Shown: piece by piece, positions 1-64,000 of the stretch
Numbering within the stretch: position 1 is the first letter of the stretch
Layout: every line of letters starts with the position of its first letter
Source of the DNA: Streptomyces sp. NBC_01231
Lineage (GTDB): Bacteria > Actinomycetota > Actinomycetes > Streptomycetales > Streptomycetaceae
Direction: 5' to 3'
DNA length: 64,000 bases
NCBI GenBank assembly: GCA_035999765.1
Contig: CP108521.1
Location: 9,920,001-9,984,000 of the forward strand
The notes under the pieces: generated by a model
What the model was told of the DNA's origin: nothing
The model's input: the letters and a program-made list of their open reading frames with translations, nothing else
The model's database searches: none
Made by a program: the position numbers and the translations under genes

Positions 1-2
1 CG

Positions 3-761
3 GAGCAGCGCCGTCGGGTCGGCGAGACGCTGGAGATGGCGGGACTGTCCGCCATGGCGCGCCGCCGGCCGCGCGAGCTGTCCGGCGGCCAGCAGCAGCG
101 CGTCGCGCTGTGCCGGGCTTTGGTCTACCGGCCGCCGGTGATCCTCATGGACGAGCCGCTCGGCGCCCTCGACAAGAAGCTGCGCGACCAGCTCCAGACC
201 GAGATCAAGCGCATCCAGCAGGAACTCGGCCTGACCGTCATCTATGTGACGCACGATCAGGAAGAGGCCCTCGTCCTCTCCGACCGCATCGCGGTCATGC
301 GGGACGGGCGCATCGACCAGTTCGACACCCCGCGGGAGCTCTTCGAGCGCCCCCGCACCCCCTTCGTCGCCGACTTCCTCGGCGCGGCGAACTTCCTCCC
401 CGGCCGCGTCGAGGAACAGCCCGACGGCGGTGCGCACACGCTCGTGCGGCTCGACACCGGTGGCCTGCTCAAGGCCCGCCCGCAGGCCGCACCCGTCGGC
501 GCACGGGTACGCGCGGCGGTCCAGCCCGGCCGGCTCTTCCTGTGTCCCGCCGGCGACGGCTTCTGTACCGGGACCGTCGAGACGGTCACCTACGTCGGCA
601 CCCTCGTCCGGGTCACCGTCCGCCCCCTCGACGGCACGGACACCGACCTCGTACGGCTCGAACTGCCCGCGGGCCGCGCCCCCGCCCTCGGCGAGCGCGT
701 GGACCTCGCCGCGGAACCCGTCAACGTCAGCGTGTTCGCCGACGTGGAAAGCAAGGGGTGA
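3..761 (+). CDS. ABC transporter ATP-binding protein, PotA-like (5' end missing)
   Basis: This is the ATPase of an importer of the spermidine/putrescine (PotABCD) class. The reading frame is open from the first base of the window, so the start codon and Walker A lie upstream. The 252 residues present contain the ABC signature LSGGQQQR, Walker B ([12 protein letters not shown]), the H-loop THDQEEAL, and a C-terminal TOBE-like beta domain of about 110 residues that is usual in this class. The stop TGA overlaps the GTG start of the first permease gene, so the genes are translationally coupled. The substrate cannot be read from the ATPase; the downstream amine-catabolic enzymes suggest a polyamine or related amine. 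The periplasmic-binding-protein gene is not in the window and probably lies upstream. Confidence 0.92.
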
Positions 762-1684
762 GGACGGTGGCCGTGCTCGCTCCGGCACCGGGCTCCGTAG
801 CCCCGGTCCGCAAGAAACGACCAGGTCGCGCGCTGTCCGACCGCCGCACCCGCTTCGGACTGCTCAACGCCGCACCCGTCGTCGTGTATCTGCTCGTCCT
901 CTTCGTCTACCCGATCTTCAGCACCCTGATGCTGAGCCTCAAGGGCGAGGACGGCGGCTTCACCCTCCACTGGTACACCGACGCCTTCCGGGGCGCCAGC
1001 CTGGAGATCCTCCTCACCACCCTGCGGATCTCCGCCGAGACCTCGCTGCTCAGCCTGGTCATCGGATTCGTCCTGGCCGCCGCGGTGTCCCGGCTCAAAC
1101 CCCTGTGGGCGGGGCTGGTGATGGTGATCGTGGTCGTCCCGCACTTCATCAGCGCGCTGGTGCGCACCTATGGGTGGATCATCCTGCTGGGCGAACACGG
1201 CGTCGTGAACAACGCCCTGACGGGCCTTCACTTCCCCGGCGCACCCTTCCAGTTGCTCTACAACGAGCTCGGCGTCGTCATCGGCACCACCTCCGTGATG
1301 CTGCCGTACACCGTGCTGCTGCTGTACGCGGTCATGAAGGGCATCGACCGCCGGCTGATGGCCGCCGCGGCCAGCATGGGGGCCGGCAGGATCACCATCT
1401 TCCGCCGGGTCTACGTGCCGCTCGTCGCTCCCGGCCTGGTCAACGCCGGCGTGCTGTGCTTCATCCTCTGCCTCGGCTACTACATCACCCCCGCCCTCAT
1501 GGGCGGCCCGAAGCAGACCATGGTCGCCTCGCTCATCGACGAACAGGTCATGAAGCAGGACCAGTGGAACGGCGCCTCGGCGCTCGGCATCATCCTGCTG
1601 ATTCTCACCTTCGCCGGACTGCTGCTGCTCAGGCTGCTGAAGTCGGCGGGCGAGAGGTACCGGAACCGAGGTGCGGCGTCATGA
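758..1684 (+). CDS. ABC transporter permease, PotB-like
   Basis: Membrane permease of the same importer, 308 residues. After a basic N-terminal segment (about 30 residues) there are six predicted membrane helices, starting with a hydrophobic stretch containing [14 protein letters not shown]. The cytoplasmic EAA loop that docks to the ATPase is visible near residues 200-222 ([20 protein letters not shown]). I chose the GTG that overlaps the TGA of the ATPase gene; a second GTG nine bases downstream (767) has the better purine-rich upstream sequence (AAGGGGTGAGGA) and is an equally possible start. The stop overlaps the ATG of the next permease in an ATGA. Two different permeases and one ATPase match the PotB/PotC arrangement. 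Confidence 0.9.
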
Positions 1685-2550
1685 CCGAACTCCGCTCCAC
1701 CCTGGCCGGACGCATCACCCTGGCCGTCCTGTCCACGCTGATCCTGCTGTTCCTGGCGCTGCCGATCGTCGTCATCGTTCTCACCTCCTTCGGCAAGGAC
1801 GCCTTCGGCTCCTTCCCGCCCAGTACCTGGACACTCGACTGGTACAAGGTGCTGTTCGCCGACGGCAGCAAGTGGCCGGCCGCACTGTCGCTCAGCATCC
1901 TGGTGGCGTCCCTCACCACCGTCTTCTCCCTGATCCTGGGCATGACGGCGGCCACGGCCATGGTCCGCAGCGAACTGCCGTTGCGCTCGGCGGTCTACGG
2001 CCTGGTCCTGGCCCCGCTGGTGATCCCCCAAGTGGTCGTCGCCCTCGGCCTGTTCCTGCTCTTCGAACCAGCCGCGATGCTCGGCAGCCCGGTCGCCATC
2101 GCCCTCGGCCACACCGTGCTGGCCTCACCGATCGCGGTCATGATCCTCATGGCCACGCTGAAGGGCATCGACGAACGGCTGGAGGACGCGGCCGCCAGCA
2201 TGGGGGCGGGCCGCCTCACCGTCGCGCGGCGCATCACCTTCCCGCTGGCCATGCCCGGACTGATCGCCGCCGCGATCTTCTCCTTCATCACCAGCTTCGA
2301 CGAGTTCTTCATCTCCCAGTTCCTGTCCTCCGTCACCACCGTGACCCTGCCGGTCCAGGTGTTCAACGTCCTCCAGTACGACGTCGACCCGTCGGTGACG
2401 GCCGTCAGCGCGATCCTCATCGCGGTCGCCGTCCTGGCCCTCACCCTGGTCGCCGTGGTGCGCAGGCTCAGTGGCTCCGGCCAGCAGGACGGCCTCCTGC
2501 CGACCGAGCCCGGCATGGGCCTGCGCGCCGGAAGCGAGACCGCATCATGA
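1681..2550 (+). CDS. ABC transporter permease, PotC-like
   Basis: Second permease of the importer, 289 residues, starting at the ATG that overlaps the previous stop. The N-terminal helix (LAVLSTLILLFLALPIVVIVLTSF) and further membrane helices follow the PotC pattern. The EAA loop lies near residues 170-190 ([20 protein letters not shown]) and is nearly the same as that of the first permease, as expected if both contact the same ATPase. The gene ends in an ATGA overlap with the aminotransferase gene, so transport and catabolism are on one transcript. Function as an importer subunit is secure; the substrate is inferred from neighbours only. Confidence 0.9.
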   Translation: MTELRSTLAGRITLAVLSTLILLFLALPIVVIVLTSFGKDAFGSFPPSTWTLDWYKVLFADGSKWPAALSLSILVASLTTVFSLILGMTAATAMVRSELPLRSAVYGLVLAPLVIPQVVVALGLFLLFEPAAMLGSPVAIALGHTVLASPIAVMILMATLKGIDERLEDAAASMGAGRLTVARRITFPLAMPGLIAAAIFSFITSFDEFFISQFLSSVTTVTLPVQVFNVLQYDVDPSVTAVSAILIAVAVLALTLVAVVRRLSGSGQQDGLLPTEPGMGLRAGSETAS

Positions 2551-3938
2551 CCACCAGCACCCGCACCCCCTCCGGGGAACTGCCGGCCACCGCCGCCAGA
2601 CACCTGCTCCTCAACATGACGTCCAACGGCGCGCTCGGCCCGGGCGGTCAGGACCTCCTGGTCATCCGGCGCGGCGAGGGTCCCTACGTCCACGACGCCG
2701 ACGACCGGCGCTACATCGACGGCCTGTCAGGGCTGTACTGCTGCCAACTCGGCTACTCCTACGGCCCCGAGTTCGCCGAGGCCGCCGAACGGCAACTGCG
2801 TGAGCTGTGCTTCAGCCCGCTGTGGACCGCGTCCGCGCACCCCACGGCCATCGAACTCGCCGAGCGGCTGTCCCGGATCGCTCCCGTCGACGTCGAGCAC
2901 ACCTTCTTCTCGGGCGGCGGCGCCGAAGCGGTCGAGACCGCCTGGAAGATCGCCCGCCGCTTTCACGCCCTGCGTGGCGAGGCGGGGCGTGTGAAGGCCA
3001 TCGCCCGGCGTGGTGCCTACCACGGGCTGACCATCGGGGCCCTGTCGCTCACCGACGACCCTGGGCTGCGCGAGCCGTACGGCCCCGGCGCCATCGAGAC
3101 CCGGTTCGTGTCCAACACCAGCCGCTCCGGCCTCGCAGCCGAGTACGCCGACGACGCGCACCACACCTCCCGCCTGCTCGCCGAGCTGGAGGCGGCGATC
3201 CTTGCCGAGGGCCCGGAGACCGTCGCCATGCTGATCGCCGAGCCGGTGCAGAACCGCGGCGGCTGCATCACCCCGCCCGAGGGCTACTGGCAAGGACTGC
3301 GGGCGCTGGCCGACCGGTACGGCTTCCTGCTCGTCGCCGACGAGGTGATCACGGCCTTCGGCCGGCTCGGCGAGTGGTTCGGCGGGGACCGCTACGACGC
3401 CCGCCCCGACATCGTCACCGTCGCCAAGGGCATCACCGCCGGATACGCCCCCATGGGGGCAACCCTGGTCGGCAACCGCGTCGTCGAGGTCATCAACCAG
3501 CCCGGTGAGGTCCTCAACCACGGCTACACCTTCGCCGGGCACCCGCTGAGCGCGGCCATCGCCCTGCGCAGCCTGGAGATCATGGAGCGGGACAGGATCC
3601 TGGACAACGTCCGGGGCCTCCAGGACCACCTCGCGACCCGCATGAACGCCCTCACGGACCTGTCAATCGTCGGCGACGTCCGCGGCGCCGGGTTCTTCTA
3701 CGCCTGCGAACTCGTCGGCGACCTGGAGGGCGGCGGCTTCAGCGACACCGCCCGCGCCGACCTGATCGCCGACCTGATCCCGCGCCGGCTGCGCGAGGCC
3801 GGCCTGCTGGCCCGCGTCTACAACCGCTCCGCGCCACTGGTCCAGATCGCGCCCCCGCTGATCAGCGACCGCGCCCTCCTCGACCGTATCGCCGAGATCA
3901 TCGCGGACACCCTCGACGAGGCGTCCGCCCGCCTGTGA
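2547..3938 (+). CDS. Class III (omega-type) aminotransferase
   Basis: PLP-dependent aminotransferase of 463 residues, normal length for the class III family (4-aminobutyrate, putrescine, diaminobutyrate and beta-alanine/pyruvate aminotransferases). Visible features are the substrate-pocket region GLYCCQLGYSYG, the PLP-phosphate region SGGGAEAVETAWK, the ring-binding aspartate in LLVADEVITAFGR and the Schiff-base lysine K294 in VTVAKGITAGYAPMGA. It begins in an ATGA overlap with the permease. In context it would convert the terminal amine of an imported diamine or omega-amino acid to an aldehyde, which the aldehyde dehydrogenase two genes downstream could oxidise. A role like DoeD (2,4-diaminobutyrate transaminase) is possible; the exact substrate is not determinable from sequence. 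Confidence 0.9.
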   Translation: MTTSTRTPSGELPATAARHLLLNMTSNGALGPGGQDLLVIRRGEGPYVHDADDRRYIDGLSGLYCCQLGYSYGPEFAEAAERQLRELCFSPLWTASAHPTAIELAERLSRIAPVDVEHTFFSGGGAEAVETAWKIARRFHALRGEAGRVKAIARRGAYHGLTIGALSLTDDPGLREPYGPGAIETRFVSNTSRSGLAAEYADDAHHTSRLLAELEAAILAEGPETVAMLIAEPVQNRGGCITPPEGYWQGLRALADRYGFLLVADEVITAFGRLGEWFGGDRYDARPDIVTVAKGITAGYAPMGATLVGNRVVEVINQPGEVLNHGYTFAGHPLSAAIALRSLEIMERDRILDNVRGLQDHLATRMNALTDLSIVGDVRGAGFFYACELVGDLEGGGFSDTARADLIADLIPRRLREAGLLARVYNRSAPLVQIAPPLISDRALLDRIAEIIADTLDEASARL

Positions 3939-3973
3939 CAGCCGCCTTCGCAGCTGTCCTCGAAAGGAACGAC

Positions 3974-4927
3974 ATGTACTCCATCGGTCCACTGACCGTC
4001 GCCCCCGGCGAGCGCGCCCAGGGCCTCATCCCCGTCGGCACCAGCAGCTACGGCGTGGAACTCGGCATCCCGCTGATCGTCGTCAACGGCGCGCAGGACG
4101 GCCCGGTCCTGTGTGTGGACGCGGGTGTGCACGGCGACGAGTACGACGGCCAGGAGGCCGTCCGCCGCGTCCTCGCGGAGATCGACCCGGCCACCCTGCG
4201 CGGCACGCTCGTCGCCATCCCCTGCATGAACACCCCGGCGTTCGAGGCGGCGGCCCGCACCAGCGGCCTCGACCACCTGAACCTCAACCGGATCTTCCCC
4301 GGCGACGCGGACGGCTCGTACTCGCTGCGCCTGGCCGCCACCTTCGTCGAGCAGGTCGTCCCGGCCATCGACGCCCTGGTCGACCTGCACACCGGCGGCA
4401 CCTTCGGCGAGATCGCCCCGCTGGTCATCCTCCAGGGCGGCTACGAGGAACTGGCGACGGACATCGCCCTGGCCGCCGGGCACGAACTGGTCTGGAAGGG
4501 CGGCAAGTGGGGCGGCACGGTCCGCCACCCCACCCTCGCGGCGGGCAAGCCCGCCATCACCATCGAGGTCGGCGGCGGCACCTACCGTGAGGAGAACGTC
4601 GCCCTGCACGCGCACTCGATCCGCAACATCATGCGCCGGCTCGGCATGACCGACGGCGAGGCGGAGCTGCGGGACACCTACACGGCCGTTTCCGGCACCT
4701 TCGCCCGCTCCGACGCCGGCGGCTTCTTCGTCGGTCACGCCGAGCCGGGGGAGACCTGCAAGGAAGGCGACCTGATCGCCACCATCGTCGACCACTACGG
4801 CACCACGCTGGAGCAGGTCCGCGCCCCGCAGGAGGGCATCGTGCTCTGGGTGCGCCGGATCCGTACGGTCCGCCCGGGCGACGAGGTCGTCATCTTCGGT
4901 GAGGTGCAGGGGGAGATCCGGCCATGA
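3974..4927 (+). CDS. Zinc deacylase of the AstE/aspartoacylase (M14) family, DoeB-like
   Basis: Metal-dependent amidohydrolase of the succinylglutamate desuccinylase/aspartoacylase family, 317 residues. The zinc ligands are visible as H53 and E56 in DAGVHGDEYDGQ and H139 in VDLHTGGTFG, with the likely catalytic glutamate E198 in TIEVGGGTY. A C-terminal lipoyl-like beta domain (from about residue 255, GFFVGHAEPGE onward) is typical of the DoeB/AstE type. I start at the ATG preceded by GAAAGGAAC; an in-frame GTG at 3935 overlapping the previous stop would add 13 residues but has a poorer ribosome site. The family removes acyl groups from N-acyl amines such as N-acetyl-2,4-diaminobutyrate. The stop overlaps the next start, so the gene is in the same operon. 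Confidence 0.85.
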   Translation: MYSIGPLTVAPGERAQGLIPVGTSSYGVELGIPLIVVNGAQDGPVLCVDAGVHGDEYDGQEAVRRVLAEIDPATLRGTLVAIPCMNTPAFEAAARTSGLDHLNLNRIFPGDADGSYSLRLAATFVEQVVPAIDALVDLHTGGTFGEIAPLVILQGGYEELATDIALAAGHELVWKGGKWGGTVRHPTLAAGKPAITIEVGGGTYREENVALHAHSIRNIMRRLGMTDGEAELRDTYTAVSGTFARSDAGGFFVGHAEPGETCKEGDLIATIVDHYGTTLEQVRAPQEGIVLWVRRIRTVRPGDEVVIFGEVQGEIRP

Positions 4928-6408
4928 CCGCCGAACTCCAGCCGGCCGAGCCGCTGACCGAGCCGCTGACCGAGCTGCTGATCGACGGCAAGCAGACACC
5001 CGCCGCCGACGGACGCACCTTCACCGTCCTGGACCCGTCCGACGGGACGCCCATCGCGCGGGTGGCGCTGGCGGGCACGGCGGACGTGGACCGGGCGGTG
5101 GACGCGGCGCGGGCGGCGTTCACGTCGCCCGCGTGGGCCCGGATGCGGTCCGCCGACCGTGGCCGGATCCTGTACCGGATCGCCGAGGCCATTCGCCACC
5201 AGGGTGAACGGCTCGCCCGTCTGGAGAGCCAGGACGTCGGCAAGCCGCTCAGCCAGGCGAAGGCCGACGTCGAGGCCGCCGCCCGCTACTTCGAGTTCTA
5301 CGCGGGCGTCGCCGACAAGCTCGGCGGCACCACCATCCCCCTCGGGCCGGGTCTGATCGACTACACCGTCCGGGAACCGATCGGCGTCTCCGGCCAGATC
5401 ATCCCGTTCAACTACCCCCTGCAGAACACCGCGAGAGGATCCGCCCCGGCACTGGCCGCCGGCTGCACGGTGGTGCTCAAGCCCTCCCCGGAGGCGCCCC
5501 TCACCCCGCTGGAGATCGGCAGGATCGCCCTCGAGTGCGGCCTGCCGCCGGGTGTGCTCAACGTCGTCCCCGGCGACGGCGAGACCGGCGCTGCCCTCGC
5601 CGGACACCCCGGCATCGACCAGGTCACCTTCACCGGCTCGGTGCCCACCGGCATCAAGGTCGCCCAGGCCGCCGCCGCCAACGTGGTGCCCTCCGTCACC
5701 GAGTTGGGCGGCAAGTCACCGTTCGTCGTCTTCGCCGACGCCGACTTCGACCTGGCGCTGAAGGCGATCCTGGGCGCCTCGTTCAGCAATGCCGGACAGA
5801 TGTGCTCGGCCGGCACGCGGCTGCTCCTCCAGCGCGGGGCCGAGGAGTTCCTGGACCGGCTGGTGGAGAAGATCGCCGCCCTGCGCGTCGGACCCGGCCT
5901 GTCGGACCCGGACATCGGCCCGCTGGTCGCCGCCCGGCAGCGCGACCGGGTGCTGGGCTACCTGGACCTGGCCCGGCAGGAGGGCGCTGTCACCCGGGCC
6001 GGGGGAGGAGCACCGTCCGACCCGGCCCTCGCCGACGGCTACTACATCGAGCCGACCGTCCTCACCGGCCTGACCAACGACGCCCGGTGCGCCCGCGAGG
6101 AGATCTTCGGCCCCGTCATCACGGTCATCGAGTTCGACGACGCCGATCAGGCGCTGGAGATCGCCAACGACAGCCCGTACGGCCTCTCCTCGTACGTCTG
6201 GACCTGTGACATCGACAAGGCGATGCGCCTGGCCGAGGGGATCCGGGCCGGCCAGGTCTCCGTGAACGCCATCGGCGTCGGCACCGGGGTCGAGCTGCCC
6301 TTCGGCGGCTACAAGCACAGCGGCTGGGGCCGGGAGAAGGGCCTCGAAGCCCTGGCGAGCTACACGCAGACCAAGAACGTCTGCATCGGATTCGGGAGCC
6401 GGTCATGA
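4924..6408 (+). CDS. NAD(P)-dependent aldehyde dehydrogenase
   Basis: Member of the aldehyde dehydrogenase superfamily, 494 residues, full length. The catalytic glutamate is E260 in VTELGGKSPF and the catalytic cysteine is C294 in NAGQMCSAGTR; the cofactor region PFNYPLQNTARGSAPALAAG and the C-terminal ELPFGGYKHSGWGREKG segment are also present. The N-terminus has a small in-frame repeat (EPLTEPLTELL). It starts at an ATG overlapping the deacylase stop and ends in an ATGA with the aldo/keto reductase gene. In context it would oxidise the aminoaldehyde or semialdehyde formed by the class III aminotransferase to the acid, comparable to betaine-aldehyde, aminobutyraldehyde or aspartate-semialdehyde (DoeC) dehydrogenases. 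The substrate is inferred only. Confidence 0.9.
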   Translation: MTAELQPAEPLTEPLTELLIDGKQTPAADGRTFTVLDPSDGTPIARVALAGTADVDRAVDAARAAFTSPAWARMRSADRGRILYRIAEAIRHQGERLARLESQDVGKPLSQAKADVEAAARYFEFYAGVADKLGGTTIPLGPGLIDYTVREPIGVSGQIIPFNYPLQNTARGSAPALAAGCTVVLKPSPEAPLTPLEIGRIALECGLPPGVLNVVPGDGETGAALAGHPGIDQVTFTGSVPTGIKVAQAAAANVVPSVTELGGKSPFVVFADADFDLALKAILGASFSNAGQMCSAGTRLLLQRGAEEFLDRLVEKIAALRVGPGLSDPDIGPLVAARQRDRVLGYLDLARQEGAVTRAGGGAPSDPALADGYYIEPTVLTGLTNDARCAREEIFGPVITVIEFDDADQALEIANDSPYGLSSYVWTCDIDKAMRLAEGIRAGQVSVNAIGVGTGVELPFGGYKHSGWGREKGLEALASYTQTKNVCIGFGSRS

Positions 6409-7343
6409 GATACCGCAGGCTCGGCGAGCGCGGGCCCGCCGTCTCGGTGGTCGGCGTCGGCGGCAACAACGTCGGCTCCCGCCTCGACGAGGACGGCACG
6501 AAGGCCGTCGTCCACGCTGCCCTCGACGCCGGGATCACCCTCTTCGACACCGCCGACATGTACGGAGGGTCCGGCGAACGGGGCGGCACGCGCGGCGACG
6601 GCGAACGGCTCCTGGGCGCCGCCCTGAAGGGCCACCGGGACGAGGTCGTCCTGGCCACCAAGTTCGGCATGGAGATGGGGCCCGAGGCGGACCTCTACGG
6701 CCGGCGGGGCGCCCGCCCCTACATCCGCTACGCCGTCGAGGCGTCCTTGCGCCGGCTCGGCACCGACCGGATCGACCTGTACCAGTACCACGAGCCGGAC
6801 GGCGTCACCCCGCTCGACGAGACGATCGCCGCCCTGTTCGACCTCGTGGACGAGGGCAAGATCGGCCACATCGGCTGCTCCAACCTGCCGGCCGAGGAGC
6901 TCACCGGTGCCTTCGTCAGCACGCAGGCCCGCTACCACCTGCTCGACCGCGGCGCGGAGAGCGACCTGATCCCCGCCTGCCTGCGCCACGGTGTCGGTCT
7001 GCTGCCGTACTACCCGCTGGCCAACGGCCTGCTCAGCGGCAAGTACCGGCGCGGCGAGGCTCCCCCGCCGGGCAGCCGCCTGTCCTGGCGGGAGGGCTGG
7101 CTCACCGACGTCGCCCTCGACCGGGTCGAGGCACTCACCGCGTACGGCGCCGAACGCGGCCTGACCCTCCTCCAGGTCGCCGTGGGCGGACTCGCCGCCC
7201 TGCCCGCCGTCGGCTCCGTCATCTGCGGCGCCATGACACCAGAACAGGTCACCGCCAACGCGGCGGCGGCCGACTGGATCCCTGACGCGGCCGACCTGGC
7301 CGCACTCGACGCGATCGTCATCCCCGGCGAACGCGTCGTCTGA
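6405..7343 (+). CDS. Aldo/keto reductase
   Basis: Soluble NADPH-dependent oxidoreductase of the aldo/keto reductase superfamily, 312 residues. The catalytic tetrad is complete: D48 and Y53 (FDTADMYGG), K86 (LATKFG) and H129 (YQYHEPDG). The C-terminal cofactor region (PAVGSVICGAMTPEQV) matches the YdbC/YghZ-like class. The ATG overlaps the stop of the aldehyde dehydrogenase gene. It may reduce an aldehyde by-product of the pathway, giving the cell a choice between oxidation and reduction, but nothing in the sequence fixes its substrate. There is then a 55-bp gap before the HAD gene. Confidence 0.88.
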   Translation: MRYRRLGERGPAVSVVGVGGNNVGSRLDEDGTKAVVHAALDAGITLFDTADMYGGSGERGGTRGDGERLLGAALKGHRDEVVLATKFGMEMGPEADLYGRRGARPYIRYAVEASLRRLGTDRIDLYQYHEPDGVTPLDETIAALFDLVDEGKIGHIGCSNLPAEELTGAFVSTQARYHLLDRGAESDLIPACLRHGVGLLPYYPLANGLLSGKYRRGEAPPPGSRLSWREGWLTDVALDRVEALTAYGAERGLTLLQVAVGGLAALPAVGSVICGAMTPEQVTANAAAADWIPDAADLAALDAIVIPGERVV

Positions 7344-7398
7344 AGCCCCTACCCCACCCCTGGAAATCCGGAAACCCGCGAGACTGAGGCTGGACACC

Positions 7399-8064
7399 AT
7401 GCGAGAGATCGTCACCTTCGACGCCTATGCCACCCTGATCAACTTCGAGCTCGGCCCCACGACCCTGAAGGTCCTCGAGGATCGGCTGGACCTGGACAAC
7501 CTCGATGTCGACGAGTTCCTCGACGACTTCCGCGTCATGCGCTTCCAGGCCGTCCTGGAGGCCTACCGCCCGTACCACGAGATCCTGCACTCCAGCCTGC
7601 GCAACGCCATGCGCCTGCACGGCCTGGAGTACCGCGAGTCCGACGGCGACGCCCTGGTCGAGGCCGTCCCCACCTTCGGCCCGTGGCCCGAGGTCCCGGA
7701 CGCCCTGCGTGCCCTGAAGACCAAGTACGAGATCGCCATCATCTCCAACACCGACGACAACCTGATCGCACGGAACGTCGAGAACATCGGCGTCGAGTTC
7801 GACTACGTCATCACCGCCCAGCAGGCCGGCGCCTACAAGCCGGACCGCCAGACCTTCGAGCACGCCTTCACGACCATGGGGGTCGAGCCGTCCCAGGTCA
7901 TCCACACCGCCCAGGGCTGGGAGTACGACCACATCCCGACCCGCGACCTCGGCCTGAAGCGCCGGGTGTGGATCAACCGCTACGGCCGCCTCGGCAGCGC
8001 CGACTACCAGCCGTACGACGAGCTGCCCGACCTGTCGGGTCTGCCGAAGCTGCTCGGCTGCTGA
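7399..8064 (+). CDS. HAD-superfamily hydrolase, haloacid dehalogenase type II-like
   Basis: HAD-fold hydrolase of 221 residues, the usual length for type II haloacid dehalogenases. The nucleophile is D8 in motif I (TFDAYATLIN), the Ser/Thr motif II is ISNTDDN (116-120) and the motif III lysine is K147 in AGAYKPDRQ. Motif I has Tyr-Ala-Thr-Leu where phosphatases have DGTL; this fits the type II 2-haloacid dehalogenase class, which lacks the second motif I aspartate. A true dehalogenase role is doubtful here: relatives often sit in amine and amino-acid catabolic operons. It begins 55 bp after the aldo/keto reductase and is followed after 58 bp by the flavin oxidase, all in the same direction. 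Confidence 0.85.
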   Translation: MREIVTFDAYATLINFELGPTTLKVLEDRLDLDNLDVDEFLDDFRVMRFQAVLEAYRPYHEILHSSLRNAMRLHGLEYRESDGDALVEAVPTFGPWPEVPDALRALKTKYEIAIISNTDDNLIARNVENIGVEFDYVITAQQAGAYKPDRQTFEHAFTTMGVEPSQVIHTAQGWEYDHIPTRDLGLKRRVWINRYGRLGSADYQPYDELPDLSGLPKLLGC

Positions 8065-8122
8065 CGAAGGGCGTAACGGCCACACGGGCCACCCAGGACA
8101 CAGAACACAGAGGACGCACGCC

Positions 8123-9406
8123 ATGAAGCAGATCCCCTACTGGCTGGACACAGCCCCCGCCCTGCCCGACCGTTCCGGAAAGGACCTGCCCGACGAGGCG
8201 GACGTGGTGGTGATCGGCGGCGGCCTCACCGGCCTGTCCACCGCCTATCACACCGCCCGCAAGGGCGCCCGGACCGTCCTCGTCGAGAAGGACAAGGTCG
8301 GCTCGGGCGCCTCCGGGCGCAACGGCAGCATGTGCACCCAGGGCATCACCATCAGCCCCGCCGATGCACGCAAGCGTTACGGCCAGGAGCGCGCACTCGA
8401 GCTGTACAACGCCTTCCGCGAGGCGGTCGACGTCGTCGAGGAGCTGACGCGGAAGGAGCAGATCGACTGCGACTTCAACCGCTCCGGTCGCCTCGGCGCG
8501 GTCTGCAAGCCCCAGCACTTCGAGGGCCTGCGGGCCAAGCAGCGCGACCTGGCCGAGAACTTCGGCCACGAGACGGTCGTCCTGAGCAAGAGCGACCTGC
8601 GGGCCGAGCTCGGCTCGGACTACTACCACGGCGCCCTGCTCGACCCGCTCAGCGCGGGCCTGCACGTGGGCAAGTTCGTCGGCGGCCTGGCAGACGCCGC
8701 CGAGCGTGCCGGCGCCGAGATCCACGAGCGCAACGCCGCCACCGGCCTCACCCGCCTTTCCGGCGGCGGCTTCCTGGTGGAGACCCTGCACGGCACCATC
8801 CGTGCCAAACAGGTCATGGCGGCGACGGACGCCTACACCGACAAGTCGATGCCGTGGTTCCGGAAGCGGCTGATCAACGTCGGCAGCTTCATCATCGTCA
8901 CCGAGCCGCTGGGGGAGGCGCGCGCCAAGGAGCTGATCCCGAACGGCCGCCTGCTGGTCGCCCACAAGAATGTCGGCCACTACGTCCGCCTCACCCCCGA
9001 CAACCGCCTCGCCTTCGGCGGCCGGGCCCGCTTCGCCCCCTCCAACCCGGCCTCCGACATCAAGAGCGGCGACATCCTCAAGCGGGAGATGACCGAGATC
9101 TTCCCGCAGCTCGCCGGGGTGCGGATCGACTACGTGTGGGGCGGCATGGTCGGCATGTCCTGGGACCGCATCCCGCACGCGGGCGAGGTCAACGGCCTGT
9201 ACTACTCCATGGGTTACTGCGGCCACGGCGTCCAGATGGCCACGTACATGGGCCGCGCGGTCGCCGAAATGATGGACGGCAGGCCGGAGGCCAACCCGCT
9301 GCGCGGCCTCGGCTTCCCGAAGGTCCCCGTCCCCTTCTACAACGGCACTGCCTGGTTCCTTCCGTTCGGCGGCGCCTACTACAAGGCCAAGGACCGCCTG
9401 CTCTGA
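8123..9406 (+). CDS. FAD-dependent amine/D-amino-acid oxidase, PuuB/DAO family
   Basis: Flavoprotein of 427 residues with an N-terminal Rossmann FAD motif (VVVIGGGLTGLSTAYH, glycines at 32-37), the acidic ribose ligand in LVEK, and GASGRNG at 62-68. It starts with YWLDTAP, an N-terminal signature resembling gamma-glutamylputrescine oxidoreductase (PuuB) and related sarcosine/glycine oxidases. A C-terminal FAD-contact segment (YYSMGYCGHGVQMATYMG) is present. The family oxidises secondary or primary amines to imines, producing hydrogen peroxide or passing electrons onward. As last gene of the block it is the strongest hint that the operon handles an amine. A long hairpin just downstream (9425-9463) probably ends the transcript. 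Confidence 0.88.
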   Translation: MKQIPYWLDTAPALPDRSGKDLPDEADVVVIGGGLTGLSTAYHTARKGARTVLVEKDKVGSGASGRNGSMCTQGITISPADARKRYGQERALELYNAFREAVDVVEELTRKEQIDCDFNRSGRLGAVCKPQHFEGLRAKQRDLAENFGHETVVLSKSDLRAELGSDYYHGALLDPLSAGLHVGKFVGGLADAAERAGAEIHERNAATGLTRLSGGGFLVETLHGTIRAKQVMAATDAYTDKSMPWFRKRLINVGSFIIVTEPLGEARAKELIPNGRLLVAHKNVGHYVRLTPDNRLAFGGRARFAPSNPASDIKSGDILKREMTEIFPQLAGVRIDYVWGGMVGMSWDRIPHAGEVNGLYYSMGYCGHGVQMATYMGRAVAEMMDGRPEANPLRGLGFPKVPVPFYNGTAWFLPFGGAYYKAKDRLL

Positions 9407-9424
9407 GGCGCCGGTGACGCGCGT

Positions 9425-9463
9425 GCGGGGGCCCTTCCGCCGACGGGCGGCGGGAGGCCCCGC
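9425..9463 (+). terminator. Hairpin terminator after amine operon
   Basis: A long nested stem begins 19 bases after the flavin oxidase stop: outer arms GCGGGGGCC and GGCCCCGC enclose an inner CCGCC/GGCGG stem. There is no T-tract, which is common for streptomycete terminators. Confidence 0.6.
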
Positions 9464-9730
9464 AGGCCTCGGGCGGTGGGCGCGTCGCGCCCCGGCCGGG
9501 CAGGGAACCGTCGGATCCGATACGCGCCAATAGCATCAACCCGTACCACAGGGCCGTCGGGCCTCACCGGCCCCGTCGCTCCATCCCGGCACACCCCCGC
9601 TACCGTGCGCATTTACGGACACTCCGCCGATCGCACGGCTTCATCACGTCGCCTTCACAGGACGCACACTTTCGGCCGGGCGGTGTCGAGTGAGTCGCCG
9701 CCGGGGCAGACGGTGCGCCCGTGGGATGCC
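9464..9730. other. Intergenic region, no gene recognised
   Basis: About 270 bases between the operon terminator and the promoter of the small secreted protein. It has less coding bias than the flanks and contains short AT-richer patches (around 9510-9535 and 9600-9665). I see no conserved ORF or RNA element in it. Confidence 0.4.
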
Positions 9731-9736
9731 TAGCCT
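9731..9736 (+). promoter_or_regulatory. Candidate -10 (TAGCCT), leaderless transcript
   Basis: TAGCCT lies eight bases before the ATG of the secreted-protein gene, matching the streptomycete TANNNT -10 element. Transcription would then start at or within a base or two of the ATG, and no Shine-Dalgarno sequence is visible, so a leaderless mRNA is likely. No convincing -35 is seen. Confidence 0.5.
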
Positions 9737-9744
9737 CCCAGGCC

Positions 9745-10272
9745 ATGCGATCACCACTGATGAGACGCTTCGGCCTCGGTGCCGTCCTCGCCCTCGCCCT
9801 CGCCGTGTTCGGCCTGGCCCCGACTGCGAGCGCGGCCGACCCGGCACCGGCCGAGCTGACGTTCGCCACCGACAGCGCCACCACCACGCCCGGCGGCACC
9901 GTGAACCTGTCGATGACGATCACCAACCACAAGACCTACGACATCTGGTTCGTGTACCAGACCATCGAACCGACGTGGCTGACCACCCAGCGCCCCGACC
10001 TGAAGTACAGCTTCACCGGCTGCAGCCTGGCCACGACCGCCGGCCCCACCCCGTGCTCCGGAACCGGACCCGCCAACCTCGGCACCAACTACGGCGCCAC
10101 CGTCCCGCCCGGCCAGAGCCGCACCGTCACGCTGACGGTCCAGGTGGCCGCCGACTCCGGCTGCAACGGCAACATCGGCTTCTACTCGTACTACTACGCC
10201 GAGTTCAGCGACAGCACCAACGCGAGCGGCGGTCCGGTCTACACGCCCGAGACCCGGGTGCTGTGTGCCTGA
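9745..10272 (+). CDS. Small secreted protein with beta-sandwich-like domain
   Basis: Predicted exported protein of 175 residues. It has a Sec signal peptide (MRSPLMRRFG, then a hydrophobic stretch, cleavage after TASA at about residue 30). The mature part resembles the surface repeat/DUF11-like fold: AELTFATDSATTTPGGTVNL, then TVPPGQSRTVTLTVQV, with an even spread of Thr, aromatic residues and four cysteines. The start is the ATG placed by the leaderless -10; an earlier in-frame GTG would disrupt the signal peptide. It stands alone between two operons in the same direction. A cell-surface or extracellular matrix role is suggested by export and by the neighbouring exopolysaccharide locus, but I do not recognise a specific family. 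Confidence 0.75.
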   Translation: MRSPLMRRFGLGAVLALALAVFGLAPTASAADPAPAELTFATDSATTTPGGTVNLSMTITNHKTYDIWFVYQTIEPTWLTTQRPDLKYSFTGCSLATTAGPTPCSGTGPANLGTNYGATVPPGQSRTVTLTVQVAADSGCNGNIGFYSYYYAEFSDSTNASGGPVYTPETRVLCA

Positions 10273-10365
10273 CGGCTCGACGGAAACAGGGGTGAGCGTA
10301 GCCAGTGTGACCTGAAACCGGCTGCGACCAGCTGTGCACTCCGGTATGGACCATTGGCACTCCGT

Positions 10366-10390
10366 CCGGCGGGCCCCAGTGGTCCGCCGG
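10366..10390 (+). terminator. Candidate hairpin terminator
   Basis: A 10-bp stem (CCGGCGGGCC with GGTCCGCCGG, one G-U pair) and a 5-base loop, 94 bases after the secreted-protein gene and before the deacetylase gene. No T-tract follows. Confidence 0.45.
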
Positions 10391-10678
10391 TGCGCCGCGC
10401 CGTGCCGGACCAGCACACAGAGCCCTCGCGTCCACCGGGTCACCCGTGCCCCCTGATGGAAAAACCCTCAATTCGGTTGCACGAGTGACCCGTTGGGCAC
10501 CTGCGGTTTTCCGTCATGTTTCGCAGGATGACCACGAAAGCTCCACACCTGCATCACTATGTGACGCGACGGATGTGTCGGCGACTGGCTTCTGAGGGGG
10601 ATGCCGGCGTCGCGCGAGGGGGTGCGTCCGCTCCATGGGAGCCGTACTCACCCCTGCCCGGGGAGGGGACTTCACCGC
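10391..10678 (+). promoter_or_regulatory. Upstream region of the exopolysaccharide cluster
   Basis: About 290 non-coding bases precede the first gene of the cluster. The stretch around 10456-10545 is distinctly AT-richer than its surroundings (for example GGAAAAACCCTCAATTCGG) and is the likely promoter region. A strong ribosome site GGGAGGGGA (10661-10669) precedes the ATG. I could not assign a sigma-factor or regulator motif. Confidence 0.4.
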
Positions 10679-12808
10679 ATGAAGCGGAGCATACGTACGA
10701 CCGCGCTCACGGTGGGCGCGGTCGTCGCCGCGGTCGGCCTGCCGGCCGGCGCGGCCCGAGCCGCCGACGCCACACCCCGCATCGATCTGCGGGTGCTGGT
10801 GGTGAGCGACGGCGGCCCGTCCACCGACGCCATCGCGGAGGAACTGGACACGGCCGGGACGCCGTACACCGAGATCGACCTCACACAGGCCGGTCGGCCC
10901 GTGATCGATGCCGGCTTCCTCGCGGACACCGTGGACGGCCGGCCGCGCGCCAGGTTCCAGGCCGTCGTGCTGCCCAACGACAACCCGTTCACCACCGGCT
11001 CGAGCGAGATGGCGGCGCTCGCGGCCTACGAGCAGACGTACGCCATTCCCCAGGTCGACGCCTACACCTACGCGCGTCCGGAAGCGGGTCTGCAGTACCC
11101 GGTCTTCGGCGGCTACTCCGGCAGCGTCGACGGCGTGCAGGCCTCGGTGACCTCCGCCGGCCGGGCGGGCCCCTTCGACTACCTCGACGGCACGGTGCCC
11201 TTCGAGGACAACGACCCGGCCGTGGGCGAGAGTTACGCCTACCTGTCGACGCCCGTGGCGGGCGCCGACTTCACCTCGTACGTCGACGCTCCGATCCCCG
11301 GGCGGTCGACGCGCGGCTCGCTGGTGGGCGAGTACCGGCACGACGGGCGACGCGAACTCGTCGTCACGTTCGTCTACAACCAGTACCAGCAGCAGTTCCG
11401 GCTGCTGGCCCGCGGCATCGTCGAGTGGATGACCGGCGGCGTCCACCTCGGCGCCTCCCGCAACTACTTCGCCGTCCACGTGGACGACGTGTTCGCCGCC
11501 GACGACCGCTGGAACAGCACCCTGAACTGCACGCCCGGCGACGTCGACTGCGCCGACCCCGACGCCGAGCCCGACCCGATCCGCATGACGCCCGCGGACG
11601 TCGACCACGCCATCGCCTGGCAGAACAGCCGGGGTCTCACCCTCGACCTCGCCTACAACGCCGCCGGCAGCGTCAACCAGCGCGAGGACAACAACGGCGT
11701 CGACGCCCTCGCCGACAAACTGATCGCGGACCGGAGCGAGTTCCGCTGGATCAACCACACCTACTCGCACCCCTTCCTGGGCTGCGTGCAGGACACCACG
11801 GTGGTGCCCTGGAAGTGCGCCACCAACGCGGACGGCAGCACCCGGTGGGTCAGTCGCGCGGAGATATCCGATGAGATAGCCATCAACCGCGTGTGGGGCC
11901 AGAGCGCCCGACTCCCGCTGGACGACGGCGAGTTGGTCACCGGCGAGCACTCCGGCATGAAGGTGCTGCCGCAGCAGCCCGAGGACAACCCCAACCTGGC
12001 GCTCGCCCTCGACGACAACGACATCACCTGGCTCGGCTCGGACAACTCCCGTGACCCCGCCCAGCGTCAGCTCGGCCCGGCCACCACCGTCCCCCGCTAC
12101 CCGATGAACGTCTTCTACAACGCGGGCCGGGCCGCCGACCAGGTCGACGAGTACAACTGGATCTACACCAGCCGTGCCCAGGGCGGCAGCGGCATCTGCG
12201 AGGACAACCCGGCCACGTCGACGTGCCTGCCGGCACCGCTGGACACGGCCACCGGCTACGCCGACCACATCGTGCCCCTGGAGAAACGAATCGCCCTCGG
12301 ACACGTCCTGTCCAACGATCCCAAGCCGCACTTCATCCACCAGTCCAACCTGGCCGAGGACCGCATCGCCTACCCGGTGCTGAACGGCGTCCTCGACGGC
12401 TACGACGCCCTGTTCGCGGACAACGCCCCCGTGGTGAACCTGCGGATGAAGGACATCGGCATCGAACTCCGGCGCAGAGCCGCCTGGCAGGCCGCCTTGA
12501 AGGACGGCCAGGTCACCGCCTACCGCATCGGCGACGCGGTGACCGTCCAGGCACCGGACGGACTCGCCGTGACCGCGACCGCGCCCACCGGCACCACCCT
12601 GGGTGGCACCGCCTTCGGCTCGGCGTACGCGGGCGGGACATCCGGCTGGACGCCCTCCGCCGGCACCCCGCTCACCCTCGCCCTGCCGGCCTCCGCCACG
12701 ACACCGGCCGCGGAGGCCGCCGCCCCCGCCCCGGCCACCGACCCCGCGCCGGACACCCGAGTCCCCGCCGGCGTGACCGAACAGGTTCCGTACCCCGCGG
12801 ACAACTGA
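10679..12808 (+). CDS. Secreted polysaccharide deacetylase, Agd3/CE18-like
   Basis: Exported protein of 709 residues with a Sec signal peptide (cleavage near AARA, about residue 28). Residues 40-250 look like an accessory beta-rich region. A NodB-type deacetylase region follows: metal motif with aspartates D269/D270 in YFAVHVDDVFAADD, and the second motif H360-T-Y-S-H364 in WINHTYSHPFLGC, where the two histidines would bind metal. A C-terminal beta domain and an Ala/Pro-rich tail (after about residue 660) end the protein. The overall size, the DDVF and HTYSH motifs and the neighbours suggest the family of Agd3, the fungal galactosaminogalactan deacetylase. It would de-N-acetylate exported polymer outside the cell. 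Chosen start: ATG behind GGGAGGGGA. Confidence 0.75.
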   Translation: MKRSIRTTALTVGAVVAAVGLPAGAARAADATPRIDLRVLVVSDGGPSTDAIAEELDTAGTPYTEIDLTQAGRPVIDAGFLADTVDGRPRARFQAVVLPNDNPFTTGSSEMAALAAYEQTYAIPQVDAYTYARPEAGLQYPVFGGYSGSVDGVQASVTSAGRAGPFDYLDGTVPFEDNDPAVGESYAYLSTPVAGADFTSYVDAPIPGRSTRGSLVGEYRHDGRRELVVTFVYNQYQQQFRLLARGIVEWMTGGVHLGASRNYFAVHVDDVFAADDRWNSTLNCTPGDVDCADPDAEPDPIRMTPADVDHAIAWQNSRGLTLDLAYNAAGSVNQREDNNGVDALADKLIADRSEFRWINHTYSHPFLGCVQDTTVVPWKCATNADGSTRWVSRAEISDEIAINRVWGQSARLPLDDGELVTGEHSGMKVLPQQPEDNPNLALALDDNDITWLGSDNSRDPAQRQLGPATTVPRYPMNVFYNAGRAADQVDEYNWIYTSRAQGGSGICEDNPATSTCLPAPLDTATGYADHIVPLEKRIALGHVLSNDPKPHFIHQSNLAEDRIAYPVLNGVLDGYDALFADNAPVVNLRMKDIGIELRRRAAWQAALKDGQVTAYRIGDAVTVQAPDGLAVTATAPTGTTLGGTAFGSAYAGGTSGWTPSAGTPLTLALPASATTPAAEAAAPAPATDPAPDTRVPAGVTEQVPYPADN

Positions 12809-12904
12809 ACCGCGCACCCACTCAAGGACCGACCGCGGTCCCGTCCGCCATCCGTGGCCGGGACCGGTACGAACCACCCCACACCTCGGCCGTGGAGCAC
12901 ACCG

Positions 12905-14413
12905 ATGCACGTTCCCCACGCCGCGCGACGCCCCGGCGCGACGCGCGTCACCCTGCTCACCGAAGGCACCTACCCACACAGTCACGGCGGCGTGAGTGTC
13001 TGGTGCGACCAACTCGTCCAGGGCATGCCCGACATCGCCTTCGACGTCGTCGCCGTCACCGGCACCGGACGCGAACCCGTCGTCTGGGACCTGCCCGCCC
13101 ATGTGACGCGGGTCCTGTCCGTCCCCATGTGGGGCGCCCCGCCCGAGGGCCGCGCGCCCCGGGGCCGCGCCCGCAACCAACTAGCCGCCGCCTACGAGCA
13201 GTTCCTGACCGCGCTGCTCGACCCGTGCGCCGAGGACGGCTTCCCGCCCGCCCTGTACGCCATGGCGCGCGCCGCCACGGACGGCACGCTGAGCCCGTTC
13301 CTGCGCGGCGACCGGGCCGTCACGATCCTGGCCGACGTGTGGAACCGGCCGGGCCTGGCGGTGCGCGAGTCCGGTCCCACGCTGCACGACGCGCTCACCG
13401 CGACCGCCCTGCTGGAACACGCCCTGCGCCCGCTGGCCGCACCGCTGCCCGAGAACGGGGTCGCGCACGCCGTCAGCGGCGGGGTCGCCGCGCTGCCCGG
13501 CCTCGCCGCGCTCCACCAGCACGGTGTACCCCTGCTGCTGACCGAGCACGGCGTCTATCTGCGTGAGCGCTACCTCGGCTACCGCACCGCCCCCTACCGC
13601 TGGCCCGTGAAGGCCGTGGTCCTCGGCTTCTTCCGGCTGCTCGCCGAGGAGAGCTACCGCCGGGCGGCCCTGATCACGCCCGGCAACCGCTACAACCGGC
13701 TCTGGGAGGAACAGGGCGGTGCCGACCCGGAGTCGATCCGCACGGTCTACAACGGCGTGGACCCGGCCGCGTTCCCGCCGGCCGGGCCCGAGCCGCAGGC
13801 ACTCACCCTCAGCTGGGCGGGCCGGGTCGACCCCATCAAGGACCTGGAGACCCTCATCCGGGCCTTCTCCCTCGTACGGGCCCAACTCCCCGACGCGCGG
13901 CTGCGGTTGTTCGGCGGGACACCGCGTGGCGGAGAGGCCTACCGGGAACGCTGCGAGGCGCTGGCCGCCGAACTCGGGCACGCGGACGCGGTCACCTTCG
14001 AAGGCCGCGTCGACGACATCAAGGACGCCTACGCGGCCGGCAACGTGGTCATGCTGTCCAGCATCAGCGAGGGCTTCCCGTTCACCCTGATCGAGGCCAT
14101 GTCGTGCGGGCGGGCCACCGTCTCCACCGACGTGGGCGGAGTACGGGAGGCCGTCGGCGACACCGGCCTCGTCGTACCACCGCGCGATCCCGCGGCGATG
14201 GCGGCGGCAGCGCTGGAACTGCTCCGCGATCCCGCACGGCGCCGGGCGATGGGAGAGGCGGCGCGGCTGCGGGTGATCGAGCAGTTCACCCTGCGCCAGA
14301 CCATCGACACCTTCCGCGCGATCTACCTCGAACTGCCCACGCTGGAACGGCGGTCGAAGCCCGCGCCGACCATGTCCGAGGCGCTCGCGCCGGTGAGCAC
14401 GGTGGCCGGATGA
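12905..14413 (+). CDS. pelF: GT4 glycosyltransferase, PelF-like
   Basis: Cytosolic retaining glycosyltransferase of 502 residues. The N-terminal DUF3492-like domain starts TLLTEGTYPHSHGGVSVWCD, the hallmark of PelF, the enzyme that polymerises UDP-N-acetyl-hexosamine in Pel biosynthesis. LLTEHGVYLRERYL in the middle is also PelF-like. The GT4 C-terminal domain has the donor-binding EX7E motif as E389...E397 (SISEGFPFTLIEAMSCG). A GGAG lies about ten bases before the chosen ATG. It follows the deacetylase gene after 96 bp and overlaps the membrane-protein gene by 4 bp, the latter being the same pairing as PelF-PelG. It is probably the polymerase of this locus. Confidence 0.85.
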   Translation: MHVPHAARRPGATRVTLLTEGTYPHSHGGVSVWCDQLVQGMPDIAFDVVAVTGTGREPVVWDLPAHVTRVLSVPMWGAPPEGRAPRGRARNQLAAAYEQFLTALLDPCAEDGFPPALYAMARAATDGTLSPFLRGDRAVTILADVWNRPGLAVRESGPTLHDALTATALLEHALRPLAAPLPENGVAHAVSGGVAALPGLAALHQHGVPLLLTEHGVYLRERYLGYRTAPYRWPVKAVVLGFFRLLAEESYRRAALITPGNRYNRLWEEQGGADPESIRTVYNGVDPAAFPPAGPEPQALTLSWAGRVDPIKDLETLIRAFSLVRAQLPDARLRLFGGTPRGGEAYRERCEALAAELGHADAVTFEGRVDDIKDAYAAGNVVMLSSISEGFPFTLIEAMSCGRATVSTDVGGVREAVGDTGLVVPPRDPAAMAAAALELLRDPARRRAMGEAARLRVIEQFTLRQTIDTFRAIYLELPTLERRSKPAPTMSEALAPVSTVAG

Positions 14414-15825
14414 GCGGGCCGATATCCCTCGAACCCGGCGGCGCCGAACAGGACACCCTGGCCCTGCGGCTGGCCGAGACCCGCCCGCCGCGCCGCCGCC
14501 CGCGCTGGGCCCTCGACGACGCCACGCTCGCCATCCGGCTGCCGAGGCGCGGCCCCGACGAGGAGGCGGTCAGCGCACTGGCCGCCGAACTCGCCGACCG
14601 TGTCGGCCCCGCCGTCCACCCCTACGAGGTCGCCGCGCTGCTGGAGGCGGAGGGCCTGTCCGCCTCCCTCATCAAGGAACGCTACGGCCACCCGAACCTG
14701 TTCTCGCTGGCCTCCGCCCTGTACGAACGGGTACCGCGCACCTTCCCGGAGCCCGCGCCCACGGCCGACCCCTGGCGCCCGGACACCGTCCGCTGCCTCC
14801 TGCGCGGAGTGCTGTTCGCGCTGCCCGGGCTCGCCTACCTGCTGACCGCGCCGCTCTGGAACGCCGAAGGCCACGCCTCGGCCCTGATCGTGGCCGGACT
14901 CGTCTCCTGGGCCTGGGGACAGGCCCTCGGCCACCGGGCCCACCTGCGGATGGCCACCGGCAGACGGGAGGCCGGCCGTACGCTCCTGGCCGGCGCGCCC
15001 GCGGGGGCGGCGGTGGCCACCGCCGTCGCGGCGCTACCTGCCGGTGGCGGCCCGTTGACGCTGGTGGCGGCCGCGCAGTCGGCGTACCTCGCGGCGGCCG
15101 GCATCCTGCTGGTGCTGGGCCGGGAACGGCTGCTGCTCGCCGCGCTCAGCCCACTGGTCGCCGGCACCGCCGTCCTGCCGTGGTGGGAGCCGGGCCCTTT
15201 GCCGCGGGCGGGGCTGCCGCTCCTGGCGTTGCTCGCCACACTCGCCGTCACCGGCCGGGCCCTGTGGACCGTCCTCGCCGTCCCGGCCGTGTCCGGCGCC
15301 ACCCGGCCCCGCCTGCTGTGGTCCCTGCCGTACGGCCTGTTCGGGCTGGCGGCCGGGGTGCTGGTCCTGCTGGAGGGGCGACAGGAGCCGTACGCGGTGA
15401 TCGTGCTGACCGTCAGCATGGGGCCGGCCGAGTGGCTGCTGTACCGCTACCGCGGCCTGTCGGTCGCCGCCCTGCGCGCCACCGCGACGCCCGCCGGGTT
15501 CCTGCTCCGCTCGGCCGGCATCCTCGCCCTCTGTCTCCTCGGCTACCTCCTGCCGCTGTTCCCCGCCGCCCTGCTCACCGGCGCCGAACCGGCCACCCTG
15601 CTGCTGCTCGCGGCCACCCTGTGGACCGCGCTGCTGCTCCAGGCGTTCGGGGCGGCCTGGCCCTCGGCCACGATCTCCCTCGCCGCCGCCGGCGGCGCCG
15701 GCGTGGTCGCCCTGCTGCACCTCCCACCGGGGCCGACGGCGCTGCCGTGGGCCTGCGGCGCGGCGGCGCTGTGTCTGGCCGGGTGCGCCCTGTGGTTCCT
15801 CGGACGGCCGGCCCCGCACGTCTGA
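14410..15825 (+). CDS. 12-TM membrane protein, probable PelG-like exporter
   Basis: Integral membrane protein of 471 residues, coupled by an ATGA overlap to the PelF-like gene. The first 130 residues are soluble, charged and Arg/Pro-rich; from about residue 135 I count twelve hydrophobic segments to the C-terminus. PelG, the partner of PelF, also has 12 helices and belongs to the flippase superfamily, but the N-terminal region here does not look like PelG and the match is by topology and position, not by a motif. The soluble region contains an ALLEAEGLSASLIKERYGHP segment reminiscent of a small helical regulatory domain. Role proposed: translocation of the growing polymer. It could instead be an unrelated accessory protein. 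Confidence 0.6.
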   Translation: MSGPISLEPGGAEQDTLALRLAETRPPRRRPRWALDDATLAIRLPRRGPDEEAVSALAAELADRVGPAVHPYEVAALLEAEGLSASLIKERYGHPNLFSLASALYERVPRTFPEPAPTADPWRPDTVRCLLRGVLFALPGLAYLLTAPLWNAEGHASALIVAGLVSWAWGQALGHRAHLRMATGRREAGRTLLAGAPAGAAVATAVAALPAGGGPLTLVAAAQSAYLAAAGILLVLGRERLLLAALSPLVAGTAVLPWWEPGPLPRAGLPLLALLATLAVTGRALWTVLAVPAVSGATRPRLLWSLPYGLFGLAAGVLVLLEGRQEPYAVIVLTVSMGPAEWLLYRYRGLSVAALRATATPAGFLLRSAGILALCLLGYLLPLFPAALLTGAEPATLLLLAATLWTALLLQAFGAAWPSATISLAAAGGAGVVALLHLPPGPTALPWACGAAALCLAGCALWFLGRPAPHV

Positions 15826-15911
15826 CACCCCCGTCGACAGGGCCGAAAACCCGGCCGACCCCCGCACGATCCCTTGCTCCACTCCCGCAACCAACCGGAA
15901 GGACTCCCGAG

Positions 15912-16913
15912 TTGAACTCCGCACCGCTCGCCGCCGTCACCGGAGCCGAGGGTTTCATCGGCTCGCACCTCACCGAGGCGCTGGTCGCCTCCGGGCACCG
16001 GGTCAGAGCCATGGCCCAGTACAACTCGTTCTCCTCCTACGGCTGGCTCGAGACCCTGCACCCGGACGTCCTCGACCAGGTGGAGATCGTCCTCGGCGAC
16101 GTCCGGGACCCCGGCTCGGTCCGCGGCCTGCTCGAAGGGGCCGACGTCGCCTACCACCTGGCCGCCCTGATCGCGATCCCGTACTCGTACCAGGCGCCGC
16201 ACAGCTACGTGGACACCAACGTCACCGGCACCCTCAACGTGCTGGAGGCGGTACGCGTGCTCGGCACGCCCCGGCTGGTGCACACCTCCACCAGCGAGAC
16301 GTACGGCACCGCGCAGACCGTGCCCATCACCGAGGACCACCCCATCAACACTCAGTCGCCGTACGCCGCTTCGAAAGCGGGCGGCGACCGGCTGGCCGAC
16401 AGTTACCACGCCAGCTTCGACACCCCGGTCGTGACACTGCGGCCCTTCAACACCTTCGGGCCCCGCCAGTCCATGCGCGCGGTCATCCCCACCGTGATCG
16501 GCCAGGTCGCCGCGGGGGAGCGCACCATCACCCTCGGAGACCTGCGTCCCACCCGGGACTTCACCTTCGTCAAGGACACCGCGCAGGCGTTCCTCGCCGT
16601 GGGCACCGCGCCCGCCGAGCAGGTCGTGGGCCGCACCCTCAACGCCGGTACGGGCGGCGAGATCTCCGTCGGCGACCTGGTCGCCCTGATCGGCAAGGTG
16701 ATGGACACCGCCCTCGACGTCCACGCGGACCCCCAGCGGATCCGGCCCGCCAACTCCGAGGTCATGCGGCTGGTCGCGGACGCGAGCCGACTCACCGCCG
16801 CCACGGGCTGGCAACCCGCCCACACCTTGGAGGAAGGGCTCGCGCACACCGTGGAGTTCTTCGGCGACCCGGCCAACCTGGCCCGCTACAAGACCGGCAT
16901 CTACAACATCTGA
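15912..16913 (+). CDS. NAD-dependent nucleotide-sugar epimerase/4,6-dehydratase, LegB-like
   Basis: Extended short-chain dehydrogenase of 333 residues that starts at a TTG behind GGAAGGA (15897-15903); the sequence upstream of this codon does not code for the family. The NAD motif is GAEGFIG (residues 11-17) and the catalytic pair is Y151/K155 (SPYAASKAG). The segment RAMAQYNSFSSYGWLETL is characteristic of LegB-type UDP-GlcNAc 4,6-dehydratases and related enzymes. It would act on a UDP-N-acetylhexosamine, either making a 4-keto-6-deoxy sugar or acting as a 4-epimerase (the role Uge3 plays for galactosaminogalactan in fungi). The sequence alone does not decide between these. It lies 86 bp after the membrane-protein gene. 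Confidence 0.85.
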   Translation: MNSAPLAAVTGAEGFIGSHLTEALVASGHRVRAMAQYNSFSSYGWLETLHPDVLDQVEIVLGDVRDPGSVRGLLEGADVAYHLAALIAIPYSYQAPHSYVDTNVTGTLNVLEAVRVLGTPRLVHTSTSETYGTAQTVPITEDHPINTQSPYAASKAGGDRLADSYHASFDTPVVTLRPFNTFGPRQSMRAVIPTVIGQVAAGERTITLGDLRPTRDFTFVKDTAQAFLAVGTAPAEQVVGRTLNAGTGGEISVGDLVALIGKVMDTALDVHADPQRIRPANSEVMRLVADASRLTAATGWQPAHTLEEGLAHTVEFFGDPANLARYKTGIYNI

Positions 16914-16956
16914 CCTCGTCCGGCACGTCTGCGCACGTACACGAAGGAGGAGCCCC

Positions 16957-17670
16957 ATGCACGCAGTGATCCTGGCGGGAGGCAAGGGCGTTCGGCTGCG
17001 GCCCTACACCACCGCGCTGCCCAAGCCGCTCGTCCCCATCGGCGACCAGCATGCGATCCTGGAGATCGTGCTGCGGCAGCTCAGCACGGCAGGCTTCACC
17101 AGTTGCACCATCGCCATCGGCCATCTCGGCGAGATCATCCGCGCCTACGTCGGCGACGGCTCCCAGTGGGGCCTCACCGTCGACTACGCCACCGAGGAGA
17201 GCCCGCTGGGCACCATGGGCCCGCTGCTCACCCTGCGGGACAGTCTGCCCGAGCACTGCCTGGTGATGAACGGTGACGTCCTGACCGACCTCGACTACGC
17301 CGACGTCCTGCGCACGCACCGCGACTCGGGCGCACCGCTGACCATCGCCACGTACGCCCGCAAGGTGCAGATCGACTTCGGGGTGCTGACCACCGACTCG
17401 AGCCGGGTCGTGGCCTTCACCGAGAAGCCGAGCATGGACTACCGCGTCTCCATGGGCGTCTACGGCCTGTCCCGCTCGACGCTCGAGGGCTACACGCCCG
17501 GACTCCCGCTCGGCTTCGACGAGTTGGTGCTGGACCTGTTGGCCGTTCAGAACCAGCCGCACGCCTACGAGTTCGACGGATACTGGCTGGACATAGGTCG
17601 CCCGGACGACTACGACCGGGCCAACGCCGAGTTCACCACCCGCAAGTCGCATCTGCTCAAGGGAGCCTGA
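16957..17670 (+). CDS. Sugar-1-phosphate nucleotidyltransferase
   Basis: Nucleotidyltransferase of 237 residues that activates a sugar phosphate to an NDP-sugar. The nucleotide-binding signature LAGGKGVRLRPYT is at residues 6-18, the metal motif MNGDVLTD follows in mid-protein, and the sugar-binding FTEKP and WLDIGRPDDY segments are present. It is a short form (about 240 residues) lacking a left-handed beta-helix, so it carries no acetyltransferase. It has a canonical ribosome site (GAAGGAGGAG). Together with the two SDR genes on either side it forms a nucleotide-sugar supply module for the glycosyltransferase. Confidence 0.88.
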   Translation: MHAVILAGGKGVRLRPYTTALPKPLVPIGDQHAILEIVLRQLSTAGFTSCTIAIGHLGEIIRAYVGDGSQWGLTVDYATEESPLGTMGPLLTLRDSLPEHCLVMNGDVLTDLDYADVLRTHRDSGAPLTIATYARKVQIDFGVLTTDSSRVVAFTEKPSMDYRVSMGVYGLSRSTLEGYTPGLPLGFDELVLDLLAVQNQPHAYEFDGYWLDIGRPDDYDRANAEFTTRKSHLLKGA

Positions 17671-17677
17671 GCGCCGC

Positions 17678-18571
17678 ATGCGTATTCTCGTCCTGGGGCA
17701 CACCGGTTATCTGGGTGCCCATGTCGTCGAGCGGCTGCGCGCCCTGCCGGGCGCGCTGGTCCTCGGCGGCGGCCGCTCGTCCGCCGCCGAGATCCCCGTC
17801 GATCTGGCCTCCGTCCGCTCGGAGCAACTGGCCAAGACCCTCGCGGGCGCCGCGCCCGACACCGTGATCAACTGCGCGGGCGCGACCGGCGGGGACGCGG
17901 TGACCCTCGCGGAGGTCAACGCCCGCGGCCCCGCCGTGCTGTGCGCCGCGCTGCGCGAGGCGGCGCCCGCGGCGCGTCTGGTCCACCTCGGCTCGGCCGC
18001 CGAGTACGGTCCCGGCGTCCCGGACACCCGGGTGCCGGAGGCGGCGGCCACCCGCCCGGTCGGACCGTACGGTGCGACCAAGCTCGCCGGCACGGTCGCG
18101 GTGACCTGCTCCGGCCTGGACGCGGTGGTGCTGCGGGTGGGCAATCCGGTGGGGCCCGGGGCGCCGGCCGGCGGGCTGCCCGGCCGGATCGCCGGACTGC
18201 TGCGCGCGGCCGGCCCGGACCCGGACGCGGTGCTGCGGCTCGGCGACCTGTCCGCGTACCGCGACTTCGTCGACGTACGCGACCTGACCCGGGCGGTGGC
18301 CCTCGCGGTCACCGCCCCCGGCCCGCTGCCGCCCGTCCTCAACATCGGCGGCGGCCGGGCCGTCCCGGTGCGTGACCTGGTGCGGGGCCTGGCCGACAGG
18401 GCCGGCTTCCGCGGGCGGATCGAGGAGAACGCCGCCGGGTCCGCCCGCGCGGCTCAGGTGTCCTGGCAGTGCTCCGACATCACCGCGGCCGAGAAGGCCC
18501 TGGGCTGGCACCCGGCGCACACCCTCGACGACGCGCTGGCCGCACTCTGGGAAGGCGACGGTACGCCGTGA
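17678..18571 (+). CDS. NAD(P)-dependent sugar epimerase/reductase, RmlD/GalE-type SDR
   Basis: Extended SDR protein of 297 residues, eight bases after the nucleotidyltransferase. The dinucleotide motif is LVLGHTGYLGAHV (glycines at 7, 10 and 13) and the catalytic pair is Y131/K135 in PYGATKLAG. The NAG-type element is NCAGATGG. Its sequence lies between dTDP-4-dehydrorhamnose reductases and UDP-sugar 4-epimerases, so it may reduce or epimerise the keto sugar made by the TTG-started SDR. It ends in a GTGA overlap with the spherulin-like gene, placing sugar supply and polymer processing in one operon. Confidence 0.82.
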   Translation: MRILVLGHTGYLGAHVVERLRALPGALVLGGGRSSAAEIPVDLASVRSEQLAKTLAGAAPDTVINCAGATGGDAVTLAEVNARGPAVLCAALREAAPAARLVHLGSAAEYGPGVPDTRVPEAAATRPVGPYGATKLAGTVAVTCSGLDAVVLRVGNPVGPGAPAGGLPGRIAGLLRAAGPDPDAVLRLGDLSAYRDFVDVRDLTRAVALAVTAPGPLPPVLNIGGGRAVPVRDLVRGLADRAGFRGRIEENAAGSARAAQVSWQCSDITAAEKALGWHPAHTLDDALAALWEGDGTP

Positions 18572-19230
18572 GCCTGCTGATTCCGCTCTATGTCCACCCC
18601 ACCGAGGACCCGGGCGCCTGGCACCGCCTGATCACCGCCGCCACCCGCACCTACGGGGTCGTCCTCAACCCCGCGAACGGCCCGGGCGACGGCCCCGATC
18701 CCGCGTTCACCGCCGCCGCCGGGGCGTTGCGCGCGGCCGGGGCACGACTGCTCGGCTACGTCGACACCGACTACGGGGTGCGCGACCTCGCGGAGATCGC
18801 CGACGACGTACGCCGGCACCGGGAGTGGTACGCGGCCGACGGCTGCTTCCTCGACCGGGTGACGGCGACGCCGGAGGGCCTGTCGGCGTGCCGTCGGCTG
18901 GTGCGGACCGTACGCCGGCTCGGTGCGGGGACGGTCGTCCTCAACCCCGGGGTGCATCCGGCGCCCGGGTATGTCCGGCTGGCCGACCTCACCGTCACCT
19001 TCGAGGGCCACTGGTCGACGTACGTGTCGGCGTTCAGCAGACCGGCGTGGACCGCGCGGCAGCCGGCCGAGCGCATGTGCCACCTCGTCTTCGGCGTGCC
19101 CGAGGCTCTCGTCCCCCTCGCCGTCCGCACCGCGCACGACCGCGGTGCGGCGGTCTGCGGTCCGGTGACGGGCGAACCTCCCAATCCCTGGGCCGGGTTG
19201 ACGCCCGCGCTGACGGGGACCGAGCGATGA
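18568..19230 (+). CDS. Spherulation-specific family 4 (GH135, Sph3-like) protein, cytoplasmic
   Basis: Protein of 220 residues with the spherulin-4 fold signature: it opens with LLIPLYVHP (first strand of the barrel), then VLNPANGPGD, LLGYVDTDYG, GCFLDRVTA and TVTFEGHWSTY. In fungi this family includes Sph3, an alpha-1,4-N-acetylgalactosaminidase needed for galactosaminogalactan synthesis. Two things are odd. There is no signal peptide or anchor, so as annotated the protein stays in the cytoplasm. Where characterised relatives, as I recall, have an Asp-Glu pair after the GxFF strand, this protein has D96-R97; the later acidic residue E146 is kept. It may be a degenerate or altered hydrolase. 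Start is the GTG overlapping the previous stop; its stop overlaps the GH114 start. Confidence 0.8.
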   Translation: MSLLIPLYVHPTEDPGAWHRLITAATRTYGVVLNPANGPGDGPDPAFTAAAGALRAAGARLLGYVDTDYGVRDLAEIADDVRRHREWYAADGCFLDRVTATPEGLSACRRLVRTVRRLGAGTVVLNPGVHPAPGYVRLADLTVTFEGHWSTYVSAFSRPAWTARQPAERMCHLVFGVPEALVPLAVRTAHDRGAAVCGPVTGEPPNPWAGLTPALTGTER

Positions 19231-20168
19231 GGAACAGGGCACCGGTGGTTGCGACGCTGCTGGCCGTGCTGGGAGCTTCCGGGGTGGCGGGTTGCTCCGG
19301 CGCGGACGGGACAACGCCCCCCGGAGCCCACCGGACCACCGACGCACGCGGTCCGGCATCCGACGCCCCGGTCACCACGACCCCGCGGCCCCCGACCGCG
19401 GCCACGAGCAGCCCGCCGGCCACCGGCGACTCCCCGCCCGCACCCCGCCCTTCGACACGCCCCGCGAAGACGCGCTGGAAACCCCGGCCCGGCCTCGCCT
19501 GGCAGTGGCAACTGGACGGCAGGGTCACCCCCTCGGCCGACGTCCCCGTCTACGACATCGACGGTTTCGAGAACTCCGCGGCCGACGTGGCCCGCCTGCA
19601 CCGCGAGGGCCGCAAGGTCATCTGCTACGTCAACGTGGGCGCCTGGGAGAACTTCCGGCCCGACAAGGACGCCTTCCCACGCTCGGTGCTCGGTGAGACC
19701 AACGGCTGGGCGGGCGAACGCTGGTTGGACATCCGGCGGCTCTCCGTCCTGAAGCCGATCATGGAACGACGCTTCGACATGTGCCGCGACAAGGGCTTCG
19801 ACGCGGTGGAGCCCGACCTGGTGGAGGGCTACGGCAACGACACCGGCTTCCCGCTCACCGCACGCGACCAACTCGCCTACAACCGCATGATCGCGGCCGT
19901 CGCCCACGAGCGCGGACTGTCGGTCGGACTGAAGAACGACCTCCCCCAGATCCCCCGACTCCTCGCCCACTTCGACTTCGCCGTCAACGAGGAGTGCGCC
20001 CAGTACGACGAGTGCGCGGAACTCGCCCCCTTCATCGCGGCCGGCAAGGCGGTGTTCCACGTGGAGTACTCGGAACCAAGAAGCAGCTTCTGTGCCGAGT
20101 CCCGCCGACTGGGGCTGTCCTCGATGGTGAAGGAGCCGGAACTGGGGGTGTGGCGTCAGCCGTGCTGA
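19227..20168 (+). CDS. GH114 endo-alpha-1,4-polygalactosaminidase lipoprotein (Ega3-like)
   Basis: Predicted lipoprotein of 313 residues. A hydrophobic leader ends in the lipobox VAGC (Cys 23), followed by a Pro/Thr/Ser-rich linker (24-82) that would hold the enzyme off the membrane. The catalytic domain starts near residue 85 (WQWQLDG) and shows VPVYDIDGFEN, VICYVNVGAWENFRPD, FDAVEPDLVEGYGND (E195/D197), GLKNDLPQ and FAVNEECAQY (E255/E256), a complete GH114 motif set. The family cleaves alpha-1,4-linked galactosamine polymers; fungal Ega3 belongs here. It is the last gene of the cluster, overlapping the spherulin gene by 4 bp, and would act on exported, deacetylated polymer at the cell surface. 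Confidence 0.85.
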   Translation: MRNRAPVVATLLAVLGASGVAGCSGADGTTPPGAHRTTDARGPASDAPVTTTPRPPTAATSSPPATGDSPPAPRPSTRPAKTRWKPRPGLAWQWQLDGRVTPSADVPVYDIDGFENSAADVARLHREGRKVICYVNVGAWENFRPDKDAFPRSVLGETNGWAGERWLDIRRLSVLKPIMERRFDMCRDKGFDAVEPDLVEGYGNDTGFPLTARDQLAYNRMIAAVAHERGLSVGLKNDLPQIPRLLAHFDFAVNEECAQYDECAELAPFIAAGKAVFHVEYSEPRSSFCAESRRLGLSSMVKEPELGVWRQPC

Positions 20169-20217
20169 CACCGGCACCGACGCGGCTCCCGGGTATCGGC
20201 GGCACCAGGGCGGCGCG

Positions 20218-20245
20218 GTCGGCCACCGCCCTGATGGTGGCCGAC
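20218..20245. terminator. Bidirectional terminator between convergent operons
   Basis: Perfect 9-bp arms GTCGGCCAC / GTGGCCGAC with a 10-base loop, between the rightward exopolysaccharide operon and the leftward cstA operon. Confidence 0.6.
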
Positions 20246-20294
20246 TGACCTCGTGACCGACGACTGAGCGCCCGGCGCGACGGCCGACGGGCCG

Positions 20295-20501
20295 TCAGCA
20301 GCAGCGGCTCTGAGGGTGCGTCTCCCGGTGCCGGGTGCGCTGCGTCTCGTACTCGCGGCGGGTCGGTACCGGCGCGAGCGGATGGTGGCGTCGGTGCCGC
20401 TCGCAGTGGCGGTCGTACTCCGCCTCGCCGGTCAGCTCCCGCAGGTACCAGCGCACGGCCCGGGCCCAGCGCACCGCCCGGGCCCAGCGGAGGGCCCTCA
20501 C
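20295..20501 (-). CDS. YbdD/YjiX family small protein (DUF466), CstA partner
   Basis: Protein of 68 residues with the family pattern WYLRELTGEAEYDRHCERHRR followed by a proline-bounded P-x-x-RREYE segment and a Cys-Cys C-terminus. Members are encoded directly after CstA and are thought to be needed for, or to regulate, pyruvate uptake by it. The GTG start overlaps the TGA of cstA. An internal duplication is obvious: RWARAV occurs twice in tandem (RWARAVRWARAVRW), encoded by an 18-bp direct repeat. The ORF is too small to be found by length alone but is well supported by family and position. Confidence 0.82.
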   Translation of the reverse strand: MRALRWARAVRWARAVRWYLRELTGEAEYDRHCERHRRHHPLAPVPTRREYETQRTRHRETHPQSRCC

Positions 20502-22681
20502 GAGCGGGCCACGGCCAGCGGCTCGGCCCCCTGCACGGGCACGTCGATGCGGGACTCGACGTACGGCGTCTCGGTGGTCGGCGACACCCCGGGCGAGCGG
20601 ATCGCCCGGACGCACACCACCGCGGCGTTGACGATCACCACGGCGACCAGCAGCAGGAAGAGGGCGATCAGCACACCGTCGACGGTGGAGTTGGTGACCA
20701 CGGTGTGCATGTCGTCCAGGGTCTTGGCGGGCGGCAGGACCTGGCCGGCGTCCAGGGCGTCGGCGTACCGCCCGCGCTGGGCGAAGAAGCCGACCTTGGG
20801 ATCGTCGGAGAAGAGTTTCTGCCAGCCGGCGGTGAACGTCACCGCGACCACCCACGCCAGCGGGAGGCCCGTCACCCAGGCCCAGCGCAGCCGCCCGGAC
20901 TTGACCAGGACCGTGGTGCACACGGTGAGGGCGATGGCGGCGAGCAGCTGGTTGGCGATGCCGAAGAGCGGGAACAGCTGGTTGATCCCGCCCAGCGGGT
21001 CGGTGGCGCCGGAGTGCAGGAAGTAGCCCCACGCGGCGACGACCAGACCGCTGCACAGCCAGATACCGGGCTTCCAGTTGACCCGGCCGAGAGGCTTGAA
21101 GACGTTGCCGAGCATGTCCTGGAGCATGAACCGCCCGACCCGGGTGCCCGCGTCGACCGTCGTCAGGATGAACAGCGCCTCGAACATGATGGCGAAGTGG
21201 TACCAGAACGCCTTCATCGCGGTGCCGCCGAGGATCCCGGAGAAGATCTCCGACATGCCGACGGCGAGCGTGGGCGCGCCGCCCGACCGGGCGATCAGCG
21301 TCTGCTCCTCGACCGCCTTGGCGGCCTGGGTGAGCTGGTCGGGCGTGATGGTGAAGCCGAGGCCCGCCACCGCGTGGGACGCCGACTGGGCCGTCGTACC
21401 GAGAAGCCCCGCGGGGGCGTTCATCGCGTAGTACAGGCCGGGTTCGAGGGTGGCCGCGGCGATCAACGCCATGATCGCGACGAACGACTCCATCAGCATG
21501 GCGCCGTAGCCGATCAGCCGGACCTGGGACTCCTTCTCGATCAGCTTCGGGGTGGTGCCGGAGGCGACCAGGGCATGGAAGCCGGACAGCGCGCCGCAGG
21601 CGATGGTGATGAAGAGGAAGGGGAAGAGGGAACCGGAGAACACCGGACCGGCGCCCGAACTCGCGAACTTGCTGACGGCGTCCGCGTGCAGCACGGGCGC
21701 GGCGACCACGACGCCGACCGCGAGCAGCGCGATGGTGCCGATCTTCATGAAGGTGGACAGGTAGTCGCGGGGCGCGAGCAGCATCCACACCGGCAGGACG
21801 GAGGCGACGAAGCCGTATCCGATCAGACAGAACACGAGGGTCGTCGGGCTCAGGGTGAAGGTGTCGGCCAGCGAGGAGTTCTGCACCCAGCTGCCGCCGG
21901 CGATCGCGAGCAGCAGCAGCGCCACGCCGATCAGGCTGGTCTCGACGACCCGGCCGGGGCGGATCCGGTGCATCCAGAAGCCCATGAACAGGGCGATGGG
22001 GATCGTCATCGCGACCGAGAAGGTGCCCCAGGGGGAGTGGGCGAGCGCGTTCACGACGACCAGCGCCAGCACGCCCAGCAGGATGATCATGATGGCGAAG
22101 ACGGCGATCAGGGCGGCGGCGCCGCCGGCCCGGCCGATCTCGTCGCGGGCCATCTGCCCCAGCGACTTGCCGTCCCGTCGCATCGACAGGAACAGCACGA
22201 CCATGTCCTGCACCGCACCGGCGAAGATCACCCCGGCGACGATCCACAGGGTGCCGGGCAGGTAGCCCATCTGGGCCGCCAGGACCGGACCCACCAGCGG
22301 GCCCGCTCCCGCGATCGCGGCGAAGTGGTGGCCGAGCAGTACCCGGCGGTCGGTCGGCTGGAAGTCGACACCGTCCTCCAGCCGTTCGGCGGGAGTGGCC
22401 CTGCGGTCGTCCGGCTTCAGCACGCGGCGGGTGATGAAGCGGGAGTAGAAGCGGTAGGCGATGGCGTACGAACCGAGCGCGGCCACCACCAGCCAGACCG
22501 CGGAGATCTTCTCACCGCGGTTCAGCGCGACCACGCCCCAGGCGACGGCGCCCAACAGCGAGACGGTGGCCCACAGCAGGATCGAGCGGGGCGACATACG
22601 GGGCCGCGGGGACGAACGCCTTTCGGAGGGCGGCTCCTGTGGCTCGGGGAGACCGGATTCGGGCATGGCTGACGTAGACAT
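20498..22681 (-). CDS. cstA: CstA family pyruvate/peptide transporter (carbon starvation protein)
   Basis: Large integral membrane protein of 727 residues, full length for CstA, with about 16-18 hydrophobic segments. Diagnostic regions are FQPTDRRVLLGHHFAAIAGA near residue 105, GPLVGPVLAAQMGYLPGTLW, and the conserved MSEIFSG and WYHFAIMFEALFILTTVDAG segments. CstA proteins import pyruvate, and peptides in some species, when preferred carbon sources run low. The N-terminal 30 residues are soluble and Pro/Ser/Arg-rich. A strong ribosome site (GGTGAGGAG) precedes the ATG. It is coupled to the small YbdD-like gene, the usual arrangement, and lies beside a second monocarboxylate-type transporter. 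Confidence 0.95.
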   Translation of the reverse strand: MSTSAMPESGLPEPQEPPSERRSSPRPRMSPRSILLWATVSLLGAVAWGVVALNRGEKISAVWLVVAALGSYAIAYRFYSRFITRRVLKPDDRRATPAERLEDGVDFQPTDRRVLLGHHFAAIAGAGPLVGPVLAAQMGYLPGTLWIVAGVIFAGAVQDMVVLFLSMRRDGKSLGQMARDEIGRAGGAAALIAVFAIMIILLGVLALVVVNALAHSPWGTFSVAMTIPIALFMGFWMHRIRPGRVVETSLIGVALLLLAIAGGSWVQNSSLADTFTLSPTTLVFCLIGYGFVASVLPVWMLLAPRDYLSTFMKIGTIALLAVGVVVAAPVLHADAVSKFASSGAGPVFSGSLFPFLFITIACGALSGFHALVASGTTPKLIEKESQVRLIGYGAMLMESFVAIMALIAAATLEPGLYYAMNAPAGLLGTTAQSASHAVAGLGFTITPDQLTQAAKAVEEQTLIARSGGAPTLAVGMSEIFSGILGGTAMKAFWYHFAIMFEALFILTTVDAGTRVGRFMLQDMLGNVFKPLGRVNWKPGIWLCSGLVVAAWGYFLHSGATDPLGGINQLFPLFGIANQLLAAIALTVCTTVLVKSGRLRWAWVTGLPLAWVVAVTFTAGWQKLFSDDPKVGFFAQRGRYADALDAGQVLPPAKTLDDMHTVVTNSTVDGVLIALFLLLVAVVIVNAAVVCVRAIRSPGVSPTTETPYVESRIDVPVQGAEPLAVARS

Positions 22682-22740
22682 GGCGGCTCCTCACCTTGAG
22701 GGTGGTGTGACAAGAAGTGCGTGAAGGTCAGCGACCGGGA

Positions 22741-22962
22741 TCAGGGATCACGGTGTTCGTGCCTGGTCAGCGCGTACGCGGCAAGCAGGCAGAGGCCGCA
22801 CCCCGGCACCCAGGCGAGCTGGTACCAGTAGAAGAACGGCGTGCCCGCGAACCGTGGACCGGCACCGGCGTACCAGGGCACCCACAGCAGCCCCGCCGCG
22901 GGCGCGAGGAGCAGCAGGGCGACGGCGACGCGCCGTAGCCGGTGATGACCGGTCCGTGCCAT
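22741..22962 (-). CDS. DUF3311 small membrane protein
   Basis: Membrane protein of 73 residues with two hydrophobic helices (VAVALLLLAPAAGLLWVPWY and an LAWVPGCGLCLLAAYALT segment) and the family motif TPFFYWYQLAW. DUF3311 proteins are normally encoded directly before a sodium:solute symporter of the MctP type and probably form a complex with it. Here the gene points the other way from the symporter at 23129, an unusual divergent arrangement. Start is the ATG behind GGGAGAGGAG; a longer in-frame start upstream adds a poorly supported 13 residues. The stop is about 60 bp before the cstA start, so it may be co-transcribed with cstA. Confidence 0.85.
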   Translation of the reverse strand: MARTGHHRLRRVAVALLLLAPAAGLLWVPWYAGAGPRFAGTPFFYWYQLAWVPGCGLCLLAAYALTRHEHRDP

Positions 22963-23128
22963 GACCTGCTCTCCTCTCCCGCTCGCTGTGGGTCTGTGCA
23001 AGAGTTGCCCACCCGCCGGAAGTGGTTGACAGCGGATGTCGAGAATATTTCCGCCGATGGCCCGTCAACCGAAACCGCCGTCCGCGCAACCAACCGATGG
23101 GACCCAGGCACACCAAGGACGGTGACCC

Positions 23129-24691
23129 ATGGCCGACAGCGCCATGACCGCGACGTTTCTCGCCGTGATCGGCGGAGCGTCGCTGCTCGCCGTCACCGCA
23201 CGCCGTCTGCACCCCAGTGACCGGCTGCCCTCCCTGGAGGGCTGGGCGCTGGCCGACCGGAGTCTCGGCCCGGTGTGGACCTGGTTCCTGCTCGGCGGCA
23301 CGATCTTCACCGCGTACACCTTCACCGCCGTCCCCGGACTGGCGTACGGCAACGGCGCGCCCGCCTTCTTCGCGGTGCCCTACACGGTGATCGTCTGCCC
23401 GCTCGCCTTCGTGCTGCTGAGCCGCCTGTGGACCGTGGCCCGCCGGCACGGCTACATCACCGCCGCCGACTTCGTACGCGGACGGTACGGCTCGCCGCCG
23501 CTGGCCCTGGTGGTCGCGCTGACCGGGATACTCGCCACGATGCCGTATCTGGCACTGCAACTGCTGGGCATACGCGCGGTGTTGACAGCCGGTGGCGTGT
23601 ACCCGCGCGGGGCGGGCGGGGACCTGGTGATGGGGGCCCTCTTCGCCGGGCTCGCGGTCGCGACGTACCGGCACGGGCTGCGCGCGCCCACCGTCATCTC
23701 CGCGCTCAAGGCGGTGGCGGTGTTCGTCTCGCTCACTGCTGTCTGCTGGCTGGTCCTCGCCCGGCTCGGCGGTCCAGGCCCGGTCTTCGACGGGGCCGCC
23801 CGGCGGCTCGGCGGAACGGACGCGGCCCACTCGGCGCTGCTGCTGTCTCCCGCCCAGCAGCCCGCCTACGCCACGCTCGCCCTCGGCTCCGCGCTGGCCC
23901 TGCTGATGTACCCGCACGTCCTTACCGCAGGGTTCGCCGCCGACGGCCCGCGCACCCTGCGCAAGGTCTCCGTGGCGCTGCCCGCCTGGACCGGGCTGCT
24001 CGCGCTCTTCGGATTCCTCGGCATCGCCGCGCTCGCGGTGGGCGTACGGGCGCCGGAGGGCGGGGCCGAGGCCGCGGTGCCGATGCTGGTCGACCGGCTG
24101 ATGCCGGCGCCGCTGGCCGGGCTGGTGTTCGCCGCGATCACCGTGGGGGCACTGGTCCCGGCGGCCGTGATGTCCATCGCCGCCGCCACCAGTTTCGTCC
24201 GCAACGTGTACGTCGAGTACGTCCACCCGACCGCCACGCCCAAGCGGCAGGTGCGCATCGCCAAGGCGGTGTCGCTGACCGCGAAGGTGGGGGCGGTCGC
24301 GTTCGTGTTCGGGCTGCGCGACCAGGACGCGATCAACCTCCAACTGCTCGGCGGGGTCTGGATCCTGCAGATCTTCCCCGCCGTGGCCGTCGGGCTGTTC
24401 ACCGGCCGGCTGCATCCCCGGGCGCTGCTGGCCGGCTGGGCTGTGGGCATGGCCGCCGGAACCGTCCTGGTGGTGCGGGAGGGGTTCTCGTCCGTCGTGC
24501 CGATCGGTCTCGGCGGCCCGCCGCTGGAGATCTACGCCGGGCTCGTCGCCCTCCTGCTCAATCTGACCGTCGCCGTGGCCGCCACCCCGGCCTTGGAACG
24601 CCTGGGCGTCCCGCGTGGCGCCGACCTCACCGACCTGCCGACCCGCCTGGCCGTCAGGCGGCGCCCCGAGACGGGAGCGAACAACCCGTGA
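23129..24691 (+). CDS. Sodium:solute symporter, MctP-like monocarboxylate transporter
   Basis: Integral membrane protein of 520 residues with about 13 helices, of the sodium/solute symporter family. Family markers include GWALADRSLGPVWTWFLLGG, TAYTFTAVPGLAYGNG, RRHGYITAADFVRGRYGS and LLMYPHVLTAGFAA. The closest functional class from these segments is the MctP-type permease for pyruvate, lactate or acetate, consistent with the DUF3311 gene beside it and the cstA operon. The ATG follows CAAGGACGGTGACC. The stop overlaps the GTG of the sigma-factor gene, which ties the two genes to one transcript. Confidence 0.88.
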   Translation: MADSAMTATFLAVIGGASLLAVTARRLHPSDRLPSLEGWALADRSLGPVWTWFLLGGTIFTAYTFTAVPGLAYGNGAPAFFAVPYTVIVCPLAFVLLSRLWTVARRHGYITAADFVRGRYGSPPLALVVALTGILATMPYLALQLLGIRAVLTAGGVYPRGAGGDLVMGALFAGLAVATYRHGLRAPTVISALKAVAVFVSLTAVCWLVLARLGGPGPVFDGAARRLGGTDAAHSALLLSPAQQPAYATLALGSALALLMYPHVLTAGFAADGPRTLRKVSVALPAWTGLLALFGFLGIAALAVGVRAPEGGAEAAVPMLVDRLMPAPLAGLVFAAITVGALVPAAVMSIAAATSFVRNVYVEYVHPTATPKRQVRIAKAVSLTAKVGAVAFVFGLRDQDAINLQLLGGVWILQIFPAVAVGLFTGRLHPRALLAGWAVGMAAGTVLVVREGFSSVVPIGLGGPPLEIYAGLVALLLNLTVAVAATPALERLGVPRGADLTDLPTRLAVRRRPETGANNP

Positions 24692-25305
24692 GACGCAGAC
24701 AGAACCTCCCCCTCGCGAGTAGTCCCCTCGCGAACGTCCCCCTCACGCTGCCGCCCGTGCCGCCGCCCGCCGCTCCGGCCGATCCCCTCACACCCGCGGT
24801 GAGCGATCCGGCGGAGCTGGAGCGGGAAGCAGCCCTTGCCAGCCTGTTCGAGCTCCACTACGCCTCCATGCTGCGGCTGGCCGCGCTGCTCGGCGCGGAC
24901 GACCCGGAGAACGTGGTCGCCGAGGCGTACTACCAGATCTACCGCAAGTGGCGCCGACTGCGGGACACCGAGGCGGCGGTGGCGTATCTGCGCTCCACCG
25001 TCTGCAATCTGACCCGGATGCGCATACGCCACCTCCAGGTGGCCCGCCGGCACGTGGAGAACCCGCCGGAGGAGGTCGTCGACTCGGCGGAGAGCACCGC
25101 CCTCCTCCACGACGACCAGCGGGTACTGATCGACGCGCTCCAGCAGTTGCCGGGCCGCCAGCGTGAGGCGCTGGTGCTGCGGCACTGGCTCGGGCTGAAG
25201 GAGAGCGAGATCGCCGCCGCGATGGGGATCTCCTGCGGATCGGTCAAGACACACACCTCGCGCGGCATCGCCGCCCTGAGCCAGGCGATGGAGGCCCGAC
25301 GATGA
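24688..25305 (+). CDS. ECF-type RNA polymerase sigma factor
   Basis: Sigma-70 family factor of 205 residues. A Pro/Leu-rich N-terminal tail of about 45 residues precedes region 2 (LFELHYASMLRLAALLGADDPENVVAEAYYQIYRKWRRL in two halves, residues 55-95) and region 4 (ALQQLPGRQREALVLRHWLGL, then AAAMGISCGSVKTHTSRG, the DNA-binding helix-turn-helix). The layout matches the SigE-like actinobacterial ECF group. The GTG start overlaps the symporter stop, and the stop overlaps the ATG of the membrane protein that follows, which may be its regulatory partner. The coupling to a transporter gene is unusual. Confidence 0.9.
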   Translation: MRRRQNLPLASSPLANVPLTLPPVPPPAAPADPLTPAVSDPAELEREAALASLFELHYASMLRLAALLGADDPENVVAEAYYQIYRKWRRLRDTEAAVAYLRSTVCNLTRMRIRHLQVARRHVENPPEEVVDSAESTALLHDDQRVLIDALQQLPGRQREALVLRHWLGLKESEIAAAMGISCGSVKTHTSRGIAALSQAMEARR

Positions 25306-25757
25306 ACGACACCGGTCGCGGGCGCACAGAGAAATCACGCACCGAAAAAGAACGCACCGAAAAAGAACGCGCCGGGAACGGACGCGCCGGGAACGGACGC
25401 GCCGGGAACGGACGCGCCGGGAACGGACGCGCCGAGAACGAATCCGACGAAGGTATCGACAAGGGGCGCGCGGAGACCGTCGCGGACCGGACCGAGCGAG
25501 AGCTGCGCGAGGCCCTGGAGACGCTGGCCGGGGGAGTACGGGCCGCGCCCGACGCGTACCGCACGGCCCGCGGTGAGTGGCTGCGCCGGGAGCGCCGCCG
25601 CCGACTGATCCTCACGGTCCTGATCGCCGTCGTCTTCACCCTGGCCACACTGATCGGCCTGTGGGTCCTCAACCACGCCCCGGCCGACCCCGGCGTCATC
25701 TTCTCGGGCGCCGGGCAGGCAACCGCCCTGGGAGAGCCGACGTCCGGCTGGAGGTGA
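25302..25757 (+). CDS. Single-pass membrane protein with AGNGR repeats, possible anti-sigma partner
   Basis: Protein of 151 residues that I do not recognise by family. Residues 9-45 are low-complexity repeats: TEKER-type units then four AGNGR units. Residues 60-100 form an acidic/basic helical region (TERELREALETLAGGVRAAP...), then one transmembrane helix (about 102-124) and a short external tail. A cytosolic helical segment followed by one membrane helix, directly coupled to an ECF sigma gene, is the usual plan of membrane anti-sigma factors, but no zinc-binding HxxxCxxC motif is present. The role as anti-sigma factor is therefore inferred from order and topology only. Confidence 0.65.
   Translation: MNDTGRGRTEKSRTEKERTEKERAGNGRAGNGRAGNGRAGNGRAENESDEGIDKGRAETVADRTERELREALETLAGGVRAAPDAYRTARGEWLRRERRRRLILTVLIAVVFTLATLIGLWVLNHAPADPGVIFSGAGQATALGEPTSGWR
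25341..25445 (+). repeat. 15-bp tandem repeats inside a coding region
   Basis: Two exact copies of ACCGAAAAAGAACGC (25341-25370) are followed by four exact copies of GCCGGGAACGGACGC (25371-25430) and a degenerate fifth. The period equals five codons, so copy-number change would keep the frame. Confidence 0.9.
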
Positions 25758-25838
25758 CGGCCCACCGGCGGGACGGCCCCGTTGTCCGGAAGGGGCCGGT
25801 CCGCGCATGTCTCCGGCACACGGGGTACTCCGGGCCTC

Positions 25839-26768
25839 ATGGCGCGCACATCGACATCCTGGCCGGCGGTGCTCAAGGGCACGGTGAAGGAGTTCAAGGA
25901 CGACGAACTCACCGATCGCGCCGCGGCGTTGACCTACTACGGGGTGCTGTCGCTGTTCCCGGCCCTCCTGGTGCTGGTCTCGCTGCTGGGCATCACCGGG
26001 CGGTCCGCGACCGACCAGGTCCTCGACAATCTGCAGAAGCTGGCACCCGGCTCGGCCCGGGACATCATCGGCGACGCGGTGCGGGAGCTCCAGGGACGGG
26101 GCGGCATCGGCTCGGTCATGGCGATCGTCGGCCTGGTGCTCGCCCTGTGGTCGGCCTCCGGCTACATCGCGGCGTTCATCCGCAGCGCGAACGCCGTGTA
26201 CGACATGCCCGAGGGCCGCCCGGTGTGGAAGCTGCTGCCGGTCCGGGTGGGAGTGATGGTCGTGCTGCTGGTGCTGGCGGTGATCAGCGCGCTGATCGTG
26301 GTGTTCACGGGCGGTCTCGCCCGGGAGGCCGGCACGGCGCTCGGCATCGGGGACACCGCCCTGACGGCCTGGTCGATCGCGAAGTGGCCGGTACTGATCG
26401 TGCTGGTCACCGTCATGATCGCGATCCTGTACTGGGCGGCGCCGAACGTGCGGGGCCAACGCTTCAAGTGGGTCACCCCGGGCAGTCTCCTCGCGCTGCT
26501 GATCTGGCTGATCGCGTCGGCGGGGTTCGCGTTCTACGCGGCGAACTTCGGCTCGTACAACAAGACCTACGGCACACTCGCCGGCGTGATCGTCTTCCTG
26601 GTGTGGCTGTGGATCAGCAACATCGCGATCCTGCTGGGCCTGGAGTTCGACGCCGAGACGGCCCGGCAGCGTGCCGTCGCCGACGGACTGCCCCGCGACG
26701 AGGAGCCCTACGTCCCGCCCCGCGACACCCGCGCCTGGAGCGAGGAGGACCACCGCCGTATGGACTGA
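25839..26768 (+). CDS. YihY/BrkB family membrane protein
   Basis: Membrane protein of 309 residues with six predicted helices. The family signature LTDRAAALTYYGVLSLFPALLVLVSLLG is near residues 25-52, and LALWSASGYIAAFIRSANAVYD and FVWLWISNIAILLGLEFDAE-like segments follow. Members were once called ribonuclease BN or virulence factor BrkB; the function is unsettled and many are thought to be transporters. I start at the ATG closest to the conserved part; an upstream in-frame GTG/ATG would add 19 residues with no family similarity. It lies 81 bp after the repeat protein gene and may have its own promoter. Confidence 0.9.
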   Translation: MARTSTSWPAVLKGTVKEFKDDELTDRAAALTYYGVLSLFPALLVLVSLLGITGRSATDQVLDNLQKLAPGSARDIIGDAVRELQGRGGIGSVMAIVGLVLALWSASGYIAAFIRSANAVYDMPEGRPVWKLLPVRVGVMVVLLVLAVISALIVVFTGGLAREAGTALGIGDTALTAWSIAKWPVLIVLVTVMIAILYWAAPNVRGQRFKWVTPGSLLALLIWLIASAGFAFYAANFGSYNKTYGTLAGVIVFLVWLWISNIAILLGLEFDAETARQRAVADGLPRDEEPYVPPRDTRAWSEEDHRRMD

Positions 26769-26935
26769 GGCGGCATCCTCCTTGCCGTTCACCGTGAGTC
26801 GGCCGGATCAGCTCCCACGCCTCCACGTCGCCCTCGCGTCGCCACCGCGCACTGCCGGGACTGTCGCCGCGGCCGGCCACGCCGGATCCGCGACACCGGC
26901 GCGGGAAGCGTCGGAACGGGCGCTCGGGCCATCCC

Positions 26936-28063
26936 TCACACATCCAGCACCAACCGCTCTCCTTCCGGTGCACGCGAGACGCAGGGAAGCATGGCGCCGG
27001 CCGTACGTTCGGTGGCGGTGAGCCGACGGTCTCGGTGATCGACATGGCCATGGGCCACCCGTACCCGGCAGGTGCCGCAAAACCCCTGGCGGCAGGAGAA
27101 CGGCAGGTCCGGCAGGGACTCGTGGAGAACATCCAGGGCGGAGCGGTTGTACGGCACCGGCAGAACCCGTCCGGTGTCGCCCAGCTGAAGTTCGAAGGGA
27201 CGGCCGTCCGTGATCGGGGCCGGGGCGAAACGCTCGAAGTGCAGGGCTGACGCGCGGCTGTCACCGAATGCGCGTCGAACGCCGTCGATCATGGGCGCGG
27301 GCCCGCAGCAGTACACCGCACCCGCCGCAGGGCTCAAGCTCAACAGTTCGGCTGCTTCGGGCACGCCGGACTCGTCGTCAGGACGGATGGAGACCCGGCC
27401 AGCGGCTGCGGCCGCCAGTTCGGCCAGCTCTGCCGCGAAGGGCATCGAGCCGCGGCTGCGGCCGGTGTGCACGAGCCTCCAGTCCAGCCCGCGTCGGGCG
27501 GCTTCCCGAGCCATCGGCAGGATCGGGGTGATTCCGATGCCGCCCGCGATGAGCAGGACGCATGCCTCGGCGGCGAAGGGGAAGGCGTTCCGGGGCCCGG
27601 TGACGGCGACCCGCATACCCTCTCCGAGGACGTCGTGCGCCTCGGCCGAACCGCCTCCGCCGTCGGCGACACGGCGCACCGCGATGCGGTACCGGTACCG
27701 GTCGGCAGGGTCGCCGCACAGCGAGTACTGCCGCTTGCGGCCGGAGGGCAGGTGCAGTTCGATGTGGGCGCCGGGTTGCCAGGGCGGGAGTGTTCCCCCG
27801 TCGGGTGCTGCCAGCCGCAGGGAGACGACATCCTCGGCCTCTTGGTGCTTGGTGGCGACCACCAGTTCCCGGAGCACGGGCATCTCGGTGGCCGGCGGGC
27901 GCCTGGGAGGAGTGCTGCGCCGCGCGAGGGCCGTGACCGCGTTGTCGCTGAACGCCGCCAGCTTCCGCATGAAGGAGTCGCTGCGCGGCCTGCCGTACAG
28001 ATCCGGCGGCCGAGTGACGGGTGTGCTGATGTCCATGGGGTGCCTCACTGGTTGCTGGGTCAT
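26936..28063 (-). CDS. Ferredoxin reductase with C-terminal [2Fe-2S] domain (VanB/phthalate-type)
   Basis: Electron-transfer protein of 375 residues in three parts: an FAD-binding beta-barrel (PGAHIELHLPSGRKRQYSLCG, the RxYS motif), an NAD-binding domain (LLIAGGIGITPILPMA, then YCCGPAPM) and a plant-type ferredoxin domain with cysteines C324, C329, C332 and C361 (CRQGFCGTC plus LPC). Such proteins feed electrons from NAD(P)H to oxygenases. The ATG overlaps the stop of the diiron-like gene in an ATGA; an internal ATG nine codons on is less likely. A short N-terminal extension of about 60 residues before the barrel is characteristic of actinobacterial relatives. The neighbour gene is the probable electron acceptor. 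Confidence 0.9.
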   Translation of the reverse strand: MTQQPVRHPMDISTPVTRPPDLYGRPRSDSFMRKLAAFSDNAVTALARRSTPPRRPPATEMPVLRELVVATKHQEAEDVVSLRLAAPDGGTLPPWQPGAHIELHLPSGRKRQYSLCGDPADRYRYRIAVRRVADGGGGSAEAHDVLGEGMRVAVTGPRNAFPFAAEACVLLIAGGIGITPILPMAREAARRGLDWRLVHTGRSRGSMPFAAELAELAAAAAGRVSIRPDDESGVPEAAELLSLSPAAGAVYCCGPAPMIDGVRRAFGDSRASALHFERFAPAPITDGRPFELQLGDTGRVLPVPYNRSALDVLHESLPDLPFSCRQGFCGTCRVRVAHGHVDHRDRRLTATERTAGAMLPCVSRAPEGERLVLDV

Positions 28064-28971
28064 CGGGCAGCCGCTCGGGCAGCGGGGGACGCCGCCAGGT
28101 AGGCGACCGCCTGCTGGGTCGAGCCCTCCTGGGTCGGGTGGTAGCCGGGGCGGAAGTAGCGCAGCACCGAGCGGGCGAACGCGCCCGGCCGGGGCAACAG
28201 GTCCTTGCGGGCCGCGGCCAGGTAGTCGCGGAAGCGGACCTTGACCCGATCGTCGAGCAGGGGGTCGGCGCTCATCAGGAAGCGGACTCCGCGGATCCAC
28301 AGCCGGGTCAGCACCGGTGCGGTGACGAGCATGCCGCCCACTCGGCGCCGGTACCGGGGATCGAGGTGCACCAGCAGGTCGAACGCGACGGAACGGTGTT
28401 CGACCTCCTCCGCGCCGTGCCAGCGGAACAGATCGAGCATCGCGGGGTCCGCGCCGGCCTGGTCCAGGTGCCCGTTGCTGAGAATCCAGTGCCCCATGTA
28501 CGCGGTGAAGTGCTCGAAGGCCGAGATGAGGGCGAGCCGTTGGAGGAGGTGCGCGTGAGTGGCGGCCGGCCTCAGCTCCGGCCGGTCTCCGAGCACCCTT
28601 CGGAAGATCCATTCGGACTGCCGGGTGTACGGAGCCGGGTCCAGCCCCTTGGCGAGCAGGTGCTCCAGGACCTCCTGGTGCGCCTCGGCGTGCATCGCTT
28701 CCTGGCCGATGAAGCCGCGTACGTCCTCGCGCAGCCGCTCATCGGTGATCAGTGGCAGCGCCTGCTCGAAGGTGCGCACGAACCAGCGTTCGAGCTCGGG
28801 GAGCATGAGGTGGAGCACATCGAAGGTGTGGGTCGCGAAGGGCTCACCCGGCAGCCAGTGCAGCGGGGTGGTGCCCCAGTCGAAGGTGACGTCCCGGGGC
28901 TGCAGCACCAGGTCGTGGTGGTCGATGGGCTCGGATGGATGCTCCGGGTGGGCATGTGCGGCTCGGAACAT
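28060..28971 (-). CDS. Metal-dependent hydrolase family (PF10118), ferritin-like diiron protein
   Basis: Protein of 303 residues of the family named metal-dependent hydrolase. The helical sequence carries repeated Glu/His pairs spaced as in ferritin-like diiron enzymes: E59, E91-x2-H94-x3-H98 (GQEAMHAEAH), E153-H154 (AFEHFTAYMG) and E188/E191-H192 (WHGAEEVEHRS). Coupling to a ferredoxin reductase makes a diiron oxygenase or desaturase-like role more likely than hydrolysis; this is inference. A good ribosome site (GGAGGAACC) precedes the ATG. It is the fourth gene of a leftward operon starting at 32031. Confidence 0.85.
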   Translation of the reverse strand: MFRAAHAHPEHPSEPIDHHDLVLQPRDVTFDWGTTPLHWLPGEPFATHTFDVLHLMLPELERWFVRTFEQALPLITDERLREDVRGFIGQEAMHAEAHQEVLEHLLAKGLDPAPYTRQSEWIFRRVLGDRPELRPAATHAHLLQRLALISAFEHFTAYMGHWILSNGHLDQAGADPAMLDLFRWHGAEEVEHRSVAFDLLVHLDPRYRRRVGGMLVTAPVLTRLWIRGVRFLMSADPLLDDRVKVRFRDYLAAARKDLLPRPGAFARSVLRYFRPGYHPTQEGSTQQAVAYLAASPAARAAAR

Positions 28972-29043
28972 GACAGGTTCCTCCGTCAGCGATCGGTGTG
29001 TGCGGTGGGGGCGGTCAGGCAGTCGTCCAGTACTGCTGGTCTG

Positions 29044-29982
29044 TCAGATGGGGTGCGCGGTGTGGCCCGGAGTGTGAGTGGGGTGGGAGCCGTCTTCGAC
29101 GAGGTGGGCGAATTCCGCGATCCGGGACGCGACGTCCTCGGGGTGGCTGAGCTGTACCCAGTGCCCGGCGTCGATCGGGCGTCGTTGTATCCGGCGCGTC
29201 CAGTGCTCCACTCCGTACGACAGCACCGGGGTGACGCAGAAGTCGCGGGTGGGGATGATGAGTTGAACCGGGACGGTGGTCGGCCGGTCCCGGGGGCGCA
29301 GCAGGCGGGGCAGCATGTTGGCGCGGTACAGCGCGGTGCCGGACATGGCGTCGCGGGCCAGCGTCGGCGCGGGGTAGGGGGTGTGCCCGGGCACACCTTG
29401 GGAGCCGGTGAGGAAGGCGCGCCAGCGGTGTCCCAGTGCTCGCCAGGTCAGGGCGGGCAGGAGCGGGAAATGGAAGTAGGCGATGTACCAGGACCGTGCG
29501 GCCTGCCGCAGCATCTTCGGCAGATCCGGATGCCGCGGCCGGAGGCGGGCCCGGATCAAGTGGCCGACGTGGTCCAGGCAGGGACCGGAGATGGAGGTGA
29601 ACGAGGCGATCCGCCCGGCCAGACGGGTGCCGGTGACCGACTCCCAGGAGTGGATCGATCCCCAGTCGTGCCCGACCAGGTGCACCGGGCGGTCGGGGCT
29701 CACAGCGTCGAGAACCGCCTCCAGGTCGGCTTCCAGGCGGGACATCCGGTAGGCGCGCAGACCCCTGGGCCGGTCGGAGGCACCGGCTCCCCGCACGTCG
29801 AAGGCGGTGACGTGGAAGCGGTCGGCCAGGCGCTCGGCGACCGGGCGCCACACGGCGCTGGTGTCCGGATAGCCGTGGACCAGCACCACCGGAGGAGCCG
29901 CGGACGCTCCCCATTGGCAGGCGGCCAACTCCACGCCGTCCACGCCGTCCACGGCGATTCGGCGGGCGGCCGGGCCGGTCAC
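29044..29982 (-). CDS. Alpha/beta hydrolase, epoxide hydrolase-like
   Basis: Alpha/beta-fold enzyme of 312 residues. The oxyanion motif is VLVHGYPDTSAVW (HG at 36-37), the nucleophile elbow is VGHDWGS with Asp 106 rather than Ser, and the catalytic histidine is H274 in DAGHWVQLSHPEDV. An Asp nucleophile is typical for epoxide hydrolases and haloalkane dehalogenases. The GTG start overlaps the stop of the MBL gene, whereas a longer ORF would run into that gene. In an operon with a putative oxygenase system and an SDR, opening of an epoxide intermediate is a reasonable job, but the substrate is unknown. Confidence 0.88.
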   Translation of the reverse strand: MTGPAARRIAVDGVDGVELAACQWGASAAPPVVLVHGYPDTSAVWRPVAERLADRFHVTAFDVRGAGASDRPRGLRAYRMSRLEADLEAVLDAVSPDRPVHLVGHDWGSIHSWESVTGTRLAGRIASFTSISGPCLDHVGHLIRARLRPRHPDLPKMLRQAARSWYIAYFHFPLLPALTWRALGHRWRAFLTGSQGVPGHTPYPAPTLARDAMSGTALYRANMLPRLLRPRDRPTTVPVQLIIPTRDFCVTPVLSYGVEHWTRRIQRRPIDAGHWVQLSHPEDVASRIAEFAHLVEDGSHPTHTPGHTAHPI

Positions 29983-31115
29983 CGGCCACCACTGGCAGGG
30001 GTCAACTCGCCGTAGTTCAGACCGCCGTGGACGAAGCTGGGCAGCACCGGCCACTGCCGCTTGAAGGGGGCCAGCTCCGAGGAGGGCAGGATCTGCAGCC
30101 AGCGTGGATCGCGTCGGCTGGGGTCGGCGAGGGTCTTCTCCTTGACCATGGAGTCGTACTGGTCGAGAGAGTCCTCCAGGGTGTTGGCGTTGGGCACCAC
30201 CTCACGGGCGTAGAACGCGGCATGGCGGCGTACCCCGGGGATACGGGAGAGCTCGGGCTGCCAGTTGTCGGCCGAGATGCCGTTCTCGGAGGAGACCCAC
30301 ACCCCGTCGGGGGTGTTCAGCACCAGGGAGTGGTTGCCGTCCGTATGGCCCGGCGTCCACAACAGGCTGACGCCGACACCGAGTTCGACATCGCCGTCGA
30401 AGGCGGTGACGCGCTCGTCCGGTACCCCGTCCATGCCTCCGTCGACGTACCAGGCCCACTGCATCGGATGCACCGATTCGAAGGTGCCCAGCTCCCTGCG
30501 GTGCACCAACAACCGGGCGCGCGGGAACAGCGCTTCGCGGGGCGCCCGTTCGCCGGGAATCGTGCTGGTACTTCCCATGATCATGCGCACGTCCTGGACG
30601 TGCAGGTGGTCGAAGCTGACGAAGTCCACGTCCTCGGCTCGCAGACCGCAGGAGGGCAGGACGGTGTTCGGGTCCTGGTAGTAGCGGGCGAAAACGTGCT
30701 CGGTGAGAAAGTCGCCCGCCAGCCGCTTGAGCTGGGCGTAGAACGGCGCTTGAGCCGTTCCGGCGGCGACGGTCGGCTCCCACACCAGTGTCTTCAGCTC
30801 ACCGTCGAAGCCGTCGAACTGCACGACGAGCATCCGGTTGACGATGCTCACGAACGGGTTGACGGCGAGCGCGGCGCCGTGGAAGCCGAACCGGGTCGGG
30901 TACGGGGCGGCGGCGATGTCGAAACTGCGGACGGCATGGATGCGGCCCTGCTGGACGAACCGCTCACGGTAGGTGGCAGCGGCGCGGCGCACGGCGCGCA
31001 GCCGGTCACCGCGGGGCCATACGTCGTGGACACCTTCGAATTCGGGGATGGGACGCGGAGCGGCGGCGTCCTGGGCCGTCTTCGCGCTGGGCGCCGGCTT
31101 GGGCGTGGTGGTCAC
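29979..31115 (-). CDS. MBL-fold metallo-hydrolase
   Basis: Metallo-beta-lactamase-fold protein of 378 residues. The metal motif appears as FDHLHVQD (HxHxxD type), the third metal site as LLWTPGHTDGNHSLV, and a further aspartate-containing strand VAFDGDVELG follows. The N-terminal 120 residues (VTTTPKPAPSAKT onward) precede the fold and are not recognised. The GTG start lies behind GAAGGATGA; upstream in-frame sequence belongs to the SDR gene. Its stop overlaps the epoxide-hydrolase-like gene. The family includes lactonases and esterases; the context suggests degradation or modification of a lipid-like or aromatic compound. Confidence 0.85.
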   Translation of the reverse strand: MTTTPKPAPSAKTAQDAAAPRPIPEFEGVHDVWPRGDRLRAVRRAAATYRERFVQQGRIHAVRSFDIAAAPYPTRFGFHGAALAVNPFVSIVNRMLVVQFDGFDGELKTLVWEPTVAAGTAQAPFYAQLKRLAGDFLTEHVFARYYQDPNTVLPSCGLRAEDVDFVSFDHLHVQDVRMIMGSTSTIPGERAPREALFPRARLLVHRRELGTFESVHPMQWAWYVDGGMDGVPDERVTAFDGDVELGVGVSLLWTPGHTDGNHSLVLNTPDGVWVSSENGISADNWQPELSRIPGVRRHAAFYAREVVPNANTLEDSLDQYDSMVKEKTLADPSRRDPRWLQILPSSELAPFKRQWPVLPSFVHGGLNYGELTPASGGR

Positions 31116-31119
31116 GGGC

Positions 31120-32031
31120 TCATCCTTCGGGAGAGCGGGCGGTCCGGGTGCGCTGCTCGTAGGCCGCGCGGACCGCTCGGTCGGACAGGGCGGCGAGCTG
31201 GTCGGGGACAAGGAGGTGATGCAGGGCGTCGCGGGCACGGCCCGGCAGCAGTGCGGCCAACCGGGTCAGGGCGGCCAGCCGGCGTGGAACGAAGACCTCG
31301 AACCGCGGGCGCAGCACGACGTCGAGCACCGCGTCGGCCACCTGATCTGCCGTCAGGCGTCGGGTGGGGCCGGTCGCGGTACCCACGGCCAGCTCGGTGT
31401 CCACGACGCCGGGCATCACCAAGGACACGTGCACGCCGGTGCCGCGCAGTTCGGCGCGGACGGCTGTGCTGTAGCCGTGGAGGGCGTGCTTCGTCGCCGC
31501 GTAGGTCGCCTCGCCGGCCGGGGCGACCTTGCTGGCGGCGGAGGCGATGTTCACCACGTGGCCGCGACCGCGTTTCCGCAACCCTGGGATCACGAGTTTC
31601 ATCCCACGCAGTACGCCGTGGACGTTGACGTCGAACTGGCGCAGGGCGGCTTCCTCCGGTTCCTCCTCGAAGGGGCCCACCCACATGATTCCGGCGTTGT
31701 TGATCAGTACGTCGATCGGCCCCAGCCGGGTCTCGACGGTGCGCAGGAAGTCCTCGAAGGAGTGTGTGTCGGTGACGTCGAGAGACAGTCCGAGCAGTCG
31801 GCCACCGGGACGCGCGCCGATGGCACCAGCCGTCTCCATCGCGAGCTCCGCGTCGAGATCGCCGATCGCCACGGCGGCTCCGGCCGCGGCGAGCCGGGCT
31901 GCGACGGCCCGCCCGATTCCGCGGCCCGCCCCGGTGACCGCGATCACCCGGCCGGTCAGCGGTTCTGTGCGCAGGAGCCTGTCGCGGTCTCTTCGGCTGA
32001 ACGTGTACGGGTTCCTGGGCGGTGCTGCCAC
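31120..32031 (-). CDS. Short-chain dehydrogenase/reductase
   Basis: Classical SDR of 303 residues with TGAGRGIGRAVA for NAD(P) binding, NNAGIMWVGPF, and the catalytic YAATKHAL (YxxxK). An additional C-terminal region (about 50 residues, RRLAALTRLAALLPGRARDALHHLL) suggests a longer substrate pocket or membrane association, as in actinobacterial SDRs for lipids and steroids. The GTG start follows GGAAGGGGC; a start 16 codons upstream is possible but lacks a ribosome site. First gene of the leftward five-gene operon and directly downstream of the palindromes at 32095-32143, so its expression is probably controlled by the divergent TetR protein. Confidence 0.88.
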   Translation of the reverse strand: MAAPPRNPYTFSRRDRDRLLRTEPLTGRVIAVTGAGRGIGRAVAARLAAAGAAVAIGDLDAELAMETAGAIGARPGGRLLGLSLDVTDTHSFEDFLRTVETRLGPIDVLINNAGIMWVGPFEEEPEEAALRQFDVNVHGVLRGMKLVIPGLRKRGRGHVVNIASAASKVAPAGEATYAATKHALHGYSTAVRAELRGTGVHVSLVMPGVVDTELAVGTATGPTRRLTADQVADAVLDVVLRPRFEVFVPRRLAALTRLAALLPGRARDALHHLLVPDQLAALSDRAVRAAYEQRTRTARSPEG

Positions 32032-32094
32032 GGTCGAGCCCCTTCCTTGCCCGGAGCATGAGCGAACGCCGAGCGGCAAGCGCCCTCACGCATT

Positions 32095-32116
32095 TCTGAC
32101 ACGATGCCGTGTCAGA
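32095..32116. promoter_or_regulatory. Palindromic operator 1 (TetR candidate)
   Basis: Perfect inverted repeat with arms TCTGACACG / CGTGTCAGA and a 4-base centre, in the divergent promoter region between the SDR operon and the TetR gene. Confidence 0.75.
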
Positions 32117-32117
32117 T

Positions 32118-32143
32118 GAACTGACAAGCTAGAGTGTCAGTTC
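32118..32143. promoter_or_regulatory. Palindromic operator 2 (TetR candidate)
   Basis: Perfect inverted repeat with arms GAACTGACA / TGTCAGTTC and an 8-base centre containing TAGAGT, a possible -10. It shares the core CTGACA/TGTCAG with operator 1 and begins one base after it. Confidence 0.75.
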
Positions 32144-32180
32144 AGAGCACACCGGTGTCAACACCTCTGCGGAGGGAAAC

Positions 32181-32822
32181 ATGACGGGCCCACAGACCGC
32201 CGGGCGGCGCTACGGCGGACGTGATGCGGCGCAACGACAGCAGGAGCGCCGCACCCGCCTCATCCAGGCGGGCCTCGACACGTTCGGCACGGCCGGATAC
32301 GCCTCGGTCTCCGTCAAGCAGGTGTGCTCTCATGCCGGACTGACCGAGCGCTACTTCTACGAGTCGTTCCGCGACCGCGAAGACCTTCTCGCCGGGGTCT
32401 ACAACGAGCTGATCGCTACGATCAGAGCCGACACCGCGCAGGCCGCAGCCGCTGCCGCACCCGATGTCGACGCCCAACTGCGCGCCGGCCTCGAGGTGTT
32501 CATCCGCACACTGGCCGGCGACGCCCGCAAGGCCCGCCTGGTCCTCATCGAGGTCGTGGGCGCCAGCCCCCGCCTCGAAGTGCGCCGCCGTGAGGTCCTG
32601 CACGAATTCGCCGCACTGATCGCCGCCGTCGTCGGACCGCTCCCTGGCCCGGAAGCCTCCTCCAGCCGGCTCACCATGACCGCGATGAGCCTGGTCGGCG
32701 GAGTCAACGAACTCCTCGTGGACTGGACGCTCGGCCACCAGAACGCCACCGTCGAAGAACTGATCGACCTGTGCTACACCCTGTTCATCGCGGCCTATCG
32801 AGCCATCAGCGATCAGCCCTGA
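32181..32822 (+). CDS. TetR/AcrR family transcriptional regulator
   Basis: Regulator of 213 residues. The N-terminal helix-turn-helix is typical (RRTRLIQAGLDTFGTAGYAS, then VKQVCSHAGLTERYFYESF, residues 20-70), followed by an all-helical ligand domain. The ATG is preceded by GGAGGGAAAC. It is transcribed away from the five-gene SDR/diiron operon, and both share a 150-bp region with two related perfect palindromes, so it very probably represses that operon and itself until a substrate of the pathway binds. A small GATCAG/CTGATC hairpin overlaps its stop codon. Confidence 0.93.
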   Translation: MTGPQTAGRRYGGRDAAQRQQERRTRLIQAGLDTFGTAGYASVSVKQVCSHAGLTERYFYESFRDREDLLAGVYNELIATIRADTAQAAAAAAPDVDAQLRAGLEVFIRTLAGDARKARLVLIEVVGASPRLEVRRREVLHEFAALIAAVVGPLPGPEASSSRLTMTAMSLVGGVNELLVDWTLGHQNATVEELIDLCYTLFIAAYRAISDQP

Positions 32823-32824
32823 TC

Positions 32825-33130
32825 AGGCAGGCCCGGACTCCTTCAGGATCTTTCCGCACCCGCCGGCAGCCCACGGCCCCTGTTCACCGGCCCTGAAGGT
32901 GGCCGCCTCGTGCCGGAGCTCGTGCGGCCGGACGGGCGGGAGGCCGGAGGCGGCGGCGAGGGCTCGACGAGGTCTGCTGATGTGCGTGCCGCTCGCGGCG
33001 GCCGGGATGGGCGGTGTGCCGGTCCCCGTCGCCGCGGGCTGAACCCCCGGGAGGCCGAAGTCCCTTCCCCGAGCCGCTTCGGCCCTCGCTGCCGTCGCGA
33101 GCGGAGTTGCCGGCGGTGCACTGCCGGGAC
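32825..33130. other. Intergenic region between convergent regulators
   Basis: About 300 bases between the TetR and MerR genes, which end towards each other. Apart from the small hairpin at the TetR stop I find no supported gene; ORFs here are Arg/Pro/Ser-rich frames without family features. Confidence 0.4.
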
Positions 33131-33841
33131 TCACTCCGCCGGATGCTCACCCTGCCCGCATGCACGGCGATCATGGCGGCGGTGGTTCGCGTCCTCCTGG
33201 GCCAGCCGCCGTAGAAGCCTGACGACGGGCTCGAACAGCACGGTGAGGACCACCGCCCGCTCGGCGAGGGCGATGCGGTCCTCGATCCCGTCGAACTGCG
33301 CGAAGTCCAGGTCCGCGGTGGAGGTGGCGAGCCGGGCGTAGGGGATGAGGTCGTCGGCTGTGTAGTCGGTGCCTAGGCGGCTCAGCGCCGCGAGACTTTC
33401 GGCCAGTGCCGGGCGGTGAGGCGACGCGGCGGAGATCTGCCAGCCCATGTTCTCGATGAGAGCCTCGACCCTCGCAGCGGCTCCTCCTGGTACCGCCTCG
33501 TCGGCGGCGCTCTCCGCTCCGGGACCGCCTTCGTTGTCCGCGCCGTTCTTCCCGTTCGTCTCCGCGGACGGCACGGGCAGTGCGTGGTGGACGACGCCCA
33601 GGGTCTCGAACGCGTCCAGTGGACGGTCGACGGCGTCGAGCACGTCACGGGTGCGGGCGACGGACAGCCCGCCGAGTTGGATCAGAGAACGGATCAGACG
33701 GAGCCGCTGAATGTGCTCCTCGCCGTACTCGACCGTGGTCGGGTTCAGCGCGCGGCCCTCAGGGAGCAGCCCTTCCCGGCGGTAGTACTTGATGGTCGCC
33801 ACCGGTACCCCGGACCGGCGACTGAGCTCTGAAATCCTCAT
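33131..33841 (-). CDS. MerR family transcriptional regulator
   Basis: Regulator of 236 residues. The winged helix-turn-helix is at the N-terminus (MRISELSRRSGVPVATIKYYRREGLLP), followed by the second helical part (YGEEHIQRLRLIRSLIQLGGLSVARTRDVLDAV). The C-terminal 150 residues are an unrecognised sensor with an acidic/Gly-rich linker; no cysteine cluster for metals is seen, so a small-molecule ligand is more likely. I start at the ATG after GTGAGGGAGCGC; an in-frame GTG nine codons earlier is possible. Two inverted repeats lie just upstream (33904-33946) and are good candidates for its own operator. Confidence 0.9.
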   Translation of the reverse strand: MRISELSRRSGVPVATIKYYRREGLLPEGRALNPTTVEYGEEHIQRLRLIRSLIQLGGLSVARTRDVLDAVDRPLDAFETLGVVHHALPVPSAETNGKNGADNEGGPGAESAADEAVPGGAAARVEALIENMGWQISAASPHRPALAESLAALSRLGTDYTADDLIPYARLATSTADLDFAQFDGIEDRIALAERAVVLTVLFEPVVRLLRRLAQEDANHRRHDRRACGQGEHPAE

Positions 33842-33903
33842 GCGCTCCCTCACGCTCAACTGTCCCACCAGTATCGCGTTACCGGGGGTTGCCCCGACGG
33901 GGT

Positions 33904-33920
33904 CGATAGTGCAACTATCG
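33904..33920. promoter_or_regulatory. Inverted repeat upstream of merR-type gene
   Basis: Perfect 7-bp arms CGATAGT / ACTATCG with a 3-base centre. Confidence 0.6.
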
Positions 33921-33923
33921 GGT

Positions 33924-33946
33924 ACTCGGTAGTAACACTATCGAGT
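33924..33946. promoter_or_regulatory. Second inverted repeat, MerR operator candidate
   Basis: Arms ACTCGGTAGT / ACTATCGAGT (one mismatch) with centre AAC. It shares the ACTATCG half-site with the preceding repeat. MerR proteins bind such palindromes between -35 and -10 elements. Confidence 0.6.
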
Positions 33947-34111
33947 GCTGCTTCGGTGTGCCTTCCTGTGTGCGCGTGGACGACATGCGCCAGCGGAAGC
34001 CGCCTGCACCGCCACGGCCACACCCAGCCGTAGTTCTTCCCCCCGCCCCGTGCCGGGCCAGCCAGTTCTGGGTCCGGTCGTCTCCTACGCCTCGACAACG
34101 GAGGACCGTCC

Positions 34112-34726
34112 ATGTCCCAACGAATCGGCAAGACCCACTGGAAGCGTTTCGCCGTCGGTGCGGTGCCGACGGTGGCTGCCACGGCGGCTGTCGCTGTTTC
34201 CATGGCCCAGGGCGCGCTGGCCGCTTCGTTCAGCATCTCCGGTTCCGCCTTCCAGGTCTCGGCGGGCAAGTTGAGCGGCACCGGATTCGGCAACTACGCC
34301 ACGGTGGACGTCGCCAAGAACGGCAAGCGCGTGCCCGTCTCCGTCTCGTCCATCAAGAACGCGACGGTCACCGACATGTGCCAGTCCGTCCCGGTGGACA
34401 TTCCCGTGCTCGGGACCTACACGATGTCGCTCCAGGCCGGCGGATCGGGTACGCCGGTCAAGGCCAAGGACCTGTACATCGACATGACCGACCTCCAGGC
34501 CAAGAAGGGCACCTTCACCAACGTCGACATCGGCGTCGCCACCGGTTCCATGACCAAGGGTCAGGTCAACCCGAAGGACCACGTCGATCCCGACGGCTAC
34601 GCCCAGCAGGCGGACGCGGTCGAGATCATCGATGCCCACCAGAAGGTCTGGGCCACGACTGCGGGAACGTTCGAACTGGCGGGCCTGCACATGAACATCG
34701 CGGCCGGCCGCCACGACTGCTTCTGA
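34112..34726 (+). CDS. DUF6230 family exported protein
   Basis: Protein of 204 residues with a twin-Arg-free signal-like N-terminus (KRFAVGAVPTVAATAAVAVSMAQGALA, cleavage about residue 38). The mature part is beta-rich (ASFSISGSAFQVSAGKLSGTGF, then VPVSVSSIKNATVTDMCQSV) with two cysteines and matches the streptomycete DUF6230 family, whose members have at times been labelled cholesterol esterase without evidence. The ribosome site is CGGAGGACC. It forms an apparent operon with the DUF6114 gene 118 bp downstream, the usual pairing. Function is unknown; a surface or envelope role is suggested by export. Confidence 0.82.
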   Translation: MSQRIGKTHWKRFAVGAVPTVAATAAVAVSMAQGALAASFSISGSAFQVSAGKLSGTGFGNYATVDVAKNGKRVPVSVSSIKNATVTDMCQSVPVDIPVLGTYTMSLQAGGSGTPVKAKDLYIDMTDLQAKKGTFTNVDIGVATGSMTKGQVNPKDHVDPDGYAQQADAVEIIDAHQKVWATTAGTFELAGLHMNIAAGRHDCF

Positions 34727-34844
34727 CCTCGCTCCCGCCCTCTGGTCTCCCGTGCGCGGAAGCGACCGGCGACTGCCCAGGGGGCGGCAGCGCTCCACCG
34801 TCCTCGCGGACACCCTCACCCACTCACGACTTGGGAGCTGCCAC

Positions 34845-35330
34845 ATGACGAGTGCAGGTGCACCCGCGCACCCCCACAGTGACAGCGGCTTCATCCGCGC
34901 TCGCCGGGACTTCCGGGCCTGGCGGCGCACCCGTCCCTTCTGGGCGGGTCTGCTGGTGCTCCTTGCCGCTGCGCCCATCATCTACTTCCCGTACTTCAAC
35001 CTCTCCCTGGGCGCCTTGTCCGTGGCGATGTCCACCACCGCGGGGGCCGGGTCCCTGGTCATCGGCCTGACTCTGATCGTCCTTGGCGGACTCCTCTGGT
35101 TCCAGCCGATCATCAGGTTCTTCGCCGGCTGCGTCGCGGTGTTCCTCGGCGTGCTGTCGCTTCCCATCTCCAACTTCGGCGGATTCCTCGTCGGCACACT
35201 GCTCGCGGCCACGGGCGGACTCCTGGCTCTGGCATGGGGCCCGGTGGACGGGCACCCGGAGGACATACCCGACGGCGCCGAGGGGCCGTCAGCCGCCGAC
35301 AGCCGGGCGGGAGGACAGGGGAGTGCGTGA
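34845..35330 (+). CDS. DUF6114 family membrane protein
   Basis: Membrane protein of 161 residues with four hydrophobic helices (WAGLLVLLAAAPIIYFPYF, MSTTAGAGSLVIGLTLIVLG, FFAGCVAVFLGVLSL, FLVGTLLAATGGLLALAWG). The segment RRTRPFWAGLLVLLAAAPII is typical of DUF6114 proteins, which accompany DUF6230 proteins. An ATG behind TTGGGAGCTG is the start; longer frames upstream are non-coding in character. Its TGA overlaps the GTG of the next gene by eight bases, so the three genes are one unit. Function unknown. Confidence 0.82.
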   Translation: MTSAGAPAHPHSDSGFIRARRDFRAWRRTRPFWAGLLVLLAAAPIIYFPYFNLSLGALSVAMSTTAGAGSLVIGLTLIVLGGLLWFQPIIRFFAGCVAVFLGVLSLPISNFGGFLVGTLLAATGGLLALAWGPVDGHPEDIPDGAEGPSAADSRAGGQGSA

Positions 35331-36540
35331 CCAGTCGCCCGACACCCGCGGCGAGGCCGCAGCCCCCCGATCCGCTCGACCACCGAGGGGCCGGCACGCC
35401 ATCCCCCGTACGTCCGCGCTGACACGTCTGCGTCTGCCGGTCGGCAGGGCTCTCGCGCTGACCGCGCTGCCGACCGCCCTCATCCTGGGAAGTCAACGCC
35501 TGCCCGAATCCGCGGACACGAGCGCCACCGCGGCGCTCTCCGTTGCCGAAGAGGGGGCGGGCACGCCTGGAACCCGCGGTGTCGACTGCGCCCGTCCCGA
35601 CGACACCTCAGCCTCTGCGACGAACGCTCCCGCAAACCCCACCCGGTCCGCTGATCCCCACGCGTCCAGCGCTCACCCAAGCGGGGAGCCCCCCAAGCCG
35701 CCGTCGCACACGGACGACGAGGAAGCGGGCCCGACCCCAGCACCGACCGCCACTCCCACCCCCACGCCCAGCGCAACCTCCGCGACAACGAGCCTTGCGG
35801 ACATCCTCGGCCCCCTCTTCCGCGCCGACACCGAGCAGCAAAGCCCGTCACCCGACGCGAACCCCTCACTCCACGCGAGCCCTTCACCAGGCTCGGCCAC
35901 TTCGAGGCCGGAGTCCGGAGCACTGCCCGTGCCCCGGCTGTCCACCACGCCGGTATCACCTGCTCCCAGCCACAGGACCGCCGAGCCGTCGCCCCGAACG
36001 GAGTCGCCCCAAGGAACCGCCCGCACCTGCGACATCAGTGACCTCAAGGCCCCCGACGACCAAGAGGCCGGCCGATTCTCCGCCGAGGCATGGAACATGA
36101 AGGGGAGCCGCCTCGAACTGCACGACCTCGTCTTCGGCGGCGTGGTGACCGTGGACACAGCCGCGGGGCCCAAGCGGGTGCTCAAGTTCACCGCGGCGGC
36201 GGTCACGATCCGCGACCTGAAGATGGCGGTACCCGTCGGCCCACAGATCCAGCACATCGACGGAGCGCCCGGTTCCACCTCCACCATCCGGGGCGACGAC
36301 ATCACCATGTACGTGGAAAGCCTGACAGGCACCCTCTCCAGCATCGAAAACCTTCCCGCACCACCCGTCCTCCGCCTGCACCTCACCCCGGACACCATTC
36401 CGGAGTGGCTCTACGACACAGTCGGGAAGCTCGACCTCAAGCTCCAACTCGGCCTGGACGACGCCGACATTGACCAGGCCGGACAGACAGGCGGAAAACT
36501 CGCCATCCCGGGGATCCACGGGTACGGAACGCCACGCTGA
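35323..36540 (+). CDS. Exported/anchored Ser-Thr-Pro-rich protein of the DUF6230-DUF6114 operon
   Basis: Protein of 405 residues, not recognised by family. A basic N-terminus leads into one hydrophobic segment (LPVGRALALTALPTALILGS, about residues 42-62), a signal peptide or anchor. Residues 75-225 are a long low-complexity linker rich in Ser, Thr, Pro and Ala, as in surface-spanning proteins. The C-terminal 180 residues (from CDISDLKAPDDQEAG) form a globular beta-rich domain with VVTVDTAAGPKRVLKF and TSTIRGDDITMYVESL. The start GTG is preceded by GGAGGACAGGGG and overlaps the DUF6114 gene. Context suggests a surface complex with the two DUF proteins. Confidence 0.75.
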   Translation: MRDQSPDTRGEAAAPRSARPPRGRHAIPRTSALTRLRLPVGRALALTALPTALILGSQRLPESADTSATAALSVAEEGAGTPGTRGVDCARPDDTSASATNAPANPTRSADPHASSAHPSGEPPKPPSHTDDEEAGPTPAPTATPTPTPSATSATTSLADILGPLFRADTEQQSPSPDANPSLHASPSPGSATSRPESGALPVPRLSTTPVSPAPSHRTAEPSPRTESPQGTARTCDISDLKAPDDQEAGRFSAEAWNMKGSRLELHDLVFGGVVTVDTAAGPKRVLKFTAAAVTIRDLKMAVPVGPQIQHIDGAPGSTSTIRGDDITMYVESLTGTLSSIENLPAPPVLRLHLTPDTIPEWLYDTVGKLDLKLQLGLDDADIDQAGQTGGKLAIPGIHGYGTPR

Positions 36541-36897
36541 AGCCGGCCGTACGCGGCTGTGGCTGGAGTCGCGGTCATGCGTGACGACACCTGATGGCGG
36601 GCCTGTGGCGCGCGCACGGTGGTCTGCTGGTGCAGCGACGAAAGCCGGGGCTGTGGTCTGTTCGCTGACCGACCAGCGCCCCTCCTCATAGCGAAGATCG
36701 GTGCTGCTCATCGGATTTCCGCCCGTCCGCCGACCGCAGCGAGGCTCTCCCGCCGCGGGAAATGCTTGCCGTACGCGGTGCCGGCGACGTGCATCGCGAC
36801 ACCGTCCTCGACAACACCGCTCGCTGCGGATGCGGGCGCATTGACCGTCCGTCCCAGGCCGGGATTGGCCCTGTCCGGATAGGTCCTCTCCATCGTC
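36541..36897. other. Non-coding or decayed region before IS remnants
   Basis: About 360 bases after the DUF6230 operon with broken short frames on both strands and no recognisable domain. On the minus strand a frame reading RTVNAPASAASG and HFPRRESLAAVGG is open, but it has no family match I know. Probably eroded by the insertions to the right. Confidence 0.4.
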
Positions 36898-37117
36898 GTG
36901 AACATGGGAACGAGGCCGGCGCCTGGACGAACTGCACCTCGTGCTGCTGAAGAAGGTGCGGGCGCCGAACAAGCTCGACTGGTCCAGGGCCGTGGCCGAT
37001 CCCTCCCACGGCCCAGGCGGCTCGGCGCGTCCAGAAGCGGTCCCAGCCCGGTCGACCGCGCGCGACCGGGCAGCAAGCACCAAGTCCTCACCGACGGGCA
37101 GAGCATCCCGCTCGCGG
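36898..37117 (+). pseudogene. IS5-family transposase fragment, frameshifted
   Basis: Two frames together read like the middle of an IS5-type DDE transposase: LDELHLVLLKKVRAPNKLDW, SRAVADPSH (with the catalytic Asp region) in one frame, then SGPSPVDRARPGSKHQVLTD and GQSIPLAVS in another. Both ends are missing and a frameshift separates the parts, so it is a dead fragment. It abuts the IS982 remnant on the opposite strand at about 37117. Confidence 0.75.
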
Positions 37118-37649
37118 TGTCGCGTCGGCCTTGGCCCCGGTCAGGGCGAAGGCGATGGGCAGGCACTTAAGGGTGCAGACCAGGTGCAGGCGCAGGCCCC
37201 AGAAGAAGCGGCTGTGGCTGGCGCAGTAGCCGTATTCGGCCCAGCCTGCCAGGTCGGAGGGTTTGACGGTCTTGCGGGGGCGGCGCATTCCACCGGGGTG
37301 GAGTCCACGACCCATACGTCGTCGCTCCACACCGAGGTGGTGGTGGCCAGGATCCGGTTGACGCTTCGCATCAGACCGGCGGCCTTGCGCAGCCGCTTGT
37401 TGTAGCCGGGCTGCTGGGGCAGGTAGGGGATGAGGTGGCGCAGGTGGGCACGGGCATGGCGGAGCACTTTGGCCTCGGAGGTGTAGCCGAGTATGGCCTG
37501 CATCGTGGCGAGGGTGATCAGTTCGGCATCGCTCAGGCGGGGCGTAATGCCGACCGGCGGGCGCCACGGCGCCAGGTCGGGTGCTCTTTCAGGATGTCGT
37601 CGGTCGGCGCATAGAGTGCTGTCGCGAGGGTGGCCACGTCGTTCGTCAC
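37117..37649 (-). pseudogene. IS982-family transposase remnant, two frameshifts, 3' truncated
   Basis: Reading leftward from a GTG at 37649, three frames in turn encode VTNDVATLATALYAPTDDIL, then PRLSDAELITLATMQAILGY and further to VWVVDSTPVECA (catalytic Asp), then LAGWAEYGYCASHSRFFWGL and PIAFALTGAKADA. These are the ordered parts of an IS982-type transposase. Frameshifts lie near 37570 and 37285, and the C-terminal third is absent where the IS5-type fragment begins. I could not identify terminal repeats. Confidence 0.8.
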
Positions 37650-37719
37650 AAAACGATCTTGGACACCCTCGTTCTCGTCTCCGCAGGCACCCCTTGGACC
37701 ACACCGCCAGGAGGAACCA

Positions 37720-38109
37720 GTGTCATACCCGCAACTGCTCACCCCCGAGGAGAAGCTCGCCGACGCGAAGAAGCTGTTGAGCCTCCCGCGTATCGTCGTG
37801 ATCTGCGGCTCCACCCGCTTCATGACCGAGATGACTGAGGCCGATCTGCGGGAGACCAAAGCCGGAAAGATTGTCGTCAAACCGGGCTGTGACATGAGGT
37901 CGCCGCACGAACTTTGGTCCGATCCTGTCGAGGCCGAGGCGCTGAAGGTTCGACTCGATGATCTGCACCGAGCGAAGATCCGGCTCGCTGATGAGGTGCT
38001 CGTAGTCGGCGACTACATCGGAGACAGCACCCGAGCCGAAATCGCCTACGCCCGGTCGCTGGGCAAGCCCGTGCGGTTCACGCACCCCGAAGTCGACCCT
38101 GACGCCTGA
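37720..38109 (+). CDS. Nucleoside 2-deoxyribosyltransferase-like protein
   Basis: Protein of 129 residues. RIVVICGSTRFMTEM near residue 25 and VLVVGDYIGDSTRAEIAYAR near residue 90 match the two halves of the deoxyribosyltransferase-like fold (nucleotide-binding CGS motif and the Glu/Asp catalytic region). Such small proteins occur in phages and genomic islands, where they are thought to act on nucleotides. The GTG start has an excellent ribosome site (AGGAGGA). Base composition is less GC-rich in codon third positions than its neighbours, and it lies against two dead IS elements, so it may have come by transfer. Biochemical function is inferred. Confidence 0.75.
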   Translation: MSYPQLLTPEEKLADAKKLLSLPRIVVICGSTRFMTEMTEADLRETKAGKIVVKPGCDMRSPHELWSDPVEAEALKVRLDDLHRAKIRLADEVLVVGDYIGDSTRAEIAYARSLGKPVRFTHPEVDPDA

Positions 38110-38228
38110 CCGCCCGCTGCCACCTCGACAACCACGGTCGGCAGCCCGCCGCCTGACCGTCTCGCGGTGGCTTCGGCCGCCGCCCACCCCACACCCCCTG
38201 CAGGCATCCCTTGGAATTGATCATCTAG

Positions 38229-38981
38229 CTAGCTCTGTGAACCTCCCGTAACGTCCACCCAGCTCCCCGTCACCCACCGGCCCCCGTCCGACGCCAGGAA
38301 CGCCACCACATCGGCGACGTCGGCCGTCTCCCCCACCCGGCCCAGCGCGGACAGCGCCGCCATCTGCTCCCGTGCGTCCTCGCTCGCGTGCAGCAGTTCA
38401 TATGTGCCGTCGGTGGCTATGACCCCCGGCGCCACCGAGTTCACGGTGATGTTCCGAGGGCCCAGCACCTTGGACAGGTACAGGGAGAAGGTGTCCAGAG
38501 CGCCCTTCGTCATGGCGTACGCGATGGCGTTCGGCATCTTCGCGCTCCGGGCCAGCCCCGACGAGACGTTGATGACCCGGCCGCCGTCGCGCAGGCGGGT
38601 CATGCCGTGCTTGACGAGGAGGAAGGGCGCCTTCACGTTCACCGCGAAGACGGAGTCGAACTCCGCCTCGTCGATTTCCTCGATCGACCGGGTGTTGCCG
38701 ATTCCGGCGTTGTTCACCAGGATGTCCAGCCCGTCCGCGTGCCGGTCGAACTCCTCCCACAGGGCCTCGGCGTCCCCGGGCACCCCCAGCTCCACGCCGA
38801 TCGCGAAGGCCGAGCCACCCGCCGCCTCGATCGCGGCGACCGTCTCCTTCGCCGCCGCCTCGTTCTTGCCGTAGTGCACGGCGACCCGTGCGCCGTCGCG
38901 TCCCAGCCGCTCCGCGATCCCGCGTCCGATGCCCCTGCTCGCCCCGGTGACCAGAGCCGTCCTGCCCGCAAGCACGCCCAT
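38229..38981 (-). CDS. SDR family oxidoreductase (FabG-like)
   Basis: Short-chain dehydrogenase of 250 residues with TGASRGIGRGIA, NNAGIGNTRSI, the serine in INVSSGLARS and the catalytic YAMTKGAL. The C-terminal GRWVTGSWVDVTGG is typical for FabG-like enzymes. The ATG follows GAAGGAGG; a longer start twelve codons upstream has no ribosome site. The promoter region is unusually AT-rich (GGCCTAACTTTAAAAATGC around 39037-39055). An HxlR regulator gene lies about 500 bp away in the same direction, so HxlR control is plausible. Substrate unknown. Confidence 0.9.
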   Translation of the reverse strand: MGVLAGRTALVTGASRGIGRGIAERLGRDGARVAVHYGKNEAAAKETVAAIEAAGGSAFAIGVELGVPGDAEALWEEFDRHADGLDILVNNAGIGNTRSIEEIDEAEFDSVFAVNVKAPFLLVKHGMTRLRDGGRVINVSSGLARSAKMPNAIAYAMTKGALDTFSLYLSKVLGPRNITVNSVAPGVIATDGTYELLHASEDAREQMAALSALGRVGETADVADVVAFLASDGGRWVTGSWVDVTGGSQS

Positions 38982-39477
38982 GCCGGCGCCTCCTTCACCA
39001 TTCCCTTGATTGCTCATGGGGACGACCCTAGAGGGCCTAACTTTAAAAATGCAATCCAGAAGGGATGCGACTTGCGCCCAACTTTCGAGGGAGGCGGTGA
39101 GTTCGAGGGCGTCGCGCTGTCGCCGCATCGGTGCTGAGCAGGCACTTGTGGCCTCCGGCTGCGTGGATGGCGCCGCGAGCCGCCGGAGGGGGCGGTGCTG
39201 CGGGTGGGGTTCTTGCTGTTGTTCATGGCGCAGTCGGCGAAGGCTCTCGCGCATCCTGACGCGGCAGCAGGGAGTGTCGGGAGGGAGTCTCGGTGACTGC
39301 TCAGGCCGTCAAGAGATCCATGGATCCAGGAGTGCTCACTGGAGTGCGGGCGGGTTCACTGTGTGTACTGCCCCAGCGCGGTCCTGTGGGCCGCGTGGCT
39401 CCCCGGCCGTTCCGCCGTATTCCGGATACCGCCGCAGCCGGCTGGGCGGGATCGGGAACGCGTTGGCGGGGGCGCGT
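38982..39477. other. Intergenic region, no supported gene
   Basis: Nearly 500 bases between the SDR and the HxlR gene. It contains the AT-rich SDR promoter near 39037-39055. Open frames here are short or Arg/Gly-rich with no domain. I see no repeats or RNA element. Confidence 0.4.
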
Positions 39478-39957
39478 TCAGCCGGACTGGCCGAGGGATG
39501 AGTTCTGAGGGTCAGGTGCTGCCATCAGCGACACATCCTCCATGGGAACCTCGCGACCATCGTCATCGAGGAACCCCACGTGGACGGCCCGGCCCGTGGA
39601 GCGGGTCCGCTGGGAAGCGGAGGGACCCGCGGGCCGCGGACGGTGACGATCGCCCCACTGCTGCAACGCGCCCAGGACGGGCTGCAGTTCGAGCCCGGCC
39701 GGCGTCAGATGGTAGCTCTGCCGATGCCTGCTGCCGGCCTCCTGGTACGCCAGTGTCCGCAGCACTCCGGCGTCGACGAGAACCTTGAGTCGGTCGCTGA
39801 GCAGGTTCGACGCGATGCCGAGAGATGACCGAATCTCAGCGAACCGGTGCCTGCCGTAGAGGACCTCACGCAGCACCAGCAGAGTCCACCGCTCGCCGAG
39901 AATCTGCAGGCTCCGCTCCATGGAGCAGGCCGGCTCGTCATCCATGGGGCCGGACAC
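39478..39957 (-). CDS. HxlR family transcriptional regulator
   Basis: Regulator of 159 residues with the HxlR winged helix: CSMERSLQILGERWTLLVLR, then EVLYGRHRFAEIRSSLGIA and LLSDRLKVLVDAGVL (residues 12-75). The last part (AVHVGFLDDDGREV) is a short extension shared with the second HxlR gene at 40528, showing the two are paralogues. The start is uncertain: GTG 39957 lies close to AGGAAGG, ATG 39945 is the next choice. An AT-rich block with GAGT-N8-ACTC (about 40050-40065) lies upstream and may be its operator. Confidence 0.88.
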   Translation of the reverse strand: MSGPMDDEPACSMERSLQILGERWTLLVLREVLYGRHRFAEIRSSLGIASNLLSDRLKVLVDAGVLRTLAYQEAGSRHRQSYHLTPAGLELQPVLGALQQWGDRHRPRPAGPSASQRTRSTGRAVHVGFLDDDGREVPMEDVSLMAAPDPQNSSLGQSG

Positions 39958-40527
39958 GTGCCTTCCTGACGGCACAGAACTCACCTCCACATCGACGCCG
40001 GGTACTCGTTCCGGTGGCCGCACATGCCTCGCAGCCTGCCCGTATAGCTGAGTTTACTATCACTCGCCAGATGAGACGTACGTCTGCCGGGCGGGAGCAC
40101 GCGACTCGGGCAGGTCCTGCCACGGGATGGCGGTGTGCATCACGTGCAAGATCCCGCACGGGCATCACGTGCAGTTCCCGCACAGGCAAAGGGACGCGGC
40201 AGGTAAGCAGAAACAACCGTGCATCCCCTCGCAGACCAGGCCGATTGCATGCCGCGGCTGCCGGTCCGGCGCAGGTGACGGCGAGACCGGCTGCCAGTAC
40301 GACCGGCGAGCGAGTGACCGGTCGAGGAGGCGCAGCCGGGGGCACCCGCAGGGGGCGCCGGACATGGACGGCGCTGCGGGAACAGTGGCCGGCCGGCCGT
40401 CAGGCGTGGCCGCCTCCGGCGAAGGCCGCCCGCTCCAGTTGGCTCGGAGCGGGCCGCAAGGCCCGGCGGCGTTCGTTCACGTCCGGCCGGGGAGCCTGGG
40501 CGGCGCGTCCTGAAACCGGAAGCTGCG
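39958..40527. other. Intergenic region between two HxlR genes
   Basis: About 570 bases without a convincing gene. It holds the promoter of the first HxlR gene (AT-rich near 40045-40070), a two-copy 25-bp direct repeat (40138-40186), and then GC-rich sequence with only unsupported frames. It may contain a decayed gene. Confidence 0.4.
40138..40186. repeat. Two-copy 24-25 bp direct repeat
   Basis: CATCACGTGCA...CCCGCAC-GG occurs at 40138-40162 and again immediately at 40163-40186, differing by one deletion and a few bases. It contains the palindrome CACGTG. Possible binding site or slippage product. Confidence 0.7.
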
Positions 40528-40986
40528 CTACTTCCGGCCGGGGGAGGCGGCGGTCGGGATCAGTGCCACGGAGCTTTCGTCGACCTCGTTTCCGTCGTCG
40601 TCGATGAACCCGACGTGCACCGGTCGTTCGGTGCCCTCGACCTGGCGCAGGATGCTCGGCCCGTCCGGCCACGGCAGGTGCTTGTCGCCCCATTGCTGCA
40701 GGGCGAGCAGGACGACGAGGAGTTCCCGGCCCGCATCCGTGAGCACGTACGCGAAGCGAGCCCGCTCTCCCGGTTCCCGGTAGGGCACCTTCTCCATCAC
40801 GCCGTATGCGACCAGCGTGTTCAGGCGTTCGGTGAGAACGTCCGGCGCCACACCGAGCCCGCTGCGGAACTCCGAGAATCGGCTCGACCCCGCCACGGCC
40901 TCGCGCAGGATCAGAAACGTCCAGCGCTCGCCCAGCACGCCCAGGCTGCGGGCGATGGCGCAACTGTCATTCGGAATCTTGCCCAT
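40528..40986 (-). CDS. HxlR family transcriptional regulator
   Basis: Regulator of 152 residues with the HxlR winged helix: CAIARSLGVLGERWTFLILR, then SSRFSEFRSGLGVAPDVLTE (residues 9-55), and a C-terminal PVHVGFIDDDGNEVDESS tail like that of the neighbouring HxlR gene. The conserved cysteine near residue 9 is where redox-sensing members of this family respond, but many members keep it without that role. It is divergent from the SDR-DUF1330 gene at 41066, with a clear inverted repeat between them, so it is the likely regulator of that gene. Confidence 0.92.
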   Translation of the reverse strand: MGKIPNDSCAIARSLGVLGERWTFLILREAVAGSSRFSEFRSGLGVAPDVLTERLNTLVAYGVMEKVPYREPGERARFAYVLTDAGRELLVVLLALQQWGDKHLPWPDGPSILRQVEGTERPVHVGFIDDDGNEVDESSVALIPTAASPGRK

Positions 40987-41012
40987 GCTGTGAGCCTACC
41001 CTGAGTTGTTTC

Positions 41013-41039
41013 TTCCAACTCTGGTGGGCTAGGTTGGAA
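41013..41039. promoter_or_regulatory. Inverted repeat, HxlR operator candidate
   Basis: Perfect arms TTCCAAC / GTTGGAA separated by 13 bases in the 79-bp divergent promoter. A nested GAGTTG / CAACTC pair overlaps the left arm. The region is AT-rich and within both promoters. Confidence 0.65.
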
Positions 41040-41065
41040 AAACCTATCCAGCAGGGAGTCGCGTC

Positions 41066-42088
41066 ATGCAGATCGAAGGACGGACCGCACTGGTCACCGG
41101 GGCGAACCGCGGCCTGGGGCGTCACCTGGCGAAGCAGTTGCGCGACCGGGGAGCGACGGTCTACGCGGCCGCCCGCAATCCCGCAGCCGTCGACCTCGAC
41201 GGCGTGAAGCCGATCGCCCTCGACGTGACCGACCCCGCCTCCATCGCCGCCGCGGCAGAGGCGACCGGCGACGTGTCGATCCTGGTCAACAACGCCGGTT
41301 CGGCCACCTTCGCGTCGCTGCTGACGGGCGACCTGGCGGACATCCGCCTGGAGATCGACACCCACTACCTCGGCACCTTGGCGGTCACCCGGGCATTCGC
41401 CCCCCAGCTCGGCTCTCACGACAGCAGCGCGGTGCTGAACATCCTGTCGGTCGCCTCCTGGATCAACCACCCCGATTTCGGTGCCTACTGCGCCGCCAAG
41501 TCGGCCTCCTGGTCGATGACGAACGGGCTGCGCCAGGAACTCGCCCCGCAGGGCACCCGGGTCTCCGCGCTGCACGTCGGGTACATGGACACCGACATGA
41601 CCGCCGGCCTCGACACGCCGAAGACCGACCCCGCCGACATCGCGCGCATCGCCCTCGACGGTGTCGCCGCCGGTACCCCTGAGATCATCGCCGACGAGAT
41701 GAGCAAGACCGTGCTCGCGGGTCTGTCCGGAGGCGTCGGCGCGCTCTACCCGCAGTTCGGGACGGGGAATCCCACGCCCGCTTACGTCATCGTCAACTTC
41801 GATGTGCTCGACGAGGAGGCCGGCTCGGCCTACGCGGCCGTGGCCCAGCAGTCCATCCTCAACCACGGCGGCCACTACCTGGTCGGCGGACCCACGCCCA
41901 AGCCCGTCGAAGGCGCCTGGGACTCCTCCGGGTTCGTGGTCATCGAGTTTCCCGACATGGACCGGATCCGGGAGTGGTACGACTCCGCCGAGTACCGACG
42001 GGCCCGGGAGATACGCAAGGGCAAGGCCCGGGTGGCCATGCTCTTCGCCGAGGGCGCATCGCCTGAGGGCTTCTCCCGCCCGGCCTAG
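41066..42088 (+). CDS. SDR oxidoreductase fused to a C-terminal DUF1330 domain
   Basis: Two-domain protein of 340 residues. Residues 1-235 are a classical SDR (TGANRGLGRHLA, NNAGSATFAS, YCAAKSASWS). Residues 238-333 match DUF1330: AYVIVNFDVLDEEAGSAYAA, then GGHYLVGGPTPKPVEGAWDS, VVIEFPDMDRIREWYDSAEY and RRAREIRKGKARVAML. DUF1330 is a ferredoxin-like dimeric fold normally found as a free protein of about 95 residues. I see no frameshift, and the linker (FGTGNPTPA) is short, so the fusion looks genuine. The ribosome site is AGGGAG. Substrate is unknown; divergent HxlR control is likely. Confidence 0.88.
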   Translation: MQIEGRTALVTGANRGLGRHLAKQLRDRGATVYAAARNPAAVDLDGVKPIALDVTDPASIAAAAEATGDVSILVNNAGSATFASLLTGDLADIRLEIDTHYLGTLAVTRAFAPQLGSHDSSAVLNILSVASWINHPDFGAYCAAKSASWSMTNGLRQELAPQGTRVSALHVGYMDTDMTAGLDTPKTDPADIARIALDGVAAGTPEIIADEMSKTVLAGLSGGVGALYPQFGTGNPTPAYVIVNFDVLDEEAGSAYAAVAQQSILNHGGHYLVGGPTPKPVEGAWDSSGFVVIEFPDMDRIREWYDSAEYRRAREIRKGKARVAMLFAEGASPEGFSRPA

Positions 42089-42090
42089 GT

Positions 42091-42295
42091 GTGCTGTCCG
42101 GACAGGTGGGTGACGCGGCACCACCTCCGCTTCAATCCGAGGCGGGCGTCTGCCGGGGTGAGCGGTGGGGCGTCACGGTAGGGCCTCCTGGGTGCCGGTG
42201 GTAGATGTCGCAATCCACACCGAACCCAGAGGCCCTCACCCCTTCAAGGACCGCTCAAGGCGTGTCGCCCGTCACCAACGTCCCCGGACAGCACA
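42091..42295. mobile_element. MITE-like element with terminal inverted repeats
   Basis: A 205-bp element bounded by perfect 12-bp inverted repeats TGTGCTGTCCGG / CCGGACAGCACA that continue imperfectly for about 28-30 bp (both ends share a GGTGACG block). It starts two bases after the stop of the SDR-DUF1330 gene. It contains no transposase, so it would be a non-autonomous element or an IS remnant. No clear target-site duplication is visible. Confidence 0.6.
42180..42236. terminator. Large internal hairpin in the MITE-like element
   Basis: Arms starting AGGGCCTC and ending GAGGCCCT, extended by TGGGT/ACCCA, form a stem of about 20 bp with small bulges and an AT-richer loop. Being between two convergent genes, it could act as a bidirectional terminator for the SDR-DUF1330 and GAPDH genes. 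Confidence 0.55.
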
Positions 42296-42340
42296 TCTGG
42301 TGCGCATCTCCCACCGGCATTGCGCACTGATCCGCGGGTC

Positions 42341-43807
42341 CTACGCCGCCGGCACCGGGGCCGGTGCGGGGTACGTGGGGTACTCCACGCCGGAGACGTG
42401 CTGGACGACGCGGATGACCTGGCAGGAGTAGCCGAACTCGTTGTCGTACCAGAGGTAGAGGATCGCGTTGTCGCCGTCGACCTTGGTCGCTCCGGCGTCC
42501 ACGATCGAGGCGTGGCGGGAGCCGATGAAGTCGCTGGAGACCGCGTCGGGGGCGGTGGTGAAGTCGATCTGACGCTTGAGCGGCGAGGTCAGCGAGACCT
42601 CGCGGAGGTGGTCGAGGACCTCCGCGCGGGTGGTCTCGCGGCCGAGCCGCAGGCTGAGGATCGCGATGGAGACGTCCGGCACCGGGACCCGGATCGAACT
42701 GCCGGTGATCGGCGCCTCGAGCTCGGGCAGCGCCTTGGCGACGGCGGAGGCGGCACCCGTCTCGGTGATGACCATGTTGAGCGGCGCGGAGCGGCCCCGG
42801 CGGTCGGCCTTGTGGTAGTTGTCCAGCAGGTTCTGGTCGTTGGTGAACGAGTGCACGGTCTCCACGTGTCCCCGCAGGACGCCGTACTCGTCCGCCATCG
42901 CCTTCAGCGGCGGCACGATCGCGTTGGTGGTGCAGGACGCGCAGGACAGGATCCGGTCGTCCGGCTTGATGGTGTCGTGGTTGACGCCGTGCACGATGTT
43001 CGGGACGTCGCCCTTGCCCGGCGCGGTCAGCACGACCTTGTCGATGCCGGGACGCAGGTGCTCCGAGAGGCCCTGACGGTCCCGCCACTTGCCGGTGTTG
43101 TCGATGAGGATGGCGTCCTTGATGCCGTACGCCGTGTAGTCGACCTGAGCCGGGTCGTCGGCGTAGATCACCCTGATCTCGTTGCCGTTGGCGACGATGG
43201 TGCTCTTCGCCTCGTCGACGGTGATCGTGCCCTGGAACTGGCCGTGGATGGAGTCGCGGCGCAGCAGCGAGGCCCGCTTGACGAGGTCATCGGCCGCCCG
43301 CCCGCCGTTGCCGCGCACGACGATGCCGCGCAGCCGCAGGCCGTTGCCGGAACCGGTCTTCTCGATGAGCAGGCGGGCGACGAGGCGGCCGATGCGGCCG
43401 AAGCCGTAGAGGACGACGTCGCGCGGCTCACGGCGCTCGACCCGGTCGGCGCCGGTGGCGCCGGCGACCGCCTCGGCGGTGAACTCCGCCACGGAAAGGC
43501 CGCGGTCGTCGCTCCGGTACGTCGCGGCGAGCATGCCGATGTCGATCTGGGACGGGCCGAGATCGAGGGCGGCGAGCGTCTGGAGGAACGGCAGAGTCTC
43601 GGTGACCGACAGTTCCTCGCCGGCTATCTGGCGGGCGAAGCGGTGGGTCTTGAGGATGCTCACCACCGACTTGTTCACCAGGGAGCGGCTGTGCAGCAGG
43701 ACGGTCACGTCCCGCTCGCGGTGCAGCCTCCCGATGAGGGGGATCATCGACTCCGCGATCTCCTCGCGGGTCTTCCAGTTGGTGAACGAGTCGTCCTTGA
43801 CAGTCAC
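42341..43807 (-). CDS. gap: Glyceraldehyde-3-phosphate dehydrogenase, long form
   Basis: Protein of 488 residues. About 125 N-terminal residues (TNWKTREEIAESMIPLIGRL and onward) precede the usual enzyme, a layout seen in a distinct long GAPDH class of actinobacteria and some proteobacteria. The NAD motif VLYGFGRIGRLVARLL begins near 131, the catalytic cysteine is C292 in SCASCTTNAIVPP, and the C-terminal YDNEFGYSCQVIR is intact. It lacks glycolytic neighbours. It probably interconverts glyceraldehyde-3-phosphate and 1,3-bisphosphoglycerate in gluconeogenic or special conditions. The gene ends beside the MITE-like hairpin. Confidence 0.92.
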   Translation of the reverse strand: MTVKDDSFTNWKTREEIAESMIPLIGRLHRERDVTVLLHSRSLVNKSVVSILKTHRFARQIAGEELSVTETLPFLQTLAALDLGPSQIDIGMLAATYRSDDRGLSVAEFTAEAVAGATGADRVERREPRDVVLYGFGRIGRLVARLLIEKTGSGNGLRLRGIVVRGNGGRAADDLVKRASLLRRDSIHGQFQGTITVDEAKSTIVANGNEIRVIYADDPAQVDYTAYGIKDAILIDNTGKWRDRQGLSEHLRPGIDKVVLTAPGKGDVPNIVHGVNHDTIKPDDRILSCASCTTNAIVPPLKAMADEYGVLRGHVETVHSFTNDQNLLDNYHKADRRGRSAPLNMVITETGAASAVAKALPELEAPITGSSIRVPVPDVSIAILSLRLGRETTRAEVLDHLREVSLTSPLKRQIDFTTAPDAVSSDFIGSRHASIVDAGATKVDGDNAILYLWYDNEFGYSCQVIRVVQHVSGVEYPTYPAPAPVPAA

Positions 43808-44099
43808 GAGTATCTCTTTCGAGCTAGGTGGCGCTCATATGCTAAACCCCCGCTCGGGCCGGTCCGTGCGCCGGGTCCGCCCTGATGCTGGTGCGACCGC
43901 CCGGAGCTGCCCTCCGACCACTTCCCGCTGATCCTGAACCGGCTCGACCGCGCCTGACCTGCGCCTGGTCCGTGAAACCGGTGTGAACCCCGGGTCCTCG
44001 GAGGATTGCTATGGCAACCGTCGGGTACGCGACCAGAACCGCGCCCGGGCGATCTTGCGCCGGGCGGGCCGCAAGACCGCCGCTATCTAGGGATCAGCC
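43808..44099. other. Divergent intergenic region, no gene
   Basis: About 290 bases between the GAPDH gene and the SseB-like gene, which are divergent. Just upstream of the GAPDH start there is an AT-richer patch (43808-43850, containing CATATGCTAAA), the likely promoter. No supported gene. Confidence 0.4.
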
Positions 44100-44498
44100 A
44101 TGGACACACCCGCGAACGACAACACCGTCACACCGGCCCGGCGGGCGCTGGACGCGCTGGCCGAGAACACCGAGGACACGGCGGCGCTGGCCACGCTCGC
44201 GAGCAGTGAGGTGCTCGTGCCCGTGCCCGACGACGCCGGCCAGGACGAGGTCAGCGACCCCACCACGGTCGCGCTGCCCGTCCTCGAGCAGCGCGACGGG
44301 GCTCCGGTGGTGCCCGTGTTCACCTCCGAACCGGAGATGGCCGAGCTCCTCCCGTACGTCTCCCGCTACCGACTGGTCCCGCTGGGCGCGCTCGCCGCGC
44401 AGTGGCCGGCCGACGAACTGTCCCTGACCATCGACGCGAGCTCCGCGCACCCGCTGACCCTCACCTCGGAGGGCGTGCGCACCCTGCTGGCCAGGTAG
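44100..44498 (+). CDS. SseB-like domain protein
   Basis: Small soluble protein of 132 residues. The pattern ARRALDALAENTEDTAALATL, then EVLVPVPDD, ALPVLEQRDGAPVVPVFTSE, and a final LTLTSEGVRTLLAR matches the N-terminal SseB domain (named after enhanced serine sensitivity protein B). In actinobacteria it is a common stand-alone protein of unknown function, possibly binding other proteins. The ATG is preceded by TAGGGATCAGCC. It ends just before a strong hairpin shared with the convergent organosulfur operon. Confidence 0.82.
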   Translation: MDTPANDNTVTPARRALDALAENTEDTAALATLASSEVLVPVPDDAGQDEVSDPTTVALPVLEQRDGAPVVPVFTSEPEMAELLPYVSRYRLVPLGALAAQWPADELSLTIDASSAHPLTLTSEGVRTLLAR

Positions 44499-44510
44499 GA
44501 ACGACCGGAT

Positions 44511-44545
44511 CGGGCCCGGCCACCACTGAGGAGCGGCCGGGCCCG
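44511..44545. terminator. Bidirectional terminator
   Basis: Perfect 11-bp arms CGGGCCCGGCC / GGCCGGGCCCG with a 13-base loop, between the convergent SseB-like and FAD-oxidase genes. Confidence 0.7.
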
Positions 44546-44588
44546 GCGAGGGACGCGACGACAGGACCTATGTCCCTCGCCGAGTCCC

Positions 44589-45965
44589 TCACAGGCTCTT
44601 GCCCGGATTGAGGACGCTCCTCGGGTCGAAGACCTCCTTGAGCCTGCGCTGCAAGGCATGAGCGGCGGGGCCGAGTTCCTCGGCGACCCACTGCCGCTTG
44701 AGCAGGCCCACCCCGTGCTCACCCGTCAGGGTGCCGCCGAGCCGCAGCGCCAGCGCGAAGATCTCACCGGCCGCCTCCCACGCGGCCTCCGGCAGCCGGT
44801 CCAGGGACGGATCCACCACGATGATCGGGTGCAGGTTGCCGTCCGCCGCGTGCGCGAGGGTGTACACGGGCACGTCGTGCCGTGCGGAGACCGCCCGGAT
44901 CTCGCGCACCGCCTCCGCCAGGCGGGAGCGCGGGACCGCGATGTCCTCGATGAGCGGGCGGCCCAGCCGCTCCAGCGCGGGCAGGGCCAGACGGCGGGCG
45001 GCCAGCAGGGTCTCCGCCTCGGCAGAGTCCTCCGTCGTCTCCACCGTGGTGGCCAGGGGCGCGAGCAGCCGTGCGACCGCCGCCGCCTCGGCGGCCGCGC
45101 CCGCGCCGTCGCACTGCACCACCAGCAGCGCCGCGCCCCGCTCCCGCAGCGCCGGGTCGACCGCCTCCAACACAGGTCCGTCGACGAGCTCCGCCAGCGC
45201 CGGCTCGACCCCGGCCCGGGTGATCGCGTACGACGCCTCCGCGGCCGCCTCGAAGGAGGGGAAGTACGCGGCGAGCGTGGCCGTCGCCACCGGGATCGGC
45301 CGCAGCCGCAGCGTCGCCGAGGTGATCACCGCGAGGGTGCCCTCCGACCCGGTGAGCAGCGCGGTCAGGTCGTAGCCCGTGACGCCCTTGACCGTACGGC
45401 GGCCCGTGCGTACGACCGTCCCGTCGGCGAGGACCGCCTCCAGCCCCAGCACGCTGTCCCGGGTCACCCCGTACTTCGCGCACCTGAGGCCGCCCGCGTT
45501 CGTCGCGATGTTCCCGCCGATGGTGGACAGGGCGGCGCTCGCCGGATCCGGCGCGTACCGCAGACCGTGCGCGCCCGCCGCGCGGTCCAGCTCGGCGGTG
45601 ATCACCCCGGGCTCGACGACGGCGAGCTGATCGTCGGCCGACAGTTCGAGGATGCGGTTCATCCCGGACAGGTCCAGGACCAGGCAGCCGTCGTGCGCGG
45701 TCGCCCCGCCCGACAGACCGGTACCCGCGCCCCGCGGCACCACCGGCACGCGCAGCGCGTTCGCGTGCCGCAGGGTGACCGTCACGTCCTCGGTCCGCCG
45801 GGCGCGCACCAGGGCCAGCGGTTCTCCCGCGGGCCGGGTGCCGGAACGGTCGGTGGCGTGCGCGCTGAGCACGCCGGGCTCGGTGGTCAGCCGGTCGGGC
45901 GGCAGATCGCGGGCGAGCAGCCCGAGAAGTTGGGCGGACGCGGTCGTTTCGGGGGCTGCGGTCAC
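44589..45965 (-). CDS. FAD-linked oxidase, GlcD/DLD-like
   Basis: Flavoprotein of 458 residues of the glycolate/D-lactate dehydrogenase type. The FAD-binding type 4 domain shows VPRGAGTGLSGGATAHDG near residue 75, GGNIATNAGGLRCAKYGVTR and TGSEGTLAVITSATLRL. The C-terminal domain has HAADGNLHPIIVVDP and TLTGEHGVGLLKRQW, with the His-rich active site of the 2-hydroxyacid oxidases. It starts at a GTG overlapping the stop of the acyl-CoA-dehydrogenase-like gene, as the last gene of the operon. In an organosulfur operon it may oxidise the carbon skeleton, for instance glycolate or a hydroxyacid released by desulfonation. Confidence 0.9.
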   Translation of the reverse strand: MTAAPETTASAQLLGLLARDLPPDRLTTEPGVLSAHATDRSGTRPAGEPLALVRARRTEDVTVTLRHANALRVPVVPRGAGTGLSGGATAHDGCLVLDLSGMNRILELSADDQLAVVEPGVITAELDRAAGAHGLRYAPDPASAALSTIGGNIATNAGGLRCAKYGVTRDSVLGLEAVLADGTVVRTGRRTVKGVTGYDLTALLTGSEGTLAVITSATLRLRPIPVATATLAAYFPSFEAAAEASYAITRAGVEPALAELVDGPVLEAVDPALRERGAALLVVQCDGAGAAAEAAAVARLLAPLATTVETTEDSAEAETLLAARRLALPALERLGRPLIEDIAVPRSRLAEAVREIRAVSARHDVPVYTLAHAADGNLHPIIVVDPSLDRLPEAAWEAAGEIFALALRLGGTLTGEHGVGLLKRQWVAEELGPAAHALQRRLKEVFDPRSVLNPGKSL

Positions 45966-47068
45966 GGGTTCAGTGCCTTCGTTCCGATGGCGAGCAGGGA
46001 GATGTCCTCCTGGGGCGCGTGCACGGGCGCGCACTGGATGTCCCGGAAGTGCCGCTCCAGCGGGTTGCCCCGGGCCAGCCCCGGGTTGCCGAGCAGCCGT
46101 ACCGCCAGCTCCACGGCCCGGACGCCGTGCCGGTCGGCCAGTACGCGCGCGCCCAGGGCCTGTTCGGGCGTGTACGCGGCGTCGCCCGCGTCGAGTCTCC
46201 CGGCGCCGTCGAACACCAGCTGCTCGGCGGCCGTGAGCAGTACCTCGATCTCCCCGGCAGTGCGCCGGAAGCGATCCGTGCGGGCCACCGGATGGCCGAG
46301 GTTGGCGGGCACACGCGTGTGGGCGAAGGTGTGGAAGAACGCCTGCGCGGCCCGGGCGACACCCAAGTAGAGGGCGGCGAGCGGGAGATGGAGGGCGGCG
46401 CCCGCCCGGTTGTCCTGTTCGGCGGCCGGACCGTGCGGGCCGATCCCGATGACATGTTCGTACGGGACCTCCACCTCGTGGAACGTCACGTCGTGGCTGC
46501 CGCTGGCCCGCAGCCCCAACTGGTCCCAGCGGCCGGTGATTTCGATGCCGGGAGAGTGCCCGGGCACCACGAAGGTGCCCACGCGCGGCTCCGGCTCGTC
46601 GGTGCCGGCCCACACCAGGAACCAGTCCAGCCCCTCGGCACCCGTCACGAACCGCTTGGTGCCGCTGACCGCCCAGCCGTCGGGCGTGCGCCGCGCCCGG
46701 GTGGCGGGCAGCCCGCCGCGCGCGGGGGAACCGAGGTCGGGCTCCACACGCGCGTGGTTGATCAGCACGGGACGCGCGAACGACTCCTTGACCACCCGCG
46801 CGTACAGCTCCTCGGGCCAGTGCGGCTGTGCGGCCTGCCGGGCGTGATTCGTGAGCGTCATCGCCGCGATCAGGGCGACGGAGGGATCCGCCTGCCCCAG
46901 CCGGTGCAGGATGCGCGCGGTCTCCTCGACCCCCGCACCCGGTCCTCCGTACGGCTCGCCGATGGTCGCGGTGAGCAGCCCGGCCTCGTGGGCGAGGCGC
47001 AGGGACTCGGCGGGGAAGGCCGCCGACTGGTCGTAGGAAGCGGCCAGTTCGGCGATGCGCTCGGTCAC
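45962..47068 (-). CDS. Acyl-CoA dehydrogenase-like flavoprotein, SfnC/DszC type
   Basis: Protein of 368 residues of the acyl-CoA dehydrogenase fold. Segments LRLAHEAGLLTATIGEPYGG, AAMTLTNHARQAAQPHWP, WAVSGTKRFVTGAEGLDWFLVW and SGSHDVTFHEVEVP are typical. The usual C-terminal catalytic Glu of fatty-acid dehydrogenases is not apparent. In sulfur-scavenging operons such proteins (SfnC, DszC) are FMNH2-dependent monooxygenases for sulfones or dibenzothiophene-like compounds, and that is my preferred role. The GTG start overlaps the stop of the binding protein gene. The substrate is not decided by sequence. Confidence 0.85.
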   Translation of the reverse strand: MTERIAELAASYDQSAAFPAESLRLAHEAGLLTATIGEPYGGPGAGVEETARILHRLGQADPSVALIAAMTLTNHARQAAQPHWPEELYARVVKESFARPVLINHARVEPDLGSPARGGLPATRARRTPDGWAVSGTKRFVTGAEGLDWFLVWAGTDEPEPRVGTFVVPGHSPGIEITGRWDQLGLRASGSHDVTFHEVEVPYEHVIGIGPHGPAAEQDNRAGAALHLPLAALYLGVARAAQAFFHTFAHTRVPANLGHPVARTDRFRRTAGEIEVLLTAAEQLVFDGAGRLDAGDAAYTPEQALGARVLADRHGVRAVELAVRLLGNPGLARGNPLERHFRDIQCAPVHAPQEDISLLAIGTKALNP

Positions 47069-48063
47069 AGGGCCTTCCTCAGGTCGGCGTCGAGTGCGGT
47101 GGTCCAGAAGGACTTGACGTCCAAGTGCCCGTTCAGGGCGCCGAGTTCGGTGAAGGCGTCGGCGACCTTCTGCTGCGAGGCGACGGCGTCGTCACCGACG
47201 GTCCGGGCCTGCGTGGGGCGCTGGGCCTGGGCGTCGACGAGGTCCTTCCTCGCCTGGGCCAGGGGCTGGTGGGTGGCGTCGGCGGTGACCTTCGCGAAAC
47301 CGTCCTCGTGCCCGTCGCGGACATAGGCGTACGCCTTGGTGATCCGCGCGATCAGATCCGCGGCCGCGGCCTTCTGCGCCGGGCTCTCGAGCACGCTGTC
47401 CCGCGCCGACCAGAGGAAGTTGCCGGACAGGATGTCCTTGCCCGAGCCGACCGTGCGGGCGCCCTGCTGGTGGGCGGTGATGATCGACGTGCCGTAGGAG
47501 GCGAAGGCGTCGATGCCGCCGCCGTTGAGGGCGGCCAGCCCGTCGTTGGGCAGCAGGGGCTTGGCGTCGATGTCGGACCAGTCGAGACCCGCCCGCTTGA
47601 GCAGCTCGTACAGGAAGTAGTGGGCGGTGGTGTTCTGGACGTAGCCGACCTTCTTGCCCTTCAGGCCGGCGATGTCGGTCACCTTGGAGTCCTTGGGGAC
47701 GACGACCTCCTGGTTGAGGGTCGCGCCGCGCTGCACGGCGACGACCTCGAAGCCGGGCTTTCCGTCGGCGGCGGCGAGGACGGGCGGGATCTCGCTGGAG
47801 GAGGCGAGGTCCAAGGCACCCGCCCGGATCGCCTGGAGCTGCTGGTCACCGCCCTGGAACTGGCTCCACTTGACCTGGTACGGGGTGTCGTCGAGGTGGG
47901 CGTACTTCAGAACGGCCTCCTCGACCTTCCAGCCGGTGGCGCCGACTCTGAGGGTGACGGAGGACGAGGACCCGGCCTGCGCCTCGTTCCCGCAGGCGGC
48001 CGCGAAGGGCAGGAGCAGGACGAGGGCGGCGGCGGACGTGCGCAGGGTGCGGCGGAACAACAC
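47065..48063 (-). CDS. ABC transporter substrate-binding lipoprotein, SsuA/TauA-like (second copy)
   Basis: Binding protein of 332 residues. The signal ends in FAAAC, a lipobox with Cys near residue 24, so it is a lipoprotein. The ligand domain shows LRVGATGWKVEEAVLKYAHL, LQAIRAGALDLASSSEIPPV, VVVPKDSKVTDIAGLKGKKV and FASYGTSIITAHQQGARTVG, the pattern of sulfonate- and taurine-binding proteins. It differs clearly in sequence from the other binding protein at 49198, so the single transporter probably serves two ligands. Start is the GTG behind TGGAGCTCCC. It lies between the SsuD-like and flavoprotein genes. Confidence 0.88.
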   Translation of the reverse strand: MLFRRTLRTSAAALVLLLPFAAACGNEAQAGSSSSVTLRVGATGWKVEEAVLKYAHLDDTPYQVKWSQFQGGDQQLQAIRAGALDLASSSEIPPVLAAADGKPGFEVVAVQRGATLNQEVVVPKDSKVTDIAGLKGKKVGYVQNTTAHYFLYELLKRAGLDWSDIDAKPLLPNDGLAALNGGGIDAFASYGTSIITAHQQGARTVGSGKDILSGNFLWSARDSVLESPAQKAAAADLIARITKAYAYVRDGHEDGFAKVTADATHQPLAQARKDLVDAQAQRPTQARTVGDDAVASQQKVADAFTELGALNGHLDVKSFWTTALDADLRKAL

Positions 48064-48073
48064 GGGAGCTCCA

Positions 48074-49174
48074 TCAGGCGGCGTGGGTCGTGGTGGCGCG
48101 GTGGGCGAGTTCCTGGCGGACGAGCGGCAGGACGTGACGGGCGTAGTCGATCGCGTCGTTGAGCGGGTCGTAGCCGCGGATCGACAGCAGGTCGCAGCCG
48201 ATGTCGACGTAGTCGAGCAGCGCCTTCGCCACCGTCTCGGGGGTGCCGACCAGGGCGGTGGAGGCGCCGGCGGCGTTGGTCGCGACCGCCGGGGCGGTCC
48301 ACAGGCAGCGGTCGTGCACCTCGCCGCGGTCGGCGATGTCGAGCAGCCGCTGCGAACCCACGTTGGCCGGACGACCGGTGGTGCGGTAGTGGCGCAGCAA
48401 CTCCGTGTTGCGGGCCTGGTCCTTGAGCACACCCAGGGTGCGGTGCGCCTTCTCCCAGGCCAGTTCGTCGGTGGGCGCGATGATCGGGCGGAACGACACC
48501 CAGATACGGGGACGGGGGCGCCCGGCGGCGTCCGCGACCGCGTTCACCTTCGCGATCTGCTCGGCCGTCTCCTTGAGGGGCTCGCCCCACAGTCCGAAGA
48601 TGTCGCCCTGCTGCCCGCCGACCCGATACGCGTCCTGGGACGAGCCGCCCACCGAGATCGGCACCAGCCCGTTCACCGGCTTCACGTCCGAGTAGTAGCC
48701 CTCGAACCTGAAGTGCTTGCCCTCGTGCGAGACCGGCCCGTCGGCCTCCCACACGTTCCTCAGGATCCGGATGTATTCGTCCGAACGCTCGTACCGTTCC
48801 GCCTTGTTGAGGTAGTCGCCCTCCCGGCGCTGCTCCTCGTCACTGCCGCCGGAGATGATGTGCACGGTCAGACGGCCGTCGCTGATCTGATCCAGGGTGG
48901 CGAGGGCACGGGCCGCGTGCGTGGGGAAGATGACGCCGGGCCGGTGCGCCAGGATCGGGCGGATCCGCTCGGTGTGGGTGGCGACGAACTGGGCGACCTG
49001 GAAGGCGTCCGGGGACGCCGAGTGGTAGGCGACCAGGGTGTGGTCGAAGCCGCCGTCGTCCAGTGTGCGGGCGTACTTGCGCAGATGGTCGCGGTCGAAC
49101 CCGGTGCGGCTGGCGGCGGCCGGTCCGGATGCCCCCGCGTCCGTGTGGACGGCGCTGATGAACTCGACAGGCAT
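48074..49174 (-). CDS. FMNH2-dependent alkanesulfonate monooxygenase-like (LLM, SsuD family)
   Basis: Luciferase-like monooxygenase of 366 residues. LAHRPGVIFPTHAARALATL, DQISDGRLTVHIISGG, NKAERYERSDEYIRIL and VPISVGGSSQDAYRVGGQQG mirror SsuD, as does the late GTALVGTPETVAKALLDYVD segment. SsuD enzymes cleave the C-S bond of alkanesulfonates to sulfite and an aldehyde, using FMNH2 from a separate reductase; none is encoded in this operon. Ribosome site AAGGAG. It is flanked by two sulfonate-type binding protein genes, which strengthens the assignment. Confidence 0.88.
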   Translation of the reverse strand: MPVEFISAVHTDAGASGPAAASRTGFDRDHLRKYARTLDDGGFDHTLVAYHSASPDAFQVAQFVATHTERIRPILAHRPGVIFPTHAARALATLDQISDGRLTVHIISGGSDEEQRREGDYLNKAERYERSDEYIRILRNVWEADGPVSHEGKHFRFEGYYSDVKPVNGLVPISVGGSSQDAYRVGGQQGDIFGLWGEPLKETAEQIAKVNAVADAAGRPRPRIWVSFRPIIAPTDELAWEKAHRTLGVLKDQARNTELLRHYRTTGRPANVGSQRLLDIADRGEVHDRCLWTAPAVATNAAGASTALVGTPETVAKALLDYVDIGCDLLSIRGYDPLNDAIDYARHVLPLVRQELAHRATTTHAA

Positions 49175-49197
49175 GAGCAACTCCTTGCTGAGATCGG

Positions 49198-50166
49198 CTA
49201 CTTGATGAGCGAGGTGTCGGCCGACTCCGCCACGTCGACGTTGGGCTCCAGCACCCCGATCCCGTTCATGAGATCGGCCACGCCCTGAACCGTCCTGTTG
49301 ACGTCCGGGGAGAGGGGCAGGACCTTGCTGTACGCCGCGGATGCCAGCGTCTTCGCCACGGTGGGGTCGGCGCCGTTGCGCTGCTCGATGGCCTTCGCGT
49401 AGGTGTCCTGGTGGGTGCTCGTCCATTGCAGGGCCGTACCGAGACGCTTGAGGAAGTCGGTGAGCGCGGCCTTCTTCCCCGAGTCGGCCAGGGCCTCGTC
49501 GGAGGCGCCGACGAAGCCGTAGCCGCTGACCCGGCCGTCGGCACCGTCGACGAGCAGCTTGCCGCCCTGTTCCAGGCCGACGGCCTGGTAGACCCCGAAG
49601 GTCGCCCAGGCCTTGATCTTCCCGGAGGCGAACGCGGCCTGCGCGTCGGTCGGCAGCAGGTACTGGACCTTGACGTCCGAGTAGCTGAGGCCGTTCTGCT
49701 TCAGCGCGTTGGCCAGCAGGTACTCGGAGATGCTGCCCTTCGCGGAGGACACCACGACCTTCTGGCCCTTGAGGTCCTTGACGCTGTCGATGCCGGATCC
49801 CTTGGGGACGACGATCCCGACATGCCGGCCGTCGTTCTTCAGCGCGGCCACGTTCTTGAACCTCACGCCGCCGCTGAGTGCCTGCAGCGCCGGCAGGTCC
49901 GCGGAGTAGGTGGTGTCGGCGGCACCCGCCTGGACGGCCTGGAAGAGCGGGGCGGCGCCCTCGAACTCGGCCCACTTCACCTTGTAGTCGGCGCCCTTGA
50001 GCGCGCCGGACGCGGCGACGATGGTCTGCAGGGTCTTGGCCTGGTCCCCGATGGTCAGCGTGACCGGGCCCTTTCCGCCGGCCTCGGCCGAGGAGTCGGC
50101 GCCGCAGGCGGTGAGCGAGAGCAGGGCGGCGAGGCTCACCGAGGCTGCCGCGAGTCGGCGTATCAC
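49198..50166 (-). CDS. ABC transporter substrate-binding lipoprotein, SsuA-like (first copy)
   Basis: Binding protein of 322 residues with signal MIRRLAAASVSLAALLSLTAC (lipobox LTAC, Cys 21). The mature part has VTLTIGDQAKTLQTIVAASG, VKWAEFEGAAPLFQAVQAGA, ADTTYSADLPALQALSG and VKDLKGQKVVVSSAKGSISE, the aliphatic sulfonate-binding pattern. The start GTG overlaps the stop of the ATPase gene. It is the binding protein directly attached to the transporter genes. Confidence 0.9.
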   Translation of the reverse strand: MIRRLAAASVSLAALLSLTACGADSSAEAGGKGPVTLTIGDQAKTLQTIVAASGALKGADYKVKWAEFEGAAPLFQAVQAGAADTTYSADLPALQALSGGVRFKNVAALKNDGRHVGIVVPKGSGIDSVKDLKGQKVVVSSAKGSISEYLLANALKQNGLSYSDVKVQYLLPTDAQAAFASGKIKAWATFGVYQAVGLEQGGKLLVDGADGRVSGYGFVGASDEALADSGKKAALTDFLKRLGTALQWTSTHQDTYAKAIEQRNGADPTVAKTLASAAYSKVLPLSPDVNRTVQGVADLMNGIGVLEPNVDVAESADTSLIK

Positions 50167-50888
50167 GAGGGGGTTCCTTCCAGTGTGCGGGTCACGCCGA
50201 GCCAGTTCAGGAGGCGGGCGCGCAGGGTGACGAACTCGGGGGCGGTGAGATCGCGGGGGCGGGGCAGATCGACGGTGAGTTCGTGGGCGATGCGGCCCTC
50301 GTCCATCACCAGGACACGGTCGGCGAGCAGCAGCGCCTCCTCCACGTCATGGGTGACCAGGAGGATCGCGCAGCCGTGCCGCTGCCACAGTTCCGCGACC
50401 AGTTGCTGCACCCTGCCCCGGGTGAGGGCGTCCAGGGCGCCGAACGGCTCGTCCAGCAGCAGCAGTTCGGGCTCCCGGACCAGGGCCCGGGCCAGCGACA
50501 CACGCTGGGCCTGACCGCCGGAGAGGGTCTTGGGCCAGACACCCGCGCGGTCCCCGATACCGACCTCGTCCAGCGCCTTCGCGGCGAGTGCCCGGTCGGG
50601 GCGGCCCGGCAGTCCCAGGACGACGTTGCGCCACACCTTCAGCCAGGGCAGCAGCCGCGGCGACTGGAAGGCGGCACTGCGGCGGGCCGGCACGGTCACC
50701 TCGCCGCCGATCTCGTCGTCGAGCCCGGCGAGGATGCGGAGCAGGGTCGACTTGCCGCAGCCGCTGTGTCCGAGCAGGGCCACGAACTCGCCCTCGGGGA
50801 TGTCGAGATCGAGGTCGTGCAGGACGGTGTTGCCGTCGAAGGCCCGCGAGAGCCCCCGTATTTCCACGCTGTCGGCCATGAAGCTCAC
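50163..50888 (-). CDS. ABC transporter ATP-binding protein, SsuB-like
   Basis: ATPase of 241 residues with Walker A GHSGCGKSTLLR, signature LSGGQAQRVSLARAL, Walker B LLLLDEPFGALD and H-loop THDVEEALLLADRV. Segment FQSPRLLPWLKVWRNVVLGL is the Q-loop typical of sulfonate/nitrate/taurine transporters. I choose the GTG that overlaps the permease stop (GTGA), giving VSFMADSVEI at the N-terminus; the ATG three codons later is an alternative. It would drive import by the permease encoded immediately upstream. Confidence 0.9.
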   Translation of the reverse strand: MSFMADSVEIRGLSRAFDGNTVLHDLDLDIPEGEFVALLGHSGCGKSTLLRILAGLDDEIGGEVTVPARRSAAFQSPRLLPWLKVWRNVVLGLPGRPDRALAAKALDEVGIGDRAGVWPKTLSGGQAQRVSLARALVREPELLLLDEPFGALDALTRGRVQQLVAELWQRHGCAILLVTHDVEEALLLADRVLVMDEGRIAHELTVDLPRPRDLTAPEFVTLRARLLNWLGVTRTLEGTPS

Positions 50889-51766
50889 GCCCCACCCTCG
50901 AAGTTGGCCCGCCAGGTCAGCAGCCGGCGGGAAAGGATCCGTACGGCGAAGTCGCAGGCGAGTCCGAGCAGCGCGTACACGACGAGGCACAGCACGATGA
51001 CGTCCGTGCGGAAGTACTGCTGGGCGTTGCTCATCAGATAGCCGAGCCCCGCGTCCGCGTTGATCTGCTCGGCGAAGACCAGCGCCAGCCAGGCGGTGGA
51101 CAGCGCGTACCGGAGTCCCACGAGCGCCCCGGGCAGCGCGCTCGGCAGGATCACGTACGTGACCAGTCCGAGCCTGCCCAGGCCCATCATCCGGGCCGCC
51201 TCGACGAGTTGGGCGTCGGCGGAACGGATGCCGCCGTAGATGTTGAAGTACAGCGGGTACGTCACGCCGAGGGCGACCAGGGCGATCTTCGGGGTCTCCT
51301 CGATACCGAACCAGACGATGAACAGGGGGATCAGACCCACCCACGGGATCGCCCGGAACATGCCCATCGAGGAGTCGATGACGTCCTCGCCGAGCCGGAA
51401 CAGCCCCGCCAGCAGCGACAGACCCAGTGCGACGCTCGCGCCGATCACGAAGCCGATGGCCGCGCGGCGGCCCGACGCGGCGATGGCGTCGGGGAGTTCA
51501 CCGCTCCGGGTGAGCTCGACGGCCTGGCGAACCACGTCCACCGGGGAGGCCAGCACGGATTCCGGGAGCACGCCGGTGGCCGAGGTCAGCCACCACAGCA
51601 GGACGAGGCCGACGGGGCCCACGGACCGCCGCACCGAACGGGGGACGGCGAGGCGGCGACCGGTCCTGACCGTGCCGCGGATGGTGACGCGGCCGGTCCG
51701 TACGGCCTCGTCCGGGGGTGCCGCCTGCTGCGGCAGCGCGGTCGGGTCGAGGGATTTCGTCGTCAT
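50885..51766 (-). CDS. ABC transporter permease, SsuC-like
   Basis: Permease of 293 residues. A 45-residue soluble basic N-terminus precedes six helices beginning with VGPVGLVLLWWLTSATGVLP. The EAA loop is LVEAARMMGLGRLGLVTYVI, and SMGMFRAIPWVGLIPLFIVW and TAWLALVFAEQINADAGLGY are family markers of SsuC/TauC. The ATG overlaps the sulfurtransferase stop in an ATGA. Together with SsuB-like and SsuA-like proteins it forms a complete sulfonate-type importer. Confidence 0.9.
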   Translation of the reverse strand: MTTKSLDPTALPQQAAPPDEAVRTGRVTIRGTVRTGRRLAVPRSVRRSVGPVGLVLLWWLTSATGVLPESVLASPVDVVRQAVELTRSGELPDAIAASGRRAAIGFVIGASVALGLSLLAGLFRLGEDVIDSSMGMFRAIPWVGLIPLFIVWFGIEETPKIALVALGVTYPLYFNIYGGIRSADAQLVEAARMMGLGRLGLVTYVILPSALPGALVGLRYALSTAWLALVFAEQINADAGLGYLMSNAQQYFRTDVIVLCLVVYALLGLACDFAVRILSRRLLTWRANFEGGA

Positions 51767-52602
51767 GGCCGGTCTCCCTTCGCGGCCGGGCGGTCGGGAT
51801 CGGCGGACCAGGCGGACCAGGAGCCGGGGAAGAGCACCGCGTCGAACCCGGCGATCTCCAGCGCGGCGATCTGATGGGCGGCGGTGACGCCGGAGCCGCA
51901 GTACACGCCGACGCGCCCCGCCTCGCGGGCACCCTTCGCCTCGAACCGTTCCCGCAGGTCCGCCACCGGCAGGAAGGTGCCGTCCGCCGCGAGGTTCTCG
52001 CCGGTGGGGGCGGAGACGGCGCCAGGGATGTGCCCCGCACGGGGGTCCACCGGCTCCACCTCGCCGCGGTACCGCTCGGCGGCTCGCGCGTCCAACAGCA
52101 GCCCGGACGCGGCGAGTTCGGCGGCACCGTCGGCATCGGTCACCGGCAGTCCGCCGGGACGCAGCACGACATCGCCTGGCGGGGGAGCGGCAGGTACCCC
52201 GGACTCCAGCGGCAGCCCGGCGGACCGCCAGGAACCGAGTGCCCCGTCCAGGAGCGTGACCTGGGCGTGGCCCGCGTACCGCAGCAGCCACCAGGCACGG
52301 GCGGCGGCGGTGTTGCCCAAGTCGTCATGGACGACGACCCGTTGGCCCTGCCGGATGCCCCACCTGCGCGCCGCGTCCTGGAGCTCCGCGAGGTCGGGCA
52401 GCGGATGCCGGCCGCCCTCCGGGCTCGGCGGCGCGGCCAGTTCGGTGTCCAGGTCGACGTAGACCGCGCCCGGGATGTGTCCCTCGGCGTAGTGGTCGCG
52501 GCCGTGCGGATCGCCCAGCGCCCAGCGGACGTCGAGGACGACCGGGGGAGCGTCGGAGGCGAGCAGCTCGCGGAGTTCGGAGACGGTCGTGGTCACGGTC
52601 AT
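51763..52602 (-). CDS. Sulfurtransferase, tandem rhodanese domains
   Basis: Protein of 279 residues made of two rhodanese domains. The N-terminal one (residues 1-135) has DVRWALGDPHGRDHYAEGHI but an Asp-rich loop (VVVHDDLGN) and no active cysteine. The C-terminal one has the active loop VGVYCGSGVTAAHQ with Cys 235, and DARAAERYRGEVEPVDPRAG. The CGSGVT loop is the type found in mercaptopyruvate and thiosulfate sulfurtransferases. The ATG overlaps the hydrolase stop. In a sulfur-scavenging operon it may handle thiosulfate or persulfide. Confidence 0.93.
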   Translation of the reverse strand: MTVTTTVSELRELLASDAPPVVLDVRWALGDPHGRDHYAEGHIPGAVYVDLDTELAAPPSPEGGRHPLPDLAELQDAARRWGIRQGQRVVVHDDLGNTAAARAWWLLRYAGHAQVTLLDGALGSWRSAGLPLESGVPAAPPPGDVVLRPGGLPVTDADGAAELAASGLLLDARAAERYRGEVEPVDPRAGHIPGAVSAPTGENLAADGTFLPVADLRERFEAKGAREAGRVGVYCGSGVTAAHQIAALEIAGFDAVLFPGSWSAWSADPDRPAAKGDRP

Positions 52603-53303
52603 GCCGGGCCCTCCGCGATCGTGGGCAGAGCGGGGGACAGGCGCAGCCGCTCCAGGAAGAGCACGAGGGTGGCGGCGACCGTGCGGTGCAGCGCGTCGTT
52701 GAGGACGTCATGCCGGCCGCCGTGGAAGGTCACCGTCCGCACGCCCGGGTGAGGGGCATACACGTCCGTTGCCCGGGCGAGTGGGCTCACCGTGTCGTCC
52801 CTGCCGTGCAGGGCGAGTACGGGAACCCGCACGAGGTCGAGACGCAGGTCCGGCAGGTCCGGGTGCTCGTCCAGGGCCCCGCGCCGGAACTCGGGGTCGT
52901 CCGCGAGACGGGACCGGTGGGTGGGGCAGGCGGTACGGGCCTCGACCTCGGCCTCCCAACTCCCGGAGTTCCAGGTGGTGGTGGGCAGACCGGCCAGGAC
53001 CAGCGCGTCGACGCCGGGGGCCGGGTCGGCGGCCAGCCGGGCGGCGTAGCGGGCGCCGGTGTCCGAGCCCACCAGCACCTTGGGGCCGGGCAGCGACTCG
53101 TCGGCGAGCAGCTTGGCGGCCTCGTCGAGTACGGACGGATCGGCGGACGGGTCACCGAGGGCACGCACACGGTAGGCGTCGAAGGCGAGACGGCGGCCGA
53201 ACCGCTCGTACACACCGCCGTGTTCACCCCGGCCGGCCAGCACGATCAGGGTGCCGCGCGCGGCGAGACCTTCGGGTTCGTCCCAGGAGAAGGATGAGGG
53301 CAT
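52599..53303 (-). CDS. Alpha/beta hydrolase (serine aminopeptidase S33-like), Asp in nucleophile position
   Basis: Hydrolase-fold protein of 234 residues. GTLIVLAGRGEHGGVYERFG near residue 17 is the oxyanion region of the S33/monoacylglycerol-lipase group, and ALHGRDDTVSPLA plus FHGGRHDVLND hold the acidic and histidine positions. The nucleophile elbow reads G79-S80-D81-T82-G83, so the central residue is Asp, not the usual Ser. It is the first gene of the nine-gene operon. What it hydrolyses (for example a sulfate or carboxylate ester) cannot be told. Confidence 0.8.
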   Translation of the reverse strand: MPSSFSWDEPEGLAARGTLIVLAGRGEHGGVYERFGRRLAFDAYRVRALGDPSADPSVLDEAAKLLADESLPGPKVLVGSDTGARYAARLAADPAPGVDALVLAGLPTTTWNSGSWEAEVEARTACPTHRSRLADDPEFRRGALDEHPDLPDLRLDLVRVPVLALHGRDDTVSPLARATDVYAPHPGVRTVTFHGGRHDVLNDALHRTVAATLVLFLERLRLSPALPTIAEGPA

Positions 53304-53590
53304 GAGGAAGCAGCTCCCGTTTCAGGGCAGGGGGCATCCGTACGGAAAGAACGGAAAGGAGGGCGACCGAGCGCGCCTGTCACGTGTCAGTGAAAAGAGA
53401 ACGTGAGCGACTCGGAAACGCGGGAAAGCGCCGGTGTGCGGCGGAGGGTCAGCGACAGAGCGCGCTGCACGCCACGCCGAAGTCGATGACTCGGCGCTGC
53501 GTCAGAAGGGCAGCGGAAGCGGTCGCGTGCAACATGAACCCATCATGACCGGCCGCGACGGGCCGCGTCCAACGACGATTCCGCATCGAA
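53304..53590. promoter_or_regulatory. Divergent control region of the organosulfur operon
   Basis: Non-coding region between the hydrolase and LysR genes. AT-richer stretches near 53385-53410 and 53530-53600 are likely promoters. The hydrolase gene start is preceded on its own strand by a GGGAG-like ribosome site. No RNA element is recognised. Confidence 0.4.
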
Positions 53591-53613
53591 ACCGATCAGG
53601 AATCGTGATCGGT
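53591..53613. promoter_or_regulatory. LysR-type operator (T-N11-A palindrome)
   Basis: Perfect 8-bp arms ACCGATCA / TGATCGGT with a 7-base centre, containing the T-N11-A LysR core. It lies 25 bp upstream of the LysR start and overlaps its predicted promoter, as expected for auto-regulation and activation of the divergent operon. Confidence 0.75.
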
Positions 53614-53626
53614 CCGTGTGGCGGGC

Positions 53627-53632
53627 TACTGT
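53627..53632 (+). promoter_or_regulatory. Candidate -10 (TACTGT), leaderless transcript
   Basis: TACTGT lies six bases before the LysR ATG. With transcription starting at the A or just before it, the mRNA would be leaderless; no ribosome site is visible. Confidence 0.5.
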
Positions 53633-53638
53633 CACGGC

Positions 53639-54487
53639 ATGCCCCCACCCGTCCTCGACATCGTGGCCCTGCGCAGCCTGACCGCGGTCGCCGACTGCGG
53701 CGGCTTCCACCGCGCCGCCCGGACGCTGTCCCTGAGCCAGTCCGCGGTCAGTCAGCACGTCCGCAAACTGGAGAAGGCCCTGGGCCGGCCCGTCGTCGAA
53801 CGCGAGGGCCGCGGCACCCGCTTCACGCCGGAGGGGCGCCTGCTGCTCGAACAGGCCCGCCGGATCCTCGCCGTGCACGACGAGGCCGTACGCACCCTGC
53901 TGGACCCGGACGGCGACACCGTCACCATCGGGTCCACCGAGCACGCCGCCGACCAGTTCCTGCCCCGCCTCACCGCCGCCGTCCAAGAGGTGCGGCCCGG
54001 CTGTCGGGTCCGCTTCCGCATCGACCGCTCCGCCCGGCTCGTCGAGGCCGTGGAGCGCGGCAGCGTGGATGTCGCGGTGTACGTCACGGAGGCCGCCGCC
54101 ACCGAGGGCACCCCCGTCGGCGGCCTCCCGCTCACCTGGCACACCGCCCCGGGCTGGCAGCCGCCGCCCGCACCGGTGCCGGTCCCGCTGGTCGCCATCG
54201 AGGAACCCTGTGCGATCCGCCGCCGGGCCATCGCGACCCTGGCCGCACAGGGCGTGCCCGCCACGGTCGTCGGCGACGCCGGATATCTCGCGGGAGTCCT
54301 CGACATCGCCCGCACCGGGCAGGGCGTCGCCCTGCTCGCGGCGCTCGGACCGGCGCCGGACGGTCTGACCCCGTACGACGGGCTGCCGCAGGTCACCCCC
54401 ATCCCGATGAGCGCGCTGGCCCGGCCGGGCGTGGACCCGGCGACGGGCGCCGCGGCGTTCGAGGCGGTACGGGAACTGCTGCGCTGA
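53639..54487 (+). CDS. LysR family transcriptional regulator
   Basis: Regulator of 282 residues. The N-terminal HTH is ALRSLTAVADCGGFHRAART, then LSLSQSAVSQHVRKLEKALG (residues 8-50). The effector domain follows (EHAADQFLPRLTAAVQEVRP, then VAIEEPCAIRRRAIATLAAQ). It is divergent from the nine-gene organosulfur operon, with a perfect LysR palindrome between them, so it is the probable regulator of sulfonate/sulfone use. The ATG is placed by a leaderless -10; a start seven codons upstream gives no homologous sequence. Confidence 0.92.
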   Translation: MPPPVLDIVALRSLTAVADCGGFHRAARTLSLSQSAVSQHVRKLEKALGRPVVEREGRGTRFTPEGRLLLEQARRILAVHDEAVRTLLDPDGDTVTIGSTEHAADQFLPRLTAAVQEVRPGCRVRFRIDRSARLVEAVERGSVDVAVYVTEAAATEGTPVGGLPLTWHTAPGWQPPPAPVPVPLVAIEEPCAIRRRAIATLAAQGVPATVVGDAGYLAGVLDIARTGQGVALLAALGPAPDGLTPYDGLPQVTPIPMSALARPGVDPATGAAAFEAVRELLR

Positions 54488-54607
54488 GGCGAGCCGTGGC
54501 GGTCGACCCCGGACGGGCGGGCTGGGCCCCGGGTCCGCGGTCCGACGCGCCGGACGGGCCGGCCGACGCGCCGTGAGAGGCGTACCGCCCGTTCGACGTG
54601 CGGCGGC

Positions 54608-55006
54608 CTAGCCCAGCATCCGGGCCAGCACGTCCCGCTGCAGCGGCCGCACCCGTGCGTGCAGGTCTCGGCCCGCGCGGGTCAGGGCCACCCATACGCC
54701 CCGCCGGTCCTCCACGCAGACGGAGCGTTCCACCAGGCCGTCCTTCTCCAGACGGCCGATCAGCCGGGACAGCGCGCTCTGGCTGAGATGCACCCGGCCG
54801 ACGAGGTTCTGGACACGGCACTGGTCGCCCTCCTCGGGCGACTCGGTGGCCAGGATGTCGAGCACCTCGAAGTCGCTCGCGCCCAGCCCGTGCGGGTGCA
54901 GCACGCGGTCGATCTCGCACATCGTGCGGGCGTGCACGGACAGGATGTCCCGCCACCGCTCCTCGAGGCCGACTCCGACATCGACTCCGACCGTTTTCAC
55001 CGCCAT
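54608..55006 (-). CDS. MarR family transcriptional regulator
   Basis: Regulator of 132 residues, slightly short for the family. The winged helix is visible as EVLDILATESPEEGDQCRVQ, VHLSQSALSRLIGRLEKDG, VERSVCVEDRRGVWVALT (about 46-112), and dimer helices are at both ends. Three tandem copies of a 16-17 bp repeat lie upstream (55074-55121), beyond an AT-rich promoter segment with ACTAGT. It probably represses itself and perhaps the VOC gene upstream; the ligand is unknown. Confidence 0.9.
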   Translation of the reverse strand: MAVKTVGVDVGVGLEERWRDILSVHARTMCEIDRVLHPHGLGASDFEVLDILATESPEEGDQCRVQNLVGRVHLSQSALSRLIGRLEKDGLVERSVCVEDRRGVWVALTRAGRDLHARVRPLQRDVLARMLG

Positions 55007-55073
55007 ACCCGCACGGTAGCACCAAATCGGCCATTTGTTGAGTGTGCAACTAGTGCATGTGCAAGGAATGCAC

Positions 55074-55121
55074 CCAAGAACCTGTCATGCCCAAGAACTG
55101 TCATGCTCAAGAACCTGTAGG
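55074..55121. repeat. Three tandem 16-17 bp repeats upstream of the MarR gene
   Basis: Copies begin CCAAGAACCTGTCATGC (55074), CCAAGAACTGTCATGC (55091) and TCAAGAACCTGTAGG (55107). The unit spacing is 16-17 bp, that is 1.5 helical turns. Located between the MarR promoter and the 3' end of the VOC gene. Confidence 0.8.
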
Positions 55122-55147
55122 AAGCGCATGCCCATGCATCGGTGGTC

Positions 55148-55498
55148 TCAGGCGGACGGGTCCTGCGTCAGCCCGATGAGGTTCCCGTCCGCGTCCTTCA
55201 CCGAGGCGATCAGCTTGCCGCCGCCGACGTCCTGGGTGTCCTGGAGCAGCTCCGCCCCGGCGGCCAGCAGCGCCGCGAGGGTCTCCCTGATGTCGGTCAC
55301 GTGCCAGTAGGGGACCGGGCCGGTCATGCCCCGCGCGTGCCCGTTGGGGTCGAGGCCGACGTCCTGCCCGGCGTCCCGGAATCCGACGTAGTACGACTCG
55401 TCGGCGTACGGTTCCACCCCCAACAGGGCTGCGAACAGGGGCTTCGCCACAGCGAGGTCCTTCACGGGGTAGATGATCGTCTTGAGCCCTGCGGTCAT
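55148..55498 (-). CDS. VOC family protein (glyoxalase/bleomycin-resistance fold)
   Basis: Protein of 116 residues with two beta-alpha-beta-beta-beta units. LKTIIYPVKDLAVAKPLFAA, then LLGVEPYADESYYVGF, and IASVKDADGNLIGLTQDPSA are family-type strands. Metal-ligand positions are not clearly filled in the second half, so it may be a non-enzymatic binding protein. It lies upstream of the MarR gene in the same direction, 140 bp away, a common pairing in drug-tolerance and stress loci. Function unknown. Confidence 0.85.
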   Translation of the reverse strand: MTAGLKTIIYPVKDLAVAKPLFAALLGVEPYADESYYVGFRDAGQDVGLDPNGHARGMTGPVPYWHVTDIRETLAALLAAGAELLQDTQDVGGGKLIASVKDADGNLIGLTQDPSA

Positions 55499-55706
55499 GG
55501 CGTACTCCTCCGTACCGAGTGGACCCGACGGATGATGTCGGTGGTCTCACGCTAGGCCGGGGAGCGGGTGGCCGCTTCTTCGATCCTGACCGGTTGCCGT
55601 ACGCCCTCGCCGGGCGGCCGCGCGGCCGGACCGCCGAGCCAGCCACTCGCGGGCCGGTCTTCAGGACCGCGCCCGCGATCCGCCCGCGATCCGCCCGCGA
55701 TCCCCG

Positions 55707-56732
55707 CTAGGTCGACTCCCGCTTCACCAGCTCCGTCGGCAGGATCACCGCCGCCGGATCCTCGCCCCCCATCTGGGCCAGCAGCACCCGGACCATCTCC
55801 GTGCTGATGCGGTCCCAGGGCTGGCGGATGGTGGTCAGCTCCGGGCGGGAGGCGAGCGCGGCCGGGGAGTCGTCGAAGCCGCCCACCGCCACGTCCTGCG
55901 GCACTCGCCGCCCCGACCGCTCCAGTGCCGTCAGCACACCCTGGGCCATCAGGTCGGAGGCGACGAAGACGGCGTCCAGGTCCGGGACCCGGGCCAACAG
56001 CAGCTCGGCGCCCGCCTCGCCGCTGGCCCGGCTGTAGTCGCCGGAGACGATCAGCCGCTCGTCGAGCTCGACGCCCGCCTCGCCGAGCACCTCCTTGTAG
56101 CCCGCGAGGCGCTCGACTCCGCCAGGGGTGTCCAGGGGCCCGGTGACCACGCCGACGCGGCGGCGGCCCAGTGAGAGCAGGTGACGCACCATGTCCCGGG
56201 CGCCGTCCCGGTCGTCCGCCGCCACGTAGCTCACCCGGGAACCGAGCCCGATCGGCTTGCCGCACGCGACCAGCGGGACACCCGCCTCACGCAGTTCCTC
56301 GGCGATCGGGTCCCCGGAATGGCTGGAGACCAGCAGTACCCCGTCGACGTGCCCAGCGGTGATGTACCGCGAGATGCGCCGCCGCTCGTCCTCGGTCCCG
56401 GCCAGCATCAGCAGCAGGGGGATGTCGTGCGCGGCCAGCGCCTGGGTGCAGCCGCGCAACAGGACGTTGAAGTTGGGATCCTCGAAGAAGCGCTCCTGTG
56501 GCTCCGTCAGTAGAAAGCCGATCGAGTCGGAGCGCCCGGTGATCAGCGAACGGGCGTGCCGGTTGACCACGTACCCCGTCTTGCGGATGGCGGCGTTGAC
56601 AGCCTCCTGAGCGGCGGGGCTGACATAGTGCCCGCCGTTCAGCACGCGTGAGACGGTGCCGCGTGAGACTCCGGCCTCCCGCGCCACGTCGTGGATCGTC
56701 GGCGGTCTGCGCCGGCCCCCCGCATTGTTCAT
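55707..56732 (-). CDS. LacI family transcriptional regulator
   Basis: Regulator of 341 residues. The LacI helix-turn-helix and hinge are at the N-terminus (PTIHDVAREAGVSRGTVSRV, then LNGGHYVSPAAQEAVNAAIR), and a sugar-binding periplasmic-protein-like domain follows (DGVLLVSSHSG, DAVFVASDLMAQGVLTALER, QDVAVGGFDDSPAALASRPE). Start is the ATG just before NNAGGRRRP; a longer frame upstream adds unrelated residues. It is divergent from the GH42 gene at 56938, separated by about 205 bp, so it most likely represses that beta-galactosidase and itself. Confidence 0.93.
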   Translation of the reverse strand: MNNAGGRRRPPTIHDVAREAGVSRGTVSRVLNGGHYVSPAAQEAVNAAIRKTGYVVNRHARSLITGRSDSIGFLLTEPQERFFEDPNFNVLLRGCTQALAAHDIPLLLMLAGTEDERRRISRYITAGHVDGVLLVSSHSGDPIAEELREAGVPLVACGKPIGLGSRVSYVAADDRDGARDMVRHLLSLGRRRVGVVTGPLDTPGGVERLAGYKEVLGEAGVELDERLIVSGDYSRASGEAGAELLLARVPDLDAVFVASDLMAQGVLTALERSGRRVPQDVAVGGFDDSPAALASRPELTTIRQPWDRISTEMVRVLLAQMGGEDPAAVILPTELVKREST

Positions 56733-56937
56733 GGTCACGACTTTACGGCTCCGGTGCGCGGATGGCGGGCCCCCATAACCGCGCGATGACCCGGCCACAG
56801 TTCAGTGCGCTGTGATCGTGCACAGCATGCCTGGCATCCTGGCCTCTGGCAAAGCTCACCCCGGTACGGTTATCTTGGGCCGAGTGCCGCCCAGGCCATG
56901 TGTGCACGTTCCCATCCATCTGATTCGGGAGAGACTG
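56733..56937. promoter_or_regulatory. Divergent LacI/GH42 control region
   Basis: 205 bases with a possible GH42 -10 TATCTT in GGTTATCTTGGG (about 56869-56880) and repeated CCTGGC-type half-sites (around 56828-56852) that could be LacI-family operators. I could not define a perfect palindrome. Confidence 0.4.
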
Positions 56938-58959
56938 ATGCCGGAGACCGCCCCCAGGGGCCTCACCAGGCTCGCCTTCGGCGGGGACTACAACCCGGAG
57001 CAGTGGCCCGAGAGCGTCTGGCAGGAGGACGTCCGGCTGATGCGGGAGGCCGGTGTCTCCATGGTCAGCGTCGGGATCTTCTCCTGGGCCCTCCTGGAGC
57101 CCGCGCCCGGCACGTACGACTTCGGCTGGCTGGACCGTCTGCTCGACCTGCTGCACGCGCACGGCATCCGCGTCGACCTCGGCACCCCCACGGTCGTACC
57201 CCCGGCCTGGTTCTACCGCGCCCATCCCGAGGCGCTGCCCGTGACGGCCGACGGCACCCGCCTCGCGTTCGGCTCGCGGGGCGCCATCTGCCACAGCAAC
57301 ACCGACTACCGCACGGCCGCCGCGAACATCACCACCCGGCTCGCCGAGCGCTACGCGAGCCACCCGGCCCTGGCGCTGTGGCACGTGCACAACGAGTACG
57401 GCGTGCCCGTCTCGGCCTGCTACTGCGACTCCTGCGCCGCCCACTTCCGCCGCTGGCTGGAGACGGCGTACGGCACGGTCGACGGGGTCAACGAGGCCTG
57501 GGGCACCGCCTTCTGGGGCCAGCGCTACGCCGACCTCGAACAGATCGATCCGCCGCGCACCGCACCCACCGTCGGCAACCCGGGCCAGGCGCTGGACTAC
57601 AAGCGGTTCGCGGACGCCACCATGCGCGAGAACTTCGTGGCGGAACGGGACATCCTGCACCGCCTCTCGCCCGGCATCCCGGTCACCACCAACTTCATGA
57701 CCGCGCTCAGCCAGTGCGACTCCGTCGACTACTGGGCCTGGGGCCGCGAGGTCGACCTGGTCACCAACGACCACTACCTGATCACCGACGGCCGCCGCAC
57801 CCACGTCAACCTCGCGATGGCCGCCGACCTCACGCGCTCGGTCGCGGGCGGCGCCCCCTGGCTGCTCCTCGAACACTCCACGTCCGGCGTCAACTGGCAG
57901 CCACGCAACCCGGTCAAGGCACCCGGTCAGATGGCCCGCAACTCCCTGGGGCACGTGGCCCGCGGCTCCGAGGGCGCGATGTTCTTCCAGTGGCGGCAGT
58001 CGCGGCGCGGCGCCGAGAAGTTCCACTCGGCGATGGTCCCGCACGGCGGCACCGAGACCCGCGTATGGCGCGAAGTGGTCGAACTCGGCGCCCACCTGGA
58101 CTCGTTGAGCACGATCCGCGGCACCCGGACCCAGGCCGACGTGGCCGTCCTGTGGGACTGGCACTCCTGGTGGGCGCAGAACCTCCAGTGGCGCCCCAGC
58201 ACGGACCACGACCCCCGCGAACGCGCCGACGCCTTCTACGAGGCCCTCTACGACCGTCACCTCACGGTCGACTTCGCCCACCCGGAAGCCGACTTGTCGG
58301 CCTATCCCCTTGTCGTCGTCCCCGCGCTCTACCTCATGACCGAGGCCGCCGGGAACAACGTCAAGCAGTACGTCGAGAACGGCGGCAGCCTCGTCGTCTC
58401 GTACTTCTCCGGCATCGTCGACGAACACGACGCCGTCCACGAGGGCGCCTACCCCGGCTCGCTGCGGGACGTGCTCGGACTGACCATCGAAGAGTTCTCG
58501 CCACTGCTCCAGGGACAGTCGGTGCGCGTCGCCGGGCCCGACGGCTCGGAGCTCACCGGTGACGTGTGGACCGAGTTCGTGGTGCCGCGCGACGCCGAGC
58601 CGGTGTGGACGTACGCCGACGGCCCGGCCGCCGGCCACCCCGCCGTCACCCGGCACCGCTTCGGTGAGGGCACCGCCTGGTACGTGTCCACCCGTCTCGA
58701 CGCCCAGGGCCTCGACGCGCTGCTCGGCTGGGCCGTCGAGGACGCGGGCGTCGCCACCCGCGCAGACCTGCCCCGGGACGTGGAAGTGGTGCTCCGCACC
58801 GGCGAGTCGGGCACCTACCTGTTCGCGATCAACCACACCGCGTCCGACGTCAAGGTGCCGCTCGACACGGACGGCACCGAACTGCTCACCGGGGAACGGG
58901 CGGCGGGCCGCCTGTCCCTCCCGGCGGGCGCCGTGCGGGTCGTACGCCTCGACGGCTGA
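56938..58959 (+). CDS. GH42 beta-galactosidase, intracellular
   Basis: Glycoside hydrolase of 673 residues. The clan A barrel carries acid/base E153 in WHVHNEYGVP and nucleophile E312 in LLLEHSTSGVNWQ; FGGDYNPEQWPESVWQEDVR is the N-terminal GH42 signature. Cysteines in SACYCDSCAAHF give the zinc site known in many GH42 enzymes. The trimerisation and C-terminal beta domains are present. No signal peptide, so it acts on imported galactosides or oligosaccharides. Start is the ATG behind GGGAGAGA. Regulation by the divergent LacI protein is likely. A strong terminator follows directly. Confidence 0.95.
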   Translation: MPETAPRGLTRLAFGGDYNPEQWPESVWQEDVRLMREAGVSMVSVGIFSWALLEPAPGTYDFGWLDRLLDLLHAHGIRVDLGTPTVVPPAWFYRAHPEALPVTADGTRLAFGSRGAICHSNTDYRTAAANITTRLAERYASHPALALWHVHNEYGVPVSACYCDSCAAHFRRWLETAYGTVDGVNEAWGTAFWGQRYADLEQIDPPRTAPTVGNPGQALDYKRFADATMRENFVAERDILHRLSPGIPVTTNFMTALSQCDSVDYWAWGREVDLVTNDHYLITDGRRTHVNLAMAADLTRSVAGGAPWLLLEHSTSGVNWQPRNPVKAPGQMARNSLGHVARGSEGAMFFQWRQSRRGAEKFHSAMVPHGGTETRVWREVVELGAHLDSLSTIRGTRTQADVAVLWDWHSWWAQNLQWRPSTDHDPRERADAFYEALYDRHLTVDFAHPEADLSAYPLVVVPALYLMTEAAGNNVKQYVENGGSLVVSYFSGIVDEHDAVHEGAYPGSLRDVLGLTIEEFSPLLQGQSVRVAGPDGSELTGDVWTEFVVPRDAEPVWTYADGPAAGHPAVTRHRFGEGTAWYVSTRLDAQGLDALLGWAVEDAGVATRADLPRDVEVVLRTGESGTYLFAINHTASDVKVPLDTDGTELLTGERAAGRLSLPAGAVRVVRLDG

Positions 58960-58966
58960 CCGAGCT

Positions 58967-59013
58967 CCCCGTCGCCCGTGCGAGCACACGAGCCGCGGGC
59001 GACGGGGGTTTTT
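58967..59013 (+). terminator. Strong intrinsic terminator after GH42 gene
   Basis: Perfect 12-bp arms CCCCGTCGCCCG / CGGGCGACGGGG followed by GTTTTT, a textbook rho-independent terminator, eight bases after the GH42 stop. Confidence 0.92.
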
Positions 59014-59162
59014 CGTGCACGAGCCGACTGCGCCTGCCGAACGGACCTGTGCCGCAAGGGAGTTAGGTACCGGACAAGCTTGCCCGGTCGCCGGACAGGG
59101 CGGCTTGCGCTGCGGGACAGTGGGAAGACGCGGTACGCGGAGGCTCGGACGGAGGGAACAAG

Positions 59163-59450
59163 ATGCTGAGGACTCCCGTCGGCGAGAAGCGCCTGCACAT
59201 CCTCGAATGGCTGAAGGACCCCACCGCACACTTCCCGCCGCAGCGGCACGGAGACCTGGTCGAGGACGGCGTCACCGCGGACGCCGTAGCCCGCAAACTG
59301 GGCGTGAGCCGCTCGGTCGCCGAGACGCACCTCGGCCTTCTCGCGGACATCGGCCTGCTGCGCACCCGAAGAGTCCGGCGCCGCACCCACTACCGGTGCG
59401 ACGAGATGCGGATCGCCGAAGTGGCGCGCATGTTCGAGAAGGGCTGGTAG
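59163..59450 (+). CDS. Small winged-helix regulator (ArsR-like)
   Basis: Protein of 95 residues. EKRLHILEWLKDPTAHFPPQ, then DAVARKLGVSRSVAETHLGL, LADIGLLRTRRVRRRTHYRC gives a helix-turn-helix plus beta-wing of the ArsR type. It is truncated compared with metal-sensing ArsR proteins and lacks their cysteine pair; the single Cys near the end of the wing is unlikely to be a metal site. The ribosome site is GGAGGGAAC. The SMP-30-like gene follows after about 110 bp that contain tandem repeats; it may control that gene. Confidence 0.85.
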   Translation: MLRTPVGEKRLHILEWLKDPTAHFPPQRHGDLVEDGVTADAVARKLGVSRSVAETHLGLLADIGLLRTRRVRRRTHYRCDEMRIAEVARMFEKGW

Positions 59451-59474
59451 TCACCGGCCCGGCACGGGTACCCG

Positions 59475-59549
59475 CTCGACCAGCCGTCTCCGACAGCAAC
59501 ACTCGACCGGCCCCCTCAGACAGCAACTCGACCAGCCGTCTCCGACAGC
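59475..59549 (+). repeat. Three-copy 26-bp tandem repeat before SMP-30-like gene
   Basis: CTCGACCAGCCGTCTCCGAC followed by AGC occurs exactly at 59475-59497 and 59527-59549, with a degenerate third copy between (59502-59524). The period is about 26 bp, and the array lies in the leader of the SMP-30-like gene. Confidence 0.85.
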
Positions 59550-59563
59550 GAGGAGAAGCGCAG

Positions 59564-60526
59564 ATGGTCCGGCCCGCAGCTCTCGTCCCCCGCCGCTACG
59601 TCGCGGTCGGCGGACGCGGCCCCGAGGACGTGGTGGCCGACGCCCGCGGACGTGTCCTCACCGGAGTGGAGGACGGGCGCATCCTGCGTCTGGACGGGCT
59701 GACGGGGCCCGCCGCACCCCGCGTCGAGGTGCTCGCCGAGACCGGCGGCAGGCCGCTCGGCCTCGAACTCCACCCGGACGGCTCCCTGCTGGTGTGCGAC
59801 GCCGAACGCGGGCTGCTGCGGATCGACCTCGCCGACGGAGGCGTACGAGTCCTCGCCGACTCGGTCGCGGGGGAGCCGCTGCGGTTCTGCAGCAACGCGG
59901 TCGCCCTGTCCGACGGCAGCGTGTACGTCACCGTCTCCAGCCGCCGCTACCCCCTGGAGCAGTGGATCGGCGACATCGTCGAGCACACCGGCACCGGCCG
60001 CCTGCTGCGCCTCGCCCCCGGCAGTGACACGCCCGAAGTCCTTCTGGAGGGGCTCCAGTTCGCCAACGGACTGGCGCCGAGCGGCGACGAGTCCTTCCTG
60101 GTCGTCGCCGAGACGGGCGCCTGCCGGCTGACCCGGTACTGGCTCACCGGACCGCGCGCGGGACACGGCGAGCCCTTCGCGGACGACCTTCCGGGGATGC
60201 CCGACAACATCTGGCGGGCCGGGCCCAAGGGCCCCGTCTGGGTGTCGCTCGCCGGCTCCCGCGTCCCCCCGCTGGAGCGCCTGCACCGCGCCGGCCCACC
60301 CGTCCGCCGAGCCGCCGCACGCCTGGCCGTCCGCGCCCCGTTCCGCCCCACCGGCACGATCGGCGTCCTGGCGGTCGACGACGACGGCCGGGTGGTCCAC
60401 CACCTCACCCGACGTCATTCCGGCTTCCGCATGGTCACGAGCGTCTGCGAGAGCGGCGACCACCTGGTCCTGGGCAGCCTGTGGGAACACGGCGTCGCGG
60501 TCTGCGAGGCACCGGCCACGACATGA
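59564..60526 (+). CDS. SMP-30/gluconolactonase-like beta-propeller protein
   Basis: Protein of 320 residues of the SMP-30/strictosidine synthase-like propeller superfamily. Repeated blades are visible: GPEDVVADARGRVLTGVEDG, RPLGLELHPDGSLLVCDAER, CSNAVALSDGSVYVTVSSRR and QFANGLAPSGDESFLVVAET. The family hydrolyses lactones or performs related metal-dependent reactions. ATG preceded by GAGGAG. The tandem repeats and small HTH gene upstream may be its control. No signal peptide. Substrate unknown. Confidence 0.85.
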   Translation: MVRPAALVPRRYVAVGGRGPEDVVADARGRVLTGVEDGRILRLDGLTGPAAPRVEVLAETGGRPLGLELHPDGSLLVCDAERGLLRIDLADGGVRVLADSVAGEPLRFCSNAVALSDGSVYVTVSSRRYPLEQWIGDIVEHTGTGRLLRLAPGSDTPEVLLEGLQFANGLAPSGDESFLVVAETGACRLTRYWLTGPRAGHGEPFADDLPGMPDNIWRAGPKGPVWVSLAGSRVPPLERLHRAGPPVRRAAARLAVRAPFRPTGTIGVLAVDDDGRVVHHLTRRHSGFRMVTSVCESGDHLVLGSLWEHGVAVCEAPATT

Positions 60527-60581
60527 CCCCGGCCGGGCCCGGGGTTACCCTGTTGACCGGCCGCGATCACCCTCGCGGCGC

Positions 60582-60635
60582 GGCGGTGGGGCCCGCCGTA
60601 CCCGAACCGCGGCAGGCTGCCGCCAACGGTCCCTA
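60582..60635 (+). ncRNA. Candidate fluoride (crcB) riboswitch
   Basis: The arrangement matches the crcB RNA: a GGCGGTGGGGCCCGCC block (60582-60597), AACCGC (60605), a stem GCGGCA/TGCCGC, and a terminal GGTCCCTAC that can pair with GGGGCC to make the pseudoknot helix. Some positions differ from the consensus (GAUG to GGUG, and CUGAUGG to CCAACGG). A second hairpin, GCCCGG/CCGGGC (60651-60666), lies between it and the crcB ribosome site and could be the expression platform. Confidence 0.7.
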
Positions 60636-60691
60636 CTTGCGAAGGCGCGCGCCCGGCTGCCCGGGCCCCGGCGAGTAGGAGACGCACGACC

Positions 60692-61153
60692 ATGACCGCC
60701 CCGGAGACCGAGAGCCATCCCGCCCCCGCACGCACCCCACGGGCCCCCGACCGGCGTGGCCAGGCCCCCGTCCTCGCGGTGGTCGCGCTGGGCGGCGCCC
60801 TCGGTGCCACGGCCCGGTACGCGCTCACCCTGGCGTGGCCCGCCGAGCACGGCGGTTTCCCCTGGGCGACCTTCTGGACCAACGTCGCCGGATGCGCCGT
60901 GATTGGCGTGTTCATGGTGGTCATCACCGACGTGTGGGCCGCCCACCGCCTGGTCCGCCCCTTCTTCGGCACCGGTGTCCTCGGCGGCTTCACCACCTTC
61001 TCGACGTACACCGTCGACATCCAGAAACTGGTCGACTCCGGCCACCCCCGCACCGGGCTGGCCTACCTCGCCGCGACCCTGCTGGCGGCGCTCACAGCGG
61101 TGTGGCTCGCGGTCGCGGCCACCCGCCGCGTCCTGAACCGGAGGCGGTCATGA
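60692..61153 (+). CDS. crcB: CrcB/Fluc family fluoride channel
   Basis: Membrane protein of 153 residues with four helices after a Pro-rich 25-residue N-terminus. Signatures are [31 protein letters not shown] (conserved Asn) and [16 protein letters not shown], which holds the polar track and the phenylalanine ladder for fluoride. CrcB proteins form dimers that leak fluoride out of the cell. The ribosome site GTAGGAGACG follows the riboswitch. Its TGA overlaps the ATG of the DUF190 gene. Confidence 0.95.
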
Positions 61154-61530
61154 CGAGGCTGACCGGCCGTGCCCTGCGCGTGACCGTCTTCGTCGGCGAG
61201 CACGACACCTGGCACCACAAGCCCCTGTACAGCGAGATCGTGCACCGGGCACACGCGGCGGGGCTGGCGGGCGCCAGTGTCTTCCGGGGCGTCGAGGGCT
61301 TCGGCGCCTCCGCCCTGATCCACACCTCGCGCCTGCTCTCCCTGAGTGAGGACCTGCCGGTGGCCGTGGTGATCGTCGATGACGAGGAGCGCGTACGGGC
61401 GTTCCTCCCGCAGCTCGACGAACTCGTCACCGAGGGCCTGGTGACCCTCGACGACTGCGAGGTCATCCGGTACACCGACCGGAAGGACGAACAGGGCAAA
61501 TCGGGCGCGAAAGGTAAGAAGTCGTTGTGA
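61150..61530 (+). CDS. DUF190 domain protein
   Basis: Protein of 126 residues, a PII-like small domain. [20 protein letters not shown], then [40 protein letters not shown] are the DUF190 markers. It is commonly encoded next to CrcB in actinobacteria and may sense a ligand or assist fluoride export; its function is unproven. The C-terminus is short and Lys-rich. It overlaps both flanking crcB genes by four bases. Confidence 0.9.
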
Positions 61531-61901
61531 ACTGGCTGCTCGTCGTCGTGGGCGCCATGGTCGGCGCCCCGCTCCGCTACCTCACCGACCGGGCGGTGCA
61601 GTCCCGGCACGACTCGGTCTTCCCCTGGGGCACCTTCGCGGTCAACGTCACCGGCTGTCTGATCCTCGGCCTGCTGACCGGCGCCGCGGCCGCCGGAGCC
61701 GCCGGTTCCCACCTTCAACTGCTCCTGGGCACCGGCCTGTGCGGGGCGCTGACGACGTACTCGACCTTCTCGTACGAGACCCTGCGCCTGACCGAGACCG
61801 GAGCCGGGTTCTACGCCGCCGCCAACGTGGTCGCGAGCGTGGTCGCGGGTCTGGGCGCGGCCTTCGCGGGAGTGAGCCTGGCGCAGGCGGTGTGGGCGTA
61901 G
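61527..61901 (+). CDS. crcB: CrcB/Fluc family fluoride channel, second copy
   Basis: Protein of 124 residues with four helices. [55 protein letters not shown] carry the same polar and Phe/Ser-Thr motifs as the first copy. It is shorter at the N-terminus and differs in sequence, so the two probably form a heterodimer with antiparallel topology, as in many Gram-positive two-gene crcB loci. The GTG start overlaps the DUF190 stop. Confidence 0.93.
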
Positions 61902-61995
61902 GGGTTCGGCGGCGCGGGCACGGGGCCGGTCTCTCGTCCGCGTGTAGTAAGACTGTCCCCGCCGCACTGGCCCTCCCCGAGAAGAACTGGATCCC

Positions 61996-62832
61996 ATGAG
62001 CGTCATCAGCGTCGGTCAGGCCGTCGTCCTCGGAGCAGTCGAGGGGGTGACCGAGTTCCTGCCCGTCTCCTCCACCGGCCATCTGAAGATCGTCGAGGGG
62101 CTGATGGGGATCCCCGTGGACGATGACGCCGTCGTCGGGTTCTCGGCCGTCATCCAGGTCGGAGCGATCGCCGCCGTGCTCGTGTACTTCTTCAAGGACA
62201 TCGTGCGGATCGTCTCCGCCTGGGGCCGCGGGCTGGCCAACCGGGAGGAGCGCTACCACCACGACTACAAGTTCGCCTGGTGGGTCATCTACGCCACGAT
62301 CCCGATCGTCGTCGTCGGTCTGGCGGCCAAGCCGCTGATCGAGGGGCCGCTCGCCTCGCTGTGGGTGGTGGCAGGCTCGCTGATCGTCGGCAGCGGCGTG
62401 ATGTGGGCGGCGGACCAGATGGGACGCCACAAGCGCGGCGAGGACGACACCTCCCTCAAGGACGCGATGCTGGTCGGCGGCTCCCAGATCCTCGCCCTGC
62501 TCTTCCCCGGCTTCTCCCGCTCCGGCGCCACCATGTCCACCGCGCTGATCCTCGACCTCGACCGGGTGGCCGCCACCCGGCTCTCGTTCTTCCTCGGCAT
62601 CCCCGCCCTGACCGGCGCCGGTCTGTACGAACTCAAGGACGCGCTGGGGACCGGGGCGGGCGCCGCCCCGCTCGCGGTCGGGACCGTCGTCTCCTTCGTC
62701 GTCGCCTACGCGTCGATCGCCTGGCTGTTGAAGTTCGTGGCCAAGCACTCCTTCAACGCCTTCGTGGTCTACCGGATCATCGTCGGCGTGCTGCTGTTCG
62801 GACTGCTGGCCACGGGCGGGATGAGCAGCTGA
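61996..62832 (+). CDS. uppP: Undecaprenyl-diphosphatase (UppP/BacA)
   Basis: Integral membrane phosphatase of 278 residues that recycles the lipid carrier for peptidoglycan and other envelope polymers. The signatures [20 protein letters not shown] (residues 14-33) and [20 protein letters not shown] (with the catalytic Arg/Ser) are intact, with eight helices. The start ATG is close to a weak ribosome site; the frame is unambiguous. It lies about 95 bp after the crcB operon and ahead of a hairpin. Loss or overexpression affects bacitracin tolerance in other bacteria. Confidence 0.95.
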
Positions 62833-62848
62833 CCGTCCTCGTACGCGG

Positions 62849-62883
62849 TGGGGTGTGAGCGCGCATTCAGGCCTCGCACCCCA
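62849..62883 (+). terminator. Hairpin after uppP
   Basis: Arms TGGGGTGTGAG / CTCGCACCCCA (one G-U type mismatch) with a 13-base loop, followed by AT-rich TGAAAATCTTCTTTC. Confidence 0.6.
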
Positions 62884-62942
62884 TGAAAATCTTCTTTCGG
62901 ACACCTTGACAGGGACCTCACGCCACCCGGAGTATCACTCCC

Positions 62943-63674
62943 GTGAACCTGTCAGACAGCCAGACAGCCAGTCAGGGCCCGCGGCGCGTCAGTGCCATGG
63001 AAGCGGTGCTCGGACACCTGCGTGCCGCCATCGAGCGCGGCGAGTACGCGATCGGCGACAAGCTCCCCTCCGAGGCGGAGCTGTGCCGCACCCTCGAGGT
63101 CTCCCGGCCCGTGCTGCGCGAGGCTCTCCGGGCCCTGCAGACCATGGGGCTGACCGTGTCCAAGACCGGCAAGGGCACCTTCGTCCTCGCCAACGCCGTC
63201 GAAGACCCCACCTTCGGCGACTACGCGGCCAGCGACCTGCTGGAGGTGCGCCGTCACGTGGAGATCCCGGTCGCCGGGTACGCGGCGCGCCGGCGCACCC
63301 CGGAGAACCTCGACCACCTGGCCCACCTCCTGGCCCGGATGGAGGGGGAGACCGACACCACGGCCTGGGTCGCGATGGACACGCTGTTCCACCTCGGAGT
63401 GGCCGAGGCCGCCCAGAACCCGGTCTTCCGCCGAGTCATCGAGGAGATCCGCGACGCCCTGGCCCGCCAGTCGGCGTTCCTCAACGAACTGGGCGGCCGT
63501 CGCGAGCAGTCCAACCGCGAGCACCGGGCGATCGTCGAGGCACTGATGGACGGTTCCGAGACCGACGCGGTGGACGCCATGGCCCACCATCTCGACCGCG
63601 TCGAGACCACCCTCACCCACATCGTGCGCCCCCAGCGCGCGGACACCCCCCTGGAAGGCGGACCCGAGGCGTGA
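62943..63674 (+). CDS. FadR subfamily GntR transcriptional regulator
   Basis: Regulator of 243 residues. The GntR HTH is [20 protein letters not shown], then [40 protein letters not shown] (20-80). An all-helical FCD domain follows with metal-binding candidates ([40 protein letters not shown]). A TTGACA at 62906-62911 lies upstream. The stop overlaps the GTG of the permease gene, so it probably regulates amino-acid uptake. Confidence 0.92.
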
Positions 63675-64000
63675 GCGAGCAACACCTCCAAGAGGCGACC
63701 CGCAAACAGACCGCGCACGTCGACGCCGGAGACGCGGGCTACAGCAAGTCCCTGAAGTCCCGGCACGTCAACATGATCGCCATCGGTGGCGCCATCGGCA
63801 CCGGCCTCTTCCTCGGTGCCGGCGGCCGCCTCGCCGACGCCGGCCCCTCCCTGTTCATCGCCTACGCGGTCTGCGGGATCTTCGCCTTCCTGGTCGTCCG
63901 CGCCCTCGGCGAACTCGTCCTGTACCGGCCCTCGTCCGGCGCCTTCGTGTCGTACGCCCGGGAGTTCCTGGGCGAGAAGGGCGCCTACACCGCGGGCTGG
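63671..64000 (+). CDS. Amino-acid permease (AAP family), 3' end missing
   Basis: The first 110 residues of an amino-acid permease of the asparagine/GABA/aromatic type. After a soluble N-terminus of about 35 residues there is [28 protein letters not shown] in two halves, the family signature for the first helix and ion site, then [20 protein letters not shown] and [20 protein letters not shown]. The start is the GTG overlapping the stop of the regulator gene. The rest of the gene is beyond the window, so substrate class is not assignable. Confidence 0.93.

Follow-up and report, generated by a model that had tools for sequence, protein, structure and literature searches.

Gene content of the operon

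Which polymer is made by an operon that joins a PelF-type synthase to the processing enzymes of fungal galactosaminogalactan (GAG)? Such an operon lies at positions 10679-20168 of the window, the 64,000-nucleotide stretch of DNA analysed here. Its eight co-directional genes run from a deacetylase through a GH114 lipoprotein, and their content is as an earlier, sequence-only reading had listed it: a deacetylase, PelF, a 12-TM membrane partner, three nucleotide-sugar enzymes, a GH135-like protein and GH114. Only one of the eight encodes a glycosyltransferase. GAG-type processing enzymes joined to a PelF-type synthase, also proposed in that reading, are supported by the family matches, but its PelG, its plain galactosamine product and its secreted GH135 are not. 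The core idea of an actinobacterial operon of the CE18/PelF kind is not new, since CE18-type operons in Actinobacteria were published in 2020 (PMC7229062). We assign a probability of about 0.5 to a synthase-type exopolysaccharide locus of this kind that is fed by its own nucleotide sugar, an NDP-6-deoxy-HexNAc, and whose polymer is exported and partly deacetylated. Related loci come in two forms: form I, that of the window, has genes for a LegB-type 4,6-dehydratase, a nucleotidyltransferase and an SDR (SDR2), and form II lacks all three.

HMM searches placed the first protein (10679..12808, plus strand, as are all genes described here) in CE18 and the second (12905..14413) in the PelF family, so that neither of the HMM outcomes named as refuting in the earlier reading occurred. 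The former is a secreted, Agd3-type polysaccharide deacetylase by family, and its predicted fold shows a CBM87-CE-beta arrangement of three domains homologous to that of Agd3, the N-terminal one being CBM87-like. Residues D269, D270, H360-x3-H364, E423, H551 and H554 are invariant across 78 sequences; those that presumably bind the metal were assigned from work on CE4 and CE18. Deacetylase activity on a hexosamine polymer is predicted. The PelF-type GT4 glycosyltransferase scores 179.3 bits with NF038011 (cut-off 100) and 213.5 bits with PF11997 (DUF3492; cut-off 23.3).

The GH114 lipoprotein (19227..20168), an endo-α-1,4-galactosaminidase-like protein, matches PF03537 with 289.5 bits and Ega3 (6oj1) with an E value of 4e-56. 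D197 and E255 are present in 26 of the 27 form I copies and all 34 of form II and, judged by alignment and spacing, would correspond to the published pair D189/E247 of Ega3. A lipobox-like motif is present in 22 of the 27 form I copies. Only two of 313 positions separate the forms in Streptomyces (N136S and L198N), and position 198 adjoins the presumed nucleophile. A C6 signature of a 6-deoxy substrate at these positions was considered and rejected: the two Deinococcus form I copies that align well have Asn 198, and a deep form II locus (L124) has the form I residues. Nor are the two positions independent evidence, because the two forms represent one single split in the tree.

The GH135/spherulin-4-like protein (18568..19230) matches PF12138 (Spherulin4) with 122.5 bits and Sph3 (5c5g) with an E value of 7.6e-15. 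Its D96 (41 of 41 form I copies) and E146 (40 of 41) align with an Asp and a Glu of Sph3 and would form the catalytic pair. Sph3 is secreted. No signal-like segment was found in the window's protein. With start codons picked by a script that leaned to the window's start, 32 of 41 copies of form I and 36 of 44 of form II have the domain beginning at most six residues from the start. The protein is probably cytosolic.

Upstream of the operon, the gene for a small secreted protein (9721..10272; about 150 residues when mature) is a possible accessory gene of the locus. The open reading frame starts at position 9721; judging by an alignment, the ATG at 9745 is the probable conserved start. The protein matches no Pfam family over its cut-off. 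Where 1.5 kb or more of upstream DNA was available, 67 of 73 form I loci encode it ahead of CE18 and on the strand of that gene, at a median distance of 404 nt; in another locus set, limited to loci with 1.3 kb or more, it is present in 19 of the 36 of form I and in none of the eight of form II. Nothing credible was seen at the locus as a regulatory RNA or a sigma-70-type promoter; the sole Rfam row, a virus stem-loop under its gathering score, was taken as chance.

The membrane partner is not PelG by sequence

The partner (14410..15825) has 12 TM helices and a cytosolic N-terminal helical domain, and its family is without a Pfam model. PF16933 (PelG) gave no match over its cut-off in the partner or anywhere in the genome; a single match, 23 bits against a cut-off of 29, lies away from the operon. 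Compared by hhalign with 18 PelG proteins, the partner scored a probability of 0.4% (E 0.16), and the short stretch that aligned is not significant. In its predicted structure the protein has the MATE/Wzx/MurJ fold and is a member of the MOP superfamily; what it has in common with PelG is a fold of the same superfamily type.

A three-gene kit of nucleotide-sugar enzymes

The dehydratase gene (15912..16913) begins with TTG behind a GGAAGGA site. Its product scores 452.5 bits with TIGR04180 (LegB), under the curated cut-off of 475, a line that does not separate, since a Campylobacter jejuni LegB reaches 464.8 and one copy from a Deinococcus operon 478.1. T127-S128-E129, Y151 and K155 are invariant in all 43 form I copies, Glu129 being a residue that we take to be typical of dehydratases and decarboxylases. 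Identity to C. jejuni LegB is 50.2% over 323 residues, the copy compared being plasmid-borne and identified as that enzyme by annotation. C. jejuni LegB is stated to dehydrate GDP-GlcNAc (PMC7439481), and this likeness underlies the 6-deoxy-HexNAc reading of form I. Counted against that reading is the closest PDB match, 6dnt, which is annotated as an epimerase/dehydratase and is not a proven dehydratase. A MurG-like gene lies beside the second LegB clade in three of five loci.

The sugar-1-phosphate nucleotidyltransferase (16957..17670; PF00483, 134 bits) is closest to mannose-1-phosphate guanylyltransferases, with GMPP beta (7d72, E 2e-29) as best PDB match. Its best NCBIfam model, man1P_GTase_Rv, gives 140 bits, under the cut-off of 440; that neither this enzyme nor the dehydratase attains the curated cut-off of its best model also counts against the 6-deoxy reading. 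SDR2 (17678..18571) has as its best PDB match the GDP-6-deoxy-D-lyxo-4-hexulose reductase 2pk3 (E 1.6e-18). With Arg 33 behind β-strand 2 in 40 of 42 copies and Tyr131 and Lys135 in all 42, it is a probable NADPH-type 4-ketoreductase. By HMM evidence, neither SDR of the cluster reaches the GalE cut-off for a UDP-Glc/GlcNAc 4-epimerase. One of them resembles LegB and the other a reductase, a pairing that suggests a 6-deoxy amino sugar. The three-gene kit most likely makes a 6-deoxy sugar, and the polymer is probably not plain galactosamine.

The kit is inherited with one lineage of the cluster

To determine how the kit is distributed, we compared 92 loci, including the window. The dehydratase is encoded in 43 (with the nucleotidyltransferase in 42 and SDR2 in 43), 47 lack all three genes and two are others. 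Here a locus counted as form I if it had the dehydratase and as form II if all three genes were absent, and part of the loci were chosen through dehydratase matches; the non-circular support for a nearly all-or-none kit is that only two of 92 loci fall outside, together with the split among 20 loci found through the partner gene alone. Eleven of these have the full kit, eight have none of it and one (L051) is a distant variant; they were picked after the class survey, with the weakest partner matches left out. A further sample, the 80 loci with the best CE18 matches, favours form I by its choice. The trees of PelF, CE18, the partner, GH135 and GH114 each part the two forms with no misplaced tips, and 20 positions of PelF differ between them.

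In a set of 150 genomes from the genus, every one of the 35 dehydratase matches of at least 440 bits lies in this operon (33 at most 6 kb from the partner gene, one at a contig end and one in a decayed operon); the 29 matches of 417-439 bits all lie outside it. Both forms are held by 11 of the 150 genomes, suggesting two products. Beyond the genus, four Deinococcus plasmids carry the kit together with PelF, the partner and CE18, with SDR2 present on three of the four; the lack of SDR2 at the D. grandis locus counts against the 6-deoxy reading. The Deinococcus operon dehydratases are 63-69% identical to that of the window. Within form I, conservation is highest for the dehydratase and the nucleotidyltransferase (median identity 90.7% and 87.8%; PelF 84.6%, CE18 73.9%). 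The kit is co-inherited with one lineage of the cluster, which, like its distribution and conservation, counts for the 6-deoxy reading. Other gaps within form I count against it: 16 of 43 loci lack GH114, and a CE18 gene was not found in five of 43, two of which are truncated at contig ends (L075, L143) and three of which are not (L038, L039, L084). CE18 is short or fragmentary in four more (L034, L071, L129, L142).

Comparison with known systems

Bamford et al. (PMC7229062) described agd3 (CE18) operons with a cytoplasmic glycosyltransferase, a multi-TM protein and GH114, and with spherulin-4 in some Actinobacteria, as here; their main-text section on these operons does not mention the two forms, the LegB-type kit or the fold of the membrane protein. 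The fungal GAG cluster (agd3, ega3, sph3, gtb3, uge3) shares the CE18, GH114 and GH135 processing enzymes, whereas the window has PelF and its MOP-fold partner, and its GH135-like protein has no signal peptide. Where the fungal cluster encodes a UDP-glucose 4-epimerase (PMC11356417), the window has the dehydratase/reductase kit. The Gram-positive pelDEADAFG loci (PMC7112168) likewise combine a deacetylase with a PelF synthase whose membrane partner is of the Wzx/MATE type, and several have GalE where the kit is found here. Unlike them, the operon has no PelG by sequence and CE18 in place of PelADA; general Pfam scans of the eight operon and two upstream genes detected no domain like those of PelD or PelE, which form the c-di-GMP control module of pel operons. 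The start of the C. jejuni legionaminic acid pathway similarly has a LegB-type dehydratase and a sugar nucleotidyltransferase. The next enzyme in the window is instead a ketoreductase-like SDR, and a Pfam scan of the eight operon genes found neither an aminotransferase nor a NeuB-like gene.

Possible products and mechanism

A plain, partly deacetylated α-1,4-GalNAc/GalN polymer, as in GAG or Pel, would make the SDRs 4-epimerases supplying UDP-GalNAc. Characterised GH114, GH135 and CE18 members do act on GalN/GalNAc polymers (PMC12054363, PMC7229062), and GalE is frequent in known Gram-positive pel loci (PMC7112168). We nevertheless consider such a product improbable: the galE model TIGR01179, with its cut-off at 262 bits, gives the two SDRs just 140 and 47, when LegB gives 452; the invariant Glu129 speaks for a dehydratase; and form II, having no kit gene, indicates that GalNAc supply does not need the kit. 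It is also unlikely, if somewhat easier to accommodate, that the locus makes a heteropolymer with a GalNAc/GalN backbone drawn from housekeeping UDP-GalNAc, to which the kit adds an alternating or decorating 6-deoxy residue. Form II CE18, PelF, GH135 and GH114 are 51-67% identical (medians) to those of the window, which may mean that backbone chemistry is shared, and fungal GAG itself consists of galactose and GalNAc (PMC4817252); with one glycosyltransferase in the operon, however, a second transferase elsewhere or a two-donor PelF would be needed. A neutral 6-deoxyhexose polymer (GDP-D-rhamnose or 6-deoxytalose type), for which GDP-mannose would be the precursor and CE18 an O-deacetylase, would suit the likeness of the nucleotidyltransferase to Man-1-P guanylyltransferases, that of SDR2 to 2pk3, and the many database entries naming the dehydratase GDP-mannose 4,6-dehydratase. 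We think it very improbable, as the GMD model TIGR01472 gives 84 bits where 415 are required and three families of amino-sugar polymer enzymes share the operon.

Most simply, form I polymerises a 6-deoxy-HexNAc, such as D-FucNAc, and form II the GalNAc/GalN version. In this 6-deoxy-HexNAc pathway, the nucleotidyltransferase would activate a sugar-1-phosphate, probably to a GDP-sugar, the LegB-type enzyme would dehydrate it to the 4-keto-6-deoxy form and SDR2 would reduce that to an NDP-6-deoxy-HexNAc of the D-FucNAc or QuiNAc type. PelF would polymerise this sugar on the cytosolic side and the MOP-fold partner would move the chain across the membrane, where secreted CE18 would take off part of the N-acetyl groups, giving a cationic polymer, and at the cell surface the GH114 lipoprotein would trim those stretches that are deacetylated. 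In the cytosol, the GH135-like protein may act on nascent or mis-sited chains in editing or quality control. Two points about the donor count against this pathway: PelF is thought to take UDP-sugars, and we met no precedent for a GDP-sugar PelF in the literature searched.

More tentatively, and at rather less than even odds, Streptomyces and Deinococcus may use a GDP-linked precursor to make a PelF-type, α-1,4-linked, partly N-deacetylated 6-deoxyhexosamine polymer, poly-D-fucosamine or something closely related, with a separate cluster for the galactosamine polymer in some streptomycetes; the two would be sister matrix polymers that differ at carbon 6. Such chemistry was not found in the literature searched. 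For streptomycetes, small amounts of galactosamine-containing wall polysaccharides and a secreted endo-α-1,4-galactosaminidase have been reported (PMC7229062).

Cationic amino-sugar polymers such as Pel, GAG and PNAG are adhesive matrix materials, and in streptomycetes the cluster opens a clear genetic route to one. If the kit makes a 6-deoxy amino sugar, the Pel-like polymer family would be chemically wider than known, the cluster's hydrolases would serve as tools on a new substrate, and strains of the two forms would offer a natural pair for the role of carbon 6 in adhesion and pelleting.

Two forms of the operon

The sequence-only reading proposed a bacterial galactosaminogalactan/Pel-like operon at 10679..20168. 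Bamford et al. (2020, PMC7229062) describe 45 bacterial species with Agd3 homologues, and the main point of the sequence-only reading is therefore already published. For the two operon forms, the sugar kit, the spread across phyla and the enzyme topology, the portion of the open-licence literature covered held no earlier account.

The 12-TM membrane protein beside PelF (the partner, 14410..15825) is present in 18 of 296 genomes of the class and, weak matches counted, in 70 of 150 genomes of the genus. Of 20 loci retrieved through it, 11 encode a LegB-type 4,6-dehydratase (15912..16913), a nucleotidyltransferase (16957..17670) and SDR2 (17678..18571), together the kit; eight encode none of these and one, L051, is a distant variant. 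Among 92 loci, 43 encode the dehydratase (form I, the window's type), 47 lack all three kit genes (form II) and two are neither. The 43 code for SDR2 (43), the nucleotidyltransferase (42), the partner (41), the spherulin-4 protein GH135 (41), PelF (40), the Agd3-type deacetylase CE18 (38) and GH114 (27); the 47 kit-less loci for the partner (47), PelF (45), GH135 (44), CE18 (43) and GH114 (34). Gene absences are partly due to contig ends (L075, L083, L143). CE18 is missing from form I loci L038, L039 and L084 without this cause and is short or fragmentary in four form I loci. The two forms separate with no misplaced tips in the trees of PelF (support 0.955), CE18 (0.993), the partner (0.763), GH135 (0.993) and GH114 (0.98).

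The dehydratase adjoins the partner in 33 of the 150 genomes, a partner locus without it (counted at at least 45% identity) is found in 44, and 11 encode both kinds. Form II loci L044-L050 tend to share housekeeping neighbours, judged by eye rather than by HMM as leucyl aminopeptidase-like and 2-oxo acid dehydrogenase-like. This may mean that form I is mobile and form II part of the core.

Two DUF3492 loci are present in the window's genome, the operon and a third kind (L054, G000:C1:6693000-6712900) encoding PelF, a 479-aa protein without a Pfam match, an SDR2 relative (43%) and a spherulin-4 protein with Gly and Ser in place of the conserved Asp and Glu; CE18, the kit and GH114 were not found there. 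The L051 cluster (4735-15267, genome G095) encodes CE18 (27%), PelF, the partner, a nucleotidyltransferase (65%), SDR2, a UDP-glucose/GDP-mannose dehydrogenase, a T-S-E type SDR and a weak GH114 match, and is perhaps a uronic or pentose variant. In many form I loci, CE18 is preceded by the gene for a conserved small secreted protein (window 9721-10272), which matched no Pfam family above cut-off, DUF6049 and fn3_5 only weakly. PelG and GH114 domains are listed together in a 739-aa metagenome protein (P0093), and PelG is joined to PF13581 in P0053, P0056 and P0061.

The kit and its spread

TIGR04180 matches of at least 440 bits number 35 in the 150 genomes, 33 with a partner gene within 6 kb; the others lie at a contig end together with the remaining operon (G388) and in a decayed operon (G361). 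None of the 29 matches of 417-439 bits is near a partner gene. Glu129 of the T-S-E motif, which we take as a sign of dehydratases or decarboxylases and not epimerases, is invariant in 43 of 43 copies. The window's enzyme is 50.2% identical to a Campylobacter jejuni LegB, which itself scores 464.8 bits, below the 475 cut-off. LegB of C. jejuni dehydrates GDP-GlcNAc (PMC7439481). The closest relatives of the nucleotidyltransferase are guanylyltransferases, and that of SDR2 is a GDP-4-keto-6-deoxyhexose reductase. SDR2 has an Arg after strand 2, typical of NADPH use, in 40 of 42 copies. A second Streptomyces LegB-type clade, about 51% identical to the window's enzyme, adjoins a MurG-like gene in three of five loci inspected among the 417-439-bit matches (L069, L070 and L074; not L072 or L073), possibly representing another 6-deoxy amino-sugar pathway.

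A protein search of plasmids with PelF and the dehydratase found both on four Streptomyces californicus plasmid records, of which the one inspected (L233) is linear with a form I copy, and on four Deinococcus plasmids. The Deinococcus order is PelF-partner-dehydratase-nucleotidyltransferase-SDR2-CE18, with SDR2 absent from the D. grandis locus (L232); profiles built here recognised the partner and CE18 in all four, and GH114 genes are annotated at three. The D. aquaticus plasmid (L229) has a tandem pair of CE18-type genes, and its kit is followed by two GH genes that differ from each other. Kocuria rosea encodes CE18-PelF-partner-GH135-GH114, and Thermus brockianus CE18-PelF-partner (partner match weak, E 4e-5) with an adjoining GH114 gene on the opposite strand; no kit genes are among those annotated in the 17 kb covered at either locus. 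Thus, both forms recur outside Streptomyces.

Processing enzymes and the predicted polymer

CE18 and GH114 have export signals; among the GH114 copies, 22 of 27 from form I and 18 of 34 from form II show a lipobox-like motif. GH114 was also searched for a residue that would mark the change of sugar, without success. No export signal was found in the GH135-like protein: for 32 of 41 copies from form I and 36 of 44 from form II, the domain begins within six residues of the chosen start. As Asp96 and Glu146 are nonetheless conserved in both forms, the simplest reading is that it would be a cytosolic hydrolase acting on the nascent chain.

The kit is more conserved than the remaining operon genes. 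This, its co-inheritance with one lineage and its recurrence in Deinococcus speak for the kit as the source of the sugar being polymerised or of an essential component of that sugar. The presence in the operon of one deacetylase and two amino-sugar hydrolases favours a polymer predicted to contain an N-acetyl sugar. The simplest product would be a putative 6-deoxy-HexNAc polymer.
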